A DNA stretch of 64,000 bases from Polytrichum commune (Eukaryota; Streptophyta; Polytrichopsida; Polytrichales; Polytrichaceae), in NCBI GenBank assembly GCA_950295325.1, contig OX485803.1, forward strand, positions 10,478,001-10,542,000, read 5' to 3'. The translations under genes and the position numbers were made by a program. The notes beneath the pieces were generated by a model. That model saw only the letters and a program-made list of their open reading frames with translations, had not been told where the DNA came from and made no database searches. Positions 1-64,000 of this stretch are shown in pieces (the first letter of the stretch is position 1; every line of letters begins with the position of its first letter).

Positions 1-990
1 TTATAAAACTAAACCGTCATTAGAACCTGGATCTAAGGAAGGTTTTTCCTTGAGCATCAAACCAATGCCTAGTTGAGTATTCAAGACCTATGTATGCCTT
101 GCAAATGGTGTAGGTTTCATTCCCATGACAAGTACACTAAACAATTATATTATTGTGGGTCACAATAAAGTTTTACAGCCCACACGAATTTTCATAATAA
201 GAAGTAACGTGGGCAACATTAATTTTCATCCCTCACCAAATTTATAGTAGAGAATTAGCGTGGACCACAATAATTGTTTTCTAAATAATTAGTGTGCTTG
301 ATAATTTTATTTTGTGCTACTTTTGTCCCTTAACTTATACACAATGTGTTGGTCAAAAGTCTTCATGAAGACTTGGGGGAAGACCTAGGGTCTTGGACTC
401 AAGTCAATTCCACCTTGACTAAAAAATTAGTGTGGCCCACACTAATTGTTTCCATGCTAATTTTCCACCCACATTAATAGGACTATCCATTGTAGTTACC
501 CGTAAACTAGTATTTAAGTAATTACATATTTTTTATGAGTCTAGAAAGAAGCAAGTAGTTTTTGAAAATGTGAACACTTGTGTTTCAAGTGTTATCATAT
601 GTACTTGCCATTTAGTCATTATGTAAGTGGTTCTATATTAAAAGACAGTGGACATGATGTGTGCAAACATTTAACATCATAGTAAAGATATTTTAAACAA
701 GTGTGCAATGACAATCCAGTCTAAAATCGACCAAATAGTTTGAAATCATCCACACACTAGTTCATGATTTATGGACATTACTACAAAATGTGTAGAGTAT
801 AACATGGAAAACATGCAATCCTCACTAATTATAATTTGATCTGGGACACATTTACTTTTAAGTAGGGGTGAGTGTAGGTGCCATACAATTGTTTTGTAAC
901 CTTGTAGGTAAAATGACCAAACATTAGATCTAATGTGTATAAATACATCAAAGAGGAAGTTGCCTTAATGCCTTAATATTCGTTGATGAA
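1..990. other. Intergenic, AT-rich, no gene seen
   Basis: No reading frame of coding character is seen on either strand. The stretch repeats short phrases of the type 'attagtgtgg' and 'cccacactaatt' (about 250-300 and 425-480), which recur near 3720-3960 and 21120-21260. This suggests old, degraded copies of a dispersed element. It is very poor in CpG, as expected of methylated transposon-derived plant DNA. Confidence 0.6.
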
Positions 991-995
991 TAGTG

Positions 996-1134
996 TACCT
1001 CTTAAGGGGCATAACACCCTATATTGCATCACGGCAAGCCGTGATCAATATAGGGCCAACGGGCTCATATTCACGCCGGTATGAATAATACTGGCGTTTT
1101 CTTTTCTTTTCTTTTCTTTCTACCTCTTAAGGGG
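996..1134. mobile_element. Short retroposon-like insertion with 14-bp target-site duplication
   Basis: A perfect 14-bp direct repeat, TACCTCTTAAGGGG, lies at 996-1009 and 1121-1134. The 111 bp between them hold two adjacent hairpins and then a (TTTTC)n pyrimidine tract at about 1095-1120. Hairpin 1 pairs CCCTATATTG (1018-1027) with CAATATAGGG, with an inner ATCACGGC/GCCGTGAT stem. Hairpin 2 pairs CGCCGGTAT with ATACTGGCG. A long target duplication plus a simple-repeat tail is the mark of target-primed retroposition (SINE-like). No Pol III A or B box was found, so the parent RNA is unknown. Confidence 0.55.
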
Positions 1135-1232
1135 TGACAGTTGTAACTATGATTCAAAGTTGTCTTCTAACCCCAACACTTTTTTTCTTGGGTTATAAGG
1201 TGTCACATAATAATTTCAACTCTTATTACATT

Positions 1233-1565
1233 GCCCCGGGCTAGATCACATCTTCATTTAGATGGGCCCTGCCCCTCCCATGCCTCCTTCATTGCCCGCA
1301 ACTGTGTGGGAACTCTTCCTCGTTGGGAACCAATGTGACAATACTTGGTCACTTAAGCCATTAAGCTCCTTTGATATGTGAAGGAACTCCATCAATTAAC
1401 TTGGGAACAATAAAAGCTTGAATATTTGTAATTTTGACCTAGCATTGTCACATTAGTTCCCAATGAGGAGGAGTTCCCACACAAGTGTGGGCAGGTCAAC
1501 CGGACAGTGAAGGAGATGTGGGAAGGGCGGGGCCCAGCCGAATGGAGATGTGATCTAGTCCGGGC
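1233..1565. repeat. Foldback element with ~110-bp inverted arms
   Basis: The arm 1233-1343 is an imperfect reverse complement of 1443-1565. Shared blocks include CTAGATCACATCT, the CCTCCCATG/CTTCCCACAT region, TGTGTGGGAACTC and AATGTGACAAT, separated by a loop of about 100 bp. Weaker pairing (AGTTGTAACTATG with CATGGTTGTAACT) may carry the ends out to about 1137 and 1622. It has no coding capacity. The structure fits a foldback or long-TIR MITE; no target duplication was identified. Confidence 0.6.
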
Positions 1566-1738
1566 CCATCACATCCATCAACTTTCGTATGGTACCAATA
1601 CACACACCATGGTTGTAACTAAATGGCGCCTTCTTTCATGTCTAAATAACATTGAAATTGCATCTATGTTGGTCTTATGTCTTGCTTGTTCCACGAGCTT
1701 CTGTTGGGCTTATGTACGAGTGCAGCCTATGCCCAAAT

Positions 1739-2137
1739 CTACACTAAATATTGTATGTAGTGTCACCGATTCTATATGTTTTGCTCAATAGTAATTGTAA
1801 ACCGCATGTGTAGTGTCACTAACACGAAATGTAAACCTAACATTATTGTCATTCCTTACTTTAAATAATTGAGCATTAGAGTTTTACAATGTTGGAATTT
1901 ATGTCATTTACTAAGTGATTTTTCATCCCATTTTCAATCATACATGAATATATTTCTCGCATAATTGTTAGGATGCAAAATATACCAAACTTTGTTTCAA
2001 TGATTGGCATTTGGATGAACTAGAAGTAGGTTGGGATGACATTACTCGTAAACTCATTCATATCAAGAAGTTTCATTGGAAGAGCTTCCACAATGACACA
2101 TAATATCATACTACACTAGATGCAATATTTAGTGTAG
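1739..2137 (-). mobile_element. MITE, family with TACACTAAATA termini, full-length copy
   Basis: Terminal inverted repeats of 25 bp lie at 1739-1763 (CTACACTAAATATTG...) and 2113-2137 (...CAATATTTAGTGTAG), with two mismatches between them. The 399-bp interior has no coding frame. The interior matches the element at 37889-38267 in the opposite orientation: both share AGGAATGACA, AATGTT, GTTTACAATTA and TGTCATGGATGA-type blocks. A TA may be the duplicated target, as in Tc1/mariner or Stowaway elements, but the flanks are not decisive. Confidence 0.65.
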
Positions 2138-4089
2138 TGGATCATGTTTTATGCACACTACCCTCAAGTTGGCATAAATCTATCTCTCACTCTATCTTCC
2201 TCTTCTTGGTGATTATATTGGTGTGTAAATGAACCTTGTATTACATTTCTTTGTTGTATACTAATGTATTAATATATTAAAATGTTTGTTGGGTTCATTA
2301 AGATTCCTTAACTTCTAAAGGATCACATGTAGAGCGAAGTAGAATTTACAACAATTTTCACGGTTTCAATTGGGGACATTAAAATGGGTGTTAGTTAGGA
2401 TTTTTCTCAAATCATACTTGTGAATTGGATAGAGTAGTATCTAGAGCATTGATGTTTTTTTATTCTTACATCATTTGAGAGTGTTTTGATCGGCGAGAGT
2501 AGGTTGTGAAATCCCAACAATGGAATAATCCAAGAGGCGTCCATGTCTAGTATCGGTTGTTGTTGCTTTCTTGATGGTTGTATTATTAATTTTCAAGGTG
2601 ACATTTTCCTTCTTCTAGACATTTGCATGGGAGTGTATCAACGAGGAGAGAAAAATAAATAATAAATCACTTTTCGAGATGATTTACTATGGTTCCCTAG
2701 GCTTGCTTTGGGTACATATCAAATTTGGGTTGCTTTGAGAATTTTATTCTATAGAAAACACGTTTCCCAAGCACTCAAATATGGTGTGGTAGATATGAAT
2801 ATTCTTATATTTAGAGTGAAAGTGATTTTATTTTTTTCCAAATTTGTGGTTCCATTTTGATTTGAATTGGACATGTCCACATTTCTTTGCCTTGATACGA
2901 AAATGGGATGAAACACCTCCAAAAATATCCAAATATGTGTCCAAAAAACCCATATGTCAACATGATTTTATAGGTGAAAAGATCATTTTCAATTAATATT
3001 ATATCTGGCGAAGAAGACAAGACTGTGCAAGACCAACCCCATGCTGTTTATAAATCATTATTTGACTTTGAAACAAAGCTTGTGGACCAAATTAAAAATG
3101 TGCAAAAAGCTAAATGTGGCCTTATGGGCCTTTAGGGGTTAAGTTGGCTCAAACCCAATGCCTTGAGACGAATCCCATGAAATCCATGAGAGTAAGTTGC
3201 TTTGATGTTAAAATAGTACTAGATGGGTCCCTTCTCTTTTTAGTATGCCCTATCTATACTTACATCATAAAGTGAGAGTGCTTAGTTGTACTAACATAAT
3301 ATTTGTGAAAACGACACATTCACACGTGACGGGTTTTTTTGAAAGCTGACTAGGTTTGTAGTCTTGAAGTAACAGTGAAGAACATAACATTCATGTATAT
3401 GAATAGACTTTCCCCCTCGTTATCACTTGCACATGCTACTAGCGTTTCATAAAAACATTTGGACGTGGTTGGCAAAAATTGCCTTCACAAACCGACGTAA
3501 GTTGGCCTTCCTTATATTCGAGAAAACGGCATTTGCGACATTTTTGCGTGTCATGTGACGTTTTCACGAACACCGTGTTGTTCTATGTGCATATTGTAGT
3601 CACTGCAAATACTTATAGCTGATTAATGAAACAACTTGGTATTAGTGTGTATTCTCCACAAACATTCATACACACATTCACCTAGGGACAAAGTTAGGGG
3701 CAATGAATGCGGATGAAAGCATGACTCTTGAACCCACACTAATAAGTACACACTAAACACCCAATTTAATGCGGCCCACGATATGCGTTGTCGACCCACA
3801 TTAATTGTCTTGCAATCACTCGATGAGGACTTGAGAATGTGTCACATGACACTTGGGACTACATGACAAGCCACAAAAGACCACTCTCTTTATTATAGGA
3901 CACACCAATTTTAATGCCACACTAAATCAGTTGTTTAATGGAGGCGCACTAATATCTACGACAGGCATAGATATGGAGGGCCACATCAGACAAAGCCAAC
4001 CCGGCAGCTACAGAACTAACCAGAGTAAAGCCCCGAAACCGTGGCCTAACTACGCGCCTTTGACTTGGGTCCCCAAACCTTGCGGCCAA
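2138..4089. other. Intergenic, repeat-derived, no gene seen
   Basis: No gene is recognised. A weak inverted pair near 3310-3330 (GTGAAAACGACACA) and 3555-3575 (TGACGTTTTCACG) may mark an old terminal-repeat element of about 270 bp. The stretch 3755-3870 (GCGGCCCAC, CACATTAATTG, GTGTCACATGA, CTACATGACAA) resembles 21150-21265, indicating another dispersed repeat. Confidence 0.45.
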
Positions 4090-5995
4090 CAGCGTTCCCC
4101 TAGCTATTCCCATTTGACCTAGGGTTCCTAGACCCAATCCCGCGCTTAACCGCGCTTAACCACGTGGTTCCGGTCCGTAACCAAATAGCTGCGCCGTTAT
4201 CTCCCCGGTTACCGCGTCCGCTAAACGGGGCTTCCAACTGCCATCCACCCCCGTTCTCATACTCACTAACCAAACACGCGTGGCGCAGTTAGCTCCCCGG
4301 TTCCCCCGTCTGCTGAACTGAGATATAAACTGCGCTTCGCGCCGTTCCGTTGACAAACCTCGGCAGTGAACACGGTTTGCTCGGGTAGCGCCCCGGTGCC
4401 CCGTCATGTAGACGGAGATGTAAACTGCGCACCGCACCGTTCCGTCCCCGGCTGAGCAGTCCACGCCCTTCCTTCGTCCCTCGCTTCGTCAGTTCACGCT
4501 GTGCAAGGCTTGTCTCGCGCTTTTCTCATTCCTTCTTCGTCGCAGCCTGCCATCTCCCTCGCAAGCACAGCCTCCATTCACGCTAAACTCTGCGACTTTT
4601 CGCTTTCCAACGGTGTCCTGGAGACTCGCTGAGTTGCCCTGCAGCTGAAGTTCGATGGTTTCGGCCCCCCATATTTGGCAAGGTTGGCCAAAAGCGGGGC
4701 AGAAATTCGAAGCTTCCGAGCTGCCCTGCCCTCGATTGAGGTTTGTGAGGGAGTTTGACAGTGTACCGCTAAGGTGCCGTTTGCGTGGACGCTTTGGTGG
4801 TTGTACACATGTAGGTTTCGAGCTAGGTAGACACGCTTGTCGCTCTGAGTATCTATGTTTTCTCTCTGAGTTTCTTTGTTTCTCTCTGTCTCTTTGTGTT
4901 TATGTTTGTGTTTGTATCTGGAGGTGGGATTGGGGGTCTTGGATTTGCAGATGTGCTCGATTTTGGGGTATGGAGTCCTTGGTGAGGTATCCTTGATGAT
5001 ACAGGAGGGTTATGTGTAGAGGCACATTTGGAATCAAGTGATCCTGGTCATTGTGTGTGTGTGTGTGCGGAAGGGGGGGGGGATCGGTCGTTGTGGACCT
5101 TGTTTCTTTGTCGGTTACTGTGTCCAATTACGTGTGGCGGCTGGATACCGACAGCGCACGCGGAATGGCCATAACATATAGGATAATAGTTGTTGGTTGA
5201 GTCCAGTAATTTGTGTGTACTGTATTAGGCATTTCGTCTTGGTGATATTGGCGATGTCGTGTGTTATGTTTCTAACCAGGACGCGCATTTGGTTGTTGTA
5301 TTCATCAGCACTTGGATGTGCGAATAGCGTCGGCGATGGATGCGACATGAAAGTGGGCTGTTGTGACCTATCACAATTGCAATTGACGATGTGTTCAAAT
5401 CTGCCATGTCGAATGTTTTTCTTCTTGTAGCACAAGGATCCGGGGAGTTTGTAAGGCAGCGCAGATATGATGGTGACGTTTCAACTGGCCTTAGCTCCAC
5501 ACAAGCCCTTATGAGGGTGCAGCAACAGTTATCTCTTGGTCATAGTTCTCCATTTCTCTTTTCCTCCTCCGCATGGACAACTGGGTCTTTGAAAACTGGG
5601 AAAAGGTCACCACTGCAGAGGACTGGTTAAAACAACAACAAGCATCTCTTGTCCACCTCTACCAATGCAGCTCTTCTTTCTACCTTGACAGCATCTATAG
5701 CCACTAGTAAACCCTGAACGGGTTGCTCAAGATGGTGTTGACCTAATAGTTTAATTTGTAAGTGGACAAGTGGCTATCAGTATTTCAAAGGTTATTGGAA
5801 TCATTTGGAATTGGTTGATTAATCGAAGCAGAGTACAGAGCCTATACATAATTGCTATGCTATTTAAGTGAGTAAAGAGGGTTTTGACTGGCCAAAAGAG
5901 GGTTTTGTGAGGGTGTGAATTGAGAAACATAATTTGGGAAAGCCAATTTAGGTCATACATGATCGTCCAGCCGAGGAATTTAAGGTTAGAGAAGC
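4090..5995 (+). promoter_or_regulatory. CpG-rich promoter and 5' leader of the RLCK gene
   Basis: Base composition changes sharply from AT-rich to CpG-rich at about 4100-4800, as at plant promoters. A G-box core CACGTG sits at 4161-4166, directly after two tandem CGCGCTTAAC decamers (4141-4160). Pyrimidine-rich leader-like sequence follows at 4495-4600. The 1.2 kb before the ATG at 5996 is less GC-rich and probably contains a 5'-UTR intron: GTCCAG at 5965-5970 is a plausible acceptor 25 nt before the start codon. The donor was not fixed. A TG repeat and a run of G lie at about 5054-5083. Confidence 0.45.
4190..4460. repeat. Three-unit degenerate tandem repeat, period ~92-96 bp
   Basis: CTCCCCGG occurs at 4201-4208 and 4293-4300, with the variant GCCCCGG ending at 4396. 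AGATATAAACTGCGC at 4321-4335 recurs as AGATGTAAACTGCGC at 4416-4430, followed each time by a GCC/CACC-GTTCCGT block. The spacings of 92 to 96 nt define three diverged units. They lie in CpG-rich DNA upstream of the kinase gene and so may belong to its promoter; function is unknown. Confidence 0.6.
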
Positions 5996-8900
5996 ATGGG
6001 GTGTTTTGAGTTCTTGCCACGAAGCCGTGACACTAGTGAAGGAAAGAGCAGGAAGCAGCATCCTTTTGAGGACAGATCCTCTGTAGATGTAAAGCATTCC
6101 GGGACATTCTCAAATGTTGATAGCCAACCGGTCTCGAATACAAGTGGCCAGGGAGACGTAGTGGTAGAGGTAGCGGCGGTTCCAGTTACCGTTGGAGCAT
6201 TGGAGAGTGGAGAAGCTGAATCTTCTCCAGGAAGCACCAAACTTGATCACATTGGCTCGCTTCGGAAACCCAACGATCTTCGGGACTTCACTTTCCAGGA
6301 GCTCAGATATGCTACCAAGAACTTCAACAGACAACATCTCTTGGGAGAAGGAGGGTTTGGGCAAGTATTTAAGGGCTGTATCAGGCATAAACAGAAATTC
6401 GGTGCAGTAGAGGAGAAAGTGGATGTTGCTGTCAAACAATTAAATTCCAGAGGCCAACAGGTATGTATGCATGCTCACATCCCATGGTGCAGTTTTCTAC
6501 TGGGCTCTCTCCTATTTGATTCTCTGTAAAACATTACATACGACCACCCTTTTGGTGGTGGTTGTAGTTTACTTTCTTTGGTTATGTTTTCGAGGGATAA
6601 GGAGGGAGAAGGTGCATTGATGACAACCACAACCACAAGTATTCTACGTTGCCCAACTACTATGATACAAGGTGCAGTTGGGAGTGGGTGTGATGGTTGT
6701 AGTTTACTTTCTTTGGTTCTATTTTCTTTGTAGTTCCTATGTGGCACCAGGAGAGAACTTTTAAGGCCAAAGCATGGGTTGGAGGAGGCAATTACTCTTA
6801 GATGAACTTTCCACTAGAATCTATAAATTGTTTGTGTCCACTTCACGGATCGCACAAATCGGAGGGATGACCATTGCGATCAAATTCACTTCTCAACTAC
6901 TTGAAGAGTAGTTGTGTGTAAGCGATTTTTTAATTTTGTTTTTTAGTTGTGGTTGGAGGTGGGTCCAAACTCAACTCAACCACCGCGGTGGTTGTGTGTA
7001 AATGCACCTTCAGAACTTGGCAGCAATTATGGGCACGGTGAAGTGCAGGGCTTCAGTCCATTACTATAGTTGGAGGATAAGAATGTGTCAAGTGCATGTC
7101 TATTCCTTTTTTCTGCCCAAGGTTTAGGTTTTCTCTCTAGACTTTGGCAATGGTTAAAGTTATGGCTGCAATTTGATGATCGTCATGTGAATAGCATTGG
7201 CATTTGTGACAGAAGGATAAATTCAGTTCCCCAAAGTCTGTCCTGGAATTCTCTCTCTTCGTTCACTCACATAGAAAAGTCTCTCACGTTTCTCCTTTTT
7301 TATCCGATATTCACCTAATCTTGCATGTCATTATCTTGCAGGGCCATAAAGAGTGGCTTGCAGAAGTCCACTTCTTGGGGCTGGTGGACTCACCATATTT
7401 AGTGAAGCTCATAGGTTATTGTGCAAGTGATGATGATGAAAGAGGAATACAAAGGCTACTGGTGTATGAGTACATGCCCAACAAGGGGCTTGATGATCAT
7501 TTGTTTCTACCTGGGCGTAGACCGCTTTCATGGCCACAAAGAGTGAAGATTGCTTTAGGGGCAGCAAGGGGCCTTGCCTATTTACATGAAGAGATGGAGA
7601 TACAAGTAAGTGCCTCCGATATGTTACTGGCTTGGGTCTCTGTTATTAGCATAGCATTCTTAAGCATGTGTAAAGACATTCTCTTTCTATTGTAGCTTCT
7701 AGAATCAAGGTCCTTGATTGCATACATGAATGCCAAGCATAGTTAAGTGGCAAACTCTTGTTAGTCAACATCTCATTGTTATCTTCAGACAAAGCCTTCT
7801 CCCATCTGTCAAGATTCAACTTGAAGAATTTCACGAAGTGTATACTCTCCAAGATCCTTGGGGAGAACACCCACCACACCACTTAAGAATCCTATAAGGT
7901 CTTAAGTGAAACTCTTAAAAGTGCTTATTGCTTTATAAGTGGGCAGCCATCACGTCCTACTACAGTAATCCATTTCATAGTACTAGATTTTTGGCACCAG
8001 GACTAGGAATCCATAGATATGTACAGGTCGTTGGTTGGAGCTTATCCTGGTATTCCAGCCTGGAATTATTTCCCAATACTTGCTAAGTGGATTTTATTTG
8101 TGACATGTAGGTTATATTTCGTGACTTCAAGACCTCAAATGTATTGCTGGATGAGGAACTGAACCCTAAACTCTCAGACTTTGGGCTTGCTAGACAAGGC
8201 CCCCAGGAAGGCAATAGTCATGTCTCCACTGCGGTAAAGCTGATGTTTCTCTTTCTCTCTGGTGTTTCCTTGCAAACTGGCTCTTAGAGGGTTGCATGTG
8301 CATCTCACTCTGAATACATGAGCTGGTACTGATGTCAGTTGTTACGCCAATAATTGTAAAGGATCAGGAAGTCACAATTTGATGATTAGTAAAGGTACAT
8401 ATCACACTAAACATAATCAGGGGACAACACTCCCCCAAAAAAATTGGGTCCTCTTGAAAAGATTATTAAGATAGCATGATTTATTTGAGAAACAGAGTAT
8501 GTGCTCTCTCTAGAGGAAAGGTTGCAGATGACATTCATCAAATCACAAAGGCAAAGTAGTGCTCATGAAGTTGTTTTCTTGGTAATTGGCACTCTTTTCA
8601 GCTCATGGTTGGAAACAAGTAATTAGAGTGTTCAGCTCTGTATCCACAAATTACTGTATTATGTTGTAATTAGTTTACTGAGCATTATATAGCGTTTCTG
8701 TGTAGTAGATTTTATGCTGACAAAGACAGATGTGGTTGTGTGTAGGTTGTAGGCACAGCAGGATATGCGGCGCCTGAGTACATACAAACGGGTCATCTCA
8801 CATCCAAGAGTGATGTGTGGAGTTTTGGTATAGTGATGCTGGAGATGCTTACAGGGCGAAGAGTCATGGATAGAAATCGACCCAAGAATGAACAGAGGCT

Positions 8901-9534
8901 AGTAGAATGGGTGAGGCCCCACATCAATGATCATCATAAGTTTGCTCAAATTGTCGACCCACACTTGGAAGGTAAATACCCATTGCGGCCTGCCTTGAAA
9001 TTCGCACAACTTGCAACGCAGTGCCTGACCAAGTTACCGAAAGGGAGACCAAAAATGAGCGAGGTAGTGGAAAGGCTGAACCATGTGTTGGAGAAAACTT
9101 ACCAATGGGAGTGTCCGACTCCGCAATCTCCTTCACAAGGCAGTCGAGGAACAACTGTAGAGGGTGGAAGACCCGGTGTAAGTGTCTCTGAAAGTCCCAA
9201 GGTTAGGGCGGCCCAACAAGGCCTCTTGCCATCAGTCGAAAGTGGGAAGTTGGTGAGCTTCAGTCCAAGTACGACGCAGAACTCGGATGTTTCAGGTGAA
9301 ATTGGCAAAGTTCCAAAGAATGTTTCTGAGCTGTCCTTAGAAGGGTCAGCCACGACCACATCATCAAAAACTATGGACACGTCTGCCGAAAATTCAGCTG
9401 AGATTCCATCTGCAACATCTGATGTTGCCAAAAAGAGATCGTGGGGCTCTGACCGGTTGTCCAGGATGAGTCGTGAAAGTGGTCGGTTTACTTGGATCCC
9501 GAAGCTCTCATTCTCCAGCCAAACAGGGGGCTGA
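5996..9534 (+). CDS. Receptor-like cytoplasmic kinase, RLCK-VII (PCRK/PBL19-like)
   Basis: Four exons, all joined in phase 0: 5996-6460, 7342-7605, 8111-8233 and 8746-9534, giving 546 residues. The protein starts MGC, with Gly2 and Cys3 suited to myristoylation and palmitoylation, so it should sit on the plasma membrane. The kinase domain spans about residues 98-400: glycine loop [15 protein letters not shown] lysine near 147, VIFRDFK catalytic loop near 245 (an RD kinase), DFG near 266, and the [10 protein letters not shown] activation-segment end. The phrases [25 protein letters not shown] and [10 protein letters not shown]-like sequence place it with PCRK1/PCRK2/PBL19 (RLCK VII-4), which relay pattern-receptor signals to MAP-kinase cascades. 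A Ser/Thr-rich tail of about 145 residues follows. All catalytic residues are present. The exact substrate is unknown. Confidence 0.93.
6608..7011. mobile_element. Probable MITE in intron 1 of the kinase gene
   Basis: GAAGGTGCATTGATGACAAC from 6608 is an imperfect inverted match to sequence ending AAATGCACCTTC at 7011, with AACCAC-rich sequence next to each. The 404-bp interior is non-coding. A separate direct repeat of about 35 bp, containing GTTGTAGTTTACTTTCTTTG, lies at 6555-6590 and 6692-6727 and straddles the left end. It sits wholly inside the intron and leaves both splice sites intact. No target duplication was fixed. Confidence 0.4.
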
Positions 9535-11095
9535 ATTCTTTCTTCTTTTACAAGGCCATGTTTTCAATAGTGGAGCATTACTTTGTTCTGTATAATGACC
9601 TCTTGGATCTGGAGATGACAGTTGTTGTAATCACACAGGTGCCCCAAGTACAGAGTTGACAAACAACTCTACACGCTTTCAATAGACAATTGTTGAAAAC
9701 ATTCTCCTTTTTCCCCCATGTGAGATCCCATCATATACTTGATTGTATATTGCTTGTCTTATCAGCTGGTGAAGGTCTTTGGTATCTGTCTTTTCTCCTT
9801 TGCAATTTGTGTCTGCAGTTTCAGAATCTTGCTCGACAAGGTCCAAGCTGCTGTGTGTTATGCCAGAAGATGCCAATGCAAATGTTTGGACTCAACATAC
9901 ATCTGTAACTTATTTTTTGGATCAGACTTCTCAGTCAGAGTTGTGTGCCTTTATGGTGCCTGATTTTAATAACTTTTTATAAGATGAAGTAATGGTCTGA
10001 TTGGTGAGTCGGGATGATTTGGAGTTGTATGTGTGGATTGCATTCATCTTCAGCAATCTAATGGAATTTCTCATAGCAAGTTACATCCAACTATCCCCAA
10101 TTATGTCACAGAAGAAAATGAATCAGGAATAAGTTAGCATTCATTCACTACAGGGAACATGTCCTCCACAAGAACAAGACTTTGACCACTGGTGACTACT
10201 TAGGTTGATTCCTCTTCTTCAGCCAAATTGCACGGGCAAATCTCTGTGTCTGTCTGTTAATGAGAGTTGAAAAATTGATCACCATTTTCCTACTGATATT
10301 TTAAGTTTGATGGTTTTAGCTTACCAATTCTAGCAGTGTCAAAAGTCAATCAGAGCTTTCTAACTTGTAGAGAAAGCTAAGGGTACTTTGTATGCAATTT
10401 GAGCTTCTAAATGATATCCTAACATGTACGATTTGAGGGATTAGAACATGTTACATGAGGGATCTGGTAGGTTGGTTTCCTCGATTCACTCACTGTATAT
10501 ATGGTGGTAGTACCACGAACTTCCTTTACCTCCTCACGAGATGATTGTCTCCCTCCTCAAACTACACTTGAATGCTTTCAAGCCCACACTTACACCCCAC
10601 CCATCACTTGCAATTACTTGTGGTGTCGTGAAGTAGGGAAGAGTATCAGCTTTCTTGCTATTCCAGGCAAATAAGTACTTGACTGCATCCTCCCTCTCAA
10701 GATGTTAATGCACTTCAGTTAGTAGCGCATGTTAGTGTCTGCTGAATTCAATTTCTTTCTGTTTCTGAATTTCATGTTTTTGTTTCCCGTGAGCTTTGAC
10801 ATAATGACCACATTGTTTTGAAATCTTGTTGAGGTCAACTTGCTTGAAGGCTATTAGAAAGTTGGAAATATCTTGAGCTGGAGCACTCTTATGTTTGTGG
10901 GCTCTAATGCCTGTTGATTCCTCTATTTTGAACTAGCTGTCTAGATGATTGTTGTCTCGGAGATGTTTGTGAACTTCCATCAGCCATTATAGCGGACAGT
11001 TACTAAGATTCAGCTGCTTAGAAAAACTCCAGTCACACAAACGAAGCCCGATTTCTCCTCTCCAGATCCTTGAATTGCCTTTTGACGCATTGAAA
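9535..11095. other. Kinase 3' UTR, then promoter region of the CASP-like gene
   Basis: No further coding exon is seen. The first few hundred bases presumably hold the kinase 3' UTR and polyadenylation sites. A TATA-like CTGTATATATGG lies at about 10493-10504, some 590 nt before the next start codon. No repeat structure stood out. Confidence 0.4.
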
Positions 11096-13160
11096 ATGTC
11101 AGGAAAAATGAAGACAAAGGGAGCCCGGGACTCAACAGGGATTGAGAGCATGGTGCAACATAACGACAGGCCAGGCAGATCCAAATTGGCTTTCTTGAGT
11201 ATAGCTCTGCGGCTACTTGCTCTAATGTCGTCAATTTCAGGTGAGGATTTTTTCAACGTGTCTGTAAATATACATGCCAATTGCTCTTGGATTGAGTCGC
11301 AGTAGATAAGCAGGTTATACTCATGCTGAAGTAAGGCATTGGTCCATTTTCAGGTTTGGTGGTGATGGCTACTGACAAGCAGATGAGTAGCTCCGCGGTT
11401 TACATTCCCTTTTTGAAGGCTTCATTAAATGTTCGCAAGATGGCCTACTACAGTCTCTTCATGTCATTCAGGTAAGGGGCGTCGAGCTCTTTTTCTTGAA
11501 TGCACCACAAGCTCTGCCTAAGTTATATTCTGCTAGTTTGGAACAATCTTTCTAATAAATGCGCAGGTTGTTGTCTGGAAGGTGCAAGGTAGTAAAGTTA
11601 TCCTTTGATTCAACTAGAGATTTGGTGGGGAGTTGGTTGTTTTCATACAATATTTCCATTTCGGTAAGTTTATGGTGTATACTTGGAGTTGGGGTGGAGG
11701 GGTGGAGGTGTGAAGGAAGAACTTTCTACAACAAACTCATTTAGGTAGGCCAGGAGGTGCTAATGAGTTTGGCTCCCAATGAACTGAGTAGAATTTTCTT
11801 CTTGCAAACCTGCACCAATTATGCAGCAGCAGTTTCATGTGATTCTCTCTGTGGTTGCCGAACAGTGTTTGCAAGACAATTGGTGTGGGTTGATGATGTA
11901 TGTGTGGACCACATTCAATTATATGTTTACTGTATCTATCTACTATGAAAACAAGCTCAATTTTCATGAAGAATTATCCCGATTGTCAAACCACAAAATA
12001 CATATGGTGCATTACAGGAAAGTTCACCGAAATGCAAACAACTAACACGTGGTGTTGGTGGAAGGTAGATTTCTTGTATGGGCAAATGGAATTGCAGCAA
12101 TGGTGGCATTATTTGAGCTCATTGTACAAGTTGCTTTTGCTAAACAGTCCAACACCGTTGGCTGGGTGGTACTTCTCTCTGATCAGGTCTGTGTTCTGCA
12201 ACTTACAACTACACATTTTCTGGGTCCACTAAAAGTTCAAAGTTGCAGATGGCCTAAGGGAGATGTGCCTAATTCGGTGCCTCATTTTAAACGATCACCT
12301 GTATTTGAGTGGTGAATGGTCAGGTGTGGATCTAAGAATGGACACTTAAAAGACGTGTTGAAGAGAGATTGGACCAGGTGCTCAGAATTAATTATCCATT
12401 CTTAAGATAATAATCAACATAATTGGGAGGGCCTATATGACCATTTAATAACTCAGAGAATCTTCACTTGCCAATGAATAGGATATTCATACGAGCTCCA
12501 GAAATTATGAGAAAGTGAATACAGGCACAATTTGGATTTGCTAAAAAATTTGTGCTAATTGCGTGTCTCATCCTACAAGAAGTGGGTACAGAGAGAAAAG
12601 TGTTCATTTAAGTCCCGTTTACCTTACATTTTCTTTGGGTCCCACAGAACTCTACCAAGCGTAACCATTTGAATGATTCAAGGGGAACGAGTGCCAAAGT
12701 CAAGTGTCCCTGAAGCACAATGTGTGCATATAAACTTATAAGTAGCAATTCAACACCCTTATACACTTGGATGAAACTTGATGGTACAAAACGTTGGAAC
12801 TGGAGAGCAGTTAGGGAAGACCAAAACCCATTCCATCATATTTCACCTATACCCATACTCTATCCAACCAACAGCGACTATTATATAATATGAGCATATG
12901 ACAAATTACTTGTCTGGAAACTGCAACAGGTAATAGCTTATCTGCTGATGGCAGCAGTGGCAGCCAGCTCAGACGTTGCATACATATCCAAGAATGGACT
13001 GGACTACATAGGTTGGATGGAGCATTGCAGTTATTACAGCCGGTTTTGCTCACAAGCAGGAATCTCTCTGGTTCTGACCTACTTCAGCATGCTCATCTTT
13101 GCTATTCAAAGCATGTTGTCTGCTCACCAGTTGTTCACAAGCATGGCACTGGACACCTGA
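11096..13160 (+). CDS. CASP-like (CASPL) four-transmembrane MARVEL protein
   Basis: Four exons: 11096-11240, 11354-11471, 12069-12186 and 12930-13160, giving 203 residues, the usual CASPL size. CASPs and CASP-like proteins form plasma-membrane scaffolds; true CASPs place the Casparian strip. Transmembrane 1 holds the family Arg (SIALRLLALMSS), followed by LVVMATDKQ, a highly characteristic CASPL phrase. Transmembrane 2 is RFLVWANGIAAMVALFELIV, transmembrane 3 begins with the family Asp in LSDQVIAYLLMAAVAAS, and extracellular loop 2 carries paired cysteines (EHCSYYSRFCSQA). Transmembrane 4 is LVLTYFSMLIFAIQSML. The ATG at 11096 is the first in frame. Splice phases (1, 2, 0) all join cleanly. 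The CASPL subgroup was not resolved. Confidence 0.9.
12340..12640 (+). repeat. Dispersed repeat copy in CASPL intron 3
   Basis: GATATTCATACGAGCTCC, AATTTGGATTTGCT, GTGCTAATTGCGTG and ACCTTA-type blocks at 12480-12640 match 24160-24530 in the same order (GATATTCATATGAGCTTTG, AATTTGGATTCGTTG, GTACTAATTGCATG). The two copies are clearly related but diverged. It lies within the 743-bp intron 3 and has no coding capacity. Its class is unknown. Confidence 0.5.
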
Positions 13161-14900
13161 GCTCCTTTAATTGAGTCCGTAGACATAACATAAGTTTGTA
13201 TTAGATGAAAACATCAACGCTTTCACAACAGCAGCAAATTATAAAACCCAACTATGATGTATCCCAAGTCCACCTCAAATGTCTTCAGATGATCATTTTC
13301 GCACTTCAAACTAGACTACGCAAGTATCTACCAGTCAATCAGTATAATAAAATTACAGCATCCTCTCCCAAGATTTTGAACACCTGAATTGCTTTGAATC
13401 AAACTCTGTTACATGTAAAAGATTTGGAGACACCAAATTGGTTGTAGAAATCACAATTGTCAAGTATAGCCAAATTGAAGAATGAGCCTGTCAGAACCTT
13501 ATGATATGAAATAATGTAATAGACTTTCTGCACCTGAGAGTCACTTGCTGTTGAGCATGTGTGTGTTTAATGAGTTCATTTAAACGACTGTATAGACATC
13601 CCATAACATGCCCATTTACAGCACACTACAAAAATACGGATGACTTGTATCCTGGCATAGGGCAACATAAGCTTCCATGTCAAAGTGGAGCACCAGTAAT
13701 TTCCAAGACCTTTTGCAAATTCTAAGCAGTACAGATACAATATTAGGTAAGTAGTACTGCTCATGACTCTTCAGACAGGCAGTGCAAACGTAGAGAATTT
13801 GGACCAGGTGGATACTACAAATTTAGTGGCATAAGGATACATGATGCAATCTAAAAATCACGTGCCAAAATCAAAAGTGGATAAGTCACATTAAACTGGA
13901 CTGTGATCATAAAAGGGTGTGTTCCATCCTATTGACATCATCCCAAGAAACACCCAACACACACACACCAAATCTTTGAAACATGTTTACCATCTCAAAT
14001 CTTGTTCAAGTGAACCAAGTGATAAGTCTATCTAATAGAGCTTTCAGGGGCATCCAACAATCTATCACCCATCTCATTCCCTTAGCCATTTGAACACAAA
14101 AGGTTTCCAATGTTCATAATCTTATGATGTTCATATCATCCTTGAATCTCACTCAAATGTAGCAAATGAAGTGTCTTTGTATAGCCCCTCGAGTTCTTTC
14201 CCTCACCCAATTCTGCCCAGCTGATTCAACAGTCAGACCTCAACGTTCAGACTCTTGCAGTATTCAAATCTCACTCAGCTCTTGCTTGGTTCAAAAAAAA
14301 TTGGGAGTCTATCACTCATCAAACTCCACGTGGACATTTGAACACAATGAACCCCAAAACCTCACAACTTCATGAAATAGTGCAATTTTTAAGTCCAAAG
14401 AATTGGGTGGACTACAAGAAACATGCCAAAGGCCAAGATATGCACAGATACTCCCAGCAAAACATCACCTTCGCCCACCACCCCCCCCCCCAACAATCTC
14501 CACAAGAGTAGTCATCGATAATAACTTGGAAAATTGACGAGAGCTTTGATCAGATAAGACACCTTACAAGTCCAGTATTCATCAAAATTAAAATATGCCG
14601 TTGCAGGAAACCCTACTTGGCTCATCATCACACAGAGCAAAGAGACATTCTCTAACTTCTAGTGCTAATAGTGTCCAGAATGCCGAGGATTTGCAGTACA
14701 GCTCATGACAGAAGCTACTAATTAGCACATGATAAATTTGATGCAGCTGCTGGATGGTGGGAAGGTCTAATGTCCTCTGGCTTCAAACTGCCTCTGAGCA
14801 TATCCTTTCGACCACCTCATGCACGCAACCTGCAAAACAAACTGCCAATTAACAAACTGAGAATTCCTCAGACATGGACCTCAGAAGAGAAGAGAGAGGT
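13161..14900. other. Intergenic, no gene established
   Basis: The first part is the CASPL 3' UTR. No conserved protein is seen on either strand. On the minus strand, a TTTGCAG acceptor-like site at about 14830-14840 precedes a short open stretch ending near 14765. This could be an untranslated or terminal exon of a minus-strand transcript, but nothing supports a protein. A run of C lies at about 14481-14492. Confidence 0.35.
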
Positions 14901-14930
14901 CGTGTGTGAAAAGCCATCACCAAAGAATGA

Positions 14931-15355
14931 ATGTGACAATTTTGAACTCCGAGAACTAAAATCAGCCGCACACTAGTGCTTCGCTTGACAAAGCACTCTA
15001 AAAACCCTAAACCCATGTGTTCGTGTGCATATGTCCTTCGTATGACACGGCTTTTAAAGTTCGCTGACTGATACACTACGACATTGTCAATCCTTGCAAC
15101 GGCCGCTGAGCCCCTTGTACATTTCTCAAAGAATGGCATGAAAAAGCCAAGAAAGGCCAGTAGCATGAAAACTGCAAAAAATAGTTCCTATAAACGTGAA
15201 GGAGCTATAATAAAGTAGGAGAAAGAATCCTTAATAACATACATATGATGACATATGGTTTGCATACAAGTCCGAGCCTGTCACTTCACGGTGTTCATCA
15301 TGAGCATGATAGTATCTCCCTTGAGCGGTGAGGAGAACAATCATTGAAGGATGAA
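14931..15355 (-). pseudogene. Tandem duplicate of the SmE 3' end (truncated)
   Basis: This unit and 15355-15775 are a head-to-tail duplication with an offset of 424-449 nt that drifts through indels. Both contain GTGACAAT, AAAACCCTAAACCCA, CTGAGCCCCTTGTACATTTC, GTGAAGGAGCTAT and GTGTTCATCATGAGC. In this copy, 15281-15325 (minus) still encodes the last 14 SmE residues as LKGDTIMLMMNTVK plus stop, but everything upstream of that Leu is missing. It is therefore a copy of the SmE tail and 3'-flanking DNA, not a gene. Several substitutions relative to the intact gene show it is no longer constrained. Confidence 0.75.
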
Positions 15356-15729
15356 TGTGACAATTCTGAATTAAAGAGATACAAATTAGCCGCCAGAAGT
15401 GCGGAGAAAACAAACTCACTTGTGCTTCGCGTTACAAGCACTCTAAAAACCCTAAACCCAAGTGTTCATGTGCACATGTCCTCCTTCGTAAGACAAAGCT
15501 TAAGATGCATTACTATTACACTGCGGCACTGTCAATGCTTGCACAAGTCGCTGAGCCCCTTGTACATTTCTCAAGAATGGCATGTAAAAGCCAAGAAAGA
15601 CAATTGCTATAAACTCCGCAAACCAGAAAATCCTATAAAAGTGAAGGAGCTATAGCTGAGTACGAGAAGGTAAGTAGAATCACATACATATGATGATGGC
15701 ATTACGTCTAGCAGACAACTCCGAACTTG

Positions 15730-15993
15730 TCACTTCCCGGTGTTCATCATGAGCGTGATATTATCTCCCTTGAGCAGTATCCGCCCCAGTGGCTTCCGCG
15801 TGTTCTTCTTCAGCGAGACTTCCTCCGCCTCGTCCAGCACAAGGTTCATGTACTCGTCGAAGCCAATAATCCGTCCCTCAATTCTCATGTCCTTCTGCTC
15901 GAACAGCCATATCTGAATCCTCGACTTGCTCTGTAAAAATCTAAAAATCAGATTGATCGGCTGGGTCATAATCCGCTGCACTTTGGTCGCCAT
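15730..15993 (-). CDS. SmE: Small nuclear ribonucleoprotein E (SmE)
   Basis: An 87-residue single-exon frame. SmE is one of seven Sm proteins that ring the U1, U2, U4 and U5 snRNAs and acts in nuclear pre-mRNA splicing. The start [20 protein letters not shown] and end [19 protein letters not shown] are nearly identical to plant SmE, and the length matches the usual 88. Sm1 ([28 protein letters not shown]) and Sm2 ([10 protein letters not shown]) motifs are both intact. I chose the ATG at 15991-15993; upstream in-frame residues to 16035 lack conservation. The lack of introns is notable, since other plant SmE genes that I recall have introns. Its tail is duplicated just downstream. Confidence 0.95.
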
Positions 15994-16250
15994 CTTGACA
16001 GACTTTTCAGAACCTTGCGCAAAAAAACAAAACAAGAAAAATTAGCGCGCTCCGGCACGACCAAATGCGACGACGACAATCGGAGGATTGCGGAGGAGCT
16101 TCGAGCGCAACCAAACCCTAGCTCTTCTTTTCCCTTCACCAAGCACAAAGAGGAGGGAGAAACGCGAGGGTTCGTGCAGTTCATACCCGCCAAGAAGGGT
16201 ATAAGACCAGGGTATCCGGACCTTTGCCGGGCACCGGGGTTCCACTTAAA
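15994..16250 (-). promoter_or_regulatory. SmE promoter/leader with telo-box
   Basis: A compact CpG-rich block upstream of SmE contains a telo-box, AAACCCTA (16113-16120), about 120 nt before the start codon. Telo-boxes are typical of plant ribosomal, translation and RNA-processing genes, which fits SmE. The sequence becomes AT-rich again beyond about 16250, suggesting the promoter is short. Confidence 0.5.
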
Positions 16251-18788
16251 TTTAAATATGTATTAACTGTTCAAGGCATTTGAATTCTAAAATTGCTTAT
16301 TTGGACAATATGAAGTTGTGAATGGTGCATCTAGAATATATATCATGTTTTCCGAATATTTATTATTTCCATTGAACTCCGAAGAGACATTTATCAACAT
16401 AAAAACTTATGATCTCAAGATAAATCAAAACCATATTTTGAGGTTTTTTTTATTGATTGGATAGCACGTAAGTTTCATAACATGATGGCAAAGGGGTAGC
16501 GGTTTCGTTTCCAGAAACTTACAAAGCGGGTAGTAATAAAATCGACCCCCTTTAGGCTGGTTGTTTGGTTCATCCCAATTTAAGCTCACTACATTAAACT
16601 TCCCCCATCTTCTCCCACGATGTTGTTGTCATTCATAAGTGGCAACAACTTCTCTTTTGTGGTCTTACAAGATGTCTTGCTAGTTGCCTTAGCCTCTGCC
16701 GCCTTCCGCTCTTCAAATTCTTTGATATTGTGCTTGGCATGTGGCATGTTACTAGCATTGATCCATTTGTATTCATAAGGCGAATATATGTGCATTAAGC
16801 ACTTGTATTACTTACCCCTTCGTTGCATTTGCCTAGAATCAAGAATTGATATCATTTTGCCAAAAATGGACTCATGTAATATACTAAGATTTTCAATTTT
16901 ATGTGACAAATGCCTTCATTGTATACACAAGTATAAAATCATGAAATAAATAGGCCTTTACTACATATACAAGTCAATGAATAATGTTATCATATGACAA
17001 CAATGGATGAAAATGAAAATTGGATGAAACTTGTACATCTATTGTCAAATTTCTCTTTACACCTTATTGGCCCCCTTCAATTGTGAATCTACAACTACTT
17101 CGAAACTCTTGATGGTCTTTTAAATTGTGCACACTAGAGAGAGAAAAAAACACGTCTCCCTTATGTATATTTGGTACACTAATGCCGCAAATCATACTCC
17201 TTATTACACTCACAATAGTTTGTACATGATATGACAAGTCCACCCCGCGGACATCTTATGTAGGAAAAGTGCTCAATAACTTTCTCATTGAAAAGCGTAA
17301 GTGGATTTTATATGTAATAAAGGCTTATATAATTCATGATTTATATTTTGTATATGTAGTGGAGGCATTTATCAAGTTACAATATATTGGAAAGCTCAAT
17401 GTAAATGCATAAGTCCATTTTCTAGCATGACATTAGTATGTATACTTTTGTTTCTCTTTACAATCTTCTCGTATAGAAGGGGGTCTAATTTTATAATAAC
17501 CCACACATGTCAGTTAGGTTTCCAATGAAGTGCCCAACCCTTGGGACTTGATTTCAAGTGCAGCCTACCACTTATGGTCCACCCAATTGTAGTGGGGATA
17601 TTCTAGTGTACCAAGTAAATTCAACCAACAATGTTGGAACTTAGGGGCTTGTCCATGGGGGAGATAGATGTAGGTTGGTTTGTCTCCAGGACTCCTTTAA
17701 TTCTCGTGGTGCATGTTTCACGATTTTATATAGATGCAAACCAACTCGAAGATGAAACAACACCATAAATCTTGTTGGTGACAACATTGGAGTCATCTAT
17801 TTTTCCTTTTCCTTTTTTCGTGTTTCAATATCTTCACGAGCTTCATAATAATAGAGTAAAATACTTTAACTTCAAAAATTCTTAAGAAAATACCATAATA
17901 TAACTGATCCTCCAAACTTCCTTAAACTTCCTCCAAACTTTGCGCTTACAATATACGAAAGTGCTCAAGTGAAAGAGTATTTATGTGTGATTTATAAAAA
18001 ACTTTTCACTTCTAATAAGAAAGTCAACAAAGAAGCTAAACATGGTAAAAAGTTTGTAGACAACAATCATTAAACATTTTCCATGGTAGTTTGTGTCAAT
18101 CCGTTGAAGCTGCCTCTCTCGTCCATGGTCTCAAACCCTAAAAATGGCAAAATTTTAAAATTACTGAGTTATTTAAAGTTCAACTCTCACCTTTATTTTT
18201 TTTAAGTGGTGGGTTTGAGTCTATGGTATATACTTACAAAGGTTGTTACTAAATTGGCCCTACCCATCATTAACATTTTTATTTGTTTTTGATTCCCCGG
18301 ACGATGTCATATTTGTGCTATTTGCCATTGGTTGTGTGGAGCAACACTTAAGCCCTACCTTTCTCTACTCTTTTCCATACCTTTCTCATTACAACTAGAA
18401 CGGTCCTCTACCACTAAATACGTGCTTTTGTGTGTGTGTGTGTGTTGATGATTTAAAAACATCTTAATGAAAGTGTCGCACCAATCGTGAAAATTTCAAA
18501 GGAAATCTACCATAGGAATCTACCATAGATTGAAGCAACGTTCGAGTGGTGTAGGTTAGATGGTTGGTTTTCTCTATGATCCCCACCGAGTCTAAAGTTC
18601 ATATTTATCAATTTGTGATATCGAGTCTTTATTAAGCACATTCTCTTGTGTCAAGGATTTTTTTTCTTCCCAATGTTGGATTACCTCTCACAAAGTGGAA
18701 TGGTTCATGCTAGGATGCGTGTGGGTATAGTGATGCCAAGTGGACAATTCTATCAATGGTAAAATGATGGTTCTAGGTAGTTTTGTTA
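16251..18788. other. Intergenic, AT-rich, no gene seen
   Basis: No coding frame of note on either strand. A TG microsatellite lies at about 18430-18444. The TTCAAAAATTC and CTCCAAACTT phrases around 17870-17945 echo the repeat at 19120-19465, so part is probably degraded transposon. Confidence 0.45.
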
Positions 18789-18910
18789 GGGTTAGTTTCC
18801 ATGTAGGCCGCTCGCCCACCAAATCCTAGGGGTTATGTAGATTTCACTCATAAGAGATCTACATTTTGACTAAAATATGGTGGGTGAGCGGCTTACATGG
18901 AAACTCACCC
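18789..18910. mobile_element. Tourist-like (PIF/Harbinger) MITE, 122 bp
   Basis: TIRs of about 33 bp: GGGTTAGTTTCCATGTAGGC from 18789, and the inverse ...GCTTACATGGAAACTCACCC ending at 18910. It is flanked by TTA at 18786-18788 and TTA at 18911-18913. The 3-bp TTA/TAA duplication and GG-starting TIR are diagnostic of PIF/Harbinger-derived MITEs. It is almost all TIR, with about 50 bp of loop. The element at 60601-61022 has the same termini. Confidence 0.8.
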
Positions 18911-19119
18911 TTAGTTGATTCCAACCTCTTTACAAAACATCCATTATGGGATTGGTTCCATAATTGGGCACCATAGTCCACATACATATCATCACATATC
19001 ATGCATGAACACACCCCGCTTCCTTCTTCCTTAAGCATGAATATACTATTTAAGTGTTTGTCTACCATGCTGGCCTCCAACCCTACATGCTGGATTGGTA
19101 TGGATTACAATCAAACCAC

Positions 19120-19465
19120 TTGCTCTTGATCAAGACCCAATCAAGAATCTATTGGGTACACGAATTTTGATCAGGCAAAAATCATTAGTGCCATGACACA
19201 TGTCCGTGGTTTTGTGTGTTAAAGTGAGGAGGAATTCGTCTCAAAATGAGCGCTCATGGCAAGCTCTAGACATTGGTAATATGTTCAAGCCGACTTTCGG
19301 CTTCAAAAATTCATCGTAATTATAATATGAGGTATAAAATTACCAAACAAATTTGCAGTCCTCCAAACTTTTATCTTGCTATATGGGAAAAAAATTGCAC
19401 CACCTTAAACTTCTCCAAATTTGACGCATAATCTCTTACGTGATTGGTTTATGAATGCCTCTACT
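19120..19465 (+). repeat. Dispersed repeat family, copy 1 of 3
   Basis: Shares ordered blocks with 63545-63905 (same strand) and 30485-30805 (opposite strand): AGTGCCATGACACATGTCC, AAGTGAGGAGGA, CATTGGTAATATGTT, GGCTTCAAAAATTC, AAAATTACCAA and TGCACCACCTTA. Three copies of about 330 bp at dispersed sites, without coding capacity, point to a non-autonomous element or a piece of a larger one. No terminal repeats or target duplications were fixed. Confidence 0.65.
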
Positions 19466-19916
19466 GTAGATATTGCATGCGAGGAACCGTGTTGTGGGAT
19501 GTGGCATGGACGACATGTGTACAATATTAGACACAATGATGGCCATGTCGTGAAGATAATGGACTACGATCTATAATTGGTGTGCTCACGTCCAATGAGG
19601 ACACGACACGTCATCGAGGTTCGAGATGGTCAGCGCTATGGAAGCATGACATCAGCATGACATGTTCAAAACTGTTTATTATGTGCCCTCCCTTAAGTTC
19701 GAATTGCAGATTAACTTATGACTGACACGACAAATGGGATAAAGGGACCTTTATTCATCAACAGCATGGTGGACTCGGGAATTCACTCCCACCATTTCAC
19801 AATTCAAAACACAATTAACAAACTGACGGGTTTCCTAGTTGAGGCGGCTGGGGCAGATCCTTCGAACAAACTAAAATATTTCTCAATAAGCCGTCTGAAT
19901 TCATGATTTCCAAGTC

Positions 19917-20090
19917 ACACAATTTCTTTCTTTCTTTTTTTGAGACAGAAGGCCGACATGCCAACGCCAGAGCACAGGAGGAAGTTGACCACCTGGCAAG
20001 TTTTCCGTCAAGTAGAGAGGAGATTTCAAAGCCGGGATTCGAACCCAATTCACACGATTTCAAACATCACGAAGTTTATCATCTAGAATC
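19917..20090 (-). mobile_element. tRNA-derived SINE
   Basis: Read on the minus strand, GGGTTCGAATCCCGG (about 20034-20048) is a perfect Pol III B box (GGTTCGANTCC). An A-box-like TAGATGATAAACTTCGTG lies about 35-45 nt upstream, the usual tRNA spacing. A body of about 100 nt follows, ending CTTCTGTCTC and an A-rich tail AAAAAAAGAAAGAAAGAAA (about 19921-19939). Order and tail match plant tRNA-derived SINEs. Target duplications could not be recognised, so both ends are approximate and the copy is probably old. Confidence 0.65.
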
Positions 20091-20611
20091 ATTTGAACAT
20101 ACGACAAGGTACTCTATATCTAGTGCATATTTTGTCACCGCTAGCGATGTTGTCTCTTCCGATACTAATGCCCATTAGCCTTTTCATTTAATTTCAATAC
20201 AAAGGAGTTCGTTTGTAAGCAAAGATGGTGTAGACATTAACTATCATTGGATGGAAGTACCAATGTCACTCTAATGTACAATTTGTAACATAGCATTACT
20301 CAACTGGTGAGTTGTGTTAAGTTGTCGTGACTTCATGTTCAAATTGAAGTAATAGGATTCCAGGTCCAAAGTCTTTATTCTTGAATGTGTTGCTAGGTCC
20401 ACGAACACATCTCATCAACCGAGTGATGTTACGAAACCATGTAAAAACATATGTGACATTGTTCGCATTATGATTCTCGCGTTCGGATTAAGATCGGTTT
20501 GTTGTCGATGGACAGCCATCGCAATGATGGCACTTATAGACATGCACAAGCACAATGGTGGTTGTCAACCGCAAGTTGACGACCTCGTAGAAAAACCCAT
20601 TGTGTACATTA

Positions 20612-21064
20612 GGTAGACATACCCATTTATGATAACTTAAGCTTTTTTGAAGAAGTGTGGTATGTACATTTGTGATAATGAGATAATATTTACATGCATG
20701 GAATTTGATATCACAACATTTAACAACAAAAAAATTTGAAATGATGAATATGGTAAATTTTTGAAGTCAAAATACTCTCCTTACCCATATTCACATCATA
20801 GGTTGATTTATTGATGATAGTTGGTAGAAAAAAAAACTCAAGTACATTCAATGCCCCTTTTCAACGAACCCAAATCCATGCCCCTGTAACTTAGATTTTC
20901 CATCACGTTGAAGTCCTCAATGGCTATAACTTCTCACTCCACTGGTTACCACCCATTTCAACATTCCATATTAGAGAACGATGGCTACATGTGTGGGACT
21001 TCATGGCATTAGAGGACTTTATGTATTAAGATTGGGGTGGTTATCATAAATGGGTTTGTCTACC
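20612..21064. mobile_element. Terminal-inverted-repeat element, 453 bp
   Basis: GGTAGACATACCCATTTATG... (20612-20636) and its inverse (21040-21064) agree at 24 of 25 positions. The interior has no coding frame. Part of the interior (about 20680-21025) resembles 23265-23590 in direct orientation, sharing TTACATGCA..G, ATATCACAAC, CTACATGTGTGG and GACTTCA-type phrases. This makes a second, decayed copy there likely. Confidence 0.55.
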
Positions 21065-23884
21065 ATTGTGGCTTGGTGACTACTATATTAATCCCCCTTT
21101 GCACAAACCCCCTTCTTGCCTTTGATACTACCTACAATAAATGTATGCATTCAACACATGATTTAGTGTGGCTCATATTGTTCATCCTCAACCACACTAA
21201 CTATTTTGCATCATTGGGTGGCAATTAGAGAGGGTGTCATATGATATGCGGTGCTACATGACAAATTTAGTAAATACCATTATAATTAACATGGCAACAT
21301 CAAGTTTGATGCCACGTCATAATTTTACTGTAGTTATCAAGTCAATGTATTATATTTCACAATCAAATTGTCTTGGATGTATAATGCATTACAATAAAGT
21401 TGTGCATTATGCTATGAAATGCACCGATCATCATATTCCACATGTAAGAATCCCTTTAACACTTGTCGGTCGTGCGATGCTTACATGTGAAAGGGTACTT
21501 GCGCCTGTGCATAAACCGACTACAACCTAAACTTCAAGTAAAAATTAAAAAAATTAAAAAACTCTTTTGCTCCATTCGAGGAAGTAACAAGAACCAACGG
21601 CTAGAGACCATTTTACATGAAAAGTCACTTGCAACTGGACTCCATTTGAAGAGAGCGAGTTGCCAACATCATATGCGGCTGGTTATGTTTGGATGCCAAA
21701 GTTTGGTCCATTTCAAAGTCCACCCCTAGGTCTCTCTTCCCACATGACGAAGCCAATAAACTAAGACCCACTTTATATTAAGGGCCACATTCGGGGCCAA
21801 CCTGAACACCAAGAACTTCAACCAATGGGATTGTTTGGTTTCGTCAAATCCTTCCCAAGGCCTTTATACCAGGGTCGGGCCTAAACATTTTCTTAACTTA
21901 TGCAACGTCCTAGGTGGCAGAAATTTGGAGCCAATCTTTGGGCCGAGATTTTCCATGGCTCGAACTCTCAACATGGGCCCGATCGGCCTCCTCCGTTGGA
22001 TAATGAACATCTCTACCGCCGATCCACAAAAGATCAATCCTCTTCACTAATCCTTCTAACCCTCAAGAACATCGAAACCTAAAACTGGGCTTCATCACCT
22101 TTACACATGACAAGGTTGGGGCCGGTAAAAAGTTGATAAAATCAGGCCGGCTCTCTGTCCGACCCCATGCCTTCTATAAAGTCAGCCTTTAAAACTCTTT
22201 GCTTCCTCTTCTTTAAAGGTGCATTCAACTTGGAATACACACCACAACCCCCCCCCCCCCCCCCTCCCCTCTCACAAATGATTATGATGCCCCCCTCTCA
22301 TCCGCCTCGAAACAAACCAAGGAAGCCCCAAAATCTACCAACTTCATGACAATAATTATAAGAGAAGCCGGAGAGAAAAATGCAAATGCGGCATCGGAAT
22401 AAAAGGCAACCTTAACTTACAAGTTGTTGTAGAAGGGTTGCCTCCAGTTGTTCAAAGGTACATCCGTGTTACCCTAAGACTATGCCACATAAGCAAGCAC
22501 CTCATGGTCCGGGCCCTCAGTCAGAACCTGGTAGGTAGGTACACACTCTCTACTTGCTCATCAAGTGGCAGTGAGGGAGGGAGGGAGGGGGAGGCCCGGT
22601 CCTTGGCGTGGAATCTACGACAGGTGTAGATACTGGGATAGCACCTCTGTTGGTCCGCGCGATCCCCTCTGGTGCCAATAATGCACGTAAGTTTCCACCC
22701 TGACAGGGTGGACCTCCTTCAGCGGCCACTGGCTAGAAGCTAGCTAAGCTATGCTAGCTAAGCTGGCTGTGTGGGCTGCACTATCTTAAACTTAACTGAA
22801 GACCTAGAGGGGCTCGTGAAAACCAAAGTTACCATGCGGGATAGCATTGTTTTTTCCTTCGTACCATTGACCGGGGAGATTTTTGGGCATAACCGGTTGA
22901 GATCCATGTGTTTGCAAATCCATCCGGTTACGTGTTGTTGACATCCTCCGGTTTTCCTTTATTAAACCGGTATATTCTATAGATTCTTTTAAAATTATCG
23001 GTAATTTTCATGCAATTTTGAATTTCAGCCAGTTATATCTCAAACTCAACTGGTTCACTTGTAACTAACTGCCGGTTCTCCCCGATCGTAGCTTCGTATG
23101 TCTCTTGGTCGTTCGTCTCCTCGTCTAGATCTACGATCATATATGAGGATGTTATTTGATTTCTTTTCTTAATCGGAACCATGTAGAGTAGACAAACTTA
23201 CATTAATTCCGTTAACTTAGAGCGGTTTTGCATGATGTGTAGTACAAGTGTGATATTGGGTTGATTTTTTACATGCACGGACATTTATATCGCAACGTTT
23301 AGAAATAAAATAATGATTTCTATATGAAAATTTGAAATTATTGTGAATTTTCAAAGGCACGATATTTTTCACAACAAAGGTCGACCTATTTCCAAGACAT
23401 AAACTACAATATAATTAGTGTTCTTTTCAAGGAACCCGATTTCATGCACTTTTAACCTACTTTGTTTCATCACGATGAACGTGACGGCTACATGGGGATT
23501 TGTCATGACTTTTCCATCATGTTAGAAAATGATAGCTACATGTGTGGAACTTCACGACTTCGGGGGACTATGTGTACGAAGACACGTGTTTAACATAGAT
23601 TCAATTAAGTTTTCAATTCTTTTTGTTAATTGCTCCACGTTGAATAGTACACACCGTTGGGAGGAACTATGTGGGCTTCGCTAACCTTGAGACCAAGAGG
23701 TGTTGGTGAAAATTGAAGTTACCATGCGGGGTAATTTTGTTCTTTGAATTGTAACCACTCTTTCGTCTGCTTATCCGCGTCTAAGATCATTTGCGGATGT
23801 TGTTTGGTTCCTTTTCTCAATTGGAACCCTATAGTTGATTTGGGGTGTGGTTCGTGAGAATAAACACCACAAGGAGACAATTGG
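21065..23884. other. Intergenic, repeats and low complexity, no gene seen
   Basis: No gene recognised. Contents: a long C run at about 22247-22264, a GGGA-rich tract at 22573-22592, an imperfect palindrome built of GCTAGCTAAGC units at 22736-22768, and 23265-23590, a decayed relative of the element at 20612-21064. Short frames here look random. Confidence 0.45.
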
Positions 23885-24985
23885 TAAGTGACAGCAATTG
23901 CTTGCAACACTGTAAATTTATAATCCCCTCAATTTTCACAAGGAATGACAAACAATGTCGGGTTAACGTTTAGTGTTGTTGACACTAAATATCAAATTTA
24001 GTGTAGTTAGTTTGTCATGTGTCGGAGCTTAAATTTGAAAGTTAAGTGATAGTCCTTGGGCATCCTCTTGCCATTCTATGCTCAAAAGTCACTATAATAT
24101 GGGGGGGGGGGGGGGCGGACTATGCAACCATTCAATGAGCACGAGAATATTTGTTATGATCATGAATAAGATATTCATATGAGCTTTGAAAATCACGAAG
24201 AAAGTGACTATGGAGTCAATTTGGATTCGTTGAGCATCTTGTACTAATTGCATGATTCACATCGTAGCATAACAACACTTGGCAACGTGGGCCTGCATAA
24301 TATAACAATGGAATGTTGGGAGCTTAATGTGAATTTGAGTCTCCATGCACATCTTTTCGAGCATCTGATTGTTATATTATGAGGGCCCATACAATGAGAG
24401 TTGAACGCTAAGCGGTGTTATGAGGAGAATTGAACTAATTTAAAAAAAATCCATGTGAGATGGATTTGCTAGGTGCGTGAAGTGGGCTAGTTGGAAAAAC
24501 ACAACCATTTAAGACCCGTGTACCTTATGACATGAGCAATTTTTTTAAGGGTTGAGTGATTGATGACATGTTTTCTATTGTAGTAAACTAAATATTGTAT
24601 TTAGTGTCACTAAGGTAACTTTTATAATGGCAGTTCTTATGATTTAGTTTACAAGTATTGTCATGGACAATTGAGGTTTACACGAAATCCATGCTAATTA
24701 TGAAAGCAACGTTTGGTATATATTAGGGTTATTCGTAAAGCAAGGTGGGTGAAACCATGGGTTTGGTCCCAACCCATAAGTTTATGAGAATTAACACAAA
24801 ATCACCCAAGTTTGTCTAATGTTTAATTATCATTTGTTGGGCTATAACAAATTTGTTTATAATAGTTGGGCTATTCAAAATCGGCTTTCTAGCTTGTTTT
24901 ATTAGGATGGGTGGACCAAGCTAGCCTCGTATAGGCCGATCCGAGATTTAGGATAACGGGTCCCACACACATACTCTTTTTTAGA
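23885..24985. repeat. Cluster of rearranged repeat pieces related to 37805-38615
   Basis: 23885-24055 matches the right half of the MITE at 37889-38267 plus its right flank (AAGGAATGACAAA, TTTAGTGTAGTTAG, GGAGCTT). 24580-24690 matches the left half (ACTAAATATTG, GTCACTAAGGTAAC, TATTGTCATGGA). Order is right half then left half, reversed relative to the intact copy. 24100-24545 matches the repeat in CASPL intron 3. 24720-24985 is the reverse complement of 38335-38615 (TGTGTTAATTCTCA, GGCTAGCTTGG, CCCACCCATCCTA). A run of G lies at 24101-24115. Confidence 0.55.
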
Positions 24986-25139
24986 TCTCAAAATGTGCAC
25001 CGAACTTTCAAAATAGGCTCCGAAACACGATAAGCTAGCGAGCTCTTAATAGAAAGTCTTGTCAAAGAAGGTTCAAACCCATGATTTCGGCCCTCTTTGC
25101 GTGACTTTACAAATAACTCTATTCCATCCCAACATTTGT

Positions 25140-25513
25140 GTAATGAATCATCGTCATGGACGATGGACATTTGGATTAAAGACCACTTAGTAAGTGACAA
25201 TGACTCGTAACATTATTCATATCCATAACAATGTTCCATGGGACTGTCAATATTCCATAGAATATTCCCCATAACCACACCTACACATGAAGAATATCCG
25301 AGAATATTCCATGAAATATTGTGAGTCCCACATATCACTGTTATGGATGTGAATAATGTTAAGTGATTGCAACATTGTAAATGTATAATACTACTCCAAG
25401 GTTCTTACAAGGATTGACCAATAATGTTAGGGTTTACATGTGGTGACACTACAGGGGCGGGCTACAATTAGTATTGAGCAAGACAAAAGCACTAAATACA
25501 CTATGTAGTGTAG
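25140..25513 (+). repeat. TACACTAAATA-family MITE, partial copy, split by an insertion
   Basis: 25140-25205 and 25363-25513 together follow the right half of the element at 37889-38267 (AGTAAGTGACAATG, GCAACATTGTAAAT, CAATAATGTTAGGGTTTACA, CTACAATTAGTATTGAGCAAGAC), ending ATGTAGTGTAG at 25513. They are separated by the foldback element at 25208-25362. The left terminal repeat was not found. Confidence 0.5.
25208..25362. mobile_element. Foldback MITE, 155 bp, nested in an older MITE
   Basis: TAACATTATTCATATCCATA from 25208 pairs with TATGGATGTGAATAATGTTA ending near 25361. Inner blocks also pair (GGGACTGTCAATATTCCAT with ATGAAATATTGTGAGTCCC), so nearly the whole element folds on itself. It interrupts the repeat at 25140-25513, making it the younger of the two. 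Target duplication unclear (TAA left, TTA right). Confidence 0.65.
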
Positions 25514-25539
25514 CGAGCGAGGGTGAGCCAGTCCGCCCT

Positions 25540-27342
25540 AGTGCTACCCTAGCTAGCTAGCTACCTTGTCGACGGAGGTGGCGGTGGGAACGCGTGTCAG
25601 GGACGGGGGCCACGGAGCAGGTTCGGCGCCGGTGGCCGAGTCGCGGAAAGACCGCACCGGGTGAGGTTACCGTTTAAGCGCACCCTGACAGGTGTGCCCT
25701 GCCTGCGCTGCGTCGCTGCGCGCAATTCACCACCATCGACATCTCACAAAAGCACCTTCGATCGCTCCGACTCTGAGTCGCCCGATCATCTTCATCCGCG
25801 GTGAAACCCTGCTATCATGCGCACCAATATCTACCAATGAGTCTCGCTTCGCCCGTCCGCCAGGTGCGCGTTTTCCGTCGTGGAGTAAGTAGCGAGTTAC
25901 CAGAGGCCGGCGTCTCTCTTCGGGGAAGGTCGTGACAGCAACGAGCTGGGAGCTTCACAGCTTCGTTTGTTTCTCAGGATCTTGAGTGCCGACCAGGTAG
26001 CAGCGTACTCTGTGTGTGCACTCTGTTCGCTCGGCGGTCTCTGGCAAGAAGGCGGCTCGGTTCTTCAGCCTGCTCACTCACACTCAGTCTATCTTCCCGT
26101 TGCAGATCGCGACCGCTTTGGCTACTTCTTGCTTTCGGGTACCTTTCTTCCCGGTTTTCGCTTTCTACTCAGTCGTCCACGTCCACTCCGTTTGTGTTGG
26201 TTTGTGCTTGTACTGCGGAGGCTGAGAGAGTTTGTGATAGAGAGGGAGGTCGCATTCTTTGGTGGAACAATGTCTTTGAGCATTCTTTGGTAGCGGAATA
26301 GGTTGCATGCACGGGGTTTGAGATTTCCCAGGGTTTGCTTTGATCTCGGGTTGCTGCGTCATCGAAGGTGAGTTTGTTAGTGAAATAATTTCTGGGTTTA
26401 GGTGCGAAGAGCCTTCAATGGCGGGCGTGGATTTTATTCCTACTCATTTAGTCCTCCTCCTTTTTGAAACCCATTTAGGGGAGTTGTACGATACTGATGC
26501 TTTTCAGGAATGAATTGGTGATATTGCTACCTTAATAGCTAAGATTCTTGTTAGTGTTTGCAACGGTAGTGACGGCTTACTTCTTGTGAGCGAGCTGACA
26601 ACGAAAGAGAGGACACTTTTGTGAAGCTACTGCACTCTACTTCCGGCCGTTGTAGTGAGCGATATTTTCATGAAGGCCATTAGAATGTTTTTGATGGCGA
26701 AATGGAGAGGTTGTCGTAGGGGGAGCGTTTCGTAATGGTGAAAAAGACTCCGAAAAGATCGGAGGTCGAGAATCATCTGCGCATGTTTGCGGAGTGATTT
26801 AAGAGTGTGGGGGTGATAACCAGCTCCATTTTACATCTGCCCTCCGTTCTGGTTACGCTGTCACATCAAATGTGACTCGCTGAAATGATCGAGGAACGCT
26901 TTTACCGGATCTTTGCTTTTCTTTTCTTTCTCGTGTGCGGGGCCATTCTTGAGGAAGATTCGAGTGCAGTTCTGGGTTGTGGACATGGTGGAATATCTTG
27001 CATGTTTTGAACGAAAAGATCAAAGTCTACACGTTTATTGTTCATAAATGGCATCGAGGGTCCAAGACAATTGTGTGGATTCATGCAAACTTACTCTGCC
27101 ACTTCCTGCTCTTGTAGGTCTCTAGTAGTTATTCTTTACAACATGTTACAGTGCAAACGAGTCGTTGAATGTTAAACGGGAAGAAGGTATCAGTAATTAC
27201 GGTCCGGGTTTTCACGTAGTTAGAAATTCAAGAGGATGACAAACTGCTTGGTTCTTGTATCTGTATGAACTACGCAGTATTTCTGTTGGAAGTTTAATAG
27301 CTAAGTTGAATCTCTGCAGGTTTATTATCAAGGAAAGCAATC
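25540..27342 (+). promoter_or_regulatory. CpG-rich promoter, 5'-UTR exon and 5'-UTR intron
   Basis: CpG-dense DNA begins abruptly at about 25540 and lasts to about 26370. A donor AAG|GTGAGT ends the leader exon at 26367, and an acceptor CTCTGCAG ends the intron at 27319, giving a 952-bp 5'-UTR intron and a 23-nt leader remnant before the ATG at 27343. Long 5'-UTR introns often raise expression in plants. GCTAGCTAGCTAGCTA-like sequence lies at 25549-25563. The transcription start was not fixed. Confidence 0.55.
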
Positions 27343-28126
27343 ATGGCCGGTCGAGGGTTCAAGGGGCACATTGCTGTCTGCTCGACAACATTGCTGCTGA
27401 TTTTGAACCTAATTGTTCTTACTGGTGGCATTGCGTCAGTAGTTATTCTGTTTTTGATAGAGCATTCTCCTAGCCGGGCAGGATGGCTGATTGTTATTGC
27501 AGGAGCAGTTACAATTGCTTCAGGGTTGATCGGTCTTTGCTCAAGTACGCGACGAGGATGCTTCACCCTCCAGCTAGTCCTGTTGGCCTTCTCTGTAATT
27601 GGTCTCTTTGCAACATCGCTAGCAATATTTTTCAGACCCAGTCAGGTTCGCACTAGTCTGTCGTCCAAGTACTCTGTTAGTACTACCGTTTGGGTTCTAA
27701 AGCTGGAGGCTGCTGTCATGTTCATCACCGGTTGTGCTCAGGTCAGTACACATTCATTTATATTTGTTTCACTGGTGCTACTTCAATGGCGAGGTTTTCT
27801 TTCCTAAATCTATGATGCAAACGAGCATTTGGCTATGATTGCATTTGCGTTTTGTTCAAATCAGCCACCAACAACTGAAACAATTTTGTATGAACGATCT
27901 GCAGGTGTGCGTCTTGGTTCTTGGAGTCTGTGTGAACTGCTGTGACCTCAATGACTACTATGAAGATATTGAGATGACCCGACAAGACAATCATAAGAAC
28001 CAAGTTGAGGCTGATAAAAGGGCTGCAAGGAGAGAGGATTCCAAGGCCTCTCAGCTTGCTGAGCAAATGAAGCAAAAGTATGGCAAGTGGACTGACAAGG
28101 GTGCTGCTGGTACGGCGGCAAAGTAA
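27343..28126 (+). CDS. Small four-pass membrane protein, family not identified
   Basis: Two coding exons, 27343-27741 and 27905-28126, joined in phase 0 (206 residues). Residues about 9-35 (IAVCSTTLLLILNLIVLTGG), 44-64 (AGWLIVIAGAVTIASGLIGL), 71-93 (FTLQLVLLAFSVIGLFATSL) and 117-143 (VWVLKLEAAVMFITGCAQVC) are hydrophobic, so it crosses the membrane about four times. A cysteine pair (VNCCD) follows the last helix. The cytosolic tail of about 60 residues is highly charged (DYYEDIEMTRQDNHKNQVEADKR) and probably helical, ending GAAGTAAK. The layout is tetraspanin-like, but the large CCG loop of true tetraspanins is absent. Function unknown. Confidence 0.82.
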
Positions 28127-30211
28127 ATGATTTGCTAACTGAAAGCCTTTGTGCATTGAGAGCAAACGGTGACTTACCCGAGCCACGAGTAGGTGATTTT
28201 ATCAGAAACCATTTGAGTGTACAAGTTTAGTGAAGTAGGTGTCTTGTATTGATTTTCATTCTCTGATACTGGAGAGTGGATTCTGGCCACAGTAAACATC
28301 TGTTATGGTCTGCAGTGGCTATGAATGCTTTTGAGAAAAGTTCGACCCTCTGGAGTTATGGAGAGGTTGTAGAGAGGAATGGTTCACTACATTCCCCATG
28401 AACAGCATGAGTTAGGCAGGGGAATTTAAAAAATTGGATGGACGGGACAGAAGCCATCTCTTAAGTACCTTGCTTAGTATTTGGCACAGGGCTGGTGCTA
28501 CAACCCAATTCAATGACGTGGATGTACAAAGGAGTCGCCTATTGCTGTTCATGGTTTTCAGGAGAAGGAACCCTTCTTTTTTGGTGCTAGTATATGTACA
28601 GTTGGGGAATATGGGATTTAGACCAGGTAGTGTAGGCATTAATATGTGGGCTCAAATAGAAGGGATTATTGAGTGCCATGCAATGCACACATGGTTTGAT
28701 TTAGATGGAACCTGCCTGTGCACATCTCAACCATGGATTTCGGGAGGAACAGAGTTACCTGTTGCAGATGAAACCCTCATTGGGGAATAAAGGTTTGAAG
28801 AAACATGCAGGATCACTAGATGGAAATTTGGCTAAGATTGTGATTGTGGTGGCAAAACCGCCCCAGCCTAAGTTTGTACCATTTCATAAGAAGTTCACAT
28901 CTGGTTGACAAGATCAATGTCTCACTATTGACTTATGAAGGCCTTGAGATTTTGAAGAGTATGAAACGCATGTGGTGGTTAAATGAGTGCTGTAGCACAC
29001 ATAACCTTGTACTCTACACTTGTACAAGCAAGCATTACACATGGCTAAATTACAAGGACTATGTTAAAATTATGGCTAACTTGGTCAAAAGTAGCGGGCG
29101 TTCAACAACCACAGTTCGTGATGCTTACGTCTTATGTACATATGCAATTCTTGAATTTCTATGTGAGTTGTCATTCAAATACCTACTGTGCTATTATCTT
29201 CTTCATACTTTAGCTTCAAGGTTTATGTGCCATGGTGCATTGGACAGTGGTTGGTTAGGAGCTAGCTACAATACTGGGATGTCCATGGGGATCAGAGTTG
29301 CTAAGTTGAAAGCTCCTTGCCATTACAGCTTTATCCCCTGACGAAGTCGGAGAGTAGAATATTTAAAACTGAAACCGAATCAACCTTGGTATTTAACCAT
29401 TGCCAGATACTTGAGCGCCTCAAACCCAAAACCCGAAATGTGGTTCACCTAAATGAGAAACTTGAAAAATGGGCAGCCGTCCTCCTATGGACTGGAATAT
29501 AGAATTTGGCTCAACTGCAGAGAAGCTTTCAGCCCGAGTCCTTGATTCTAATGTAACTGTATTGGGAATGGGATCATCAAGGGCTAGAAATGCAATGGAT
29601 TTGAGACAATTCGACTAGGGTTTGTGAAGTTGTGCAGAGGTAACTGTGTATTACATTTGCATTAAGAGTAGTTTCTTCAATTGCTTGCATTGAGTCAACA
29701 ATTTATTTCTAAGATCTCTAGAAGTTGAGGCACATGATTGTTATGGCACATTTGAGAGAGTACCTAGTACACCATAGATTAAAGTAAATGAATGACACAA
29801 GTAATGTTGGTGTCGAGAACCAAGAAGCATTGGGACACTAAATATGTCTAAATAATGTGGTGCACAATATTTTTGAGGAACTCGCATTAATTTTCAACTT
29901 GGGTGGGGTTACGAAAACATGCACCCACCACACGTGGTTTGAAGAAGATATTTGTGAGGTGAGCCTTTGAGCTGTCATGTACTACACGATCTACTGTCAA
30001 CAATATACAATCCAAAGCATGTAAATTACTAGACGCTTTAGAACCCAACAATGGTGTGGCAGTTTTCATGTGGTTGCATTGTCCAGCCTTGAAAACAGCG
30101 AGAGCCAGACTAAGTTGAGAAATTGTAGTTTGACATCCCAGTGGCTTCTTAGAAATTACATGGTTGATACTTGGTCAAATCTGAAATTTATGTATCGAGA
30201 GTAGACGTGCC
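28127..30211. other. 3' UTR and intergenic, no further gene seen
   Basis: An AATAAA lies at 28786-28791, but it is 660 nt past the stop and need not be the used signal. Open frames at 28434-28790 and 28844-29341 show no recognisable domain or splice structure and look like chance frames. Nothing else stands out. Confidence 0.4.
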
Positions 30212-30221
30212 CCTAACTGAT

Positions 30222-30467
30222 GGCTGGGGATTTGTGGCACTCAAGTAAAATCATCCATCCAAGATATCATGGATGAAGTGGCTCCAATAAAAAAAGCCCC
30301 CCTATGGGGTTGAGGGCCGATTCATTCGAATGTGACATCACTAGACTAATTCGGGGCCTTTGACTCTATTTCCGGAATCAAATTGCTCAAAAATAGTCAT
30401 TTAGATGATTCCTGTGTTTTTTTCATCCGTACGGATGATTTTACTTGAGTGCCACGAATCCCCGGCC
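30222..30467. mobile_element. Mutator-like MITE, 246 bp, 9-bp target duplication
   Basis: TIRs of about 34 bp: GGCTGGGGATTTGTGGCACT from 30222, and the inverse ...AGTGCCACGAATCCCCGGCC ending at 30467, with two mismatches. The perfect 9-bp duplication CTAACTGAT lies at 30213-30221 and 30468-30476 (a tenth base, C, also matches). A 9-bp duplication with GG-starting TIRs is the signature of Mutator-like elements. Near-identical arms and an intact duplication suggest recent insertion. No coding capacity. Confidence 0.85.
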
Positions 30468-30484
30468 CTAACTGATCACTTAAG

Positions 30485-30805
30485 ACATTCTGCACCAGAG
30501 CTGGAGAAGTATACGGCGGTGCAAAATATTCCCGTGTAGGAAGATAGAAATTAGGAGGACTGCAAATTTTTTGGTAATTTGATCTTTAAAATGAAATTAT
30601 TGTGAATTTTTGAAGCCAAAAGTTGGCTTGAACATATTACCAATGTCTAGAGTATGCCATAACCACTCATTTTAATTGCTCATTCCTCCTCATTTTAGCA
30701 CTCAAGATCAAGGCATGTGTCATGGCATTATTGGTTTTGGCCTAATCAAAGTTTAATCCTAGTTTGATTAAAATTCTGGTACCTTTTAGATTGCCAATGG
30801 GGTTT
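30485..30805 (-). repeat. Dispersed repeat family, copy 2 of 3 (inverted)
   Basis: Reverse complement of the repeat at 19120-19465 and 63545-63905. Matching blocks, read on the plus strand here: GGTGCAAAATATTCCC, GGAGGACTGCAAAT, TTTTTGAAGCCAAAAGTTGG, AACATATTACCAATGTCTAGA, TCCTCCTCATTTTAGC and GGCATGTGTCATGGCA. Its outer end abuts the Mutator-like MITE, separated only by the target duplication and a few bases. Confidence 0.6.
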
Positions 30806-32302
30806 AACCATGCTAATTCTCTTGCGTCAGGATCAGATTACAAAAACTTATAACTTTGTTTATTCAATTGTATAGCAACCACATTAAAATAGTGTGATGT
30901 TGATAATTTAGCTTGGGGCAACCTAGTTGAACGTATCAGTGTACAAAATATCAAGTCATATTTGCAACTCCTTTTGGATTTGATCCATATTTGAAAGCCA
31001 AGAAGTGGGCATGGCCCATGTTGGTCATGCCCAAACATTGTAATGCTTCTCCCCTATGAGCTTATTTCTAAGATTACATTGTAGGTTTTATACATTGGAT
31101 CAATCGTGGTTAATGTTGACCTAATTATCACTTCTTTCTAATGCCAATGTACATGTGCATATGAAATCTTTACGCATTGAAGTAATGTTAATCCTTGGAA
31201 AATCTAAATATATGATCACACCATAACCAAACAACAATGTTCATCTAGAGATTAAGTGTTGAAATTCTAGTACTACATTATGAAATTAACTCTTAGGGTG
31301 GATTTATATTAGGCTATGGGTCCAAGAAACTTTGGTCCAAAGGATCCCCCTTAATGGAGCTTACTCTTGGATTCAAAATTGAACTCAAGCTTGAAAGTTG
31401 GTTTCTCAAACTAGGAAGAGTACCTATCGAGTCGGGAGCATAGAAGAACGCCTAGATTTGTTTGGGAAGTGATGCCACATCATCGCCATTTCATTTTTTC
31501 ATAGCTTGGACCCAAACCCTAGTGTAAACTCCTAAAGTCCAGAATTTTACTTTCAACCAACATGATCCTTGATTTAAGTTATTTTGGTGTTGCACCCTAG
31601 TGTAAACCCATTGTTATGCTTATGTTAAGACCATGGCTGAATTTCCCTTTGTAATCTAAGATACCTTTGCTTTGTGTAATACACCCCACATATTTTGGAA
31701 TGCATTATTTTTCTAGACAAAACAATATGTTTCTCCAACCAATCACAGCCGCTGAAATCCGTCCTTGGACCTTTGCGTTTGGTAATGCACGAGGAGAGTG
31801 CATTATGGGCAATACTCCACAATGCACTCCTCCTCATGCATTACCCATTACTATATGAAGCAGTTCGACGCCAATGTTGCCAGTGCTGATGTGATTTTGG
31901 TTGCTGGATATGCCGTACTACACAATTCAGCACTTTGGTATGAAGAGATTTGGCATGAAATGGGGGCGAAACCTGGGGGGAGCTTGAATGTGCAAAATGT
32001 CGGAGTGGTAAGCAAGGGACGAGGAACTGGGGTACTCAATCCAGACTCGTTGCTTCGCCAGATCGATCGTGTCATTGCAGCCGTGGAGTATCAGCGTGCA
32101 ACCACACAACTTACCGTTATTGTTGCTGCTCAGCCGTCGTCGTCTTCGTTGTCTGTTGCATCTGATCAGCCTGCTTCTTCAGCTCAACCGAGTAATAGGG
32201 TTTGAGAAGATTTGAGACCATTTGAGGACAATTTTAGGAGACAGAGGGGGAGAAATCTTCGGATATCATTACAAGTTTGAGAAGTTTGAGAAAATTCAAC
32301 AG
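30806..32302. other. Intergenic with inverted-repeat structures, and leader of the next gene
   Basis: 31293-31540 may be an old TIR element: GGGTGGATTTATATTAGG..GGGTCCAAG inverts imperfectly to CTTGGACCC..CCTAGTGTAAACTCC. 31781-31845 is a strong hairpin, GGTAATGCACGAGGAG against CTCCTCATGCATTACC. An open frame at 31861-32205 ends in a Ser/Ala/Pro/Gln-rich segment, and I recognise no family for it; it may simply be the 5' leader of the gene at 32303. Confidence 0.4.
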
Positions 32303-33130
32303 ATGGAGAGGGACGGGGATATGTGGAAGGCGCCGCAGCGAGCCGTTGGGAAGTCAAAGGTTAGGTTAGTCCCCGATGTATACATTCTTCCACGTCGCTC
32401 AATTCCCAAGACTATTGCCTTGTATGCATTCTTGACGGTGGCTGGAGTCGGTGCCGGCATGCTTGTGGAGCAGTGGATCAAAGTTCAAGTGGCCAGTGAG
32501 TATTCTTCTTTCACTTCTAAATCCTTGACCTCTTTGTCCCATTTGTTTCTGGAAATTTCTTGAATTTTCATTCTGTGGAGCAGTCTACAAATGCATTCGC
32601 AGTCAAATGTTTTTCGAGACGGCGATCGTAATTTGTTCTCAAACCTCGTACCCCTAATTCTCTATTTGCTCAGTTATTGCGGGGACTATGTGTTACATTG
32701 ATATGGTTAAAGGAGAAACTGAATCTACAGAGTGTCAGTATCCGGGCTCGTGTATCTTATCTTCCACGGGTGATGCTAGAGGTTTCCTGTTTGTCATTGA
32801 GAGGTGCTACAACCTGGGATTCATACACCTGGTGGGGTTAGGAACCTTTTGGAGACCCTTGCAAAGCTTTTTTTTGCAAGGACAATTTGCAGAGATGCTG
32901 TTGGAGTCTCCTTGAGTCATGCTTGGAGGCAGACTTCTGAACTTAAATGTGACCGATCTCTCACAGGAAGAGCTTTGAGTGCAACCATGGAGAACAACTG
33001 AAGATTCCATCAAGTACTGAAATTCTATTGAAGTATTTGTGTCTATATCTAGGTGACTGATGTGCTTTGTGATGCAGATGATACAGCCATCTTGTTTCGT
33101 CGGAAGGAGGACTCTGACAGTAAGGAGTAG
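32303..33130 (+). CDS. Small single-pass membrane protein (81 residues)
   Basis: Two exons, 32303-32495 and 33078-33130, joined in phase 1 with the donor GCCA|GTGAGT and acceptor GATGCAG. The first exon encodes MERDGDMWKAPQRAVGKSKV and then VRLVPDVYILPRRSIPKT. A hydrophobic helix, IALYAFLTVAGVGAGMLVEQWI, spans about residues 38-59. The short second exon adds NDTAILFRRKEDSDSKE. Small plant proteins of this shape (basic proline-containing front, one glycine-rich helix, short charged tail) exist, but I cannot name the family or the membrane. Met8 is an alternative start. The second exon rests on splice logic alone. Confidence 0.6.
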
Positions 33131-34670
33131 CGATCACACTCTGGACGAAAGCATTTTCTCTATACTGATATCAACACCTGAAAGAGGAATGTGGTAGACA
33201 GATGCATTCGAATGAGAAGCGTACGTAGTTAGCCTTTACACTTGACAGATGACATATCCAAGAATACTGCATTGCAAGGCATCCTTGCACTACTCAGTGT
33301 TGTCCTTTGTATTACATCAGATGTGTCGACATCCATGTCCTGTGATCCTGAAATAGCATCTTTGCGGATTTTGTCTGAAGCTAGAATTTTTTTTGAGAAG
33401 AGGCATTCAAGCTAGAAATCAACCACAACCCCAATGGGAATCGGCAAACTATCCCAGATAAATTGCTTGTAGGTTCTCTAAATTGTGCAAACTTTTGCAA
33501 GCATGAAACTGAGCAGGATGAGGTTGATCTTTGCAGAAATGTTGCACACGTTATTGTATCAAGAGTCCAGTTTAAATGCTGCTGTTGCATAAAACGTGTA
33601 GTACAAATACTTTGTTGATGTAGCTGGTGTGCAGATGCTAATGTGCACTGCAACCTGCAGCTCTTTGGAAAGCGTCTGATTGATTCCCATTTGGAGTAGC
33701 AAATGAGATGTGGGTTGTAGTGCTTAGATGTACTTTGGATTGACCCAAAACAAAAGCACTCAAGGAGAGATAAGGACAAGTATCTCACATTTCTCTTGGC
33801 TTGGAGGATTCTGACATAAAAATATATAATACATTCAGTACATGATAGTTCCCAGATTCTGTGCATGTCGAATCATGTTAATGTTTGACTTAGAAATTCC
33901 ATTTTTACTGAAACGATACCTAGTGCGGTTTTGAAACCACCCCATTACAAACATACATCCCCTTCAAAGAGACAAAGTCATCGGATCAGTGGAGATATCA
34001 GAAAGTTTTGGATTCCTGCAGCATAAATGTCCATCCAAACACACATGTAACAGAGCTTCACCACCAAATGACTAATGCATAGACAGATACATAAACAAGT
34101 TTTGTATCATGAACCTTCATTATTGTTGAACAATACACCACGGTTAATGCCAACTGCTTGCTAAAAAGAAGACAGACTGGGCATAAGGTAAAACGACAGT
34201 CATAATTATTGAAGTGAGCATTCTTTTGCAACATTCAAAAAATTGCACGGACATTTGCATAAGGTGTTGATCACATCGCACTATAATTCCTTTGAGATTT
34301 TGGTGCTAAGAAGGGAATCTTGATAACAGTAGGCCAAATAAATTATTCTCAGCGATTCATCGCAGATCGTTGCTGTCACATCTCCGCTTGGAGGGCAGCC
34401 GATGTAGGAGCTGAGAATCACAGTTGCTTTTAAAAACTGTAAACTCCTCCATGGATTCTGCCTCCTCTTAGTAACCTTCCACTAAGCCTATGCATTCAAC
34501 CTAAGGCCAACACTCTTTTCCTGTAGCAACTGTTTGAATGCTGGATGCCTCCTTGCATTGGCAAGAGATTGAGCAAGAAAAATGGATCAGACAAGACCTT
34601 GCCCATGTTGACACAAGACATTCTTGGCTGAGTCTAATCCTTCAATTAAGAATCTGGAGAATTGAAACAT
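33131..34670. other. Intergenic between convergent genes, no gene seen
   Basis: This holds the 3' ends of the convergent genes on either side. A 161-codon minus frame at 33381-33866 is rich in Cys, Ser and Leu, lacks a recognisable domain and is judged a chance frame. No repeat structure was noticed. Confidence 0.4.
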
Positions 34671-35894
34671 CTAAGGAGGAGCGGCAAGGTCAGCTTCCTC
34701 TTGCGCCTTACTCTTGCTACCCTTGCCTTTGGCAAAATCTTCATTCACATCCACTTTGAAATTGCATCCCAATTGTGACAACTTCACAGACATGGCAATC
34801 AACTTCTCCTTCAGGTCTTGCAGGAAAGTTTCCTTTCCTTCCTCATCAACCTTTGCACCTACTAGAAGGGGCCACACCTTAACCATGATGCCCAGATACA
34901 TGTCTCGCTTCTCAGCATCCTTACATTCATCATCGATGATGATTGCAGCTCCTTCAGGTTTCCCATCGATCACCAATGCTTTCGCCAAAGAAAAGGCACT
35001 CGCAGTGGTGTGACTAAATCCCCGTTCTTCCCTCCATTTTTGAACCTCATGCACTTGGTTCACATCACCACTATTGGCAGCAGCTGATATAATAATATCA
35101 TAGAGAGGTTGCTTAAATGAAAGCCCGTTCATGTGCATCTCCTTTGCCATTCGAAACAACAGCTCTGCATCTCCAGCATCTTTACAAGTTCGAATAATCA
35201 AATCAGCAGAGCCAGGGGTAGGAAAGACCTCATTTGCAACCATTGTTTTAAACACTTGCAGCATAAGCTTTGTGTCTTTCTCCACCAAGGCATGTTTCAG
35301 AAGCAAATGTGCTTGGTCAATACAAGGTGTGAACCCATATCGATTCTTCTTCAATAATGTCTTCAATGCCGACTGTGGATCACCTGATCGAATGCACGCT
35401 TCCACCATCAACTGAGCCATATGTCTACTATGATTTGCCTTCTGTTGGCCTTGAACTGCTTTCAACCTTCTCAACCGGTCAACCAAATCCAACGCAAGCT
35501 TCACGTCCGTAGGAGTAGCACAACTTTGCAGCAGGGTGGGCAGCATGTGAGACTCAGGCATGCGCTTCTGTTGCACTGCATCGGTTAGCTCTTTATACAG
35601 CCTTTCAACCTCTGGACTTCCCACTTCGCCTCCTGCCTTTTCCTCCACAGCTGCTATAGATGACATTCTAACCAAAACCTGATGTGACCATATCGGTTGC
35701 ACCATAGGAGATCGACATGCCTTTGTAGAGCTCCATAGCGATGTGGTGGACGATGTGATGCCCACAGCATACTCCCGTGCACTCTCACATGAGGAAATTG
35801 CAGGCAAAGACGATCTCCCGTTTGCTAATTTAGAGGAGAATGAGGAGTGGAGCAATCTGCGAAGCGCAAGGCTTGCGCCTCTTGTGCCCCGCAT
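34671..35894 (-). CDS. PPR-like protein, probably mitochondrial
   Basis: A 407-residue single-exon frame. The start at 35892-35894 is the first true ATG (MRGTRGASLALRRLLHSSFS); the open frame runs 21 codons further upstream without one. The Arg/Ser/Leu-rich, acid-free N-terminus predicts mitochondrial import. From about residue 85 to 330 it is built of paired helices in P-type PPR manner: HMLPTLLQSC, ALKTLLKKNRYGFTPCIDQA, LMLQVFKTMVANEVFPTPGS, AELLFRMAKEMHMNGLSFKQ, YDIIISAAANSGDVNQVHEV. The repeats are degenerate, and no E, DYW or SMR domain follows. The end is a charged linker (FAKGKGSKSKAQEEADLAAP). Such short intronless PPR proteins bind organelle RNA or sit on mitoribosomes; the target here is unknown. 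Confidence 0.85.
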   Translation of the reverse strand: MRGTRGASLALRRLLHSSFSSKLANGRSSLPAISSCESAREYAVGITSSTTSLWSSTKACRSPMVQPIWSHQVLVRMSSIAAVEEKAGGEVGSPEVERLYKELTDAVQQKRMPESHMLPTLLQSCATPTDVKLALDLVDRLRRLKAVQGQQKANHSRHMAQLMVEACIRSGDPQSALKTLLKKNRYGFTPCIDQAHLLLKHALVEKDTKLMLQVFKTMVANEVFPTPGSADLIIRTCKDAGDAELLFRMAKEMHMNGLSFKQPLYDIIISAAANSGDVNQVHEVQKWREERGFSHTTASAFSLAKALVIDGKPEGAAIIIDDECKDAEKRDMYLGIMVKVWPLLVGAKVDEEGKETFLQDLKEKLIAMSVKLSQLGCNFKVDVNEDFAKGKGSKSKAQEEADLAAPP

Positions 35895-36059
35895 TTTGGT
35901 ACTCACGTCAAAGAACCAAGAACAGATTGCAAGACTATATATCAACAAGCACCACAAAGTGCATGATCACTCAAGCTAAAGTGTCCACGTTCGAGTCAAT
36001 CTTCAATGCATCAATTTCGTTTCCAAAAACTCGAGTCCATCCCTCCGAGCCAAGTCGAG

Positions 36060-36086
36060 GAATTAGGGTTTGGGGTTTAAGCCCAG
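36060..36086 (-). promoter_or_regulatory. Telo-box plus site II block upstream of the PPR gene
   Basis: Read on the minus strand, this 27-nt block holds site II (TGGGCTT) directly followed by AAACCCCAAACCCTAA, a telo-box (AAACCCTAA) with a variant copy. It lies about 165 nt upstream of the start codon. The same 27 nt with two differences occur upstream of MDN1 at 39323-39349. In plants, telo-box and site II motifs together bind TCP-class and other growth-linked factors and mark ribosome-biogenesis and organelle-protein genes. Confidence 0.7.
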
Positions 36087-36274
36087 GCCCTGCGCCCCCA
36101 AACCCAGCCCTTCACGAAGGATCTTGACGGGCTTGTGACGAGTAGCGTTTTCTGTGTAGGGCAAGGGCCTGCTGCGGGTGGGCTCCATGTTATGACCCCA
36201 CCCGTGCCTACGTGGGAATTGGGCGCGTTTCCTAGGGTCCAAGACCAAAGAAACTCCAAAATCAACCGATCTTA

Positions 36275-36772
36275 GGGCCACTTCACACACGAGCCAAGAG
36301 CCGTGACCATGAAATTGTGAGAGCCCAAAAGAAAGTGTCCAAAGGCCGACCCAAGACACCTCCAAAATCATGTAGTGTGGTCATGGATCCTAAGTGTAGT
36401 GTGAAGTCATATGTGACCAGACCCTTAACCAAATGCTATTTTAATGAATATTTATTCATGCACGTTCTCACACATGATAGAATTGAATAATTCAACGGTT
36501 GTGAGCGTTCGGAGTGCCATGGTCTCCCGGTTTTGTGTTAGGCCTACCTTCAAGAGGTGGTTTTTTTAAATAGTCCAAGTGATCATGGAACATGATCCAT
36601 TTGATGACATGTAGGAATCCGTGTAGACTTTACATCCATCTTGCATTCACATACTCCATTGGTCACTCACGCGTAGTGTGAAGCGAACTTGGACCAACTA
36701 TGCCGTTTCCACCAATGAGAGTGCTCGAAGTGTATTGATCACGGGCTCTTATTCTCATGTGTGAAGTGGCCC
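36275..36772 (+). mobile_element. Tourist-like (PIF/Harbinger) MITE, 498 bp, copy A
   Basis: TIRs GGGCCACTTCACACA (from 36275) and TGTGTGAAGTGGCCC (ending 36772), flanked by TTA at 36272-36274 and 36773-36775. The 3-bp TTA duplication fits PIF/Harbinger. Its interior matches copy B (38694-39188) over almost its whole length in the opposite orientation, including GAGCCAAGAGCCGTGACCAT, AAAGAAAGTGTCCAAAG and CAAAATCATGTAGTGTGGTC. No transposase frame is present. Confidence 0.85.
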
Positions 36773-36775
36773 TTA

Positions 36776-37804
36776 TTGGTTGAAAGCACAATTTTAGACT
36801 CAAGAAGTTTACATTAGAGTGTGCTTCCAGGGTATGAAAATATGAAGTAGCACTAATATGACATCACTTTCATGTCATGTAAATAGCGATTGTGTGTCAC
36901 TGCAGCTCAAGCTGTTAACAAATACAACTAAAACATGGCAAAAACACACATAACAACAAACCTCCACAAGAGAGAAGGAAGAGAGTCAAACCCTTGCAAG
37001 AGCTCTAATTCTCTCTTCAAATGCACACAATGAGTCAAGTTATCTCTCACTTCATCATGGGAGAATCCAAGAGTGTAAGTAGGGGGAGAAGAACTCAAGA
37101 TTTATTGCAAAAACATGTAGTCTTCACCTCACACAAGCTTTCTCCACACACTCACTCACAATGCTTGACTTGGCAAGAATGCCAAGCCAAAGGAGGAGGC
37201 TCCTCACTTAAGAGCATCTCTCCAACTTTTAAGATTCATCCATCCAAATCTAAATGGATAAAATCCCACGGACAAGATGCGGCTGCCGACACCGCATAAT
37301 GTGACATTCCCATCAAGTATTGTTGATCCCACCTCATGAAAAATATTCCACCCAATTTGAGAAACCAATAGGAAACCAAATTTCAAAATTGAATTCAATA
37401 CTAGGTTCAAAAATAAGGCTCAAGAAAGGGTGTTTTGGATTCTAAGTTACTTGGAATTGGATTTTAATGTAAACTCATCCTTGTAACATGAAATTGCTTG
37501 TGGCAAGCCATTACATGGTGTGAAGAGTGTGTTATCCATGCCCTCTATTATCAAATAAACAACTAAAAAATTGGTTTCTTTTGCATCCCTATTTTGCCTT
37601 CAAAAAATTAGCATGTGGGCAAAAAAAAACCCCTTGTGAACTTTTAGAAAACAATTGAACAATAACTAAAAACACTCCCCCTTTCCCATCCCCAAAATAG
37701 AGGTTGTCTCGGGGGTAATACTATCTGTGAAGTCCCCTTCAAATCTAATCGTAAACCCTTCTTACTTTTCTCAAATCATGTAAGGACACGTGAAAACGAT
37801 ATGC
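36776..37804. other. Intergenic between transposon copies, no gene seen
   Basis: No coding frame of note. A CpG-containing patch near 37275-37300 has no clear role. The remainder is AT-rich unassigned DNA. Confidence 0.4.
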
Positions 37805-38615
37805 TATAATAGAGTTATCCGTAAAGTCTCTCAAAGAGGGATGAAACCGTGGGTTTCATTTTTCTTTAAGAAAACTCTCTCTAAAGAGCTACACTAAATA
37901 TGACATTTAGTGTCACATTGTATTTTATGTCACTATGGTAACTTTTTGGATGACACTTCTTAGAAATAAGCGAACAAATATTGTCATGGATGATAGATGA
38001 GTCCATCCATTGGCCAAAATCCTACCTTCTCCTGTTAGCAACTTGTGATGAAATATTATCATGGATGATTGACTTTAAATGAAAAATCTATTGGTAGGTG
38101 ACAGTAATTTGAACACTGTAAATCTATAATCCCCCCCCCCAAATTATAAGGAATGACAAATAATGTTGGGTTAACATTTAGTGTTGGTGACACCTATACT
38201 AAGGTTTACAATTAGTATTGCGCAAGACAATTAGAATCGATAACATTAAATGTCATATTTAGTGTAGTTAGCTTGTCATATATTGGAGCTTGATTTGAAA
38301 GTTAGGTGAAACATTTAGGACCTCCTCTTTCCACTTCTCAAACTTTGAGAGAGTTTTAGGATCTAAATAAGGTATATACATGGGACCCACTATCCTAAAT
38401 TCCAAATTGGGCTACAGAAGGCTAGCTTGGCCCACCCATCCTAGTAGGACAAGCTAGAAAGTTGTTTTTTTAATAACATGAGACCAATACTTGTGTATGG
38501 TAATTTAAGCATTAAGAAAACTTGGATGACTTTTGTGTTAATTCTCACATACTCAAGGTTTGGGATTAAATTCATGATGTCATCTCCTTTAGTTTAGAAA
38601 TGACTCTAATTACAC
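37805..38615. repeat. Larger inverted-repeat element enclosing a MITE
   Basis: The left end (37805-37865: AGAGTTATCCGTAAAG..GGATGAAACCGTGGG) is an imperfect inverse of the right end (about 38555-38615: AATTCATGATGTCATCTCC..TAGAAATGACTCTAA). The right part, 38335-38615, is the reverse complement of 24720-24985. The MITE 37889-38267 lies inside. This reads as an element of about 810 bp in which the TACACTAAATA-type MITE is either inserted or an integral part; copies elsewhere carry the two parts separately. Confidence 0.45.
37889..38267 (+). mobile_element. MITE, family with TACACTAAATA termini, full-length copy
   Basis: TIRs of 25 bp at 37889-37913 (CTACACTAAATATGAC...) and 38243-38267 (...GTCATATTTAGTGTAG) with a single mismatch. 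Length 379 bp, no coding frame. It matches 1739-2137 in the opposite orientation, and parts recur at 23885-24055, 24580-24690 and 25140-25513. A run of C lies at 38131-38140. TA next to both ends could be the target duplication. Confidence 0.7.
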
Positions 38616-38693
38616 ACTACTTTTGAATCAATTTGACCTCTAAAGCATTGTCCAACCAATCTTTGTGGACACATAATTCACTACTTGAGTCAA

Positions 38694-39188
38694 GGGTCAC
38701 TTCACACATTGAGGGTTCGTGATCATTGGACTTCAAGCACTCTCATTGGTGGAAAAGACAAAGTTGGTCCAAGTTCGCTTCACACTACGCTTGAGGGACC
38801 AATGAAGTAAGTGACTACAAGATGGATGTAAAATCTAGATGAATTCCTACATGGCATCAAATGGATCATATTTCATGGTCACTTGGACTGTTGTAAAAAA
38901 ATCACCTCTTGGAAGTAGGCCTAACTGAAAACCGGGAAGCCATGGCACTCCAAAATCTCACATTTGTAAATTTATTATATTTATCATGTGTGAGGATTCC
39001 GCATGAATAGAAATTCATTGAAGTAGCATTTGCTCGAGGGCCCAGTCACATATGACTTCACAATACAATTGAGGGCCCGTGACCACACTACATGATTTTG
39101 GAAGTGTCTTGGGACGGTCTTTGGACACTTTCTTTTGGGCTCTCACAATTTCATGGTCACGGCTCTTGGCTTGTGTGCGAAGTGGCCC
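38694..39188 (-). mobile_element. Tourist-like (PIF/Harbinger) MITE, 495 bp, copy B (inverted)
   Basis: TIRs GGGTCACTTCACACA (from 38694) and TGTGCGAAGTGGCCC (ending 39188). The flanks are CAA (38691-38693) and TAA (39189-39191), consistent with a TAA duplication altered at one base. It is the reverse complement of copy A (36275-36772) along its length with moderate divergence, so the two copies inserted independently in opposite orientation about 1.9 kb apart. Confidence 0.8.
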
Positions 39189-39322
39189 TAAAAGCTATCC
39201 CAGCCCGTCAGACAGCCACGCTGGCGGCTCACATGGCCACGTGGTCCCATTAGAGTCCTAGGTTTGGAGGCGCATGGTCTGCATATCCACCGAACGCCGG
39301 CCCGGCAACGGGACACAGGGAT

Positions 39323-39349
39323 CTGGGCTTAAACCCTAAACCCTAACTC
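39323..39349 (+). promoter_or_regulatory. Telo-box plus site II block upstream of MDN1
   Basis: Site II (TGGGCTT, 39324-39330) runs straight into AAACCCTAAACCCTAA (39331-39346), two overlapping telo-boxes, about 210 nt before the MDN1 start codon. This is the classic promoter code of plant ribosome-biogenesis genes, which fits Midasin. The same 27-nt block, with two differences and mirrored, precedes the divergent PPR gene at 36060-36086. CpG-rich DNA extends from about 39190 to 39620. Confidence 0.75.
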
Positions 39350-39557
39350 ATGCTTCAGCCTCCTTCATGCCCTGCACACCAACCCCGCCCAAAGACCTAT
39401 GGCTTGCGATTGCCAAGTTTTGCCTCCAAATTCACACCCCACACAAATTTGCATCTATCCTGTCCCAGTCTGGCGCCAAACTGTGAAGAAGTTGGAGAAA
39501 CCGATTCTGTCGATTGCGAGCCGAACCGGCCGGAATGAGTTGTAGCAAGCAAGCAAG

Positions 39558-42500
39558 ATGAAGCAGAAGAGGGACTTCGAGTGCCGAGCGGCGTTGCAGA
39601 GGTTGGTGTCGAGGCATCCATTGCTCGCCACACACCCGGACGTCGCAAGAGTGTTGGCGCAAGGAAGCAACGCGGAGGAGAGCAGTGTCCTTGAAATTGT
39701 GCAAGAGCTTGTCCTCTGCCCGGATGTGAGTGTAGCATGCCTGGGATGCTTCCGGCCTGTCCTTGCACAGGTTTTGGACAGTCTGCTGTACTCCTTGAAG
39801 GTGCTATGGAGGCAGGGGAAATCCTACTCGGGTGGGAATAAGAAGAAAGGCGGGGAGTGGGTAGGAATTTCCTCTCGGCTTCGAAATGGAGGAGGATGGG
39901 ATCTCGGGTTACATGAATTTACTGTTGTGTTGTTTAGTCGACTGCTGGAGCTCGCACCTTACTTACTTAGGTATATGGGATCATCATCTCTCTTTTTGAA
40001 CTTGAGGTCATTCACATGAGAGTACTTGAATTCCTCGTGTAAGTTGAGACTACTGACAATTGCATGGGATGTGAGTGTTTTTGTTTGTTTTTGTGGGAAT
40101 TCTGGTAAATGAGTAACCTTGAGCATTACATATTATTCTGAACCTTGTATGTTGTTGTGGGGCTGTGATCAGTTCATTTCTTCAGTACTTTGAATTTGCA
40201 CCTTCTCCATTCGAACGCCTCCTGCATGGAGGTTCAGCGATTTATGAATCTTTGGTTTCCTCTAGTAAGGTTGTTCCCTTCGTCTCGGAAGCACCGGCAT
40301 TTATCCAAGTTATATGGGCATCTTACCGACTTCTACGACAGGAGCCTAAGATTTTTCGGGAGCTTTGGGACTGGAGTCCATTTCTTGACCTATTACGACT
40401 TACGCCTAAAACTTTAGATGAAGAAAGTCTGGATGTCCGATGGTGTGGTGTCCAAATTATTTCACTTGTTTTGCAAATGAGCAATACCGCAACTTTGGAA
40501 TTGAGCTCAACAGTTGCACGTTTGACAGAGAAAGATTCATTTAGTTGTCACCTTCGCGGGAAGAAGTTGTCTCAGGAAATAGCTGTAGAGAGAGCAGGCA
40601 TGTACTTGGAAAGAAATGACGATGAAGAATTAATAGATGCAGTAGAGACTTCAGATTCCCGTTATGATTGGGATTTGAGCAATGCGAAGAGTTGGGGAGG
40701 AACGAAAAGATTCCACCTGCAAATATGTGGGATCGAGCTGCCTATTCGGCAAATTTCTCGAGAGGGCAGGTTTGTGTTTCTGTCTTTAAATATCTCCTTT
40801 TCGTTTTATGTACTTTTGCTTGAATTTGCTTTTTGAACAGTGGACGTATTCTGACCTGCAATAATTATGTCTTTCAATAAACTGAGGTTTGTGACAAGAA
40901 AACGACCTCTCACTTCTTGCACGATGAGAACATTGAATGATGTGTAATGAGCTCCACATAAAGCACCCTGTGTGATGCAAGGGTTTTTGAATGAATGTAA
41001 GGTACTAGAGGGTATTTTTCTTTCAGAAATTGTTTCCTCACGGTTGATTTTGACTTCAAACAGGGCCTTTCCACTCCCAAACCATGCTTTTGTGTTAACA
41101 CCGACTGTGAAGAGGAACCTGGAGGCTGTGGTTCTAGCACTTAGCCAGAGACATCCTGTTCTTTTGGAAGGACCCATAGGATCAGGAAAGTCATCTTTGA
41201 TTCAGGAATTGGCATCCACTACAGGGAATTGGGATCTCCTCTTTATCCACTTAGATGATCAGATGGATAGCAAGACATTGCTGGGAAATTATGCGTGTAC
41301 GGAAATTCCAGGTGAGTTTAAGTGGCAGCCAGGGGCCCTTACCCAAGCAGTCGTGCGAGGCATGTGGGTGGTGTTTGAGGACTTTGACAGGGCTCCTTTT
41401 GAAATTTTCTCGGCTCTTATACCGCTACTTGAAGACCGGAAGTTGTATATACCAGGACGGGGGGAGATGATACCTGCTGCCGATAATTTTCGGCTGTTTG
41501 CAACTGTTACTAGGACAAGACATGGTGGTGTTGCATCAGGTGGCAAGAAGGATATGTTGGGAAATCTTTGGAGGAAAGTGGTAGTTGATGAACCCAGTGA
41601 CGAAGAACTTGCAGACATTATGCGTGTCCGTTTCCCCTCTCTGACCCTTCTTGTTCCCAAAATGATTGGTACTTTGAATCTTGTCAAGCACATTGCATCG
41701 CAGTCTAAGGCTGCACCTGCTCATGGATTTCCTGATGTTTCAATCTACATCGGTCGTCAATTCTCTACCCGGGATCTCTTTAAGTGGTGCACAAGGGTAT
41801 CATCCTTGGGTCCTCAAGCTCTAGGAGGTTCTGTTCTATCTGGTGCTGTTCGAGAGCGCATATATGTAGAAGGTGCTGACTGTTTTGCTGCCTCCATAGC
41901 GAATGCTGCAGATCGGCAGCTAGTTATGTCTGCAATTGGGGAGTACTGGAATGTCCCGATGGACCGTGTGAACTTCTATGCCTCACTCAATAAATCCTCT
42001 TGCCAAATGACGACTTTGGCCCTTCATGTAGGAAGGGCCACGCTACATATGCAATCAAAAAGGGCAAAACCTGAGCTGACTAGAGTTTTTGCTTATACTG
42101 GTCATGCAGTACGCACCCTGGAAGCTATAGCCATGTGTGTTCAAGAACAGGAACCAGTGCTCCTTGTCGGAGAAACTGGTACAGGTAAAACCAGCCTTGT
42201 GCAACATCTTGCTTGGCAGTTGGGAGTGTCCCTCACAGTGTTGAATATGAGCCAGCAAACTGATAGCACAGATTTTCTGGGTGGATTTAAACCTGTTGAA
42301 GCACAGGGAGTGTGTATTCCTTTGTTTGAGACATTCAATGTACTCTTTAGGGATACTTTTCCCAAAAAGAAGAATGCTCAGTTGCTGGAACATGTCCAAC
42401 AATTTGCAGAGAAGAGGAAGTGGGATCGGCTCTTGAGTGCATTTCAGAGTGTGATTGGAACTGTTTCAAAGCTCTTGGGAGCATCTTTAGAAGTTTCAGA

Positions 42501-45500
42501 AGTTGATGACCTACAAAGAAATGTGTCCATTGATGTAGTTAAGCAAGCTGCCAATGGGCACTCTGAAGAAGAGCAGAGGTCAAAGCGGAAGCGGCCACTG
42601 AATAGCAGCCTGCTAAAGCGTTGGCAAGCCTTCACATCCGATTTACATAAGGCAGAGCGACAGGTGGAAGCTGCAAAGACAGGCTTTGCCTTCTCCTTTG
42701 TAGAAGGAGTTTTAGTGAAAGCTATACGTGAGGGGCACTGGCTTCTTCTTGATGAGATCAATCTGGCTCCTGTGGAAACTTTGGAGAGATTAACTGGAGT
42801 CTTAGAAGGGGCAGGAGGCACACTTTCTCTGACAGAGCGTGGCGATGTTGAAAATGTGTTCCGCCATTCAAATTTTCGGATTTTTGGTTGTATGAACCCT
42901 GCAACAGACTTTGGAAAACGTGATCTCCCAATTTCCTTGCGAAATCGGTTTACAGAATTGTATGTTGACGAGCTAACTCAAAAAGAGGACCTACATGCCT
43001 TGGTATTTCAGTTTCTGGAGAACACCATTCCATCCCCCCCTGTTGAGGACATTGTTAATTTCTATCTCCAGGCTCGTCATGAAGCAGAGACTAGACTACT
43101 GGATGGGGCTAATCAAAAACCCCAGTATAGTTTGAGGTCACTTGCACGAGCCCTTGAATACACCTGTGCTGCTATGTCTACATATGGGTTCCATAGATCG
43201 TTGTATGATGGAATCTGCATGTCGTTCTTGACTCTCCTTGATCGCCCAAGCGCACTCATAATGGAGCAGATTATTAACTCATCATTATTCAAGATTACAG
43301 GAGCTGCTGCAACAAAAGCTCTGAAGGCTCTTTTTAAGGTTCCACCCCAGCCTAGTCCTGCTCATGTTCTTTTTGAGCACTTCTGGGTGGAGAGCGGGAA
43401 TGCCCAACTGATGAGGTTAGCATTCATTCTCGTTGTCATGTTGAACATGGTATAACTTCTTAGTATTAATGCTGCGTCTTTAATGTAGTGCAAGGTAATG
43501 CCTGGATCAAGTGTAGCTGCCATCCAGGAAATGCCTTATTGAATTCTGATGCAATTGATTAACTTGACTTCTGCACTTGAAAGCTACATGCATAGGATAC
43601 AGATTAAAGTAAGATGTATTTTTCTGCAGTTTGTCCCAGGAGTTGAAAGACCGCTACGTTTGCACAAAGACCATTATGGAGCACCTCAAGAACCTGGCTA
43701 GGGCAGTATTTGTTCGAAAATATCCTGTTTTGTTGCAAGGACCAACGTCAAGTGGGAAAACCAGCCTTGTTGAGTACTTGGCTACAACTACTGGTCATCG
43801 TTTTGTCCGCATCAACAATCATGAACATACAGACCTGCAAGAGTATTTTGGTTCGTATGTGACAGATTCTTCAGGAAAGCTGGTTTTTCAGGAAGGAATA
43901 CTTGTTGAAGCAGTGCGGAAAGGGTACTGGATTGTTCTCGATGAGTTGAATCTAGCACCTTCAGATGTTTTAGAAGCTCTGAACCGATTGCTAGATGATA
44001 ACAGAGAGCTCTTTGTACCAGAACTTCAAATCACCGTGAAGCCACATCCTCATTTTATGTTGTTTGCAACACAAAATCCGCCTGGAATATATGGAGGGAG
44101 GAAAGTTCTTTCTAGGGCATTTCGTAATCGATTTATGGAGCTTCATGTAGATGACATCCCTGATGATGAGCTGTGCATGATACTGGAGAAACGGTGCCAG
44201 ATTCCAGGGAGTTATGCAAAAAAAATGATAGAAGTAATGAAGGACCTACAGCGACACCGACAAGGTAGCAAAGTGTTTGCTGGTAAACATGGCTTCATTA
44301 CTGCTCGTGATCTTTTTCGATGGGCAGAACGGCATGGGAATGGATATGAGGAGCTAGCTAGAGATGGTTATATGCTGCTTGCGGAGAGGTTACGTAATGC
44401 AGAGGAGAAAGAAGTGGTACAGAGAGTGCTTGAAAAGCACATGCGTGTGAAGATTGATGTAGATCAGCTCCATGAGCTAGGAGGCTCTAAGGCTTTGCAG
44501 GCTGCTAAAGTCTTTCTGGAATCTGAAGAGCATGTGTTGTCTTTTGGAAGGATTGTATGGACCAAAAGCATGAAGCGTTTGTTCAATCTAGTGGAGCACT
44601 GCATTAGACATTGTGAGCCTGTTCTTCTTGTAGGTGAAACTGGGTGCGGGAAAACCATGATTTGTCAGCTCCTATCTTTGCTTCTGAAACAAAAACTCCA
44701 CATTCTTAATTGCCATCAGCACACAGAGACATCTGATTTTCTTGGTGGCCTCCGACCTGTCCGTGAGCGAGAGAGTCTAGCCACAAAGTTTAAGAAAACT
44801 GCTGAAAGAGTGGCTTCTTTGGAAATAATCTCTAAACACTGTCCTGACAAGATTTCCTTCAAGATAGACGATGCTGCAACCACAATTGCACTCATTAAAT
44901 CAGCTCTATCAGGTGAGATGTTCCCTTCCTTGTTGTATAGCCCTCACCCCCTTCTCCTTATTCTGACAATACTATTAATTTCTGTTGGGGATTTTTTTAT
45001 GAGTTTGCCAAGGCACATGCGTATGAGTTGAAGTTTCATATATTATGGTTTGATCATTTCAAGAAATTGTGATCTGAGAGAAATGTTGGCTAGTATGGAT
45101 CTGTTCTGCAAGGAGTCATCACCTCATTGGCGCTTGACCTTTCTCAGATCTGTGTTCAGACCCTTAAAGATGTGTAAATGTTGTTCTCAGTAGAGCATTT
45201 TTACTTCTTTTGTTTCTCTAGATTTCTTGTCTCTTCTCATGTACTGTCTCTTCTATCCTTGTGGTTCTGTTTTTTTCATCACAAACAATAGATTTTCCTG
45301 GCATTGACTTGTTTACTTCCAACAGACATGAAGAAGTGGAAGCAAGATGATGAGAATTTGGCCAAGTCACTTCATATTGTTGAAGAAGCTCTGTATGAGC
45401 TATCAACGTATCACAAGGACTGGCAATCCCTTTTTGTTTGGCATGATGGTCCCCTTGTCCAAGCTATGCGTGATGGAGATATGTTCCTTGTGGATGAAAT

Positions 45501-48500
45501 ATCTCTTGCGGACGATAGTGTGCTGGAAAGATTGAACAGTGTGCTTGAGCCCAAGCGTCTGCTGGTAATTATGGATCTTCTCTGGATTCTTTGTATTGTG
45601 TGCCTGCTGTTGTGGTTCCCCTTGCTTAAGTTTGATTTTCAACCCAACCTATACTATCACGTATTAGAGTAATCCTTTAAGTCGGTGGGACTTTTTCTTG
45701 GTAGTTGGTCTCCTATAATTTTGTTTTTTGTTCGTACAATATTAATGATTTCTCTCCATTGTGATGCATGCTCTGAGGTAGTGTTTGAATTTGAAAAAAA
45801 AACAACCTATTTTGGTTCATTGAGGGCCAACTTCGTTTTAGCATCTCTTGGCATGCCAAAATTAGTTTGACCATCGATGAACCTATATAGAATGTTCTTC
45901 ATTCAAACCTCCACACTACCTCAAAGCATGCACCAAAAAATTACTGTATGGAAGGTGTCGTATGCAAACAACCAACTCCTGACCAAAAGTCATGTTGAGT
46001 GAGAGGATCACTCTATTGCATTGACCCAGAAAAGCAGGTTTGGGGCTTTGTTTTGGATAGTAGATAGAGATGTGGGTGTTACAATCAGGCAGGATGCTAT
46101 GTACTGAAGCAGTAGAGTGACCTTCTGCTATTGTTAAATCTGAGGTCCTTGCTTAACTTTTTTTTTGGGCTTCGACAGGTTTTAGCGGAAAAGGGAGGGG
46201 CTATTGTGGAGGAATTGATTGCCAACCCAAGCTTTCGCCTTCTAGCAACAATGAACCCTGGAGGGGACTTTGGCAAAAAAGAGCTTTCTCCTGCTCTGAG
46301 GAACCGTTTCACTGAAATTTGGGTTCCTCCTATTAGTGATATAGAAGACCTCAGAAGCATTGTCTTAGATAGATTTCTTGTTCCTGAGTTAACCAGCCTG
46401 GCAGGTCCTATGCTTCAGTTCTGGCAGTGGTTTCAACATCATCACGAGGGTGGGAGGTCACTCTCCATACGTGATCTTCTGGCATGGATCACTTACATAA
46501 ATATTGCTGACACGCAGATTGGGAAGATTCCTGCATTCATTCATGGGGCCTTCTTAGTTCTTTTAGATGGTATTGGGTTTGGAACAGGTTTGTCGAACTC
46601 AGTTGCCCAACAGTTACAAACAGATTGTGCAAATTATTTATTTGACCAGCTATCTGAAGATGAGAAGCATATTGCCATTGAAGCTATTCAACCTAAAGAT
46701 GATAAATTTGGGTGTCTAGATGTATCTGCCATGGAGGTGGGTGGTAGTTCCCATGGCAATATATTTGGATTGCACCCATTCTTCATTCTTAGAGGTGATC
46801 ACACATTACCTCAGATCAGCTTTGCACTTGATGCACCCACAACAAAACGGAATGCTTGGAAGATTTTACGTGCCATGCAGTTGCCTAAGCCAATTCTTTT
46901 GGAAGGAAGCCCTGGTGTTGGCAAGACAAGCCTAGTGGCAGCTCTGGCAGCTGCTTCAGGCCATGCTTTGGTGAGAATCAATCTCTCTGAGCAGACAGAT
47001 ATAATGGATTTGCTAGGTTCAGATTTACCAGTTGAAGGCGGGACAGGTGCCGATTTTCAATGGTCCGATGGGGTGTTCCTACAGGTTGGTGCTTTTGATA
47101 ACCTCTCCCCTTTTAGTATTTTGATTGTCGATATATGGCTCTTGGCAATGAGTAAATATACTTTGAAAGCTTCACTGAATTCTAATTCTAAAGTGAATAA
47201 TTTCAAAGACCTGGTTTTATATTGTGAGAGAATACTGTAGATGATGTAAGCACAGCAGGTCTTATTCTGCAATTTCTATTAGCTTTTAGTTTTGGTTTTC
47301 TTCAGCTGCTCTTAATTTTAAGTATTGCTTTTATATTCTGAATTGAAGAATGTGTATAAGATTATAATCATATAAGAAACTACAACACTTCCCTGATACT
47401 CATTAAAATTGTCCGAAATGTGATGCTGTGAGTTTCTACAATTCTCTTGAATCTAATGAAAAGGTAATTTAGGCTAATATTGTTTGTGTTGTTGTTCTGA
47501 ATATTTAATTGTTGATATCCTTACAAAAGCTTTCTCCTGACAGGCTCTGAAATCTGGACACTGGGTGCTTCTTGACGAACTCAACCTGGCATCACAGTCA
47601 GTGTTGGAAGGCCTGAATGCTTGCCTTGATCACCGAGGAGAGCTTTTTATACCTGAACTAGGTCGCAGTTTCAAATGCCCTCCTACTTTCCGTGTGTTCG
47701 CTTGCCAGAATCCTCTTTCACAGGGAGGTGGGCGTAAAGGCCTCCCAAAGTCGTTCCTGAATCGCTTCACAAAGGTCTACATGGATGCGCTCTCTTCTGA
47801 TGACTTCTTAGATATTGCAAGCATTTTACACCCTTCTATTCCAAAGTCGATCTTGGTGAAGATGATTGGTTTCAATGCACGGTTATACCATGAGACAATG
47901 ATTGCTCATTCATATGGTAATTCTGGTGCTCCATGGGAGTTCAACCTTCGGGATATATTGCGGTGGTGTGAGCTCATGGAGGGAAGCCATGACTGTCAAC
48001 CGGATTCTGTGACAGACATCTATTCTCCTCAACATTTTCTTGATGTCATCTATTTGCAGCGCATGCGCACGATTGACGATCGATGCCGTGTTCTTAGTCT
48101 TTTCCAGGAAGTCTTTGGTACTGTCTTTGAGATTAACACATTTCCAGGAATTACAGTTCATCCTGACATTCTACAAGTAGGGCTAGCAAGTCTTGATCGG
48201 AGAGATGGACCATGGTTACAAGGGCACCTTGCCAAGCAACTACAGCTTCTGCCTGGTTTATCAAACAGGTTATTATTTCTAAGAGTCCAGTTGTTTTCAT
48301 CTTGATAGTTCCTTTTGTAAACTTGAATTTTAGTTTCTCTAGATATATAGCCTCCAAAGTTCAACATTTATTTCACATTGAGCTGCTCTCAGTGAAATAT
48401 TCACCTCTTGTCAATAATCATACACATTCAAGGCATAGCTTAGTTCAGATCTCTTAGGATAGGTTGTTGTTAATAGACTGTTTGTAATTTGAATTTGGTG

Positions 48501-51500
48501 CATTTTTTTTTGCAAAGTGAGTTTCTGTGGTTAATGACTTCTACTTAAGAGCATGAGTTTCAATCTCTTAGTAACAGTATTGCTGCAATTTCAGCCATCC
48601 TGGACATGATCTTGCTAGAGAACAACCAACATGCCTTTCTACACTCAACTGAGTTCGATTTAGGGAGTTTTCTTATAGTGTTGCTGATCTCTATGGTCAT
48701 TGTAGTGCTGGTCTGGATGGTTCTTACAGGGGAGATGGAGGGTTCTGATATCTCCTACGTTTATTTTGCAGGATGGAAGCTGCCATGCATTGTGTGTCGA
48801 AAGGATGGATGTGCATTCTGGTTGGACCTCCTGCAACAGGAAAAACCTCCCTTGTCCGCTTGATGGCAGCTCTTACAGGCAACTCGTTGCATGAATTTGC
48901 ACTTTCAAGTGCAACTGATACAACTGAGTTACTTGGTTGCTTTGAACAACATGATCCTTTCAGACAGTGGCAAGATATTGTGAAGAGGACTTATGACTCT
49001 TTAAAAACTATATGCAGCTTTTGTTTAAGTGTGAATGAAGGTACTCTTATTTTCCATCTTTACCATTGTTGAAGTTTGATTCGTGCATGTGTGTACTCCA
49101 GTAAATAATTTGATTGAAATAATCTGTTCAGTTGAAATTTTCTCTAGTTATAGTTGGTGACACCATGAGATATTTTGATGCTTACATTGGTCTATCATGT
49201 ATGAAGGTGCCTTGCAGGCTGAAGTGAAACTCAATCTGGTGAAGAATCTGTTTGGCTCATGGACAGCTTTTCAAAAGTGCTCTCATAATCCTGTAGCACG
49301 GTTAGAGCAGCATATTGAACAAGGGGCTATAGACTTAGTGGCTGTCAATATGATTCTTCAGATCTTGGAACAGCTGAGCCAGGTAGTCACTTCCAGTGGC
49401 ATGTCTATTGAAGACATTGATTTGGACCCACGATGCTTGACCCAAAGAGCATTAGAATTGAAATCTAATATTGGGCAGTTCGGTAATGCTGGGCATTTTG
49501 AATGGGTTGATGGAGGGCTTTTGAAGGCAGTTGAACGCGGAGAGTGGGTGGTCCTTGAGAATGCAAATTTTTGCAACCCAACGGTATGTTCTGTTTATTT
49601 GTAGTGTGGAAGTGCTCTGCTATGGACTATGGTCCCATCCATTTCTTCTATTTGGTATTTGAGAATGGTCTAGAAGGATGTGAAGGATACCTGCTGGTGT
49701 GGTAGCTCTATAGATGAGACTTGTGATATACTTATTTTCAGGTCAGTAGTGATATTTATAAAGAGTGGTAACCAATGCGAGGTGGAATGAAGCTAAGCAA
49801 GAATACAAGATATCATATCATGTTTTTGGTTTGTAGTACACCAATCATGACAGGATATGGTTAAGGGTTACAACCATCCTCCTCATAGCTACTAGAAAGA
49901 TGCTACATCATCAAGATTCCTCCTCACACCAGTTATGTAGCATCATGTGGTAAGAGGAGGGGACCATTTCAGTTGGTGGGTTGTATGAGCGCAAAGTAGG
50001 GTCTTGTCAGGCCTTTTCCTACTTTCACACTTGTCTCACAGATCACTTCTCCTTCAGGATTTCCAATTACTGGATGTTAGATTTGCACCCTGGATTAAGA
50101 GATTGAGGAATTGTTTTGTGCAGGTTCTTGACAGGTTGAACCCTCTGCTTGAACCAGGGGGTAGCATCATGATCAATGAGCGAGGACTAGTCAATGGTGA
50201 ACCAATGGTGGTTCAAGCCCATCCCAACTTTCGTCTCTTTCTCACAATAGACCCAGCTCATGGAGAGGTTTCAAGAGCAATGCGTAACCGTGGGGTTGAA
50301 CTCTTTATGCTGCAACCTGACTGGTCTCTTTCAAAAAGTGAGAAGAGCCCAATCCTGGAAGATCTCCTTGGAGGACCCAACACGGCTGATCTGGACTCAT
50401 TGAAAATACTTATACAACCTGGAGTCCCAAGCTCTATCCTTATTCAAGGAATGTGCAAAACACACATTGACCTTCAAAAACTTACAGAGGTTACACATAG
50501 TGGGTTGCCTGTCTCCCTGCGTGAACTACATGCATGGGTGATGCTGTTGCAGCAGCTTCTTGAAAGGGGTGGTGACTTGCTGTGGTCTTTGAAATGCAGC
50601 TGGGAACAAACTTATGCCCGCCGTCTTGATTCTGTGGAGGTGAGAGAACAAGCCTTGGAAAAGTTCCATGCAAGGCTTGGATCAGTAGATCTCATGAATG
50701 TGATGAATTGGAGGCATGTTGCACTCAGCACTCCAGGGGGTTGGCCGACACCCATCACTTTAATAGATTATTGCTTGAATTCAAAGGAGGCAGTAATTAC
50801 ACGAGACAGTGGATTTCTGGAGTTTTTGGGTTCTCAGTCCTGTGCTGTTGGAGCTCAAAAGGAGTGGCAGTCTTCGGAAAACAGACAGAATCCTTTGAAA
50901 TTGACACAAGGAAACACTGCCTCAGTTGCTCATCTTCCAGCAAGTTTAGTGTTCTGTTTCCTGAACCCCGGGAAATTTTCGTCCAAGGATCACCCCTTGC
51001 CCCAATTTAATTCACAAGATGTTGACTCTATGTTGCTATTTGCGAGCCTCTGGCTGATGGAACAGGTGAGCTGTGCAGACTTCAATCTCAGATTGCAGTG
51101 GCTGAAAAACTTCACAGCTAATTTGCAAGTGCCTTCCAATGTTTTGAATCGTGTTGTTGCTGCATTGGAACATGAAAGAGTGCACCCACTCTCAATAGAA
51201 CTGCATTCTGTGGAGGAATCAAGAAGAAAATTGAAATGGATCAAAGTTGCTAGGAGGATCGAGATCCTGAGAAGAAGTCTCTTGCAGTGGGAAAAAGAGG
51301 ATGAAGCATACAAGATATCGGACGAGCTAAGTCCTCATTCAACATGTGGCCCTGTGGTGCAATCTTACTGGCAGCACAAGCATCGGGCGGAACGCTCTCG
51401 AATTTCATCTACCCAATTGCCAAGGGCTATGTTGATCTATTTGTATGCTTTGTTTTCCTCTCTGCGGAAAGTGGAAAACGAGGTGCTGATTTCAAGCATA

Positions 51501-54500
51501 ACCTGCGAGTGGGACGTGAAGCTGGAGAGAGCCTTCTTGACTTTACAGGAGTGGCATGAAGCACTGTGGCAAAATCTCAGCACTCCAAAGTTCGATGTGG
51601 AAGGGTTTCTTTTCCACTGGAGTTTATTGAAACGAAGTCTTCAACTCTTGTTCAATTTACTTTGCACAGCTGGTGTTTCTGCCTCAAAGGCAGAGGAGGA
51701 AATTAAAGGTCTTTGTAGATTAATCGATGAGCCGTTTGCTTTAGGGGAGAATCCTCTTTCAAAGCCCCTTCTATGGAAATTTGGGGGCCATCCAGAGCTC
51801 CTGCACTCAAAGGATGGTCAAGACCTGGAACTCCAAGTTATGGGGATATGTCAAGATTTATGGAGTTCAGGAGTTCAGGAGGGGAATATGATTATCTGTG
51901 CTGATAGTAAGCTCCGCCAGCTTGCCATGACAGGCTTGAGTATCATACGGTGGCTAGGTCATGACACCACTATGACCTCATCTGATGGTGCTCCCCCAAA
52001 TCATACAGTTCATTTGGAGTCTTTAGAGATGTATCAACTGCTGAAGGAGAGGATAGAGCAAGAGAAGACCGCAATCATACCTTTGCGCAATCACGATATC
52101 ATACCACTAAGTACTAAATTGGCTCGTGTTGCTGGCAGCCAAAAGACACAGCCTTCACAGACCTTGTGGTTACCTTCATTCCCTCTGGATCTACTTCGCT
52201 GGCCCAGTGCCTGGGCTCTTTGGGCACAGCTTTTGCCATGGCTAAGCGACATAAGTGTTGGTGAAGACACAAAATTGCTTTCTGATTTATCACTTCTGGT
52301 TACTACTGCTTTTCATTCTGAAGAAGAATTGCTAGGGGCTCTGAAGGAGAAAGTTGCAGAGGGAACTCTCAAGCAAATGATAAGCTTTGGTATCTCCTGT
52401 TCCTCAAGGTCGCCTGTGGATCTTGTCCCGCACCAACACCTGTTATGGCTATTAGATGGAACCCACCCATCCCAAACCAATGTGTTGACTGCCTTCAGAG
52501 ACACTGTCCATGAGTTATGGGTCCGGTGGCATTCGGCACTTTGGACTAACATGTCAATGTCTCAGGACCCTTCAGAAATTAGATTTACAAATCTGGGTCC
52601 TGCGAGGATTTTCCATGCTGCACAAACTGTACATTTAACATATCTACTTGGTCATACAGGCCCAGTAAGAGATCATCATGCCAAACTTACACAGCTTAGG
52701 GTGGCAGCATCACACTTGTGGGATCAGGGGAAGTGCGGCAGTGTCGATGTCTTTGAGTTGATTTTGAGCTCTTCTAGTGCTCTCTTCCAGCAGATTGTAA
52801 TTGCGCACCAGAAGTCTTTCTCTGATGCAGATTTTCGAATCCTGGTTAGCATTCTTGTATCTTTACGATTAGCGGTATTTGCAAACAAAGACGGTTTGTT
52901 GGAAAATGAAGCTGTGATAGTTGAGGATCTTAGACACGTGCTTCAGCAATCGTCCCATGTGGAGCTCCTAAATGTTCTGGAGTTGTTGATTATTCCGCTT
53001 GTGAGACTCTTGTATTTCACAACGTGGAAATCCTTAGACTGTGGCCAGTCGCTGGTTTATCAGGGAAGAGTGTGGCTCTTGTTAGGGGAGTTAAGGCTCC
53101 GGTTACTTCTCCCAGCTGATGGATGTGACCCCGTTTCAAAATACAGGCATAAGTATGCCCACGTCACATCCAAATTGAATGATCTAGATATAGAAATAAA
53201 CACACGACGGGAGAGTGAGTATCTGGTTCGAGGCAGTCGACATTCACCTCAGATTCTGGAACTCCTTACAGTTCTCGAGGATATGAAGCGGGAAGGGAAT
53301 GCTCTGCTGAAGAAGGTGATCCCACGGCCTAATCCTCCACGTTATCGAGACTTCATTGGCCAGGTGGTTGGATTCATAATGTCGTCAGTTGACAACGGGA
53401 GGTTGGCTGTTCTGTCAAGTGATACATATCTGGACTTGCAGAATGGGACTCACACACCTCAAGAAGTCTCCACATGGCAAGACAATGCTATTCAGTTCAT
53501 CAGGCATCTTTCTTCTGCATATCCAGCCTATCGAGATGCTGTGCAGCCAGTCCAATTGGCAGTGTATGAGATGATGCTTGGCTTATCTCTGGTGCAAGAA
53601 GGCCGCATCCAGACAGTAACATTTGGAAAGAATGGTGTGAGTCTCGGAGAGAAAGCATTCATGGAGCTTTTATGCACTCTTATGCAGTTCCCAACCCTGA
53701 GAGGTGATGGTAGTGTTGGGGATGTCGGTCAAGGGGGTTTGACATCCTGCACACAAATAGTGACAAATGCATCCGAAGAGATAATATCACAGGTGGCAAA
53801 TTCTCTAGTGTCTGGCCCTGTGCACAGTGAAGTCCTGGATTTGGAGCTGAAAGTGATGGTTTTACGGGTTGCTCTTCTGCGTATTGGGCTCAACATCAAG
53901 CAGGGAAGGATCAAGGGCAAGGATGTTCTGAAGCTTGCTGAGAACATCTTTGATACTCTGGCCTCGTTGTGGGCTGAAATTAGAGACCGGCAGCTTGCCA
54001 GAAACAAGGAGGATGATGAATTTATACGCTTTACTGCCCGCACACATACCATGGAAACAGAAGCTGAGCTAGATGAGATTTCTTTCAGAGAGATGTTTGT
54101 TGACTTCCGGGCGGAGTTTCCTGGTTACGATGATGACACGGCCATGGCAAGTGCAGAAGTTGATGATAGAAAAGCAGAAGCAGCATTGAAAGAGAAAGAA
54201 AAGGCCTCTGATGAAGGAAAGCAGAGATTGGATAAGGCGTGGCTGGCAATACAGGAGCCTCTCACTCAGGATGTGGTAGCCGTTCATAGGCAAATCTTCA
54301 GTTGCACTTTGAAATGTTCGGATATTTTGGATGAGATCCTGGTGTCAGATGTTGAAAGAGAAAATGCTTTCTCACTTGCATACAAGGCTGGAGTAACCTT
54401 GATCAGAGCTGTAGGAGACAGGGTGCCAATCAAACTGGATGGTCTAATTGTAGCATCTCATGTGTTGCAAGTGGGCCTTGAGCACAAGAAGGTGGGGCTA

Positions 54501-57500
54501 CTCAGGCAGTCACAACCTGAAGGCAGACATCCCAGGTATGATATTTACAAAGATCCTAATCCCCCAGAGATGGCGCTAATGCTGGAACCTTTGGGGCGGT
54601 TTCTGGAGCGGGTTGGTGGCTTGTTAGCAGAGTGGCCAGAGCACCCAATTCTGTTACAGTTTTTAAACATTGCAAAAGCTCTGGTAGGAATATCACTCGA
54701 AGCCCCTATCATGAAAGCCTTAACTGGAGTAGAGCTATTGCTCTCAAAGGCTCAACTCTGGGAAGAGAATTCTGCCAAGCATGTCTCATTAGCAGGAGAA
54801 ATGAATGAGATGATGAAGTTGGTCAGAAGGTGGCGGAAGCTTGAGCTTGAAAGCTGGCCCTCATTGCTAGACTGCACTCTAGAAAAACATGAAAGGAGTG
54901 CTGAAAGCTTGTGGTTTTTCCTTCATGGGCTACTCCATCGACAATGGGCAGATGATATGGACAAAGAGATCGAGGATACAATTTCTAGTTTAGAAGAGTT
55001 CATGCAAACATCTCCACTTGGCGAGTTCCAACGGCGCCTTGATTTGTTACATTCCTTTTATGGACAGTTCACAATTGAAGAAGCATACAATGCTCCTCAT
55101 GCTGGGGCTTCACAAACTTCTGTGCGGATGATTGCACACATTCTGTACAATGTGCATGAGTACTACTCGCAATTTTTGATCGCAGTGGAGGAGGCTGTGT
55201 CACTTGGGAAGGCCCCTCTGGAGAAGGAGTTAAAGAGCTTTGTAAAGTTAACTAAATGGGAGGATCGTGGTTATTATGCTCTAGCCCTTTCTGCGGAGAA
55301 GACTCACCGTAAACTTCACAACATTCGACGAAGATATGATGAGCTTCTGAAGAAACCTGTCTTAGATTTATTAACGAGGCAGTCTGTACGAATGGGTACT
55401 CAAACTCTTGCTTCGTTGACCACCTCAGTATTGCCAACTGATGTTGAGCATGAACTTTCTAAAGATTCCAATGGCAATGATGAGAAGCTGAAGTCTACAT
55501 TCAAGCCTCCTGCAAGTGATGTGACTTCCACATTTTCAGAATGGAACCAATATTGTGAAATTAAAGTTGCACAATTGAAATTGTTGGTTTTCTCTGAAAT
55601 TCCCCTGGGTGTGCCAGGGGCACTCAAGCGATTACCAACCCTGACTTCAAAGATTTGCAAATTTATTGGGGTTGGAGTCTTTGAGATGGGCTGCAGAAGA
55701 GTCCAAGAAGACAGTGTGAATATGCTAGAAGAGTTCAGTACTTCTGTCATTTCTCGGTCAGCTGAGTTACGAAAGGGAGAGAAGAGGCTAGCAGTAAAGA
55801 AAAAAGCATTAATTGATCTTCTCAAAGCGTTGAAAGAAGTCGGATTGTCTCATCACAAGTCAGCTGTGCCAAAAGAACAAAGAAATACAAAGAACTGGTT
55901 TCAGCAGCCTGCTTTTGATGTTGCGGAGGTGCTGACTCCTTTGTCCCCAGTGGTGGATACTTTGGGAGATGGAGGAATCAATGCTAAAATTATTGCCGGC
56001 TCCATTGAAAGTGTGTGCAGCATGTGGACACGTGCCAAAACATACTACTTCCAGAATGTGGCACTCATGCAACGACTTAAACAGAATGCTCTCAATTTCA
56101 ACAAGGCCTTGAGCCTAAGAGAAGTTGAGTTTTCAACAAAGTATATGGAGCATTTGTTGTTTCTTCAAAGGAAGCAAAGACAAACTGCATTTGAGTTTTC
56201 GTCAAAACTGAGTCTTCTTCAAAACCTATCCACTCTTTTATCAGGTATGCTTACTAGGCATGTAGATTACCTTGTTCTTTCATCTTTTGGTACTCTTTTG
56301 ACTTTGCATTTCTAGCATTTTTAGCATTCTTAACATGTCATTGTTGCCAGGTTTTGCGGGCCCGGGAATATGTTTCCCACAACAAAGGGCACTCAGAAGA
56401 TGGATGTGGCAGCAAAAGGGTTTCCTGGACACTGTTTGCCACACAATGGCAGAATTATGTCTTCTATTTAAGACAGCTGAAGCATCACAGAGATCTCTTT
56501 CTGAGGTTGGCCAAATTACTGAAGCTGGACCTCTCAGCATTATCCTTTCAAGGCTGTTAAACAGTTTACAGGGTTGTAAAAATGTTCTAGATGAGCTCCT
56601 GGTTCCCAACAGTCGGAGTGTAAAAGGTCAGAGTAGTCTTGAAGATGCATGGCCTTTGGTTATAACCCCGGCAATGCAGAAAGTACTCGCAGATAATTTT
56701 GCTGCTGTAAAGAGTACAGAATGTGCCATCAAAGAGCTCTGTGAACGTCTTGATAGTTCCAGAATTCCAGGCCTGAGTACACTTCAGCATCTGCTAATCA
56801 AAGGACGAGAATTGTCAGAGAAGTTTGAGGAGCTCATCATGAGTCTGGACAAGGTGGAAACCTCTGAAAAGAGAGGTGCAGCTGGTTTAGTATCTTTTAC
56901 TGAACATTATGAGAAGACTGTATCAGAGGTTCTTTTAGCAGTTCAAGACCTGAGGATGAACACGACAAACAATAATGTAGAAAATTCAGTTCCTTCATCT
57001 GAGGAAGGGCAGATTGAACTCATGGGAACTATCCAGGACATAGATCACTCAATTTCCAAGAAGATGGTTGCTTTGCGGTTTGGGCAGATCTGTGATTCAA
57101 TAATGAGGACCATTTTGGCAGGTACATAAGAGCAGTTCACTTCTTTCTTTTCATACAATTAGCACTTACTTTAGGGTTGCCAAGTTTGAATTGTTTTTTC
57201 TTCATCAGTGAGCTGCTTAGTATTTTATTAAACCACCATGTTACTTGATTACCAAGTGGTTTATCTGCCCATTGGACTCATTTTAGCAGAGATTTGAAAC
57301 AGAGTATCCTTCACATTCATGTTTTGGTTTCCAGCATCATTTGCTTGTGCTGATGAGGATATCTTTTGGAGACCATTTTTGACAGGGGCAGATACTATGG
57401 ATATGGACGGAAGCCATGGCAGTGATACAGGCATGGCATTGGGACAGCTGCTTGGCTCTATATCTGTTCCATTACAGATCATACAAGCAGCAGGAGCTCA

Positions 57501-60432
57501 GTTGCTGTCAGATTATGTTACACTACAGAAAAGTGTGTCAAAACTTGGTTACATATTGTCAAACTTGTTTTGTGCTCTTTACATGGAAGGTTTTTGCCTC
57601 ACCAAGGAGGAGGAGGGTGAAGCTGGGGGAACTAAGTTTGAGGATGCAGATGGGACTGGCATGGGTGAAGGTGAAGGAAAGAAGGACGTAAGTGATCAGA
57701 TTGAAGATGAGGATCAGCTTCTTGGTAGCACAGAGAAAAACGAAGATGCACCAACAACTGATGCAGGTGAGAAGAAGGAAAAAGGTATTGAGATGGAGCA
57801 GGACTTTGCTGCTGACATGCTTGACCTGAGTGACGATGATACTGATGAAGAGAATGAGCAAGAGGAGAACGAGGAAAAACTAGAATCACAAATGGGTGAG
57901 GAGGGCGAGAAGAGTGAAGTTGTAGATGAACAACTATGGAATGGCGAGGACGAGAATGATGAAAAGCAGCAAGAAGGAAAGGAGAAGCATGAAAAGGATG
58001 CACCGATGTCGGGTGCCGAGGGTGATGACTTACAGCTTCGAGCAAAGGAAGAAGAAAATGAAGGCGGTAAAGGTGAGAATCCATCAGAAGACAAGGAGGA
58101 CAAGGAAAAGACAGCAGCGGAGCCTCCATCTGGCCAGCAGGAAAAGGATCAACCTGAAAATGGGGTAGATGAGGAAGCAGGATTGAATGAAGACGAAGCT
58201 TATGAAGATCCTACTGGAATCAAACCACGAGTAGAGGAAGACCTGGAGCTTCCTGATGATTTGAATCTAGATGGTGGTATGGAGGAGGAAGAAGGTCAGG
58301 AGGGAGATCAGGAAGAAGAAATGGATGGTGGGCTAGACAGAGATGGAGAAAACAAAGATGGCTCAAATGAGCCAGAGCCTATGGATGTTGATGATGAAAA
58401 CTCCAAAGCAGCTGATGATGAGATTAATGATGAGGGCAGCAATGAGCAAGAACGTAAGCAGGAAGTTGAGGATGTTGCAGCTGACCAAGAAGAGGCAGAT
58501 CCAGGAATGGAGCTAGATACAGAAAAGATGGGTATGGAGGATGAGAAAAAATCAGAAGATGCGAATGTGGATGGTAATGAGCAACGCGGTGAAGGGCCAT
58601 CCAACAATGAGGCTATGGCTGAGCAGCCAGAGCTTCTGCCGCCTGAAACTACCCAGGATTTGGCTTCAGATTCCAGGGCAACAGGGGGCGCGGAAGCGGT
58701 CCCTTCTGGCGTTTCTGGTGCACGTGGTGACCCTGTAACAACCGGACAAGATGAAGATGATGAGAAAATGGGGGATGCTGAAGCTCAACCGGACCAGTCT
58801 GTTTCTGAAATGCAATCATCAGCCCTGGAGGATCAACAAGGGAAGCAGCGATCTAGTGACAGTAAGTCAGTTCCAAGTGACAGTGTGAGTAAGAAGTCAG
58901 ATAAAATAGAAGCGAGTCCCCACAGACGGTTAGGAGATGCGTTGAAGACATGGAAGGAGATGGTGCAATTGTTGGATACAACCACTGCACCGAATATGGA
59001 CATGGCGGAGAAAGACGAGCAAGGACAGGAGGAAAAAACTGGCATGACGTATGAGTTTGTCTCGAAAGAGGAGAAGGGGAATGCACAAGCGCTTGGTGCT
59101 GCTACAGATGACCAGCTGGCTCAAACCCAAGGCCTTGAGGGATTAGATTCAGAGGACAAAAACGAGATTCCTGATGATAAACTTGAGCCTAGTCTTGAAG
59201 AGTTACGGCTTGAAGATGACATAGACACGAATGATGACGTAGATGAGGTGGAAGCTACTCATCATCCCATGAACATGAAAAAGGGAAGGTCGGCTGACGC
59301 AAAGAAGAGTTTGACTTCCCAATCTGAAGAACTGGTGAATGAAAACCTTACCCTTCCTGGTCTGGAAGAACTCAACCAGGAAGTAGTCGAAGGGCGTAAG
59401 GGAAATGATAGCCTTGTTTCTTTAAAGGCATCATCATCACTCACTGGGGTTGGGTCGAAGAGACTTGAAGAACCTGCAGTTCAGCTGTTGACGGAAGAGG
59501 AGCTGAGAGATATTAGAAAGGATTTGGAAGTGAAGATCCATGAAGGGGATGGTAGCTTGGAGAATGCCAGAATGATTTGGCAAACACTCGAACAGTTGAC
59601 AGTTCGATTGTCGCAAGATCTGGCTGAGCAACTACGACTGATCCTCGAGCCTACATTGGCTGCCAAGCTCCAGGGAGACTATCGGTCCGGTAAACGTATC
59701 AACATGAAGAAAATCATACCGTATGTTGCAAGTCAGTTTAGGAAGGATAAGATATGGCTGCGAAGGACGAAAGCCAGCAAGCGACAATATCAAGTTGTGT
59801 TGGCGATCGACGACTCGCGAAGTATGTCAGAGAGTCACTGTGGGCACATGGCATTAGAGGCGCTGATTACAATCTGCAAAGCTATGTCGCAGCTTGAGAT
59901 TGGGGAAATGGCGGTAACAAGTTTTGGCGAGAAAGGGAATGTGCGTCTTTTACACGATTTTGATCAGCCATTCTCAACTGAAGCTGGCTTGAACATGGTC
60001 TCACGTTTCACGTTCAAGCAGGACAATACCATTGCTGATGAGCCCATGGTGGACTTGTTGCACTATCTCACCCGCATGCTCGATTTTGCGGCAAAGAATG
60101 CGGTCGCGCCTTCAGGAAGGAATGATCTTCAACAGCTCGTACTGGTTATTGCTGATGGAAGGTTCCATGAGAAGGAGAGCTTGCGCAGGTGTATTCGGGA
60201 GGCAACGAATAGAAAACAATTGTTAGCTTTTCTCGTTCTAGATAACCCGAAGGAGTCCATTCTTGATGTGCAGAGCGTCTCATTCACAAGTGGAGCTCCT
60301 CCAGTGTTCTCAAATTACCTGGATGACTTTCCATTCCCGTACTATATTCTTTTGCGCGATATTGAATCACTTCCACGCACTCTTGCGGACCTTTTAAGAC
60401 AGTGGTTTGAGTTGATGCAGCGTTCAGGGTAG
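39558..60432 (+). CDS. MDN1: Midasin, giant AAA+ ATPase of 60S ribosome maturation
   Basis: Twelve coding exons: 39558-39970, 40173-40769, 41064-43415, 43630-44912, 45326-45564, 46179-47084, 47544-48268, 48772-49040, 49207-49583, 50124-56244, 56351-57121 and 57335-60432. All have GT-AG borders and keep frame, giving about 5716 residues (known Midasins run about 4900-5600). Six AAA+ modules have Walker A motifs GPIGSGKSS (~371), GETGTGKTS (~705), GPTSSGKTS (~1157), GETGCGKTM (~1455), GSPGVGKTS (~1870) and GPPATGKTS (~2190). Walker B is canonical in modules 2, 3 and 5 (LLLDEINLAP and kin); module 6 has VVLENANFCNP. A long helical linker follows, then an Asp/Glu-rich segment (~4770-5260) and a C-terminal VWA domain with MIDAS DDSRSMS (~5510). 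Midasin pulls Rsa4/Ytm1-type factors off pre-60S particles in nucleolus and nucleoplasm. The gene looks intact. Confidence 0.97.
45766..45931. mobile_element. MITE in MDN1 intron 5, 166 bp
   Basis: GCATGCTCTGAGGTAGTGT (from 45766) and its inverse CACTACCTCAAAGCATGC (ending 45931) form TIRs of about 30 bp with a few mismatches, running on into TTTGAAT/ATTCAAAC. The interior is AT-rich and non-coding. It lies in the middle of the 614-bp intron 5, about 200 bp from the donor. No target duplication was identified. Confidence 0.55.
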
Positions 60433-60600
60433 CCAAAATCAATTCACTCGAGAGAATCAACCTCAGAGCAGACTTTTGTATTTTGGTGCAAGAGGAGAGC
60501 AGTGGGCGTCCACATCTAGGTATTGACCTATATCCTTAACCAATCAAATTTGGTTGGTGGTAAGTATGATTCCTCTAGAAAGTGCCTTGCATTTGCATTA

Positions 60601-61022
60601 GGGTGAGTTTCCATGTAGGCTGCTCGCCCACCAAATTCTAGTGTGAATAAGGACAAACCCGTCCAAATGTAGAGGGATTCTTGTGGGGTATGGTTTGTAT
60701 GTGCCAACTAGCTACTCTCATCTTCTCAAATCTGGGCCCACCTACTACCTCCTCCTCCCGGGTACCAAGGATGGAGTTCTAGACTAACATTGGTTCTCTT
60801 GAGTCTTCAATCAGTCTTAATCCTTCGGTGATTGGCACTTGTAGGTTAACGATACTTTAGTGGGCACATGGAAGTCTAGCGGCCCATGTCCACGGCCCTC
60901 CACATTATAGTGGACCACCAGAATGTGGTTAGATGCCAGCTTATGCTTAACTACATGCAAACACCTGTGACCCACTATTATCTAGAATCTAGTGGGTCAG
61001 CGGCATACATGGAAACTAACCC
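60601..61022. mobile_element. Tourist-like (PIF/Harbinger) MITE, 422 bp
   Basis: TIRs GGGTGAGTTTCCATGTAGGC (from 60601) and GCATACATGGAAACTAACCC (ending 61022), continuing inward through CTCGCCCACCA / TAGTGGGTCAGC. TTA flanks both sides (60598-60600 and 61023-61025). The termini are those of the 122-bp element at 18789-18910, but the interior is about 300 bp longer. It begins 168 bp past the MDN1 stop codon, so it may lie in or next to the MDN1 3' UTR. Confidence 0.82.
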
Positions 61023-61025
61023 TTA

Positions 61026-63544
61026 GAGCTGTTGAAGCCTACTTTCTGCAGCAACTGCTCTTGATGACTCTGATACACTGGGTTCCAACGTATAGGTTGG
61101 AGCTCCTTCTCTACTTCCACTTCCAAATGTTTCTCCTAGAACCCCTTATTTGTTTATTATGCTCAGCATGATGCTAATGCACATTCTTTTTGCAATGTTG
61201 GCATCAGGTGACATCCTTTACAGGCTGGAGCAATTCAGCTTGGTTGATGAGGATGTTTTAAAAACACTCTTGTATCTACACAGGGTAATTAATTGGCTCA
61301 TTGCAGACCTACTAAATGTAGGTGTCACAATTCTGAATTGCAGCAATCAAGCCCGACACATGGAATGGACGCTGGCTTTGGAAGAGAGGATAGAGTAGTT
61401 TTAGAGCGGATATCATGTTGCAGACTGGAGGCTTTTTGCAGTAGAATCAATTGGCACCTGAGGTACACAGGCTGACGTAACTTTACAACCTTCAAATTCA
61501 TTTCTGCCCATGTTTTTTATGAATAATGTCTGTAGTTTCGCTTTACTGATGAAGGGAACTTTTGTCTTCAGACGATGGGTTTCTTATAGCGGGAGCAGAC
61601 AAGCTGAGCAGGCGCAGAGTGGTGATAATCTTGTAATTAGGGAAACTACTCAGGAAACGTGAGTGCTTATCAACTATTGTAGCTAGGGTCTGTTTCATTC
61701 AAGTTAAGGGTGATGGGGGCCCTTGTTAATCAAGGTTAGCATAGACATTTTTTTTCTATCGAGAATGGGTACTGAAACAATCACATTTTTGTTTGAACAT
61801 TTTCTTCAACTCATTACAGTAATGAAGTATTCAACCAAATGCATCCCATATATTTGCAATGTGGAATTTTATGCCATCTGTTGATGGAGGTTCTAGATAA
61901 GTGAAAAGTCATTGTTCTCTTAAACACCGCATGCAAGGTTTCAGGTTCCAACAGTGTTGAGAGTATCTATGCTTACTTGCTCCTGAACTGATCAGAATGG
62001 AGGTAAGGCTCATAATGTATCACTTTAATATCTGTCTGGGCGTATAAAACTGGAGGCTACAGACTTTCATTATGGGTCTAGTCATTCATTTATCTTTCAA
62101 AACAAAATCAATCCCTTAAAAATGGAAGGCAATTTGAAAGGAAATGGTCCCTTTCAACCCACCCTCATGCTAATACATGGGACCAGCCCTTATTATTTGT
62201 TTAAAGAAAAGTAGTAGGTTTGGCTACATGTTGAGTTCAGAAGCAGTCACGGTGGTTACATTTAGATGAATCAAAGGAGTTTTGGGTGGATGCCCATAAC
62301 CTATTTGTTAATATGGGTGGTGACTTCTAATTTTAAGAAATCCAAGGTTACATGTATGCTTAGATAAGGTGAACAATGGCCCCATGTATAAAAAAATAAG
62401 CAACTCCATATTTATATTTACAGTCTACAAGTGGCCATACACACCACAAACTAAGGGGGAAGTTGGTTACATATTGAAATTGGCTACACCAAAAAAAATT
62501 GCACTGGGCCCTTAAACCTCTAGAGGCTTCCAAGTTCAACTGGTTTGCAAATTGTATGAGAGGATCAACATGTACATATTATATGTTTAAAGCACTTAGC
62601 AATATCTTAGGCCTATTGTGTTGGACCAACCCTCTTAAATATCAATGTACACCAAAATTGAACTACACCCAAAATGAACATCATTGCTTAAAAAGACCAC
62701 TCTTATAATCACATACAAGTACAAATAGGTAGGGAGGGAGGTTGGCGCCTTTAAGCACCACCAATGTGTTCCACCTCAAAATTAGAAATTTGGTACCCAA
62801 ATTTATTTAAACTCCACTGCAATCAAAAGGGGGTGCCACTAATTGCCACTACATGAAGAGGCTACAAGGTAAAAGCTAGGAGTGAAAGAGGGTGGTGACC
62901 ATAGGGGTGGAGAATGAAGGAGAAAATGGCAACACCACTGACCCCACCCAACTAAACCCTAGGCGACATAAGCCCTTGGATGGGAAGATGTGTCGTATCC
63001 ATGGCTCATAGTGGAGCTCATTGGCTACTCCCAGTAATGCAACTTTGAGGTGGTTCCCGATTTTTAGGCGATTCCACTCCACCTATGTGAAACTAGTTGG
63101 CGCCAACTCTTATCCACAAAGAGTGGAGGTGGTAGCTTACAAGGCAATAATCCATTTTTTTAAACATGTGTGAGTAAATTGATTAATTTCACTGGAGCAA
63201 AATGGCTATTAGTAGTTGGGAAAAAAAGGTTGATGGGGACATGCCCTTGGGAGAGACTCTCATATCCACCTGTTGTCTCCTGGGTTTAGTGTTCCAGGTT
63301 CAAGTATTAGGGTTTAGTTTAAGGGCTCGAGGACTCCATTGACCAAAATTCTTGTAGAAACCATTGATTTGAGGATATTTGGGTGAGGTGGATGAGTATG
63401 AAGGACATAATTTTTGAGAGTGATTCTGCTTTGAAATTATGTCATCTATTTATTCTTAGAAGTCTCTCAAAAACTCATGTTTTGGTAGGGAGTCTTGCCC
63501 CACTATGGGCAGGTTATATAGTGGAGGCATCTATTCCCAATCAG
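61026..63544. other. Downstream region, no gene established
   Basis: An 82-codon frame at 61150-61398 (SGDILYRLEQFSLVDEDVLK...) has plausible amino-acid content and an acceptor-like GCATCAG before GTGACATCC, but no family is recognised and no partner exon found. A minus frame at 62876-63082 likewise has no recognisable domain. The rest is AT-rich; it contains homopolymer A runs and nothing else of note. Confidence 0.35.
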
Positions 63545-63905
63545 GACCCTATCGGCAATCTATAGGGTACCGGAATTTCAATTAGGTTGGGATTGAATTT
63601 CAATCAAGCCAAAACCAATAGTGCCATGACACATGTCCTAGTTTTGAATGCTAAAGTGAGGAGGAGTGAGCGGCTAAAATGAGTGCTTATGGCATACATT
63701 AAACATTGGTAATATGTTTGGGCCAACTTTTGGCTTCAAAAATTCATAATAATTTCAATATAAAGAATAAAATTACCAATTATTCTGCAATCCTCTTGAT
63801 TTCTATCTTCCTACATGGGAAAAATCTGCACCACCTTACAACTCTGTAGATTCGGTGCAAAATCTCTTATGTGATTGGTTATGGGTGCCTCCACTCTAAT
63901 GTTTA
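63545..63905 (+). repeat. Dispersed repeat family, copy 3 of 3
   Basis: Matches 19120-19465 in the same orientation over its length: AGTGCCATGACACATGTCC, AAAGTGAGGAGGA, AACATTGGTAATATGTT, TTTTGGCTTCAAAAATTCAT, TCTGCACCACCTTA and AATCTCTTATGTGATTGGTT. 30485-30805 is the inverted third copy. The copies differ by scattered substitutions and small indels. Confidence 0.65.
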
Positions 63906-64000
63906 AGCATTCAAGTGGTGTTGGGATCCACAATTTTGGTGAAACGAAGGAAGGAGCGTTTGACTTTAACCAAGGACAACTATATAAAAATGAGTTTCAT

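Follow-up and report, generated by a model that had tools for sequence, protein, structure and literature searches.

A 111-nt hairpin-rich insertion in the Polytrichum commune genome as a very probable 5'-truncated copy of an abundant LINE whose copies often end at a predicted 3' RNA domain

A short insertion in the genome of the moss Polytrichum commune is, with high confidence, an extreme 5'-truncated copy of an abundant LINE; this confidence applies to the identity of the insertion and not to the cause of its early stop. The insertion lies in the window, the whole stretch of 64,000 nucleotides analyzed here. Its body lines up colinearly with the 3' ends of long copies of this LINE, for which we predict a 3' RNA domain consisting of a junction of two helices (P1 and P2) with hairpin 1, followed by hairpin 2. 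Many other copies in the genome end at or inside the same domain, and the sharp, recurrent stop at its edge suggests a built-in stop just ahead of the folded tail. The parts of the insertion are listed in Table 1.

Table 1. Parts of the insertion and of the neighboring inverted repeat, in window coordinates.
Feature	Position	Strand	Remarks
5' copy of the 14-bp target site duplication, TACCTCTTAAGGGG	996..1009	+	exact match; resembles LINE P2 sequence
111-nt body, 5'-truncated 3' end of a Dualen/RandI-like LINE	1010..1120	+	
Hairpin 1	1017..1055	+	stem perfect in the window copy except for one bulged C
GGGCTC, predicted 3' arm of P1	1061..1066	+	
Hairpin 2	1073..1097	+	
(TTTTC)n tail	1098..1120	+	
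3' copy of the target site duplication, TACCTCTTAAGGGG	1121..1134	+	14/14 bases
Inverted-repeat arms	1230-1298/1501-1569		80%
Inverted-repeat arms	1293-1351/1435-1493		86%

The first-pass annotation had described a perfect 14-bp direct repeat bracketing a body of two stem-loops and a (TTTTC)n tail, and all of these parts were recovered as described. The two hairpins fold with a predicted energy of -40.5 kcal/mol (z -7.25), far beyond what shuffled sequences reach (0/200 as low). The P1 partner of the GGGCTC arm, GAGCCC, is present upstream in long LINE copies and missing from the window copy. Just downstream of the insertion, positions 1230-1569 form a large imperfect inverted repeat of foldback/MITE-like appearance. 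Farther along the window, 40951-47240 and 49989-60432 encode AAA and midasin lid domains, and these are followed by long open frames of 2108 and 1044 aa without a Pfam match, which may be the rest of a midasin gene. A partial protein kinase gene and a frame of PPR type were also seen (8746-9534 and 34671-35966, minus strand).

We searched the 408-Mb genome (64 contigs, seven of them large; the window lies on contig C1) for related sequences. A contig of 146,561 bases holds an intact rbcL frame with matches to Rubisco large chains, in keeping with a streptophyte plant. The body retrieved 39 other scored places among 506 candidates, with 85-89% identity. A 24-nt core of the 3' domain was found at 984 places with at most two mismatches (reversed control, 0), and a 21-nt block further upstream, containing P2, at 401 places (control, 2). 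When 300-base flanks of the 39 copies were compared, upstream similarity extended over the full 300 bases in 30, was lost within approximately 10 bases in six, near the same place as in the window copy, and was intermediate in three. One subfamily (L067, L084, L096, and L112) has a tail of TTTTA/TTTA in place of TTTTC, and therefore the tail unit drifts between subfamilies. Two further copies on contig C7, L009 and L010, located approximately 32 kb apart, have identical element and flanks over the stretch shown and probably stem from a segmental duplication, not from separate insertion events.

To characterize the parent protein, ten copies were examined with approximately 9.7 kb of upstream sequence. 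Copy L056 carries a frame of 2123 aa that ends just before the 3' region and encodes an AP-type endonuclease (Exo_endo_phos, 9.3e-8, 32.5 bits, cut-off 24.5), a non-LTR reverse transcriptase (RVT_1, 7e-30), and an RNase H (RNase_H, 9.9e-14). Its reverse transcriptase region matched R2 protein chains in the PDB (E 1.4e-35). By eye, the C-terminal part contains a zinc-finger-like CxxC..H..C motif followed by RHN and RPD..E, which we take to be putatively RLE-like. Searches of this part against Pfam and the PDB gave no usable match (DUF2043 in 3/15 members, best 0.0018), and a structure model of the region was too poor for fold comparison (pLDDT 43.6). Because an AP-type endonuclease, an R2-like reverse transcriptase, an RNase H, and a putative RLE-like C-terminus are combined, the parent looks like a Dualen/RandI element and is a candidate member of that clade. 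Searching with the C-terminal protein sequence gave 147 scored places among 6676 candidates, several of them within open frames longer than 2000 residues (C4:10129321, C5:33414224, C7:2730472, and C4:36093011), and the family may therefore have been active recently. A sub-threshold PCIF1_WW match was also seen between the reverse transcriptase and the RNase H (L056:3340-9708, residues 1379-1470; 2.3e-6, 27.7 bits, cut-off 31.1). A methyltransferase-like piece would be unusual within a LINE; structure modeling of these residues gave a result of insufficient quality (pLDDT 32.6).

The hairpins belong to a 3' domain that is under pairing constraint. For this analysis, a set of 74 long copies was reduced to 52 with a similarity threshold of 94%. 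One more (L160), whose start lies in the P1/P2 region and whose hairpin 1 is incomplete, was dropped, leaving 51. Paired bases occupied 87.1% of the cells compared with 33-39% in slid controls, over which the structure has an advantage, having been drawn from one of the 51 sequences. Cells changed on both sides numbered 96, for a shuffle mean of 47.7 (0/500 shuffles as high). Two of the five measures were weaker and were reached by some shuffles, namely the number of doubly changed pairs (15, shuffled 11.2; 11/500 as high) and the number of pair types (44, shuffled 40.5; 28/500 as high). Hairpin 1 carries changes on both sides at eight of its 11 inner pairs; its sequence varies across the family while the pairing is largely kept. 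P1 (GAGCCC/GGGCUC) and P2 (CCUC/GAGG) are almost invariant. Their covariation is weak evidence because both barely vary and because the patterns used to pick the rows fix them (34/51 rows by a pattern fixing GGGCTC, 17 by one fixing P2). The first P1 pair is broken in ten rows, and one copy (L155) has a compensated P1 pair. An RNAalifold consensus of the same 51-row alignment contained P2, hairpin 2, and the tip of hairpin 1, whereas P1 was absent from it; its covariation term was only -0.63. Minimum-energy folding placed P1 around P2 and hairpin 1, with hairpin 2 coming next, in all nine full-span long copies folded (L048, L056, L057, L120, L053, L055, L075, L112, and L119), the window copy not being counted.

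To locate the 5' ends, we used 99 of the first 100 exact core places in positional order, a choice that is independent of copy length. The 5' end was taken as the point where similarity to the other copies stops in an all-against-all BLAST covering up to 700 nt upstream. Among the 99 copies, 41 extend 345 nt or more upstream (for six, the length of sequence read sets the limit), 11 end at -344 to -100, four at -99 to -62, 20 at -61 to -53, and 23 at -52 to 0. Thus, nearly half of the copies sampled in this one genome (43/99) end at or inside the 3' domain, and 20 of them do so in a single 9-nt stretch at the A-rich P2 loop, a site that has the sequence CCUCCC-(A-rich loop)-GGAGGC in long copies. 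For this bin, which was picked after inspection of the data, 1.5 ends would be expected if ends were uniform (P 1.6e-17), or 4.2 when the comparison is restricted to the final 100 nt, with its 47 ends (P 1.1e-9). Starts defined by the target repeats of 15 hot-spot copies lie between -61 and -51. We make no claim that such a truncation hot spot is unreported.

The window copy starts inside the hot-spot zone, at GG/CATAAC. Its target repeat aligns to the P2 stretch of the LINE, best with that of copy L093, and 0/1000 shuffles were as similar, the reference being 29 upstream stretches of which at least two are badly anchored; for the target repeats of 15 other hot-spot copies, 76 to 997 of 1000 shuffles were equally similar. 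Because the duplication resembles P2, the exact boundary between LINE and target is blurred by microhomology in the window copy, and an extended microhomology may have guided this junction. The microhomology is no substitute for a target duplication since the 3' copy of the repeat sits past the tail, with non-LINE sequence after it.

The short copies are largely independent insertions, as shown by their target repeats. The first-pass annotation had proposed looking in the genome for other copies with duplications of their own, and these were found. Flank repeats scoring at least 10 (10-19 bp) were detected in 36/47 short copies, compared with 0/188 pairings of flanks from different copies. The repeat sequences differ from copy to copy, and 34 of the 36 start with T. 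The 11 short copies without a repeat of this score include the window copy, its repeat having been cut by the search window (14/14 when examined fully), and L134, which scores 10 in a wider search. The broader reading, that an RNA was retroposed in the manner of a LINE, is supported by the target duplication of the insertion, its repeat tail, and the many copies.

In the mechanism that we propose, the LINE protein would recognize the folded 3' domain (the junction of P1, P2, and hairpin 1, plus hairpin 2), and a nicked target end finishing in A would prime on the U/C-rich repeat tail. TPRT with such an A-ending primer beside a protein-bound 3' structure, as in stringent LINEs (PMC4176376), would fit the constrained pairing, the repeat tail, and target repeats that start with T. 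The reverse transcriptase would copy hairpin 2 and hairpin 1 and would often halt in the A-rich P2 loop before CCUCCC. The resulting short cDNA would be joined to the target, often via common A residues, and copies getting past the loop would mostly extend for hundreds of bases. 5' truncation has been ascribed to incomplete reverse transcription in at least one account (PMC2881922).

As to the cause of the stop, we tentatively favor a barrier to the reverse transcriptase, the template still being anchored at P1/P2 in the RNP, without putting its likelihood as high as even. A barrier formed by P2 itself, however, should stop the enzyme before GGAGG and not in the loop beyond. Ends within hairpin 1 are spread over the arms as well as the loop and are not located at its 3' base, and ends across this hairpin suggest a generally low processivity in that zone. 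With a likelihood below even, the whole 3' domain could be an abortive zone with a checkpoint, in which the enzyme, tethered to the RNA that it binds, would drop off until it is past the P1/P2 boundary and then become processive. This idea is likened to promoter escape by RNA polymerase and to telomerase at its template boundary. If it were true, the genomic stubs would be a fossil record of failed escapes. The cause of LINE truncation is an old question for which incomplete reverse transcription is the usual answer, and the hot spot brings it within reach of a test that uses one RNA and purified reverse transcriptase.

A different cause with the same LINE origin is a template RNA cut by a nuclease in the P2 loop, the 5' piece being held by P1/P2 and the reverse transcriptase running off at the nick. 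The hot-spot starts fall at a predicted unpaired loop, as expected for such a cut, and a few junctions (e.g., L038, L067, and L141, by eye) carry extra bases. Tailless retropseudogenes are likewise described as truncated at single-stranded regions, for which the authors favored internal priming (PMC5322556). Speaking against a cut, the remaining ends lie in the arms of hairpin 1 as well as in its loop. Moreover, target repeats end in A in 10/15 hot-spot copies compared with 4/21 elsewhere; many hot-spot junctions thus have A residues in common with the target, which is consistent with a cDNA end having annealed there and suggests that this end was free. We regard template cutting as a credible but less than even prospect, and keep a slight preference for the barrier.

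The first-pass annotation had also considered the insertion to be the remnant of a SINE not yet described. Such a family would be a short element in its own right that has separate source genes, lives as a parasite of the LINE, and has its 3' end in common with it. The sharp common 5' end of the short copies and their target repeats would suit a SINE, and Chlamydomonas SINEX SINEs are tabled with tails common to RandI/Dualen LINEs (PMC3747384). However, the short piece lies wholly inside the LINE 3' end and has no foreign head. In addition, the hot-spot copies belong by sequence to many LINE subfamilies and form no cluster. A tree combining 20 hot-spot copies with 56 longer ones, built on 91 columns with 34/67 inner branches unresolved and 23 copies ending nearer the core left out, required 18 label changes for a shuffled mean of 17.7, at least 10 of them forced by supported branches. 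The nearest neighbor was a short copy for 7/20 hot-spot copies (random mean 5.0). Since the hot-spot copies are interspersed with longer ones from many subfamilies, the break at this place formed repeatedly, and nothing points to a lineage of SINEs. To the extent covered by these tests, the proposal of a SINE remnant was thus not borne out, and we consider a SINE family very unlikely. Short hairpin-rich repeats with target duplications can pass for SINEs, which calls for caution.

A second proposal of the same annotation, a retroposed small structured RNA, fared no better. Under this reading, an unknown cellular small RNA would have been retroposed and its sequence captured by the LINE, and the strong, stable hairpins with a U-rich end are compatible with it. 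However, Rfam gave no match at the gathering threshold over the whole window, and the same sequence forms the 3' end of long LINE copies. A permissive Rfam search with 231 bases returned the bacterial sRNAs Hrs12 (25.9 bits, cut-off 70) and Esr41 (19, cut-off 102), weak matches that probably reflect a hairpin-plus-U resemblance. A self-cleaving ribozyme, also considered, likewise had no Rfam match at the gathering threshold. We therefore consider the capture of a small RNA extremely improbable. A local duplication or deletion product without retroposition, for which the common flanks of the neighboring L009 and L010 might be invoked, has hardly any chance of being correct, as the 36 repeat-bearing short copies differ in their flanks, each with its own repeat, and the bases flanking the window insertion are unmatched at every other place of the body search.

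Among known systems, the moss LINE resembles the Dualen/RandI LINEs of Chlamydomonas and other algae in combining an APE, a non-LTR reverse transcriptase, and an RNase H in one long frame. Dualen is described as carrying an APE plus an RLE, and an RNase H is noted in Dualen/RandI (PMC4640811). SINEX-2_CR, a SINE paired with RandI, is tabled with the pyrimidine repeat (CTTT)n (PMC3747384). In contrast, the tail of the moss LINE is (TTTTC)n, its RLE is putative, from motifs seen by eye, and its short copies are truncations rather than SINEs. Dualen has been reported from relatives of Chlamydomonas and from cryptophytes (PMC8226300; PMC12747079), and flowering plants are described as having almost exclusively L1 LINEs, with RTE in some species (PMC3747384).

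The structured 3' end, with its compensatory changes, is likewise reminiscent of stringent-type LINEs such as ZfL2 and UnaL2. A 3' stem-loop of ZfL2 is reported to be bound by the ZfL2 protein (PMC4176376), and UnaL2 is listed as ending in a short repeat (PMC3747384). The moss LINE differs from these in its clade and in its predicted junction plus hairpin, which its protein would bind under the proposed mechanism. The similarity of its reverse transcriptase region to R2 chains in the PDB relates it to an element reported to perform TPRT in vitro when given its 3' UTR RNA (PMC10499050); unlike R2, the moss LINE is dispersed at varied targets, has an APE, and ends in a repeat tail. Finally, in mammalian tailless retropseudogenes, structured RNAs are likewise found truncated repeatedly where they are single-stranded (PMC5322556). 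Their defined break is at the 3' side and their machinery is that of L1, whereas in the moss LINE the break is at the 5' side.
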